A stretch of 22,218 nt of DNA from Sphaerochaeta sp. (lineage in GTDB: Bacteria; Spirochaetota; Spirochaetia; Sphaerochaetales; Sphaerochaetaceae): assembly GCA_003456855.1 (NCBI GenBank), contig DMOO01000131.1:1-22218 (forward strand), given 5' to 3'. Position 1 is the first letter of the stretch. Every line of letters begins with the position of its first letter. Of this stretch, positions 1-22,218 are shown one piece after another. The position numbers and the translations under genes are program-made. A model generated the notes under the pieces. It ran no database searches. It worked only from the letters and a program-made list of their open reading frames with translations, and was not told the origin of the DNA.

Positions 1-518
1 TTGTAGTTCTCAACCTTCGCCTTGGAAGCGTTGTAAACGACGAAATCAGGCTTGAAGTTTGCGAGCTCTTCATCTGTCGGCTGGATGAACATATTCTTAA
101 CGAAATGAGCCTGCCACGCGACTTCCATGATGAAGCGGATAGCCATTCTGGTGTCCTTGTTGGCACCGCAGAATGCATCGACAACGAAGAGTCTCTTGTT
201 TGAGAGCTGCTCGATGGCAATCTTCTTGACTGCTTTCCAAGTCTCCTGGGAAGCTGGGTGGTTATCGTTCTTGTAACCCTCTGTTGTCCACCAGACTGTG
301 TCCTTTGAGTTCTCATCAACAACGATGAACTTATCCTTTGGTGAGCGGCCAGTATAGATACCGGTCATGACGTTGACTGCATTGAGCTCTGTGAGCTGAC
401 CCTTGTCGTAGCCCTCGAGGGCCGGATTCATTTCTTCTTTGAAAAGGAATTCATAAGAAGGATTGTAAACGATTTCCTTTGTGCCTGTGATACCATAAGC
501 TTTCAAATCGACTGCCAT
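1..518 (-). CDS. pckA: Phosphoenolpyruvate carboxykinase (ATP), 5' part only
   Basis: This is the N-terminal 172 residues of ATP-dependent PEP carboxykinase; the rest lies beyond the left edge. The enzyme interconverts oxaloacetate plus ATP with PEP, CO2 and ADP. In fermentative anaerobes it often runs in the carboxylating direction. The protein begins [20 protein letters not shown] and contains [15 protein letters not shown] (near residues 51-65), the substrate-binding stretch of the ATP-type family. [10 protein letters not shown] and [15 protein letters not shown] follow, also typical. The ATG at 516-518 is preceded by AAGGAG about 6 nt upstream, which fixes the start. The 136 bp between this gene and yiaK hold no terminator that I can see. 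An A/T palindrome (626-639) and a TATCAT hexamer near 580 are possible promoter parts, but no convincing -35/-10 pair emerged. Family certain; direction of flux is inference. Confidence 0.96.
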
Positions 519-625
519 GTGTTTCTCCTTATAACGTAATGCAGAGCAGGATTCAGGGCGAAGCCCGCTTGCCTACCGAGTCTATGATACTGAAAAACGG
601 CAAAAACATCACCAGTTTTGACAAT

Positions 626-639
626 AATATTTAAATATT
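626..639. repeat. Perfect 14-bp A/T palindrome upstream of pckA
   Basis: AATATTTAAATATT is its own reverse complement. It lies about 110 bp upstream of the pckA start and 16 bp after the stop of yiaK, in the most A/T-rich part of the gap. It could be an operator or UP-like element for pckA. A/T palindromes also occur by chance, so this is a weak regulatory call. Confidence 0.35.
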
Positions 640-654
640 TCTAACTCTTTTCGC

Positions 655-1677
655 TTAAAGTGCTTGAATATCATCCCAGGCATCTGTGGAGACCATGATG
701 CCCTCCGCCATCGCCTTGGCCCTGTCCTTCAGAACACGCTCTCCAGGATACCTGCTTGGAGAGCCCTCGACAACAGGCTTTGCCTCGTGGACACTGGCCT
801 TGATGGACTTCTCCACCTCGGCGAAGCCGTTCTCGCCAAGAACCTCAGGGTCTATTGCAATGAAGACCTGACAGAGATCGGACTCATCCACATTGTCAGC
901 CTGCATGTGTCTCTCAATGGCGGCGGAGTCGTTTCCGTCTGCCAGCATCGCTGCTGCGGCATCAAGCAGAATCGACATGCTGGAGCCCTTCCAGAAACCC
1001 ATTGGAAGGGAACGTCTGGTCCTCTCGATCTCTCCAGGGTTTGTGGTGAGCTCTCCGTTCTGGTCATAGCCGCCTGCAACAGGAAGCTTCTTGCCTGCCC
1101 TGCGGGTGACCTCAAGCTTTCCGTTGGAGAACTGGGACATTGCGCTGTCCAGCACGAAGTTCTGGCCGTCCTTGCCAGGAACCGCCATGACGAACGGGTT
1201 GTTCCCAATGTTGCACTCAAGGCTGCCCCAGCTTGGCAGATTCAGCCTTGTGTTTGTCCAGCAGATGCCCACAAGTCCCTTGTCAGCTGCAAGCCAGCCG
1301 TAGTAGCCACCGCGCATCCAGTGGTTTGCGTTCCTGAGGGCAACCATTCCTATTCCGAACTTCTTCGCGATCTCGCAGGCGCGGTCCATGCAGATGGATG
1401 CTGCGATGACACCGGCGCACTTGTTGGCATCATAGCGCTCCACAGCCCCCTTCCCTGAAACCAGGACGGGCTTGTTGCCTGGGATTATGGTTCCACAGTC
1501 ATAGTGTCCGATCATCCTCTTGACCCTGAGCACGCTGTGTGAGATCACACCGTCGGCTGCATTGAGGGCGAAGATCTCAGAGACCTTCCTGGCCTCCTCC
1601 TCTCCTGCACCATGCTTGATCAGCTTGTCATGAAGGACATCCTGGAACTGCTTTATTGTGATTCTGGTCTCTGCCAT
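655..1677 (-). CDS. yiaK: YiaK/Ldh2-type NAD(P)H-dependent oxidoreductase (2,3-diketo-L-gulonate reductase-like)
   Basis: Member of the malate/L-lactate dehydrogenase (Ldh2) fold, 340 residues. The best match from memory is E. coli YiaK/DlgD, which reduces 2,3-diketo-L-gulonate to 3-keto-L-gulonate in ascorbate/gulonate breakdown. Visible agreement includes GMVALRNANHWMRGGYYGW, GICWTNTRLNLPSWGSLECNIGNNPF, the LPMGFWKGSSMSILLD stretch, and the ending DAWDDIQAL against DSVWAKIQAL in YiaK. Cytoplasmic enzyme. The frame stays open upstream to 1824. The ATG at 1675-1677 is chosen because GGGAGG lies 6-7 nt ahead and the protein then starts like the family (MAETRITIKQFQDVL). No other yia pathway gene is nearby, so the true substrate could be a related 2-oxo acid. 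Own promoter at 1709-1736 with a dyad over the -10, suggesting regulation. Confidence 0.9.
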   Translation of the reverse strand: MAETRITIKQFQDVLHDKLIKHGAGEEEARKVSEIFALNAADGVISHSVLRVKRMIGHYDCGTIIPGNKPVLVSGKGAVERYDANKCAGVIAASICMDRACEIAKKFGIGMVALRNANHWMRGGYYGWLAADKGLVGICWTNTRLNLPSWGSLECNIGNNPFVMAVPGKDGQNFVLDSAMSQFSNGKLEVTRRAGKKLPVAGGYDQNGELTTNPGEIERTRRSLPMGFWKGSSMSILLDAAAAMLADGNDSAAIERHMQADNVDESDLCQVFIAIDPEVLGENGFAEVEKSIKASVHEAKPVVEGSPSRYPGERVLKDRAKAMAEGIMVSTDAWDDIQAL

Positions 1678-1692
1678 GTGGAACCTCCCGTA

Positions 1693-1722
1693 TTTCCGTC
1701 TGAATAGAATCATAGACGAAAA
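1693..1722. promoter_or_regulatory. Operator-like dyad over the yiaK -10
   Basis: Arms TTTCCGTCT (1693-1701) and AGACGAAAA (1714-1722) are inverted copies matching at 8 of 9 positions, separated by 12 bp. They bracket the -10 hexamer, a position typical of repressor sites. No regulator gene is adjacent. Confidence 0.45.
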
Positions 1723-1736
1723 ACCTTTTCTGTTAA
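1709..1736 (-). promoter_or_regulatory. Promoter of yiaK
   Basis: Reading the minus strand: -35 TTAACA (1736-1731), 16-nt spacer, -10 TATGAT (1714-1709). This predicts an RNA start near 1702 and a leader of about 25 nt that includes the GGGAGG ribosome site. Confidence 0.55.
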
Positions 1737-1798
1737 ATACAAGGGCCCGGCAGAGTCCGGCAATTGAAAAAATACGGCCATAGGAGTACCTTATATCC

Positions 1799-2476
1799 AT
1801 GAAACTGCTCTGCGTATCAGACACTACAAGAAGCCTTGCCTACTCACAGAACGTTGCTGAGATCTACAAGGGTACGGACATCATCTTCTCCTGCGGCGAC
1901 ATGCCGGTGGAGACCCATGACTATCTGGCGACCATGCTCAAGCGTGACGTCTACTATGTCTACGGCAATCACAACCTGAAGACCTTCAAGATGGAGATGG
2001 ACAAGGAGTCGCAGAGATACTCCCCTCTGTCAAACGACATAAACACCCCCTTCTACGGCTTTCTGATAGACGGGAAATGCGTCAGGGACAAGAGAACAGG
2101 GCTTCTGATAGCCGGCCTTGGCGGTTCCATGAAGTACAACGACGGAGACAGCCAGTACACCGAAGCCAAGATGCGCCACAGAATAGCAAGACTCATTCCT
2201 AAACTTTTAGCAAACCGCTTGAAATACGGACGTTATCTTGATATTCTCATCACCCATGCACCGCCGTTCGGCATTGGAGATGGCAAGGACCTTTGCCACA
2301 GAGGATTCAAGTGCTTCTTGAAGTTCATGGACAAGTACCAGCCAAAGTATCTGCTCCATGGACACATACATCTCGATGACCAGAACGCGAACAGAATCAC
2401 ACAGTACAAAAGCACCAAGGTCATAAACGTATATGGGAGCTACCTGGTGGAAGACAACGAGTTAGGAGATAATTGA
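1799..2476 (+). CDS. Calcineurin-like metallophosphoesterase
   Basis: 225-residue cytoplasmic phosphoesterase of the two-metal calcineurin fold. Ordered metal-ligand motifs are D8 (VSDTT), GD at 33-34 (SCGDM), GNHN at 56-59, H153 (ITHAPP) and HGHIH at 187-191. The first motif is normally DxH, and here the His position is Thr (D8-T-T). A variant subfamily without this His exists, so the site may bind metals differently. No signal peptide. The ATG at 1799 has AGGAG upstream, but at a long spacing of about 12 nt. The gene overlaps the next one by 1 nt (TGATG), so the pair is translationally coupled. Substrate unknown; phosphodiester or phosphoprotein hydrolysis is possible. Confidence 0.85.
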   Translation: MKLLCVSDTTRSLAYSQNVAEIYKGTDIIFSCGDMPVETHDYLATMLKRDVYYVYGNHNLKTFKMEMDKESQRYSPLSNDINTPFYGFLIDGKCVRDKRTGLLIAGLGGSMKYNDGDSQYTEAKMRHRIARLIPKLLANRLKYGRYLDILITHAPPFGIGDGKDLCHRGFKCFLKFMDKYQPKYLLHGHIHLDDQNANRITQYKSTKVINVYGSYLVEDNELGDN

Positions 2477-3372
2477 TGGCCGATCACGTCACAACCGCAG
2501 ACGATTTCAACAAGGCACTAAGACATGCCAGATTCCAGGAGCTCTTCTCCACATTCAGATGGCACAATCCAGACCTTCTTTCATTCTACGAAGTGACAAA
2601 GCTGATCAAGCCTGAAGCGGAGTACTACAAAGGGATGCAGACCATCCCTGTGAACAAGATAATCGGATCGGAGAGCCGCTACCACGACTTCTCCTCAGCC
2701 TTCTATCCAAAGAACGTGCATCTTAAGAATCGCTGGGAGAGCATCGATGCAGCGCGCCTAGACGATGTCATCCTTCCACCGATTTCCGTGTACAAGCTCG
2801 GTGAATGGTATTTTGTCAGAGACGGAAACCACAGGGTCTCGGTTGCAAGGACAAAGGGTGTCGAGTTCATCGATGCAGAGGTCGTCGAGCTCACATCCAA
2901 GATCCCTCTTGAGGAGGGAATCACCCTGAACGAGATCAAGAAGCGTGTGGTCAACTACGAGAGACAGCGCTTCATCGAGCAGTTCAATCCGACCTATCTT
3001 CCAATGGACAGAATCGTCTTCACCGCCCCAGGCTCCTACCCGGAGATGGTCAACCACATCAACGTCCACAAGTACTACGTCAACCAGACACTCCCTGACG
3101 AGATGACCTTCGAGGAAGGTGCGAAGAGCTGGTTCAAGAACGTCTATCTCCCGATTGCAGACGCCATAGAGAAGGAGCACCTTCTAATGGAGTTCCCGGG
3201 CCAGACAGAGGCAGACCTCTACATGTGGCTGGTTCGCCGCTGGGATGAGATGAAAAGAATCAATGCCCTGGCTACGGAGAATGATGCTGCAAAAGCCATC
3301 AAGAAAGAGCAGAAGAAGCCATTGATTCACAGATGGGTGAAGTACATACAATCCAAACTGAACAGAAATTAG
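2476..3372 (+). CDS. ParB/sulfiredoxin-fold protein with DGNHR motif, function unknown
   Basis: 298 residues, cytoplasmic. The central part (about residues 55-140) looks like a ParB-N/Srx domain: IPVNKIIGSESR early, then a helix, LPPISVYKLGEWYFVRDGNHRVSVA with DGNHR at 116-120, and FIDAEVVEL. In ParB relatives the matching GxxRxxA box binds a nucleotide. DGNHRVSVA is the variant seen in stand-alone ParB-like proteins. The C-terminal half (NPTYLPMDRIVFTAPGSYPEM onward) is not recognised; it is mostly helical, with MEFPGQTEADLYMWLVRRWDEM. An in-frame TTG at 2473 precedes ATG 2476. I choose the ATG, with AGGAG 7 nt upstream. It is coupled to the phosphoesterase, so the two likely work together. 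It is not a chromosome-partitioning ParB, because there is no HTH and no parA neighbour. Confidence 0.75.
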   Translation: MADHVTTADDFNKALRHARFQELFSTFRWHNPDLLSFYEVTKLIKPEAEYYKGMQTIPVNKIIGSESRYHDFSSAFYPKNVHLKNRWESIDAARLDDVILPPISVYKLGEWYFVRDGNHRVSVARTKGVEFIDAEVVELTSKIPLEEGITLNEIKKRVVNYERQRFIEQFNPTYLPMDRIVFTAPGSYPEMVNHINVHKYYVNQTLPDEMTFEEGAKSWFKNVYLPIADAIEKEHLLMEFPGQTEADLYMWLVRRWDEMKRINALATENDAAKAIKKEQKKPLIHRWVKYIQSKLNRN

Positions 3373-3385
3373 GTTAATATTTCCA

Positions 3386-3415
3386 TTGCACTATTATGAC
3401 AGTCTCTGTTAAAAT
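3386..3415 (+). promoter_or_regulatory. Promoter of the YwaF-like gene
   Basis: -35 TTGCAC (3386-3391), 18-nt spacer, -10 TAAAAT (3410-3415). The predicted start is near 3422, which leaves a short leader containing AGGGGG before ATG 3448. Confidence 0.55.
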
Positions 3416-3447
3416 GTCAGAAAAGCAAAAAGACAGGGGGCTTCATC

Positions 3448-4227
3448 ATGTGGAAGACACAGCCACACCCTTATGGGACATTGCATTTCATCGCAATCGG
3501 ATTCATGGTTATCTGCGCCGCAGTCGGCATCTATCTTGGAATCAAGTACAAAGGCAACAAGTATGACAAGTCCAGGGACAAGGCACTGAGCACACTGGGC
3601 TTTGTGATCATCGGACTTGAGGCCTTCAAGATCATCTTCAGGATCGCCACACATGAGAACGTGGACCTTACTCTGATCTCATTCCAGATCTGCTCCATCC
3701 CGATGTACCTGCTCCCTTGGATCGCCTACATGAAGGAAGGGAAGCTCAAGAAGGCCTTCCTGGGCTACGTCTCGTTCCAGGCCTTCGTATCAGCCTTCTT
3801 CTACTTTGTGAAACCCAATGCAATCTTCACAACCAAGTATGTGATCATCTCACTGCATTCAATCGTCTGGCACAGCCTTCTGGTTGCAATGTCCCTCTTC
3901 GTCATGGTCAGCTATGGCCTTCTCAGCAAGAAGGGCCGCGAGTACCTGATCCTTGGAAACCTTCTGTGGATCGGAACAGCCTTCATTGCAATGATCCTTG
4001 ATGTGATTCTCAGAAAAGCAGTTCCCGGATCAGCCGTTGACCTCTTCTACATTGCACCTGGTTCAACCTTCAAGTACCCTCTTCTGAGCCTGATCTTCCC
4101 GAAGCCGGAGCCTTATGCACTGTACTTCGTGTCCTTCCTGATCTACTACACCCTGGGCTGCATAATCATCTACGCAGTCGGATGCGGCATCACGGCCTTG
4201 GCAACAAGAGGAAAGAGAAAGAACTGA
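3448..4227 (+). CDS. YwaF/TIGR02206-like integral membrane protein
   Basis: 259 residues with about seven hydrophobic segments (near 14-29, 49-65, 80-93, 100-117, 126-155, 170-186 and 230-250) and a basic tail (TRGKRKN). The pattern of an N-terminal HPYGTLHFIAIGF followed by LISFQICSIPMYLLPWIAY around residues 75-93 is characteristic of the TIGR02206/YwaF family of bacterial membrane proteins. Their biochemical role is not established. ATG 3448 has AGGGGG about 9 nt upstream and its own promoter. The gene converges on the PQ-loop-like gene with only 8 bp between the stop codons and no visible terminator there. Substrate or partner unknown. Confidence 0.75.
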   Translation: MWKTQPHPYGTLHFIAIGFMVICAAVGIYLGIKYKGNKYDKSRDKALSTLGFVIIGLEAFKIIFRIATHENVDLTLISFQICSIPMYLLPWIAYMKEGKLKKAFLGYVSFQAFVSAFFYFVKPNAIFTTKYVIISLHSIVWHSLLVAMSLFVMVSYGLLSKKGREYLILGNLLWIGTAFIAMILDVILRKAVPGSAVDLFYIAPGSTFKYPLLSLIFPKPEPYALYFVSFLIYYTLGCIIIYAVGCGITALATRGKRKN

Positions 4228-4235
4228 TTATCGGA

Positions 4236-4520
4236 TTATTTGTCGGCTTTCCTGTCCAGGCTTCTGTTTCTGAAGTAAAGGCAGAAGTCGACGAACACCA
4301 TGCAGAAGTTCAGGATGTAGAAGAACATCACATACCACTTGAATGATGGGGCTGTGAGCTTGGAGATTATTCCGCATACATAGCCGAACAGGATCAGCAC
4401 CAGGAACCAGAGGCTCTTGCCCTTTGCGGTTCTTGACTTGATTGATTTGATGACATTCATCGGCCATGAGAAGCCGAAGCTTATAAGCATAAGAATCTCG
4501 CACAGTTCAGTGATCTTCAT
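4236..4520 (-). CDS. Small PQ-loop/SemiSWEET-like membrane protein
   Basis: 94 residues with three hydrophobic helices (about 3-18, 37-55 and 62-80) and a short basic end (RNRSLDRKADK). The stretch GFSWPMNVIKSIKSRTAKGKSLWFLVLILFGYVCG resembles the PQ-loop/SemiSWEET pattern in which a W-P-x-N helix end is followed by a basic loop and GKSLxF. SemiSWEETs are three-helix sugar transporters that work as dimers; related small proteins have unknown cargo. The start is ATG 4518-4520, preceded by GGAGG at 7-nt spacing. That Shine-Dalgarno is part of the right arm of a terminator-like hairpin (4521-4554), and an internal promoter lies just upstream. The frame is open further upstream to 4607, but those residues have no ribosome site and overlap the lipoprotein gene's end. 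Function inferred from pattern only. Confidence 0.75.
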   Translation of the reverse strand: MKITELCEILMLISFGFSWPMNVIKSIKSRTAKGKSLWFLVLILFGYVCGIISKLTAPSFKWYVMFFYILNFCMVFVDFCLYFRNRSLDRKADK

Positions 4521-4554
4521 AAAAAAACCTCCGAAGCAACTCGCCTCGGAGGTT
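4521..4554 (-). terminator. Intrinsic terminator overlapping the downstream gene's Shine-Dalgarno
   Basis: On the minus strand the RNA reads AACCTCCGA (4554-4546), an 11-nt loop, TCGGAGGTT (4534-4526), then the rest of a run of seven U, and then immediately the ATG of the PQ-loop-like gene. The 9-bp perfect stem plus U tract is a standard factor-independent terminator for the lipoprotein transcript. Its right arm contains the GGAGG used by the next gene, so the same hairpin would also block translation of read-through RNA. Confidence 0.8.
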
Positions 4555-4583
4555 ATTTTAATTCTCAGTTTAGCATCAGTCAA
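4555..4583 (-). promoter_or_regulatory. Internal promoter ahead of the PQ-loop-like gene
   Basis: -35 TTGACT (4583-4578), 17-nt spacer, -10 TAAAAT (4560-4555). The -35 overlaps the stop codon of the lipoprotein gene. The predicted start, near 4546-4548, falls inside the left arm of the terminator hairpin. RNA made here would lack most of that arm and keep GGAGG single-stranded. Confidence 0.65.
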
Positions 4584-4668
4584 TGCTGCCGGATGCGCAG
4601 GAAACAAGTGATACTGAGAGAAGCAGAACCAATGCTGCTGTAAGGATTGTACTTGTAAGGTGTCTCAT
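4576..4668 (-). CDS. 30-residue micro-lipoprotein (entericidin-like size)
   Basis: A very short gene. It starts at ATG 4666-4668 with GGAGGG about 6 nt upstream. The product begins MRHLTSTILTAALVLLLSVS and ends LVSCASGSID. It has a basic N-terminus, a hydrophobic core (about residues 8-22), and a good lipobox L21-V-S-C24. After signal peptidase II cleavage only CASGSID (7 residues) would remain on the lipid anchor. Promoter (4689-4717), ribosome site, lipobox and terminator all lie in the right order, which is stronger support than the length alone. No family assigned; its size and layout recall entericidin-type lipopeptides, but I see no sequence identity to claim that. It could be a signal lipopeptide (by analogy with peptide pheromones cut from lipoprotein signal sequences) or an envelope-stress product. 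Confidence 0.75.
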   Translation of the reverse strand: MRHLTSTILTAALVLLLSVSLVSCASGSID

Positions 4669-4688
4669 TCTAAGCCCTCCATGCTTTA

Positions 4689-4717
4689 AACATAGAGGGT
4701 TGTGGATCATTGCTCAA
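4689..4717 (-). promoter_or_regulatory. Promoter of the micro-lipoprotein gene
   Basis: -35 TTGAGC (4717-4712), 17-nt spacer, -10 TATGTT (4694-4689). Predicted start near 4682, giving a leader of about 14 nt that carries GGAGGG. Confidence 0.55.
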
Positions 4718-4758
4718 GAAAAGCATTCATCAAAACACATTTCTCCATAAAGAGGTTT

Positions 4759-5553
4759 TCAGTCTTTGTCCGTGAGCAGCATGCGGTCCGTCTGGAGTTC
4801 GCTTCCGGCCTTTGTCTTGAACAGGTCGACCAGACCGGAGACCGTTAGTGAAGACTTGGCCTCGCCCTCCACGTCAAGGATGGCCTTTCCCTGATTCATC
4901 ATCAGAAGCCTGTTTCCAAGGTCAATCGCGCTCTGCATGTTGTGAGTGACCATCATGCAGGTGATGTTGTCCTTCTCGACTATGCGCTTTGTCAGGTCCA
5001 GGACCTTCTCCGCTGTTCCGGGGTCCAGGGCTGCGGTGTGCTCGTCCAGGAGCAGGATCTTCGGAGGGTTTATCGTGGCCATCATCAGAGTCAGAGCCTG
5101 GCGCTGACCTCCTGAGAGAAGGCCTACAGGCTGCTTCATGCGATCCTCAAGACCCATTCCAAGCTGGGAGAGCTTCTCTCTGAAGAGTTCCCTGTCCTGC
5201 TTTGAGACCCTTGCCAGCCAGCCGCCATGGCCTGCTGCAAGTGCAAGGTTCTCCTCTATGCTCATATTAGGTGCGCTTCCACGCATTGGGTCCTGGAAAA
5301 GGCGTCCGATGGACTTTGCCCTCACGTGGTCAGGCGTGAAGGTTATGTCCTTGCCGTCGATGAAGATCTTTCCGGAGTCCACGATGAAGTTTCCGCAGAT
5401 TGCATTGAACAGAGTGCTCTTTCCTGCGCCGTTTGCACCGATTATCGTAACGAAGTCGCCCTTGTTCACGCGAAGCGAGAAATCATCGAGAGCCTTCTTG
5501 GCGTCCTGGGTTCCAGCATTGAATGTCTTTGAGATGTTAAGAATATCAAGCAT
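4759..5553 (-). CDS. ABC transporter ATP-binding protein (partner of an ABC_sub_bind-family binding protein)
   Basis: 264-residue cytoplasmic ATPase. Motifs: Walker A GANGAGKS (39-46), Q-loop FQDP (86-89), signature LSGGQ (146-150), Walker B LLLD with catalytic E171, D-loop ALDP, and switch His204 (VTHNM). The usual DEP after Walker B is DEH (E171-H172); DEHTAALDP is, as I recall, normal for this transporter subgroup. The start ATG 5551-5553 lies one nucleotide after the permease stop (TGAAATG), so it is translated by coupling. Last gene of a binding protein, permease, ATPase operon. The substrate is not fixed by sequence. Relatives with this gene order include the predicted tryptophan importers TrpXYZ of streptococci, but others carry other cargo. 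No convincing terminator follows it. Confidence 0.9.
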   Translation of the reverse strand: MLDILNISKTFNAGTQDAKKALDDFSLRVNKGDFVTIIGANGAGKSTLFNAICGNFIVDSGKIFIDGKDITFTPDHVRAKSIGRLFQDPMRGSAPNMSIEENLALAAGHGGWLARVSKQDRELFREKLSQLGMGLEDRMKQPVGLLSGGQRQALTLMMATINPPKILLLDEHTAALDPGTAEKVLDLTKRIVEKDNITCMMVTHNMQSAIDLGNRLLMMNQGKAILDVEGEAKSSLTVSGLVDLFKTKAGSELQTDRMLLTDKD

Positions 5554-5554
5554 T

Positions 5555-6463
5555 TCAGGCCCTCCCCCGCTTCTTAAGCTTTCTCATGAACAGAGGGAAC
5601 CTCTGCTGCAGATACGGACCTGAGATTGCAATGACGACGATGACAGAGGACACAAGCTTCAGCATGAAGGCCGGCATGTTCAGTCTGAGTGCTACAGTGT
5701 AGACCAGACGGAAGATGAAGGCTCCAAGCACCGCACCCACAAGTCTGAAGGTGATCGGGCGGCGCTTTCCGATGAAGGTGTTTCCGATCAGAAGCGAAGC
5801 CAGTGCAATGGTGAGCATTCCGGATCCTATGTTCACGTTGACCGACTTCTGGTACTGGGCCAGAAGGCAGCCCGAGAGTGCGGTGAACGAGTTGGAGATG
5901 CAGAGGCCGATGATCGTGGTCTTAACAGGGTTGATCGATGAGGATCTGACCATGTCAGGGTTGTCACCTGTGGCCCTGATTGCAAGACCGATGCGGGTCT
6001 TCAGGAAAAAGGCCAGGAAAACCACCACCAAGGCGGTGAACAGGACAATGACTATAAGCTTGTACTGAGGACCAAGGAAGGATGCACCAAGAAGGGCCTT
6101 GGCCTTTGTGAAGATGGTCTCGGTCTTGTTCATGTTAAGCAGTGAGGAGTTGCCCATCACAGCGATGTTGATCGAATAGAGTCCGGTGTTGACTACGATT
6201 CCGGACAGAAGGCTGTCCACACCCATCTTCGTCTGGAGGAATGCAGTGACGAAGCCTGAAAGTGCGCCGGCCCCCATTGCGGCCAGGAGGGCCAGGAAGG
6301 GATGCCCCGAGAGTGCAACTACAGCACCAACGGCCGCTCCGAATGTGAAGCAGCCGTCCGTGGAGAGGTCACATACTCCCAGCATGCTATAGCTGAGAAA
6401 CAGAGCCAGGACTGTGAGCGAGCTCATCAGTCCCAGTTCAAGTGCGGTCAGTATTAAATCCAT
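5555..6463 (-). CDS. ABC transporter permease (BPD_transp_2 type)
   Basis: 302-residue inner-membrane permease with about eight hydrophobic segments and a basic C-terminus (RKLKKRGRA). The N-terminal part (SYSMLGVCDLSTDGCFTFGAAVGA) and the cytoplasmic loop around KTRIGLAIRATGDNPDMVRSSSI are typical of branched-chain amino acid/ribose-like permeases (BPD_transp_2); the latter region couples to the ATPase. A single permease gene suggests a homodimer. ATG 6461-6463 overlaps the binding-protein stop by one base (TGATG). It acts with the flanking ATPase and binding protein in uptake of an unknown small molecule. Confidence 0.9.
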   Translation of the reverse strand: MDLILTALELGLMSSLTVLALFLSYSMLGVCDLSTDGCFTFGAAVGAVVALSGHPFLALLAAMGAGALSGFVTAFLQTKMGVDSLLSGIVVNTGLYSINIAVMGNSSLLNMNKTETIFTKAKALLGASFLGPQYKLIVIVLFTALVVVFLAFFLKTRIGLAIRATGDNPDMVRSSSINPVKTTIIGLCISNSFTALSGCLLAQYQKSVNVNIGSGMLTIALASLLIGNTFIGKRRPITFRLVGAVLGAFIFRLVYTVALRLNMPAFMLKLVSSVIVVIAISGPYLQQRFPLFMRKLKKRGRA

Positions 6464-7491
6464 CAGAAACTTTCAGCGGTGTTGATGCTCTGCACCTTTG
6501 TTGCGTAAGGTGCGAACAGTGCGCTAACCTCCTCGAATGATGTTCCAAGTGCGGCGGCTGTCTCGACGTTGACCGTTGCTGTTCCATTGTCGAATGTCAT
6601 GACTGGGACCTCGGCAGGGTTCTTTCCGTTGACCAGGATGTCAGCTGCCATGGTTGCCGTCTCACGACCCAGGTTCGCATAGTCGACACCGTATCCAAGG
6701 AATGCGCCGTTCAGTGCGAATGAGTCCGCTCCAGTGTAATGCGGGATCTTCGCCTCTGCAAGAGCCTCGTAGATGGAAAGCTCGGCTGTCATGATTGTAT
6801 TGTCGGAAGGTGTGAAGATTGCATCGACACCATCGGCGATAAGTGCCTGGGCTGCCAGGACGACCTCATCGACTGTGGTTCCGGTGCGCTCAACGTACTC
6901 CACTCCCTTTGCTGCAAGGTACTCCTTGGCCTGCTTGATTGCAGTTGTTGAAGCATCCTGTCCAAGGTCGAAGAGAAGTCCGACCTTCTTTGCGTTTGCC
7001 TTGAAGGCGAAGATCAGGTTCATGACTGCCGTTGTGTCCAGGTAGTCAGATGTTCCTGTGATGTTGCTGCCCGGCTTCTCGAGGGAATCGACAAGGCCTG
7101 CTGCCAGAGGATCCGAGACTGCTGCGAAGACCACAGGAATCTGGTTCTCTTCCGTGGCTGCCTGCATTGCCATTGCAACTGGGGTAGCGACACCGATCAT
7201 CAGATCGACCTTGTTGGCGGCGAAGTTTGCGATTATCTGGTTCAGGACGTTGGCATCTGCGTTGCAGTTGTCATAGTAGATTGTGAACTTGACGCCCTGC
7301 TCCGCCTCTATCTCTGAAAGTCTGCTCTGGATGTTGTCGCAGATCTGATTCAGTGATGCGTCATCAACGAAGTTGCAGATTCCAATCCTATATGTGTTGG
7401 CATCCTCGGACTTGGCCTCAGGTGCGCCACTGGCGAAAACAATACCTGCAAAAAGCAGTGCGATAAGCATAACAGCAAAAATCTTCTTCAT
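6463..7491 (-). CDS. ABC transporter substrate-binding protein (ABC_sub_bind family)
   Basis: 342 residues, exported. The signal peptide MKKIFAVMLIALLFAGIVFA is followed by SGAPEAKSED. The likely cut is after VFA (residue 20), with no lipobox Cys, so it would be periplasmic rather than a lipoprotein. The mature part follows the PF04392 (ABC_sub_bind, TrpX-like) pattern: YRIGICNFVDDASLNQI, KVDLMIGVATPVAMAMQAAT, IPVVFAAVSDPLAAGLV, GSNITGTSDYLD, KVGLLFDLGQDAS, DAIFTPSDNTIMTA and GYGVDYANLGRETA. The start ATG 7489-7491 has AGGAGG 8 nt upstream; the frame remains open to 7590, but that part overlaps the promoter and operators. First gene of the operon, with strong promoter and twin operators at 7528-7590. 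The cargo is inferred only as an amino acid or similar small organic compound. Confidence 0.92.
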   Translation of the reverse strand: MKKIFAVMLIALLFAGIVFASGAPEAKSEDANTYRIGICNFVDDASLNQICDNIQSRLSEIEAEQGVKFTIYYDNCNADANVLNQIIANFAANKVDLMIGVATPVAMAMQAATEENQIPVVFAAVSDPLAAGLVDSLEKPGSNITGTSDYLDTTAVMNLIFAFKANAKKVGLLFDLGQDASTTAIKQAKEYLAAKGVEYVERTGTTVDEVVLAAQALIADGVDAIFTPSDNTIMTAELSIYEALAEAKIPHYTGADSFALNGAFLGYGVDYANLGRETATMAADILVNGKNPAEVPVMTFDNGTATVNVETAAALGTSFEEVSALFAPYATKVQSINTAESF

Positions 7492-7527
7492 TTCAATTCC
7501 TCCTGCAGCGGTGCTCTGAATCAATCT

Positions 7528-7545
7528 GTTTCTGTGTACAGTAAC
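7528..7545. promoter_or_regulatory. Operator site O1 of the ABC uptake operon
   Basis: GTTTCTGTGTACAGTAAC, an 18-bp near-palindrome with 8-bp arms (7 of 8 matching) around GT. It lies just downstream of the predicted RNA start, about +10 to +27, and is the inverted counterpart of O2. Confidence 0.7.
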
Positions 7546-7561
7546 ATCGCTGACAGTGAGC

Positions 7562-7590
7562 ATGTTACTGTGTACAGAAACAAGTGTCAA
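7562..7590 (-). promoter_or_regulatory. Promoter of the ABC uptake operon
   Basis: -35 TTGACA (7590-7585, full consensus), 17-nt spacer, -10 TAACAT (7567-7562). Predicted start near 7555, giving a leader of about 65 nt. Operator O2 fills the spacer and part of the -10. Confidence 0.75.
7564..7581. promoter_or_regulatory. Operator site O2 of the ABC uptake operon
   Basis: GTTACTGTGTACAGAAAC, the inverted partner of O1 (the two match almost fully when one is flipped; only the central GT/AC differs). It covers the -10 and spacer of the promoter. The two centres are 36 bp apart. Binding here would block RNA polymerase directly. Confidence 0.7.
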
Positions 7591-7651
7591 CGGGTTTTAG
7601 AGAAATTCTCGTTTTTTTTCAGATTGCATCCATTTTTCGGGAAAAAGGGGT

Positions 7652-8320
7652 TCAGGAGGTGCCCAAAAGCCAGCAGAAGCCCTTTGCGGTTCTGATGTCA
7701 GGCTCTGTGAAGTGGTTCCCTTCGTTCCATTCAAGGATTGATTCTATTTTCGAATTTCCAAAGATCTCCATCTGGGTTCTGATGCAATCCCCCACCCTGG
7801 CCATGACCTGGTTTCGGGTCTTCTCCTCCTTCTTCCCAAGGCTCAGGTAACATTTCTTGGAAAGGAAGGTGTTGGCCTTTGCATAGTCCATCCAATCGGG
7901 GAACCACACTGAAGGTGATGCTGCGCAGATTCCGTCAAAATCCTTCTGATAGCCTGCCCAGAGGGCGAAGAAGGCCGCAAGGGAGTAACCTCCAAGATAG
8001 ATGGAAGGCTTGTCTGAAAGCTCACCGCTTTTCATTGCATCTGGAATCAAGGTCTCTGTGATTGTCCTGAGGGTGTCCTCGGCCCCGTCTCCGAAGCCTT
8101 CATTGCCCCAGACGGCAGGAGCCTTCCACGGAGAGAGGTCCCCGTTCCAGGACCCCACCTTCAGTGCAAGAAGCATGAAAGAGGCTTGTGTATGTTCCTT
8201 TATATAATTGAACTCGGAGTCCAGAGTCGATGCATCATGCTCATCCACACACTGGACAAGCAGATTGTCCACAGGACGGCCTTGGAAAGAACGGGTCTTA
8301 CTTATGATGTCAAATGACAT
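7652..8320 (-). CDS. Alpha/beta-hydrolase-fold esterase, putative
   Basis: 222 residues, cytoplasmic (no signal peptide). The nucleophile elbow is GGYSLA with S113 preceded by a beta strand (SIYLGGYSLAAFFALWAG). A later CAASPSVWFP stretch resembles Fes/esterase-D-like hydrolases. The catalytic His is probably H203 in WNEGNHFTEPD near the C-terminus. The acid residue is not obvious. The ATG at 8318-8320 overlaps the end of ktrA by 11 nt and has only a weak ribosome site, so translation probably depends on coupling to ktrA. Substrate unknown, and its link to K+ transport may be only operon position. Confidence 0.75.
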   Translation of the reverse strand: MSFDIISKTRSFQGRPVDNLLVQCVDEHDASTLDSEFNYIKEHTQASFMLLALKVGSWNGDLSPWKAPAVWGNEGFGDGAEDTLRTITETLIPDAMKSGELSDKPSIYLGGYSLAAFFALWAGYQKDFDGICAASPSVWFPDWMDYAKANTFLSKKCYLSLGKKEEKTRNQVMARVGDCIRTQMEIFGNSKIESILEWNEGNHFTEPDIRTAKGFCWLLGTS

Positions 8321-8954
8321 TTGAGACGTCCGACTTCTTCATTATGACCAGCAGGGTGTCGGTTCCCTCGAGATTCCTCTCAGGATCAGGATTCTCGATG
8401 TCCTTGCCGTTGATCTTGACCCCTATGATGTTCATGCCGAACTTCCTTCTGAGATTCAGCTCAATCAGGTTGTGCCCTATCCATGCTGGTTTGGGCACAA
8501 TCTCCACCAGGCTCAGAACATCCTGAATGTTGAAGAAGTCTCTGATGTCCGGTGAGATCAGGCGGAAGGCGTTGCGCTTTGCGCTCTCCTCCTCTGGATA
8601 GATGACCTCGTCTGCACCAACTCTCTGCAGAATCTGTCCCATCAAGTGGTCCTTGGCCTTGGCCACAACGTGCCTTACGCCAGCCTCCTTGGAGACCATG
8701 CAGCAGAGGATGCTGGCCTCCATTGATGTGGACATGGTGACTATCACGGTGTCCATGTCGGCGACACCGAGCTTCTTTATGGATTCTGGGTCGCAGAGAT
8801 CGGCCACGGCGGCACGTTCCACCTGGTCCTTGACCTGGTCGACAAGGTCCTCGTCCTGGTCAACGGCCAGAACCTCGGCTCCCATCTTCGAAAGCTCGAC
8901 GCAGATGCTCTGACCGAACTTTCCCATCCCCAAGACTGCAAATGACTTTCTCAT
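8310..8954 (-). CDS. ktrA: KtrA/TrkA-type regulatory subunit of K+ uptake system
   Basis: 214-residue cytoplasmic RCK protein. The N-terminal Rossmann domain has GMGKFG (G9-x-G11-x-x-G14) and an acidic residue at the end of the second strand (D32 in AVDQDEDLV), as in nucleotide-binding RCK domains. The C-terminal RCK-C domain runs from about residue 135 (DVLSLVEIVPKPAWIGHNLIELNLRRKFGMNIIGVKINGKDI). The length matches KtrA/KtrC; TrkA proper is about twice as long. It gates the membrane subunit encoded 17 nt upstream, probably as an octameric ring that responds to ATP/ADP or c-di-AMP (family knowledge). Ribosome site AGGGG about 10 nt before ATG 8954. Confidence 0.93.
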   Translation of the reverse strand: MRKSFAVLGMGKFGQSICVELSKMGAEVLAVDQDEDLVDQVKDQVERAAVADLCDPESIKKLGVADMDTVIVTMSTSMEASILCCMVSKEAGVRHVVAKAKDHLMGQILQRVGADEVIYPEEESAKRNAFRLISPDIRDFFNIQDVLSLVEIVPKPAWIGHNLIELNLRRKFGMNIIGVKINGKDIENPDPERNLEGTDTLLVIMKKSDVSNVI

Positions 8955-8971
8955 ATTCTCATACCCCTAAA

Positions 8972-10366
8972 TCAACCAACGGTGAAATTGCCTTCGGCGA
9001 AGGTTACACCCTCTTTCCTGGATCTTCCCGCCTCGAAGAACAGAACCAGCGTGATCGGTCCGATTCTGCCAAGGAACATGGAGAAGATCACAACAACCCG
9101 TCCAAATGCGTTCAGGCTTGCAGTCAGACCCTGTGACAGTCCAACGGTGCCTGTTGCACTGAACATCTCATATAGAACAGCAATAGCCGGGAGATCGTTT
9201 GTGGCTATTATCAGCACAATGCCTATCATTGTGACCATGAAGCTGACAGCCACGACAGCTGCGGCCTTTACAATCATCATGTAGCTTATGACTCTCTTGT
9301 GGAGAACGGCGTTCTTTCTTCCACGGACAAAGGCGACGGCGTTCATGAACAGAATCAGCACCGTGATGGTCTTCACACCTCCGGCGGTACCCACGGGGGA
9401 ACCTCCGATGAACATGAACAGAAGACCAAGAACGGCGGTTGCGTCTGTCAGGTTCTCCTGTGCTATGGTCGCAAAGCCTGCGGTTCTCCACGTCACCGAC
9501 TGGAAGAAGCTGTTGACGATCCTGTCCCAGCGGCTCATGCCCATCAAGGTGTCAGGATTGAAGCGCTCCAGCACGTAGACCAGGATAGCTCCCAGCAGAA
9601 TCAGGAATGTGGTCATTCCAAGAACAGCCTTGGAGTGCTCTCCCAGACGCCTGAAATAGAGGAAAGGACCGTACTTTCTCTTCACTGCCGTCTTAGCCTT
9701 GTCCCAAAGGTCGAACCAGACTATGAAGCCCAGACCACCAAGGATTATCAGGGCCATGGTGACCACAAGGATATAGGTGTCGTTTCTGAAAGGAATCAGG
9801 CTGTCAGGCCCGAGAATGTCGATTCCCGCATTACAGAATGCCGATATTGCATGGAAGACCGAGTACCAGATCCCCCTTCCCACCCCGTAGAGCGGAATGA
9901 AGCGGACCATGCAGAGCAGCGCTCCTATGAACTCGATTATGAATACATCCTTGACGACTCTCTTGGTGAAGGTCGGAAGTCCGACCATGGAATCCAGGTT
10001 GAAGTTCTCCTGTACCAGCATCATGAAGCGCAGAGAGTAGCGGCGCTTGAACACAGAAAGCAGGAACGAGGCCAGAGTGACCATTCCGAAACCGCCGAAC
10101 TGGATCAGGAACAGGATCACGATCTTCCCGAAGAGAGACCAATGGATATAGGTGGGCACCACAACCAGGCCTGTCACACAGACGGATGTGGTTGCGGTGA
10201 ACAGAGCTGTGAGAAAGCTTGTATGCTGACCCTCTGCAATTGCAAAGGGCAGAAGCAGAAGAAGTGTGCCGACAGCTATGAGCAGAAGGAAGCACCCCAC
10301 AATGATGTGGGGAGTTCGAGCCTTTTTGCTCCTCCACTGTGCAAGTTCTTCACTGGGTCTCTTCAC
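8972..10366 (-). CDS. ktrB: KtrB/TrkH-type K+ (Na+-coupled) transporter membrane subunit
   Basis: 464-residue integral membrane protein with four M1-P-M2 repeats. The four filter regions are visible: TSVCVTGL (60-67), SAFCNAG, VTWRTAGFATI and SATGTVGLSQG, each with the conserved filter Gly. The hydrophobic segments start at about residue 20. The start is GTG 10364-10366 with AAGGA at 6-nt spacing; no ATG gives a complete first helix. It pairs with KtrA just downstream. K+ uptake supports osmotic and pH balance. The loop VGTAGGVKTITVLILF between the third and fourth repeats is the gating-loop region in KtrB. Confidence 0.94.
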   Translation of the reverse strand: MKRPSEELAQWRSKKARTPHIIVGCFLLLIAVGTLLLLLPFAIAEGQHTSFLTALFTATTSVCVTGLVVVPTYIHWSLFGKIVILFLIQFGGFGMVTLASFLLSVFKRRYSLRFMMLVQENFNLDSMVGLPTFTKRVVKDVFIIEFIGALLCMVRFIPLYGVGRGIWYSVFHAISAFCNAGIDILGPDSLIPFRNDTYILVVTMALIILGGLGFIVWFDLWDKAKTAVKRKYGPFLYFRRLGEHSKAVLGMTTFLILLGAILVYVLERFNPDTLMGMSRWDRIVNSFFQSVTWRTAGFATIAQENLTDATAVLGLLFMFIGGSPVGTAGGVKTITVLILFMNAVAFVRGRKNAVLHKRVISYMMIVKAAAVVAVSFMVTMIGIVLIIATNDLPAIAVLYEMFSATGTVGLSQGLTASLNAFGRVVVIFSMFLGRIGPITLVLFFEAGRSRKEGVTFAEGNFTVG

Positions 10367-10401
10367 TGTAATTCCTTGTCCCCCAATCCGGAATCATGGC
10401 A

Positions 10402-10407
10402 ATTATA
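10402..10407 (-). promoter_or_regulatory. Possible -10 of the ktrB promoter
   Basis: TATAAT on the minus strand, about 36 nt before the GTG start and inside the 50-bp gap after the M42 peptidase gene. No good -35 is found at 16-18 nt, so this is only a partial promoter match. Confidence 0.4.
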
Positions 10408-10416
10408 CAACAACAA

Positions 10417-11463
10417 TCAGATATTCAGGTAGCCTTTGATGACCTTCATAGTGTTATAAACACCGTCAATGTGGCTTCTTTCGTATCCGTGGCTGGCGTA
10501 GACACCCGATCCAATCAGTCCATGCTTGATGTCATAGCCTGCCCTGAGGGTCGCCTCGACATCGGAGCCGTAGAACGGATAGACGTCTATGGCGTAGTCA
10601 GCCTTCTCCTTCTTCGCAGCCTTGACCAGGGCATCTGTGACGTCATAGTCATATGGTCCGCCTGAGTCCTTTGCGCAGATCGAAGCCTGTCTCTCGGTGC
10701 ACTGGAGCCCTATTCCGACACAGCCCATGTCAACGCTGATAGCCTCCTTCACATCCTCCGGAATGGAGGTGCTGCCACCATGGCCGACCTCTTCGTAGAC
10801 TGTGATCAGAAGGTAAACCCTTCTTAGAAGCTCGATCTTGTTGTCCTTGATGTACTTTGCAACGCCAAGGAGGATTCCGACTGAGAGCTTGTCGTCAAGG
10901 TAGCGGCTCTTGATGTAGCCGCTCTTAGTGATGTGGGCCCTTGGGCACGGGCAGACGAAGTCACCAACGTCCAGACCAAGCTTGCGCACATCGTCTGCGG
11001 ACTTCACATCCTCGTCCAGGACGACCTCCACGGTGTTGAAAGTCCTTTCCGTGGAGTCCAGGTCCTTGTTGACGTGTGAAGAGGCGTTGATCAGCTGGAT
11101 CGTGCCCTCGAAGACCTCTCCGTCACGGCTGTAGACGTTTACGTTCTCGGCCTCTGTGTTGCAGGCCTTGAGTCCTCCGATGTTGGAGATCCTGAGCCTT
11201 CCGTTGCCCTTGATCTCAGCGATAACGGCACCAAGTGTGTCTGCATGGGCGGCGAAAAGCACGGCTCCGTTGTCTGAGTCCCTTCCTCCAAGGTCAACAA
11301 GTACTGCACCCTTGTTTGTAAGCTTCGCCTTGTATCCGAGGCCTGAAAATGCATCCAGGACCCATGCTGCGGCCTTTTTGGTGAAGCCGGAAGGGCTGTC
11401 GATGTTGAGCAGCTCTATAGCCTTGCTTGACGCATACTCTGCGTATTCTCTCTTGAGTTCCAT
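10417..11463 (-). CDS. M42-family metallo-aminopeptidase
   Basis: 348 residues, the usual size for M42 (TET-type, FrvX/YsdC-like) aminopeptidases, which form dodecameric cytoplasmic particles and trim peptides. Metal and catalytic positions are visible: H73 and D75 in AAHADTLG, D190/D191 in SRYLDDKLSV (bridging Asp), the catalytic E224 with E225 in VYEEVGHGG, D245 in SVDMG, and a C-terminal His in YASHGYERSH (H325 or H331). ATG 11463 has GGAGGG 6-7 nt ahead. It is third in a minus-strand run behind the glutaredoxin-like gene (9-nt gap). The link to that gene and the CmpB-like gene is positional only. Confidence 0.92.
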   Translation of the reverse strand: MELKREYAEYASSKAIELLNIDSPSGFTKKAAAWVLDAFSGLGYKAKLTNKGAVLVDLGGRDSDNGAVLFAAHADTLGAVIAEIKGNGRLRISNIGGLKACNTEAENVNVYSRDGEVFEGTIQLINASSHVNKDLDSTERTFNTVEVVLDEDVKSADDVRKLGLDVGDFVCPCPRAHITKSGYIKSRYLDDKLSVGILLGVAKYIKDNKIELLRRVYLLITVYEEVGHGGSTSIPEDVKEAISVDMGCVGIGLQCTERQASICAKDSGGPYDYDVTDALVKAAKKEKADYAIDVYPFYGSDVEATLRAGYDIKHGLIGSGVYASHGYERSHIDGVYNTMKVIKGYLNI

Positions 11464-11472
11464 AAATCCCTC

Positions 11473-11796
11473 CTAGCAGCCCTTTCTATTGCTCAGACTG
11501 CATGCCGGGGCGGCAGGGCCGTCCTCCGAGAGAACCTCATGACCCATCTCACGGATCATGCTCTCCCAGTCTGTGAAGACCTTTCCGGACTCATCAATGC
11601 ATGCAGGGATGCCGATGTCATTGATTGCCTTAAGGCGGTCGAAGACAGGCTCCGTGTCCCTGTAGATCAGGAAGGTCTTCAGGTTCCTGAGACTCTCATT
11701 GATGTCATAATACTCATATTCCACCCCGTATGTCTTGAAGTTAAGCTCGCAGTTGCGGCAGTCAGGACACATCTTGCTTCCATAAACCTTTATCAT
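11473..11796 (-). CDS. Glutaredoxin-like protein with CPDC active site
   Basis: 107-residue thioredoxin-fold protein. The redox site is C10-P-D-C13 with a third Cys at 16 (CPDCRNC) right after the first strand (MIKVYGSKM). A cis-Pro position is probably in GIPACID (about residue 63-65). The C-terminus holds two more cysteines (C99 and C107, CSLSNRKGC) beyond the normal fold, which could make an internal disulfide or bind metal. Ribosome site GGAGG about 7 nt before ATG 11796. It sits between the CmpB-like gene (15-nt gap) and the M42 peptidase. Function inferred as thiol-disulfide exchange. Confidence 0.85.
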   Translation of the reverse strand: MIKVYGSKMCPDCRNCELNFKTYGVEYEYYDINESLRNLKTFLIYRDTEPVFDRLKAINDIGIPACIDESGKVFTDWESMIREMGHEVLSEDGPAAPACSLSNRKGC

Positions 11797-11811
11797 AATC
11801 CACCTCCAATG

Positions 11812-12555
11812 TTATTTTGCCTTCTTTGCATGGACCTTCTTCTCGAACTGGTCCTTCATCATCCTCAAATGCTCGTTGATGCCCAGATCGGTCTTGAAGG
11901 GCTGGAAGAAGCGATACTTCTTCTTTGCCTCTTCTCTTTTATCTCTGATATTTGTTTTAATAGCCTCAAAGCGAACAATGACATCATTTTCTTCAGCGAA
12001 TTCTTTAAGTTTGGCTATAATCTGCGTTGCATGGACCACATCTATGATGAAAACGCCGTAGAACACCCCGATGAAGAAGGAGAATGCCAGGTTCTGTGCA
12101 AGCCAAGCCAGGGCATCAATGATGTGCGGATGTATCAGGAAGTAGTACAAGGCACCCAGGATGGCCCAGGCCAGTGAGAACTTGGGGCAGATTATGCCCT
12201 GGATGTTGCCCCACTCCTTGCTGTAGTCCCAGAGTCTGACCTTGTAGACCTTCAGGGAGAGGATTCCGGCTATGTATTCGATGACCGTCATGCAGACTGC
12301 CATGACGGTAAACAGAATCAGCTTTGAAGCCAAAGGGCTTAGATTTGCCAGATGACGCTCCTGTATTGCAATGACATAGAGGAAGCTCAGGCCAAATCCG
12401 TACAGAGGAAGATAAGGTCCTGTGCAGAAGCCAGGATTGATCCACTTTCTTTCAGGGTTGTTCTTTGAGAAGAACCTCCTGAACAGAACCTCAAGGCACC
12501 ACCCGAAGGATGAGCCTATGAAGAACAGAAAAGCAAGAACAAGAAAAAAGCTCAT
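11812..12555 (-). CDS. CmpB-type membrane protein (ABC_trans_CmpB / DUF1113)
   Basis: 247 residues. The first ~170 contain about five hydrophobic segments and the family's typical sequence: FIGSSFGWCLEVLFRRF near the start, WINPGFCTGPYLPLYGFG, TVIEYIAGI, RLWDYSKEWGNIQGIICPKFSLAWAILG. These match the PF06541 membrane proteins annotated as putative ABC permeases, although no ATPase is adjacent. The last ~75 residues are a charged, soluble, probably coiled helix tail rich in Lys and Glu (IIAKLKEFAEENDVIVRFEA). ATG 12553-12555 has no Shine-Dalgarno, but a promoter ends 6 nt before it, so the mRNA is probably leaderless. First gene of the run with the glutaredoxin-like and M42 genes. Confidence 0.82.
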   Translation of the reverse strand: MSFFLVLAFLFFIGSSFGWCLEVLFRRFFSKNNPERKWINPGFCTGPYLPLYGFGLSFLYVIAIQERHLANLSPLASKLILFTVMAVCMTVIEYIAGILSLKVYKVRLWDYSKEWGNIQGIICPKFSLAWAILGALYYFLIHPHIIDALAWLAQNLAFSFFIGVFYGVFIIDVVHATQIIAKLKEFAEENDVIVRFEAIKTNIRDKREEAKKKYRFFQPFKTDLGINEHLRMMKDQFEKKVHAKKAK

Positions 12556-12561
12556 GGGCCA

Positions 12562-12590
12562 ATTCTACACTCGCTTTCAAAAAGTGGCAA
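12562..12590 (-). promoter_or_regulatory. Promoter giving a probably leaderless CmpB-like transcript
   Basis: -35 TTGCCA (12590-12585), 17-nt spacer, -10 TAGAAT (12567-12562), then only 6 nt to the ATG at 12555. The -35 begins right after the stop codon of the upstream ATC-hydrolase-like gene. Confidence 0.65.
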
Positions 12591-12591
12591 C

Positions 12592-13158
12592 TCAGATGCT
12601 CTTCGTCCTCTCCCAGCCGTCTCCGGCATCGGTCTTGTGGCGGATGAACAGGAAGTCACAGACATCTCCGCCCTGGCAGAGGGTCTTTGTTCTCTTGAAG
12701 TCGGTGTAAGGAAGGCTTCCGTAGTTGATGATGTCTGCGTGGCAGCACATTGCACCAAGCTTCAGAAGTCCCCTCTTTCCAAGGATCTTGGCATAGATGC
12801 ACTCGTTGCACTCGAAGTGGAACAGGTCCTTTGGATCGTCCTTGTGCCAGGTGTAGCGCCAGCCGTAGCCCGACTTCTTGCTGAAGCCTGCAGGGACCAC
12901 CTTCTTCATCAGAGGCAGGAAGAACTTGAGCTTTGCCATCTTCTGCATCTTTGAAGGGTCAAGGAACTTCCACATCTCCTCGGAGACCGTCCTGTAGGCC
13001 TCCTCCTCTGTCTTTCCGTGCTGCTGGAGAACCTCGTACATGGCAATGGAGGTCAGAATCTGGGCCATGTGCTCGTAGTTTCCGTTGTCGCAGTACTCCT
13101 TCTCCTCAACAAGAAGCTCTTCCATCCTCTTGTAGATGTCCTGCTGGATGTCAACCAT
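12592..13158 (-). CDS. ATC-hydrolase-like protein (PF14196 family)
   Basis: 188 residues. The C-terminal half resembles the L-2-amino-thiazoline-4-carboxylic acid hydrolase family: FHFECNECIYAKI, then GAMCCHADIINYGSLPYTDFKRTKTLCQGGDVCDFLFIRHK, with cysteines near residues 117, 120, 138, 139, 161 and 167. The proven member opens a thiazoline ring on the way to L-cysteine, but most family members are of unknown function, so the name is not a function call. The frame is open to a GTG at 13233. I choose ATG 13156-13158, because the -10 at 13183-13188 would start RNA near 13176, AGGA precedes this ATG, and the longer form would overlap the divergent MFS gene. A second family member lies at 21707-22218. 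Confidence 0.78.
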   Translation of the reverse strand: MVDIQQDIYKRMEELLVEEKEYCDNGNYEHMAQILTSIAMYEVLQQHGKTEEEAYRTVSEEMWKFLDPSKMQKMAKLKFFLPLMKKVVPAGFSKKSGYGWRYTWHKDDPKDLFHFECNECIYAKILGKRGLLKLGAMCCHADIINYGSLPYTDFKRTKTLCQGGDVCDFLFIRHKTDAGDGWERTKSI

Positions 13159-13182
13159 GTCTTCTAGAAATCCTGAAGATTC

Positions 13183-13190
13183 ATTATAAT
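13183..13190. promoter_or_regulatory. Shared palindromic -10 for divergent genes
   Basis: ATTATAAT reads as TATAAT on both strands (13185-13190 plus, 13188-13183 minus). It lies between the divergent ATC-hydrolase-like gene and the MFS gene. The -35 matches on either side are weak, so a single box may serve both directions in competition. Confidence 0.5.
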
Positions 13191-13220
13191 CGGCTGCAAC
13201 GTCATATTCGGGGTTTGGGA

Positions 13221-14414
13221 ATGAAAGATTCACTTAGAGAGATATACAGGGACGATGCACCGTACAAGCCATATCTGCTGTCACTTCTGGTGATCGGCAT
13301 AGCCGTTGGGCTTCAGAAGGGAGTCATGGACAACTACCTGGCAGAGATAGTCTCAATGGGAGAGTTCGACAGGGGAATCGCAGAGTTCTTCAGAGAGCTT
13401 CCGGGACTTCTGCTTGTTGGGATCCTGGCGGTGCTCTACCGCTTCTCAGCCGAGAAGATCTTCAAGATCGGAGCCGTTGTCATGGTCATTGGAATGGGGA
13501 TGCTCTCGATAGTCCCTGCCTCCAGGGTGCTTGTGACGCTCTCCATATGCATATTCAGCCTTGGTGAGCACATCCAGCTGGGCATGAAGAACTCCATCGG
13601 CATCAACTACGCAAGACCCGGGAAGAGCGGTCTCTCATTGGGCAAGCAGGTCTCCGTCCAGGACATGGGAACCCTTGCAGGCTATCTTGTAATAATCCCG
13701 ATCTTCATCTTCATGGACAGCTCCTCCACCCTGTTCAGACTGGTCTTCGCCGTTGCAGCGGCCCTGATCCTTGTAGGCTTCGCATCATCGACAAAGATGC
13801 AGTCAAGCAGTGAGACGGACAAGAACAGAAGGCGCTTCTACTTCAGAAAGAAGTTCACGAAGTACTACATACTTGAGGTCACCTACGGGGCCAGGAAGCA
13901 GGTGTTCTTCACCTTCGGCCCATACCTTCTGGTGCTGCACTTCGGTGCAAGCGCCTCTACGATGAGCCTTCTTTTTGCAATATCAGCAATCTGCGGCTCC
14001 ATCCTCTCCCCTTATGTGGGAAAGCTCATTGACAGAATCGGCTACAAGATAGTCATGGTCGCGGACACGCTGCTTCTTGTCATAGTCTGCTTCTTCTACG
14101 GCTTCTCGGAGCACTTCTTCCCTACAAACGTGGCCTTCGTGATCTGCTGCGCAATGTATGTGATGGACTCCATCATCTCCCTTGCCTCCATGGCCTCGAA
14201 CGTCTATGTCCAGTCGCTCTCGGACAGCCCTGAGGAGACAAGGGCGACCATCGCCACAGGAGTCTCAGTGAACCATCTGGTAACGATCTTCGTGGCACTG
14301 CTTGGCGGTTGGGTCTGGAAGGTCACCGGAATCGAGACGCTTTTCACGATTTCTGCTATTATCGGACTGTTCAACAGCGCCTTTGCGGCTACAATAAAGA
14401 CTAGGAAAGCCTGA
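13221..14414 (+). CDS. MFS transporter
   Basis: 397 residues, 12 predicted hydrophobic helices in two halves separated by a charged loop around residues 195-215 (TKMQSSSETDKNRRRFYFRKKFTKY). Helix-loop patterns fit the major facilitator family, including GKLIDRIGYKIVMVADTLLL in the second half, which is the MFS loop-8/9 signature (G-x-x-D-R-x-G). The first half also carries GMKNSIGINYARPGKSGLSLGK. The frame is open upstream to 12933, but that part is antisense to the ATC-hydrolase-like gene. ATG 13221 is the first Met with a proper N-terminus; its ribosome site is weak (GGGG and GGGA near). It is followed after 10 nt by the SAM hydroxide adenosyltransferase-like gene, so the two are co-transcribed. 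Cargo unknown; a nucleoside, methionine or a related export is possible. Confidence 0.85.
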   Translation: MKDSLREIYRDDAPYKPYLLSLLVIGIAVGLQKGVMDNYLAEIVSMGEFDRGIAEFFRELPGLLLVGILAVLYRFSAEKIFKIGAVVMVIGMGMLSIVPASRVLVTLSICIFSLGEHIQLGMKNSIGINYARPGKSGLSLGKQVSVQDMGTLAGYLVIIPIFIFMDSSSTLFRLVFAVAAALILVGFASSTKMQSSSETDKNRRRFYFRKKFTKYYILEVTYGARKQVFFTFGPYLLVLHFGASASTMSLLFAISAICGSILSPYVGKLIDRIGYKIVMVADTLLLVIVCFFYGFSEHFFPTNVAFVICCAMYVMDSIISLASMASNVYVQSLSDSPEETRATIATGVSVNHLVTIFVALLGGWVWKVTGIETLFTISAIIGLFNSAFAATIKTRKA

Positions 14415-14424
14415 GAGGTATAAC

Positions 14425-15327
14425 ATGATTGAATTCAAGGATGCAAAGCAGTGGAAGAGCCTGGCCCCATGGAAGGAGCAGAAGACAGTGGTCTTCATGT
14501 CAGACTTCGGAACATCCGACGGTGCTGTAAGCGCCATGCGTGGAGTCGCGGCAAGCGTCTCCAGAGACCTCAGACTGGAGGATCTTACCCATGAGATTCC
14601 GCAGTTCAACATCTGGGAGGCCAGCTACCGCCTGATCCAGACCATGGAATACTGGCCTGCAGGAACTGTCTTCGTCTGCGTCATAGACCCGGGTGTGGGC
14701 TCGGACCGCGAGAGCGTTGCTGTTCTGACGAATTCAGGACACATAGTGGTCACACCGGACAACGGCACCCTCTCACACGTTGAGAAGCACCTTGGAATCC
14801 TTGAGAGAAGACGAATCTCCGAGACAGAGAACAGGCTGAAGGACAGCCAGAGGTCCTACACCTTCTACGGCCGCGACGTCTACGCCTTCACAGGTGCCCG
14901 CATCGCGGCAGGCCTTGTTGAGTTCGAGGACGTTGGGACCTTGCTTGACCCAAAGCCGGTTATGCTCCGTGTAGAGAGCCCCATTGTCAGAAACGGGGAC
15001 ATCGAGGGAACAATAGAGATCCTGGACACCCGCTACGGCAGCCTGTGGACGAACATCCCTGACAAGCTCTTCTTCTCCGAGGGAATGAACTACGGCGATG
15101 ACATCAGGGTTCTGATAAGCAATGACAAGCGCATTGTCTACGGCTACACCATCAAGGCCTGCAAGAGCTTCTCAGAGGTTCCTATCGGCGAGCCTCTTCT
15201 GTACATCAACAGTCTTCTTAATGTGGGGATAGCACTGAACCAGGGCAACTTCGCCGACACCTACTCCATAGGCACAGGCGAGCACTGGCACATAAGGATC
15301 TGCAAAGAGACTACACGAAAGGATTGA
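14425..15327 (+). CDS. SAM hydroxide adenosyltransferase-like protein (DUF62 / SAM hydrolase family)
   Basis: 300 residues. Family motifs: MSDFGTSDGAV (residues 25-35), NIWEASYRL, VIDPGVGSDRES (87-98, with D88 and R95), TPDNGTLSH (110-118), and TFYGRDVYAFTGARIAAG (146-163). The C-terminal domain starts at about residue 190 (IEGTIEILDTRYGSLWTNIP). Known members split S-adenosylmethionine with water into adenosine and methionine through an Asp-Arg-His triad; the spacing D88-R95 fits. The third residue, normally His in TFHGRD, is Tyr148 here, so activity may differ. Ribosome site GAGAGG about 7 nt before ATG 14425. It follows the MFS gene and converges on ecfT, overlapping its end by 17 nt. As I recall, genes of this family often sit beside UPF0397-type ECF transporters, which is also the case here. 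Confidence 0.88.
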   Translation: MIEFKDAKQWKSLAPWKEQKTVVFMSDFGTSDGAVSAMRGVAASVSRDLRLEDLTHEIPQFNIWEASYRLIQTMEYWPAGTVFVCVIDPGVGSDRESVAVLTNSGHIVVTPDNGTLSHVEKHLGILERRRISETENRLKDSQRSYTFYGRDVYAFTGARIAAGLVEFEDVGTLLDPKPVMLRVESPIVRNGDIEGTIEILDTRYGSLWTNIPDKLFFSEGMNYGDDIRVLISNDKRIVYGYTIKACKSFSEVPIGEPLLYINSLLNVGIALNQGNFADTYSIGTGEHWHIRICKETTRKD

Positions 15328-16144
15328 AGTATCTTCCTCCGTTGAGGATGTTCATCACAATCGAAGCCACCATCATCAGAACACAGCAGGCTATGGCAGC
15401 ATAGTCTGCGAACCTGAACGGCCTTGCCGAGTACCAGGTCCTCTTCTTCTCCTTCCCGAATCCCCTGAGCTCCATTGCATTAGCAATGACCTCTATCCTG
15501 TTCATGCTGGAGATTATCAGTGGGAACAGCATTGATGCCGCGTTCTTCAATCTCTTGAAAAGGCTCTGCTTCCTGCTTGCCATCTCAAGACCCCTTGCCT
15601 GCTGGGCCACGGAGATCTCGTGGTACTCCCTCTGGATGTCAGGGATGTACCTGAGTGCCAGAGACACAGAGTATGCGATCTTGTAGCTCACACCGATTCT
15701 GTTCAAGGACGATGCGAACTCGCTCGGGTTGGTGGTCGAGACGAAGATTATCACAACAGGAATCGTTGCCAGATACTTCAGAACAACGTTCAGCTGGTAG
15801 AAGAGCTGCTCCTGGACCAGGTTGTAGCGCAGAAACAGATGCACGATCTCGTGCCTTGTGCCGTAGATGGACACACCGTGCTCTGGGCTGAACAGGAAGA
15901 TCAGAAGATTGTTCAGAAGCATGAAGACAAAGGAGAACCAGAACAGGATCTTCACATCGGAGATTCTGATCCTTGAGATTCCCATGACCACGAAGGCAAG
16001 GACCGCAAGTATTGCCAGCAGCCTTGTGTCAAAGGTCGTCATCGCGGCAAGGGACCAGAGAAGCAGGCAGGCCAGCTTTGTGGCTCCGCTGAGTCTGTGG
16101 ACAGGACTTGGCCTGTCTATGTAGTTGAAAAGACCGCCAGCTAT
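15311..16144 (-). CDS. ecfT: ECF transporter T component, probable AUA start
   Basis: 277-residue transmembrane coupling protein of an energy-coupling-factor importer. About five hydrophobic helices. The coupling motif is visible in ISVAQQARGLEM (A-R-G) and the second Ala-Arg-Gly-like box is ANAMELRGFG, both in cytoplasmic helices that dock on the ATPases. The conserved N-terminus LFNYIDRPSPVHRLSGATKL lies upstream of the first in-frame ATG (16042). No ATG, GTG or TTG occurs between the preceding in-frame stop (16199) and that point. AGGGAGG sits 7 nt before ATA 16144-16142, which overlaps the ATPase stop as ATAG. I therefore start it at ATA; starting at 16042 would delete the conserved N-terminus and part of helix 1, with no ribosome site. 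Its end overlaps the convergent DUF62 gene by 17 nt. Confidence 0.85.
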   Translation of the reverse strand: MAGGLFNYIDRPSPVHRLSGATKLACLLLWSLAAMTTFDTRLLAILAVLAFVVMGISRIRISDVKILFWFSFVFMLLNNLLIFLFSPEHGVSIYGTRHEIVHLFLRYNLVQEQLFYQLNVVLKYLATIPVVIIFVSTTNPSEFASSLNRIGVSYKIAYSVSLALRYIPDIQREYHEISVAQQARGLEMASRKQSLFKRLKNAASMLFPLIISSMNRIEVIANAMELRGFGKEKKRTWYSARPFRFADYAAIACCVLMMVASIVMNILNGGRYFNPFV

Positions 16145-17850
16145 TTTCTTGCCTCCCTGTCTGCGATTATGAATCGTCGAATGAAGTCCGTTGAGTCCTC
16201 AATGGAGCACATTGCTGCAAGCTGGGAGAGCGAGGTCTCCTTCAGGCTGGCCTTCTCCACGACATCTGCATTGGTGAGGATCTCCTCGCACGGAGCGTCC
16301 GCCACCTTGTGGGTGTCGGAGAAGACCACCGCCCTGGTGCAGTACTCCAGCATCAGGTGCATGTCGTGGGTTATGAGTATGATTGTTATACCCTTCTCGT
16401 TGAGCTCCTTCAGGAACTCCATGATGTCCGTGTAGTGTCTGTAGTCCTGACCGGCTGTAGGCTCATCCAGGATGATGATCTCAGGGTTCATCGAGAGAAT
16501 CGATGCAATGGTCACCCTCTTCTTCTGCCCGTAGGACAATGCACTGACAGGCCAGCTTCTGAAAGGATAGAGGCCGCATATCCTGAGAGTGTCGTCAACG
16601 CGTTTGTCGATCTCCTCCTTGGACAGCTTGTTGTCCAGGACAAGGCCCAGCGAGACCTCCTCCCTGATCATGGGCTTGCTGATCATCTGGTTCGGGTTCT
16701 GCATCACATAGCCTATGTGGCCTGCCCTCTCCTTGATGGAAAGCGGTGCCAGATCGGAGCCTTTCAGGTACAGAATTCCCTTCTGCTGCTTCTCAAAGCC
16801 GCAGATGACCTTTGAGAAGGTGGACTTTCCGGCACCGTTTCTGCCTACGATGCTCATCATCTCACCCTCTCTGATCTCCACATCTATGCCTTCCAGAGCC
16901 TTGTGGCCGTTGCTGTAGGAGAATTCTATGTTCTCCGCCTTCAGAATGACGGGCCTGTCGTTCACAACAGGCGTCACCGGAACACTGTGGTACCAGGAAT
17001 GGACCTTTTTTATGTCTGATTCTGACAGCTTCAGGGTCTCGATTCTCTGAGGTTCGATGCCCTCTTTTATCTCAACCCCTGCATATTTCAAGGCTGTTAT
17101 GTACAACGGTTCCCTTATTCCGCTTTTTATGAGCAAATCAGAGCTCAAAAGCTGTGCAGGAGTGAGATCAGCTATGATCCTGCCCGCTCCCATAAGGATT
17201 ACACGGTCCATGTCACGGTGAAGAGCGTCCTCAAGACGGTGCTCTATTATCACAACAGTCTTGCCCGTCCTCTCGTGGATCTCATCGATCATCTCGATTG
17301 TGGTCTTTCCGGTTGCAGGGTCCAGGTTTGCCAGAGGTTCGTCGAAAAGAAGGACGTCTACATCATCAACCATAACTCCTGCAAGGGACACCCTCTGCTT
17401 AAGGCCGCCTGATAGCTCATACGGTGCATGGTGCAGAAGCTTGTCCACACCAACCTGCCTCGAGACCTCTGCGACCCTTCTCCTCATCTCATCCAAAGGG
17501 GTCCTGTCGTTTTCAAGGGCAAAGGCAATGTCCTCTCCCACAGTGAGACCGATGAACTGGGCATCGGAGTCCTGCAATACGGTTCCGACTACCTTGGAGA
17601 GCTTGAAGATGTCCAGGTCCTTGAAGGACTGGCCTCCAATTACAAGCTCACCCGTGGCCTCTCCCGAGTAAGATGCGGGGATAAGACCGTTTATGCAGTG
17701 TGCAAGTGTGGATTTCCCGCAGCCTGACGGTCCGCAGATCAGGACCTTCTCTCCCCGCTTTATTGCAAGGTTTATGTCATAGAGAGTCGGCTCTGCCTGT
17801 GCGGTGTATTTGAATCCGAAGTTCCTGAACTCGATGATGTTGTCTGCCAT
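16141..17850 (-). CDS. ecfA: ECF transporter fused double ATPase (A-A')
   Basis: 569 residues with two ABC ATPase domains in one chain. Domain 1 has Walker A GPSGCGKS (40-47), signature LSGGL (146-150), Walker B LLFDEP (167-172) and switch His in IIEHRLEDA. Domain 2 has Walker A GRNGAGKS (336-343), a signature variant LSYGQKKR (439-446; Tyr for the first Gly), LDEPTAG (461-467) and THDMH. It drives the T and S components. ATG 17848-17850 has no Shine-Dalgarno. A TTTACA/AATAAT promoter ends 7 nt before it, so the mRNA is probably leaderless. A terminator separates it from the S gene upstream. The last codons are followed by TAG within ATAG, shared with ecfT. Confidence 0.93.
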   Translation of the reverse strand: MADNIIEFRNFGFKYTAQAEPTLYDINLAIKRGEKVLICGPSGCGKSTLAHCINGLIPASYSGEATGELVIGGQSFKDLDIFKLSKVVGTVLQDSDAQFIGLTVGEDIAFALENDRTPLDEMRRRVAEVSRQVGVDKLLHHAPYELSGGLKQRVSLAGVMVDDVDVLLFDEPLANLDPATGKTTIEMIDEIHERTGKTVVIIEHRLEDALHRDMDRVILMGAGRIIADLTPAQLLSSDLLIKSGIREPLYITALKYAGVEIKEGIEPQRIETLKLSESDIKKVHSWYHSVPVTPVVNDRPVILKAENIEFSYSNGHKALEGIDVEIREGEMMSIVGRNGAGKSTFSKVICGFEKQQKGILYLKGSDLAPLSIKERAGHIGYVMQNPNQMISKPMIREEVSLGLVLDNKLSKEEIDKRVDDTLRICGLYPFRSWPVSALSYGQKKRVTIASILSMNPEIIILDEPTAGQDYRHYTDIMEFLKELNEKGITIILITHDMHLMLEYCTRAVVFSDTHKVADAPCEEILTNADVVEKASLKETSLSQLAAMCSIEDSTDFIRRFIIADREARK

Positions 17851-17857
17851 TGCCAGT

Positions 17858-17886
17858 ATTATTGCACAAAAAACATTCTATGTAAA
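17858..17886 (-). promoter_or_regulatory. Promoter giving a probably leaderless ecfA transcript
   Basis: -35 TTTACA (17886-17881), 17-nt spacer, -10 AATAAT (17863-17858), then 7 nt to the ATG at 17850. The predicted RNA start is at or 1-2 nt before the ATG. The -35 overlaps the U tract of the upstream terminator. Confidence 0.65.
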
Positions 17887-17913
17887 AAGAAACGCCAGTG
17901 TCTCCACTGGCGT
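17883..17913 (-). terminator. Intrinsic terminator after the ECF S component
   Basis: On the minus strand ACGCCAGTG (17913-17905), loop GAGA, CACTGGCGT (17900-17892), then TTCTTTTTA. It is a perfect 9-bp stem with a 4-nt loop and U tract, placed 18 nt after the S-component stop. Confidence 0.88.
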
Positions 17914-17931
17914 CATCAAGAGCTAGAACTC

Positions 17932-18483
17932 TTAGTTTTCCTTCTTCAGGCTTCCTGCTGCCGGGCGTGCCTTTGTGTAGGCAAAGCAGAGCAGTGTTCC
18001 GATGATTGCTGTTGTGACGATGTTCGAAGCACCAGCGACCAGACCCTGTGTGAAGACCTTGTTTGCAGGCTCTGCATAGATCAGGATGTCGAAGACTGGA
18101 GCGACGACTCCCCAGGCGATCAGGTTTGCAACGACCTGGAAGACGTTGAAGGTGATGATCTTCTTCTTGTCGAACTTCTCTGTTGAGAGAGCGAGCTTCT
18201 TGGCTGCGAGACCCATGACAAGACCTGCGACGCCGGAAGCGATGACCCATGACCACCAGATTCCCCAACCATAGGAGAAGTCAATCAGAGCATGGCCGAT
18301 GAAGGCGATGAGAAGACCGGCGATAGGTCCGAACAGACCGGCCATGAATCCAAGCAGACCATACTGCAGTGAGATGTTTGTATTTGGAACTGGGCTCGGA
18401 ATTGCGACAAAGCGGCCAAGGACGAAGAACAGTGCTGCACCGATACCGATGGCGACTACTGTGATGACAGGTGATTTTTTCAT
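17932..18483 (-). CDS. ECF transporter S component, UPF0397 family
   Basis: 183-residue substrate-binding membrane protein with about five to six hydrophobic helices. The N-terminus (IGIGAALFFVLGRFVAIPSP, then VPNTNISLQYG) and FGPIAGLLIAFIGHALIDFSYGWGIWWSWVIASG match the UPF0397 family, listed in databases as ECF-type (often riboflavin-type) substrate components. The actual vitamin or nucleoside is not proven. Ribosome site GGAGG about 7 nt before ATG 18483. Its own promoter lies at 18514-18542 and a strong terminator follows, so it is transcribed mostly apart from the A and T genes. The leader is only about 25-30 nt, too short for a riboswitch. The nearby DUF62 gene makes an adenosine- or methionine-related substrate worth testing (inference). 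Confidence 0.88.
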   Translation of the reverse strand: MKKSPVITVVAIGIGAALFFVLGRFVAIPSPVPNTNISLQYGLLGFMAGLFGPIAGLLIAFIGHALIDFSYGWGIWWSWVIASGVAGLVMGLAAKKLALSTEKFDKKKIITFNVFQVVANLIAWGVVAPVFDILIYAEPANKVFTQGLVAGASNIVTTAIIGTLLCFAYTKARPAAGSLKKEN

Positions 18484-18513
18484 AGTGAATCCTCCGAAAA
18501 TGAAGTCATCTGA

Positions 18514-18542
18514 ATATTACAGCATTTGAGAACACAGCACAA
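18514..18542 (-). promoter_or_regulatory. Promoter of the ECF S component gene
   Basis: -35 TTGTGC (18542-18537), 17-nt spacer, -10 TAATAT (18519-18514). The predicted start, near 18507, leaves a leader of about 25 nt with GGAGG. Confidence 0.55.
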
Positions 18543-18548
18543 GATAAA

Positions 18549-18565
18549 GGGTTATACCAGAACCC
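18549..18565 (-). terminator. Weak terminator-like hairpin at the DUF2007 stop
   Basis: GGGTT (18565-18561), 7-nt loop holding the last codon and stop, AACCC (18553-18549), followed by TTTATCTT on the minus strand. A 5-bp stem with a poor U tract makes this at best a partial terminator before the S-component promoter. Confidence 0.35.
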
Positions 18566-18764
18566 CTATGATCTCCTCCGCCTTCTCTGCATCCTCATCG
18601 CTCACCTGGATCTCGAAGTTGCCCTTCTCGGCACGGCCGAAGAGCATCTGGCCATAGGCACCGAGTCCATGCTCCTTCTTGATGAAAGGGATGTTGTTGT
18701 CATTGAGAAGAGCCTCGACGGCATCGGCCATAAGGGAATCGTTTGTTCTGTAGATGGTCTTCAT
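18552..18764 (-). CDS. DUF2007-type small protein
   Basis: 70 residues with a ferredoxin-like pattern. MKTIYRTNDSLMADAVEALL is followed by NDNNIPFIKKEHG (change of strand to ligand loop) and FEIQVSDEDAEKAEEIIGVL. This is the usual shape of DUF2007 proteins, described as putative signal-transducing domains. The ATG at 18762-18764 has AGGAGG at about 6-nt spacing. The open frame continues upstream to 18914, but that overlaps the DUF3737 gene. It follows DUF3737 after 19 nt, so they probably share a transcript. No ligand known. Confidence 0.82.
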   Translation of the reverse strand: MKTIYRTNDSLMADAVEALLNDNNIPFIKKEHGLGAYGQMLFGRAEKGNFEIQVSDEDAEKAEEIIGVLV

Positions 18765-18783
18765 GTGGTCCTCCTGGGTAAAT

Positions 18784-19629
18784 TCAGCCAACGACGATCT
18801 TACCCTTGGCAAGTGGATCATCCATGATGATCTCCTTGACACCTGCGACCTTGATGACTCCACTTCTTGGATTCTTGATGCTGTCCACCACGGAATTGAC
18901 TGTGGCCTCGACATCTGATTTCTCGAACGAGAGGTCCGTCTTCTCCATCTTGCAGTTGATCAGTTTCAGGTTCTTGCAGTAGCAAAGAGGCTGTGTGCCG
19001 ATGATCGTGCAGTTCTCGAAAGTCACGTTCTCGCAGTACCAGGCAAGGTATTCGCCCTTGATGACACTGTCCTTGACCACAACGTTCTTTGCGTGCCAGA
19101 AGGCATCCTTTGTGTCGAAGTTGCAGTTTGTGAGTGTGGAATCAGAGATGTACTGGAAGGAGTACTTACCCTTCAAGGATACATTGTCGAATGTAAGATG
19201 GTCGGAGCGCATCATGAAGTACTCGCCCTGTGCGCTTGTGTCCTTCATCTCGACTGTCCTGACTGACCAGCCGAACTCCGGGGAGATTATGTCACAGCCC
19301 TCGATCTTGGCGTTTGAGCACTCTCTGAGAGCCTTTATGCCATGGAGCTTGGTGTCCTTGATCCTGACATCATTGGTGTACCACAGCGCAGCACGGCAGA
19401 GCTCGGTCATCTCACTTCCCTCGATTGAAAGGTTGTCATCGTGCCAGAACGGATAGCGGAGGTTGAAGAAGCAGTCCTTCACTGCAACGTTGCAGCTCTC
19501 CTTCAGTGCGCTTTCGCCATCTGCAGGACCATCAAAGCGGCAGGAGACCACCTCTATTCCATTGCTTCCGTACAGAGCCCTCTCTTCCTCGAAAGTCTCG
19601 CATTTGTATATCTTTGTATTGCTTTCCAT
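18784..19629 (-). CDS. DUF3737 family right-handed beta-helix protein
   Basis: 281 residues, no signal peptide. The sequence is a chain of short parallel-beta turns with repeating patterns such as VVSCRFDG, VAVKDCFF, VRIKDTKLHG, AKIEGCDI, LTNCNFDT, VVVKDSVIKG, VTFENCTIIG and LKLINCKME, i.e. one rung per roughly 20 residues. Conserved aromatic turns include FWHDDNLSIEGSEMTELCRAALWY and KDAFWHAKNVVV. This fits DUF3737, whose function is unknown. An in-frame TTG at 19647 exists. I choose ATG 19627-19629, with AAGG 5 nt upstream and a family-like start (MESNTKIYKCETFEEER). It is divergent from the DUF4186 gene, with an inverted repeat between the two promoters. Confidence 0.87.
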   Translation of the reverse strand: MESNTKIYKCETFEEERALYGSNGIEVVSCRFDGPADGESALKESCNVAVKDCFFNLRYPFWHDDNLSIEGSEMTELCRAALWYTNDVRIKDTKLHGIKALRECSNAKIEGCDIISPEFGWSVRTVEMKDTSAQGEYFMMRSDHLTFDNVSLKGKYSFQYISDSTLTNCNFDTKDAFWHAKNVVVKDSVIKGEYLAWYCENVTFENCTIIGTQPLCYCKNLKLINCKMEKTDLSFEKSDVEATVNSVVDSIKNPRSGVIKVAGVKEIIMDDPLAKGKIVVG

Positions 19630-19662
19630 AAATACCTTATCTCCCAATCGTGGGTAATATAC

Positions 19663-19690
19663 TAATTATTTTAGCAAAGCGTCCAGTCAA
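19663..19690 (-). promoter_or_regulatory. Promoter of the DUF3737-DUF2007 genes
   Basis: -35 TTGACT (19690-19685), 16-nt spacer, -10 TAATTA (19668-19663). The -35 lies in the left arm of the inverted repeat at 19681-19708. Confidence 0.5.
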
Positions 19691-19708
19691 AAGAAGCATT
19701 GACCGGAC
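19681..19708. repeat. Inverted repeat joining two divergent -35 boxes
   Basis: Arms GTCCAGTCAA (19681-19690) and TTGACCGGAC (19699-19708) are inverted copies at 9 of 10 positions, 8 bp apart. Each arm contains the -35 of one divergent promoter, facing outwards. This could be a regulator site controlling both genes, or simply two similar promoters. Confidence 0.6.
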
Positions 19709-19727
19709 AAATGAGGGAAATTATCAT
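19699..19727 (+). promoter_or_regulatory. Promoter giving a near-leaderless DUF4186 transcript
   Basis: -35 TTGACC (19699-19704), 17-nt spacer, -10 TATCAT (19722-19727), then 10 nt to ATG 19738. The predicted RNA start is about 3-4 nt before the ATG. Confidence 0.55.
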
Positions 19728-19737
19728 TCAAGCTGAA

Positions 19738-20088
19738 ATGCAGACCATTGACCAAGCCTTCGAGAGACTAAGCAAATCCCCCTTCCGCTCCCGCTTCCAT
19801 TTGGACGAGAAGGACAGGAAATACATTGAGGAGAAGGGTCTTGATGAAATACGGAAACACGCGGAAACCTTCATTTCAGAGCGTCTAGCAAGCGTTTTTC
19901 CTGAAAACGACGGGAAGCAGACACCCATGAGGGGCCACCCCGTCTTCAAGGCCCAGCATGCCTGCGCCTGCTGTTGCAGAGGCTGTCTGGAGAAGTGGTA
20001 CCACGTGCCTAAGGGAAGGCCTCTGACAGAGGATCAGCAGAGGCGTATAGTCAACCTTCTCATGGCCTGGATAGAACGTCAGCTGTAG
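19738..20088 (+). CDS. DUF4186 family protein
   Basis: 116 residues, cytoplasmic. The start MQTIDQAFERLSKSPFRSRF and the later DEKDRKYIEEKGLDEIRKHA follow the DUF4186 pattern. RGHPVFKAQHACACCCRGCLEKW carries the conserved His and Cys (H67, H74, C76, C78-C80, C83), which looks metal- or cluster-binding. Function unknown. The frame also contains TTG 19699 and ATG 19711. I choose ATG 19738 because the protein then begins as I recall the family does, and the promoter at 19699-19727 would start RNA just before it. No Shine-Dalgarno precedes any of the three. The gene ends 3 bp from the end of the convergent PNPOx-like gene. Confidence 0.78.
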   Translation: MQTIDQAFERLSKSPFRSRFHLDEKDRKYIEEKGLDEIRKHAETFISERLASVFPENDGKQTPMRGHPVFKAQHACACCCRGCLEKWYHVPKGRPLTEDQQRRIVNLLMAWIERQL

Positions 20089-20091
20089 CTG

Positions 20092-20568
20092 TCAGGACTC
20101 CGTGACCCTCTTCCCGGAAATGTGTTCAGGAACAAGCTCAAGACAGAGTACGCGATGGAAGGCGTGCTCCATCTCCATGTTGAGGTAGCCCTCGTCGTCA
20201 GTGAACTTCTTGGTAAGCTTTATGCATATGTCACGCATCCTGTCAGGGTCATCCACAATGTGCATGCGTCCGAACACCACAACACTTCTGAAATGAAGCG
20301 GCCACTGCCCTTCAATCCTTGTTCCTTCGTCATGGACGCAGTAGCTGACCTTGTCGCATTTTGCAATGGCATCCAGTTTGTGCCCCTCTTTCCCGCAATG
20401 GAAGTAGATATGCCCATCCTCTTCGCAGTAAAGGTGGTTCAAAGGAATTCCATAGGGATAGCCATCATCGCCTATCATTGAGAGAACGCCTCTCTTCTGG
20501 TCCTTGAGAATCTTGATGCACTCCTCTGTGCCTATCTGCTGTTTTGATCTCAATAAGGGTCTGAACAT
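20092..20568 (-). CDS. Pyridoxamine-phosphate-oxidase-like flavin protein (NimA-type)
   Basis: 158 residues with the split-barrel FMN-binding fold. It starts MFRPLLRSKQQIGTEECIKI, then GVLSMIGDDGYPYGIPLNHLY (beta pair at the flavin edge), IYFHCGKEGHKLDAI, KVSYCVHDEG, and SVVVFGRMHIVDDPDRM. This is the pattern of small PNPOx-like proteins that include 5-nitroimidazole reductases (Nim). It is probably a flavin- or F420-type reductase of unknown substrate and not a true PdxH. ATG 20568 has AAGGAG about 6 nt upstream. It lies 11 nt after threonine synthase on the same strand, so the two share an mRNA. Confidence 0.87.
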   Translation of the reverse strand: MFRPLLRSKQQIGTEECIKILKDQKRGVLSMIGDDGYPYGIPLNHLYCEEDGHIYFHCGKEGHKLDAIAKCDKVSYCVHDEGTRIEGQWPLHFRSVVVFGRMHIVDDPDRMRDICIKLTKKFTDDEGYLNMEMEHAFHRVLCLELVPEHISGKRVTES

Positions 20569-20579
20569 AAGCTCTCCTT

Positions 20580-21674
20580 TCAATGGTCGGATTTGAGTCC
20601 TGCTCCGCACATTGTGATCAGGCAGTCCGGTGTGGGACCATATTTCTCGCAATATGCAAGGTAGGCTGCGTAGTTGGCGGCCGTTGTGTGCTCGCAGTAT
20701 ACACCCTTGAGTGCCAACTTGGAACGGGCATCCAGGATCCTGTCTTCAGGTGCATGGATGAAGCGAATCTGGTATTTTCTGACAAACTCGAGAATCTCTG
20801 AACCACGCATCGGCTTGCCTATTGCAATTCCCTCTGCGATTGTAGGTGCAGGCTGGACCTTTGCAGGTTCCGAAAGGCCATGCTCTGCGGCCTTGAGAAG
20901 AGGGTCGCAGGTCTCGGTCTGCAGTGCGATTATCTGAGGCATGTGGTCAATGCAGCCGGACTCAAGCAGATGCTCAAGGGCATGCATCACACCAAGGAAC
21001 AGGGTTCCGTTGCCAACAGGGATTATGATGTTCTCCGGAATCCTGTGAAGCTGCTCGTAGGTTTCATAGATGTAGGTCTTTGTGCCTTCGTAGAAGAATG
21101 GGTTGTACACATGGTTCGCATAGTAGACACCATCCCTCTCAACCTTCTCCCTGCAGACATCGGCGCAATGGTCACGGCTTCCCGGAACCACTGTACAGGT
21201 GGCACCATGGGCGCGGATCATGTCTATCTTCTTTGGACTGGTGCCCTCAGGAACGAAGATCTCACAGGAAATACCGGCCTTTGCGCAATAAGCCGCCACC
21301 GCATTGCCTGCGTTGCCGCTGCTGTCCTGGACAACCTTGTCCACACCAATTGATTTGCAATGGGCAACCAGCACGGCCGCTCCGCGGTCCTTGAAGGAAA
21401 GGGTCGGCATGAAGTAGTCCATCTTCAGAAGGACATTCTCATCAAGGTGCACTATAGGGCTCATGCCCTCGCCTAATGACACACTTCTCCAGGACTCATC
21501 CTCAAGAGCCATGAAGGCCCTGTACCTGAACAGGCTCCATTCATCACAATCGATCTTTGATAAATCAAACTTTTCAGGCTTGAAATCAAGCCTCCAGAGG
21601 CCACCGCAGTCGCAATGTGCTTTTCTGGTAGTAGTGCTCTCGCGTCTTCCGCATTTCGGACAATAGAATTCCAT
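20580..21674 (-). CDS. thrC: Threonine synthase-like PLP enzyme
   Basis: 364 residues. The N-terminal zinc-ribbon-like pair CPKCG (5-9) and CDCGG (21-25) is followed by the fold-type II PLP domain. The cofactor lysine is K95 in TLSFKDRGAA, the phosphate-binding and Ser/Asn region is QDSSGNAGNAVAAY, and the Gly loop is PVGNGTLFLG. The enzyme turns O-phospho-homoserine into threonine, with SLGEGMSPIVHL (substrate end) near residue 66. The ending GAGLKSDH fits the family. The start ATG 21672-21674 is preceded by GGTGGAG and a run of eight G. Other fold-type II enzymes (threonine dehydratase, cysteate synthase) are less likely but possible. No other threonine-pathway gene is in the window. Confidence 0.88.
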   Translation of the reverse strand: MEFYCPKCGRRESTTTRKAHCDCGGLWRLDFKPEKFDLSKIDCDEWSLFRYRAFMALEDESWRSVSLGEGMSPIVHLDENVLLKMDYFMPTLSFKDRGAAVLVAHCKSIGVDKVVQDSSGNAGNAVAAYCAKAGISCEIFVPEGTSPKKIDMIRAHGATCTVVPGSRDHCADVCREKVERDGVYYANHVYNPFFYEGTKTYIYETYEQLHRIPENIIIPVGNGTLFLGVMHALEHLLESGCIDHMPQIIALQTETCDPLLKAAEHGLSEPAKVQPAPTIAEGIAIGKPMRGSEILEFVRKYQIRFIHAPEDRILDARSKLALKGVYCEHTTAANYAAYLAYCEKYGPTPDCLITMCGAGLKSDH

Positions 21675-21680
21675 GCTCCA

Positions 21681-21688
21681 CCCCCCCC
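21681..21688. repeat. Run of eight C (G on the thrC strand) before the thrC ribosome site
   Basis: The tract sits between a possible -10 (TATGAT, 21711-21706) and the GGTGGAG of thrC. A G tract this long can slip during replication and would change spacing or translation strength. It is the longest G or C run I noticed. Confidence 0.8.
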
Positions 21689-21706
21689 TATAGAGAATTC
21701 AGTCTA

Positions 21707-22218
21707 TCATATCACACAGCATTTACTTGTCGTCTTGGTTCTCTCGAAGACAATGCTCTTCATGTCCCCATAGCTGTATTCGTCCTGCTTGCAGACTATC
21801 GGGCAGGCCTCTTCACAGCCAAGCTCCTTCATTATTCGCACATAGGGGCACGAATGGATGTTGAAACGGACCTCTGTCCTGTCCTTGGAGATGTCCTCCC
21901 TCTCAAATCCCGCCTTGTTGCCGAACATGGTCTCTGCAATCTTTCTGCATAAGGCAATGAATATCCTTGGTGGGAATCTGTCAAGCTTGGCCTTCTTCTC
22001 CAAGGCACCGGGCTTCCAGACCTCATCAAGAAGTTTGATGGTCTCCTCCGAGCCCAAGACCTCTTTCAGTGGAATGTAGATTGCAGCGATATTGTACGCC
22101 GCCGTGACATGCATCTTCTCGTAGCCTTTGACATCCCCGAAGCGTTTCCCATACTCCTCACCCAAAGCCATGGCCTTCCTGAAGACATCCGCAGGATGCC
22201 AGACTGAGGGCCATCGTA
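21707..22218 (-). CDS. ATC-hydrolase-like protein (PF14196 family), 5' end missing
   Basis: 169 residues are visible and the frame is still open at the right edge (RWPSVWHPADVFRKA precedes the first Met at 22171), so that Met is not the true start. The C-terminal half reads VRFNIHSCPYVRIMKELGCE, EACPIVCKQDEYSYG, and then FERTKTTSKCCVI. It shares the Cys-x-x-layout and the F-x-RTKT segment with the protein at 12592-13158 (DFKRTKTL). The two are paralogs. Family members are linked to L-2-amino-thiazoline-4-carboxylate hydrolysis in one proven case; the function of this one is unknown. It lies upstream of thrC on the same strand with a 32-nt gap. Confidence 0.8.
   Translation of the reverse strand, partial: RWPSVWHPADVFRKAMALGEEYGKRFGDVKGYEKMHVTAAYNIAAIYIPLKEVLGSEETIKLLDEVWKPGALEKKAKLDRFPPRIFIALCRKIAETMFGNKAGFEREDISKDRTEVRFNIHSCPYVRIMKELGCEEACPIVCKQDEYSYGDMKSIVFERTKTTSKCCVI

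Follow-up and report, generated by a model that had tools for sequence, protein, structure and literature searches.

A hairpin combining terminator-like features, a Shine-Dalgarno sequence and a promoter match at a gene boundary in Sphaerochaeta

Genes and sequence elements at the boundary

The window, by which we mean the whole 22,218-nucleotide stretch of contig DMOO01000131.1 from a Sphaerochaeta sp. assembly (GCA_003456855.1), carries on its minus strand a three-gene ABC transporter operon with matches to PF04392, PF02653 and PF00005, followed in turn by a putative micro-lipoprotein gene, the element that is the subject of this study and a gene for a PQ-loop-like membrane protein. The last gene of the operon (positions 4759-5553) encodes the transporter ATPase (PF00005, E 3.3e-30). 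The micro-lipoprotein gene (4576-4668), recognized as an open frame with its own Shine-Dalgarno (SD) sequence, comprises 30 codons and encodes a signal peptide with what we take to be a lipobox; searches of 61 genomes returned no convincing homologue (best E 0.011). The PQ-loop-like gene (4236-4520) encodes 94 residues and has 1682 relatives, and the closest named relatives found through this protein are Spirochaetales metagenome-assembled genomes (MAGs) from rumen; the window probably derives from a spirochaete of the gut. We use the PQ-loop name tentatively: 13 of the 22 relatives that were aligned match PF04193 (best E 0.001), and the protein of the window itself is matched by DUF3267 alone, below the cut-off (E 0.0039). 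At its far end, the gene converges with a TMEM164-family gene on the plus strand (3448-4227; PF14808), with 8 bases between the two stop codons and no entry for the interval (4227-4236) in our list of terminator-like sites.

The element occupies positions 4521-4583 of the minus strand, and every sequence feature reported there by the first-pass annotation was recovered by direct reading at the position given. A promoter scan places TTGACT-17-TAAAAT at 4555-4583, with the -35 hexamer at 4583-4578, overlapping the lipoprotein TGA (4578-4576) by one base, and the -10 hexamer at 4560-4555. The predicted RNA start, at 4546-4548 (position 4548 being +7 from the -10), falls inside the left arm of a hairpin that RNAfold extends over 4526-4554, with a 5-nt loop. 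The hairpin had been described as having 9 base pairs; it is present, with a longer stem of 12 (4554-4543 with 4537-4526), beyond which additional A-U pairs link the -10 region to the U run. Its right arm contains GGAGG (4528-4532), the SD sequence of the PQ-loop-like gene, 7 nt before the ATG. The T7 tract at 4521-4527 serves both as the U run of the terminator and as the spacer between SD and start codon, and the ATG (4520-4518) follows it directly.

With its G+C-rich stem and subsequent U run, the element has the composition of an intrinsic terminator. Over 61 nt the predicted fold has a free energy of -25.0 kcal/mol (z -5.6), a value equalled by none of 200 shuffled sequences, and among the 16 terminator-like sites listed for positions 1-20000 of the window this hairpin has the most base pairs and the most G-C pairs. 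The number of such sites is not in excess (16 versus 16.3 ± 4.0 in shuffles). The promoter agrees with the consensus at 10 of 12 positions and is by itself unremarkable, as matches of at least 9 occur 19 times in 20 kb versus 12.8 ± 3.8 in shuffles.

Predicted accessibility of the Shine-Dalgarno sequence

It had been proposed that RNA arriving from upstream would be untranslatable, while RNA from the internal promoter would be open for translation. Folding the two transcript forms bore out the predicted difference. In RNA beginning at 4680, 4620 or 4560, the SD sequence has a predicted unpaired probability of 0.00 and opening the stretch from SD to AUG costs 18.4-18.9 kcal/mol, versus 6.5, 5.0 and 7.8 kcal/mol in RNA beginning at 4548, 4547 and 4546, where the SD is predicted to be reachable because a start inside the left arm removes the 5' strand of the stem. 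For RNA beginning at 4552 or 4550, the predicted cost is still 13.8 or 9.6 kcal/mol; in these models, release requires a start at about 4549 or later, and the position of the -10 hexamer predicts such a start. The description "open for translation" was nevertheless too strong, since the freed SD remains partly paired (predicted unpaired probability 0.07-0.22), with the U run and the first codons taking part in the folds.

A second predicted SD-locking hairpin, of 11 bp, lies at 4675-4699 and holds the GGAGGG of the micro-lipoprotein gene in its right arm. It is accompanied by a weak promoter-like sequence, TTGAGC-17-TATGTT (4689-4717; 8 of 12 consensus matches), recognized from the sequence alone and below the threshold of the promoter scan, whose -10 hexamer lies in the left arm. 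The predicted cost of opening the micro-lipoprotein SD falls from 15.3-15.9 kcal/mol in longer RNA to 5.3-5.4 kcal/mol in RNA from the supposed start.

The presence of this second hairpin just upstream, together with the location of the element, flanked by a short open frame and by a transporter-like gene, would suit a regulated leader, that is, an attenuator, a riboswitch-like RNA or a protein-bound structure that opens on a signal, with the micro-lipoprotein frame as a possible leader peptide. We regard this explanation as improbable. The window has no match to an Rfam family at gathering score, the folds that we made revealed no alternative stem, the hairpin begins 21 nt past the lipoprotein stop codon, and the closest comparable locus, described below, retains the hairpin and lacks the short frame.

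Conservation in a relative and recurrence at other genes

Among the relatives found, only one, a Spirochaetales MAG from roe deer rumen (locus L001) whose PQ-loop protein is 87% identical, shares the upstream neighbour with the window, and there the ABC ATPase orthologue lies directly upstream of the element. The promoter is kept as TTGACT-17-TACAAT, with six of six -35 positions, five of six -10 positions and the 17-base spacing. Both 11-base hairpin arms are identical (22/22), whereas 12 of 17 bases of the promoter spacer and three of five of the loop agree. Arm identity alone is weak evidence, because the first 40 PQ-loop codons likewise agree at 35 of 40 third positions; at fourfold sites, identity is 21/30 in the PQ-loop gene and 56/121 in the ATPase gene. 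The micro-lipoprotein gene is absent from L001, as is the stretch with the second hairpin, and the frame in which TTGACT is read differs between the window, where it belongs to the end of the lipoprotein, and L001, where it belongs to the ATPase stop, so that coding does not explain its conservation.

These data bear on whether the promoter is a false match, with the gene expressed from elsewhere. The frequency of comparable matches in shuffled sequence agrees with such a chance origin, which we nonetheless find hard to credit, given that both hexamers and their spacing have been kept while fewer than half of the fourfold sites of the adjoining ATPase gene have.

In contrast to the stem and promoter, the U tract has not been kept in L001, where TTTCTA (UUUCUA in RNA) replaces U7. 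Since stem and promoter stay where the U tract is lost, the comparison suggests that in that lineage the SD lock has been conserved and termination has not. This also weighs against a simpler reading, in which a conventional intrinsic terminator lies next to a conventional gene, the promoter is real, and the hairpin has no translational role, its arm including the SD owing to a short intergenic space and to the commonness of CCTCC/GGAGG stems. The strong stem and the U7 run are what this reading expects, and in the survey described below 36 of 76 sites with hairpin, T run and ATG are not followed by a frame of 100 residues, so that the layout by itself is frequent where no gene follows. It does not account for the loss of the U run in L001 with stem and promoter intact, or for the stem of another gene family, which varies in sequence with its pairing kept around a fixed -10; moreover, the predicted block of the SD is strong whether it was selected or not. 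We therefore consider an ordinary terminator unlikely, though far from negligible. Of the proposed switch combining terminator and lock, the lock-and-release half gains comparative support from L001, from an unrelated gene and from the survey, in which nested promoters are far commoner before genes than at other sites, while the terminator half is weakened in L001.

The conservation is restricted to this neighbourhood. While L001 keeps promoter, spacing and stem, the hairpin is missing from PQ-loop orthologues with other neighbours: in a scan of 80 PQ-loop loci, the layout at the PQ-loop start occurs solely in L001 and in none of L002-L080, and the upstream sequences of L002-L006 (among the 10 of 80 loci inspected) have no such hairpin by eye. 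In L002 and L003 (86% identity), the ABC ATPase lies on other contigs. The ATPase of the window's operon has matches in 47 of 61 genomes, and one of the 15 downstream sequences read contains the element, namely L111, on the same contig as L001. Downstream of the ABC ATPase in L124 we observed a terminator with an SD-like sequence in its left arm (CCGGAGG...CCTCCGG) followed by eight T.

The layout recurs, with covariation in its stem, at an unrelated ABC-ATPase gene. Orthologues of this ATPase were gathered by protein, irrespective of the element; 41 of 100 genomes matched, and 30 loci were cut out and read. The lock is found in 20 of the 30: of the 18 loci with at least 70% identity 17 have it, and so do three with 59-61% (L322-L324). 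It is absent from the other 10, including L314 (71%). Among the 17 with at least 70% identity, the -10 hexamer in the loop reads TATAGT in 16 cases and TATATT in the remaining one; in 13 of them TTGGCA lies 17 bases upstream. The mean predicted cost of opening the SD falls from 15.0 kcal/mol in read-through RNA to 4.8 kcal/mol in RNA from the gene's own start, with single cases up to 9.4. In the orthologues L317, L318 and L320, TATACT is found six bases upstream of the ATG, as would suit a leaderless transcript, where others have the hairpin with the -10 in its loop.

In the arms of this family, letters change while pairing is kept, with some G-T pairs. Stem pairs are retained in 123 of 136 cells, versus 58-74 when the arms are slid against each other and a mean of 109.5 (maximum 117) in 2000 permutations, a count that is not a probability, as the 17 rows are related, 14 are distinct and kinship is uncorrected. 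The layout was anchored by hand at the -10, at CCTC/CCTT and at GGAGG, MAFFT having put some rows out of register, which fixes the outer SD pairs in advance and gives the unslid version an advantage. What informs is therefore the three pairs just outside or inside the fixed ones, which are paired in 9, 13 and 16 of 17 rows, with 2, 4 and 4 types of pair, respectively.

A search pattern without any promoter term, consisting of a hairpin and GGAGG followed by a T run and an ATG, was applied to 196 genomes ranked as relatives of the L001 genome. It matches at 77 places in 56 genomes (76 distinct sites), versus 13 matches of the reversed control pattern. Sites were assigned to a gene when an open frame of at least 100 residues followed, some of these frames perhaps being spurious, and a promoter was called nested when its start lay inside the hairpin and its score was at least 8. 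Nested promoters occur at 22 of 40 gene sites, or 9 of 23 protein families, versus 1 of 36 non-gene sites (Fisher p 4.9e-4 on families). Because non-gene sites have shorter loops, shuffle expectations were also used, and these are 2.35 of 23 families and 1.19 of 36 non-gene sites. With a looser score of 6, nested promoters are counted at 28 of 40 gene sites (12 of 23 families) and at 6 of 36 non-gene sites (p 0.008); at score 8, 14 of the 23 families have no nested promoter. A codirectional frame ends just upstream of 17 of the 22 gene sites with a nested promoter versus 7 of the 18 without, a comparison in which the ABC family weighs heavily.

Two geometries are found. In one, which is that of the window, the -10 hexamer directly adjoins the left arm; it occurs at a membrane transport protein gene (L266 and L379) and at a methyltransferase gene (L272). 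In the other, the -10 lies in the loop, as at the genes for the ABC ATPase, a short-chain dehydrogenase, a malate/lactate dehydrogenase and a periplasmic binding protein. An SD-locking hairpin with TTGCCA-17-TATATT in its loop was also seen at L234 (minus strand, 12720; genome G003), and further SD-locking hairpins with a T-rich tail before the start codon at L197 (minus strand, 523; G001) and L241 (minus strand, 4092; G003). Two genomes (G015 and G034) contain a repeated palindromic element with ACCTCC...GGAGGT arms, in several copies on several contigs.

The recurrence informs one more explanation, in which a dimeric repressor binds the inverted repeat as a DNA operator that overlaps the promoter, and RNA pairing is a by-product. 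The palindrome is identical in the window and L001, so that DNA and RNA readings are indistinguishable there. The ABC-ATPase arms, with their changes that keep pairing and their G-T pairs, suit RNA better than a fixed operator, and in the survey the repeat goes together with an SD, a T run and an ATG; an operator is accordingly a very improbable explanation.

Among 118 relatives of a Clostridia genome, 50 likewise contain the pattern, counted here by itself and irrespective of promoters. In these genomes we observed a repeated element with a 13-bp hairpin, TAGAAT in the loop, GGAGG in the right arm, a T run and the ATG of a 111-residue protein, at L397 (1501-1547; genome G197), at five places in G301 and at G199 (contig C6 and contig C20, 56-102). 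The location of copies at contig ends suggests a mobile element. The 111-residue protein of L397, which has no Pfam match at 1e-5, is presumably an IS3-type OrfA-like protein.

Finally, we called 1005 gene starts by script in the window and in parts of G001, G003, G013 and G032, a crude procedure that leaves many starts doubtful. A locking stem is present at 45 of them. Nested promoters are found at 10 of 45 locked versus 161 of 960 other starts at score 8 (p 0.32), at 6 of 45 versus 81 of 960 at score 9 (p 0.27) and at 4 of 45 versus 27 of 960 at score 10 (p 0.046), two of these last four being the window and L001 themselves; over the 1005 starts, the association between lock and promoter is thus not significant at two of the three thresholds (scores 8 and 9). 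Compared with shuffles, locked starts at -15 kcal/mol number 3 versus 0.5 in the window, 9 versus 3.8 in G001 and 14 versus 5.0 in G003, and at -8 kcal/mol 4 versus 2.45, 27 versus 25.5 and 34 versus 32.6, respectively. The excess of locked starts is confined to the strongest stems. The layout is rare, a recurrent local solution and not a rule.

Known systems and a proposed insulating role

The nearest parallel that we found is in bacteriophage T4. According to a review (PMC3014915), the leaders of genes e (lysozyme), soc, 49 and I-TevI form hairpins that sequester the SD of longer transcripts in a helix, a promoter within the DNA of the 5' strand of the helix yields RNA that lacks this strand and is translated, and for gene e the longer transcripts show a 100-fold reduction. 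As far as that text describes the gene e lock, the element of the window resembles it in the predicted burial of its SD in longer RNA, the defining property of a lock that depends on the start site, and in a promoter whose RNA lacks the 5' strand. It differs from the T4 systems described there in that its promoter, with sigma-70-type hexamers instead of those of a phage late promoter, lies between chromosomal genes, in that its strong stem and U run could also terminate transcription, and in having no temporal phage programme; the T4-like features are known here from sequence and predicted folds. The element would work like the T4 case, yet we do not class it as a member.

Fold-back inhibition in IS10/Tn10 follows the same principle: read-in transposase RNA hides the ribosome-binding site, and the transposase's own RNA starts inside the fold. 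Unlike in IS10, the gene protected in the window encodes a PQ-loop-like membrane protein and not the transposase of a mobile element, and a terminator is added. The element shares with intrinsic (Rho-independent) terminators the G+C-rich stem followed by U7, and departs from a plain terminator in that its right arm is the SD of the next gene, its U run, not kept in L001, is the spacer of that gene, and the next promoter overlaps its left arm. Like translational riboswitches and attenuators, it places an SD or terminator hairpin in control of the next gene; unlike these, it has no aptamer or Rfam match, and the position of the RNA start, not a ligand, would make the choice. Release by the start site is known; what sets the element apart is its fusion with a terminator, a sigma-70-type promoter and a setting between chromosomal genes of the ordinary kind. 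None of the titles and abstract openings listed from open-access papers mentions a promoter lying within a terminator that hides an SD.

We propose that the element is probably a compact gene boundary, an insulator against read-through expression of the PQ-loop-like gene. RNA from the ABC operon and micro-lipoprotein gene would form the hairpin and mostly stop at the U run, and RNA that reads through would have its SD buried, such that the PQ-loop-like gene would hardly be translated. Firing of the gene's own sigma-70-type promoter would start RNA inside the left arm, leaving the 5' strand of the stem missing and the SD reachable. More tentatively, the union of terminator, promoter and SD lock in one hairpin may represent a recurrent class of chromosomal gene-boundary insulator, arising repeatedly in two geometries and giving transcriptional and translational protection within 40-60 bases; we hold this broader proposal to be possible, at somewhat less than even chances.

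Terminators are leaky, and how adjacent genes in compact genomes are kept independent is mostly treated as a question of where RNA ends. If the proposal is true, an SD-hiding hairpin that is undone by the RNA start site would make leaked RNA harmless without a regulator. It would also account for gene starts that, to judge from folds including upstream sequence, seem closed to translation. The signature of the arrangement in sequence is searchable in any genome, and the element could serve as a compact insulator part for synthetic biology.

Another boundary on the minus strand of the window (17850-17932) combines a terminator-like hairpin (17914-17891), a T tract overlapping TTTACA-17-AATAAT (17886-17858) and an ATG at 17850; its SD sequence lies outside the stem, unlike that of the element at 4521-4583.
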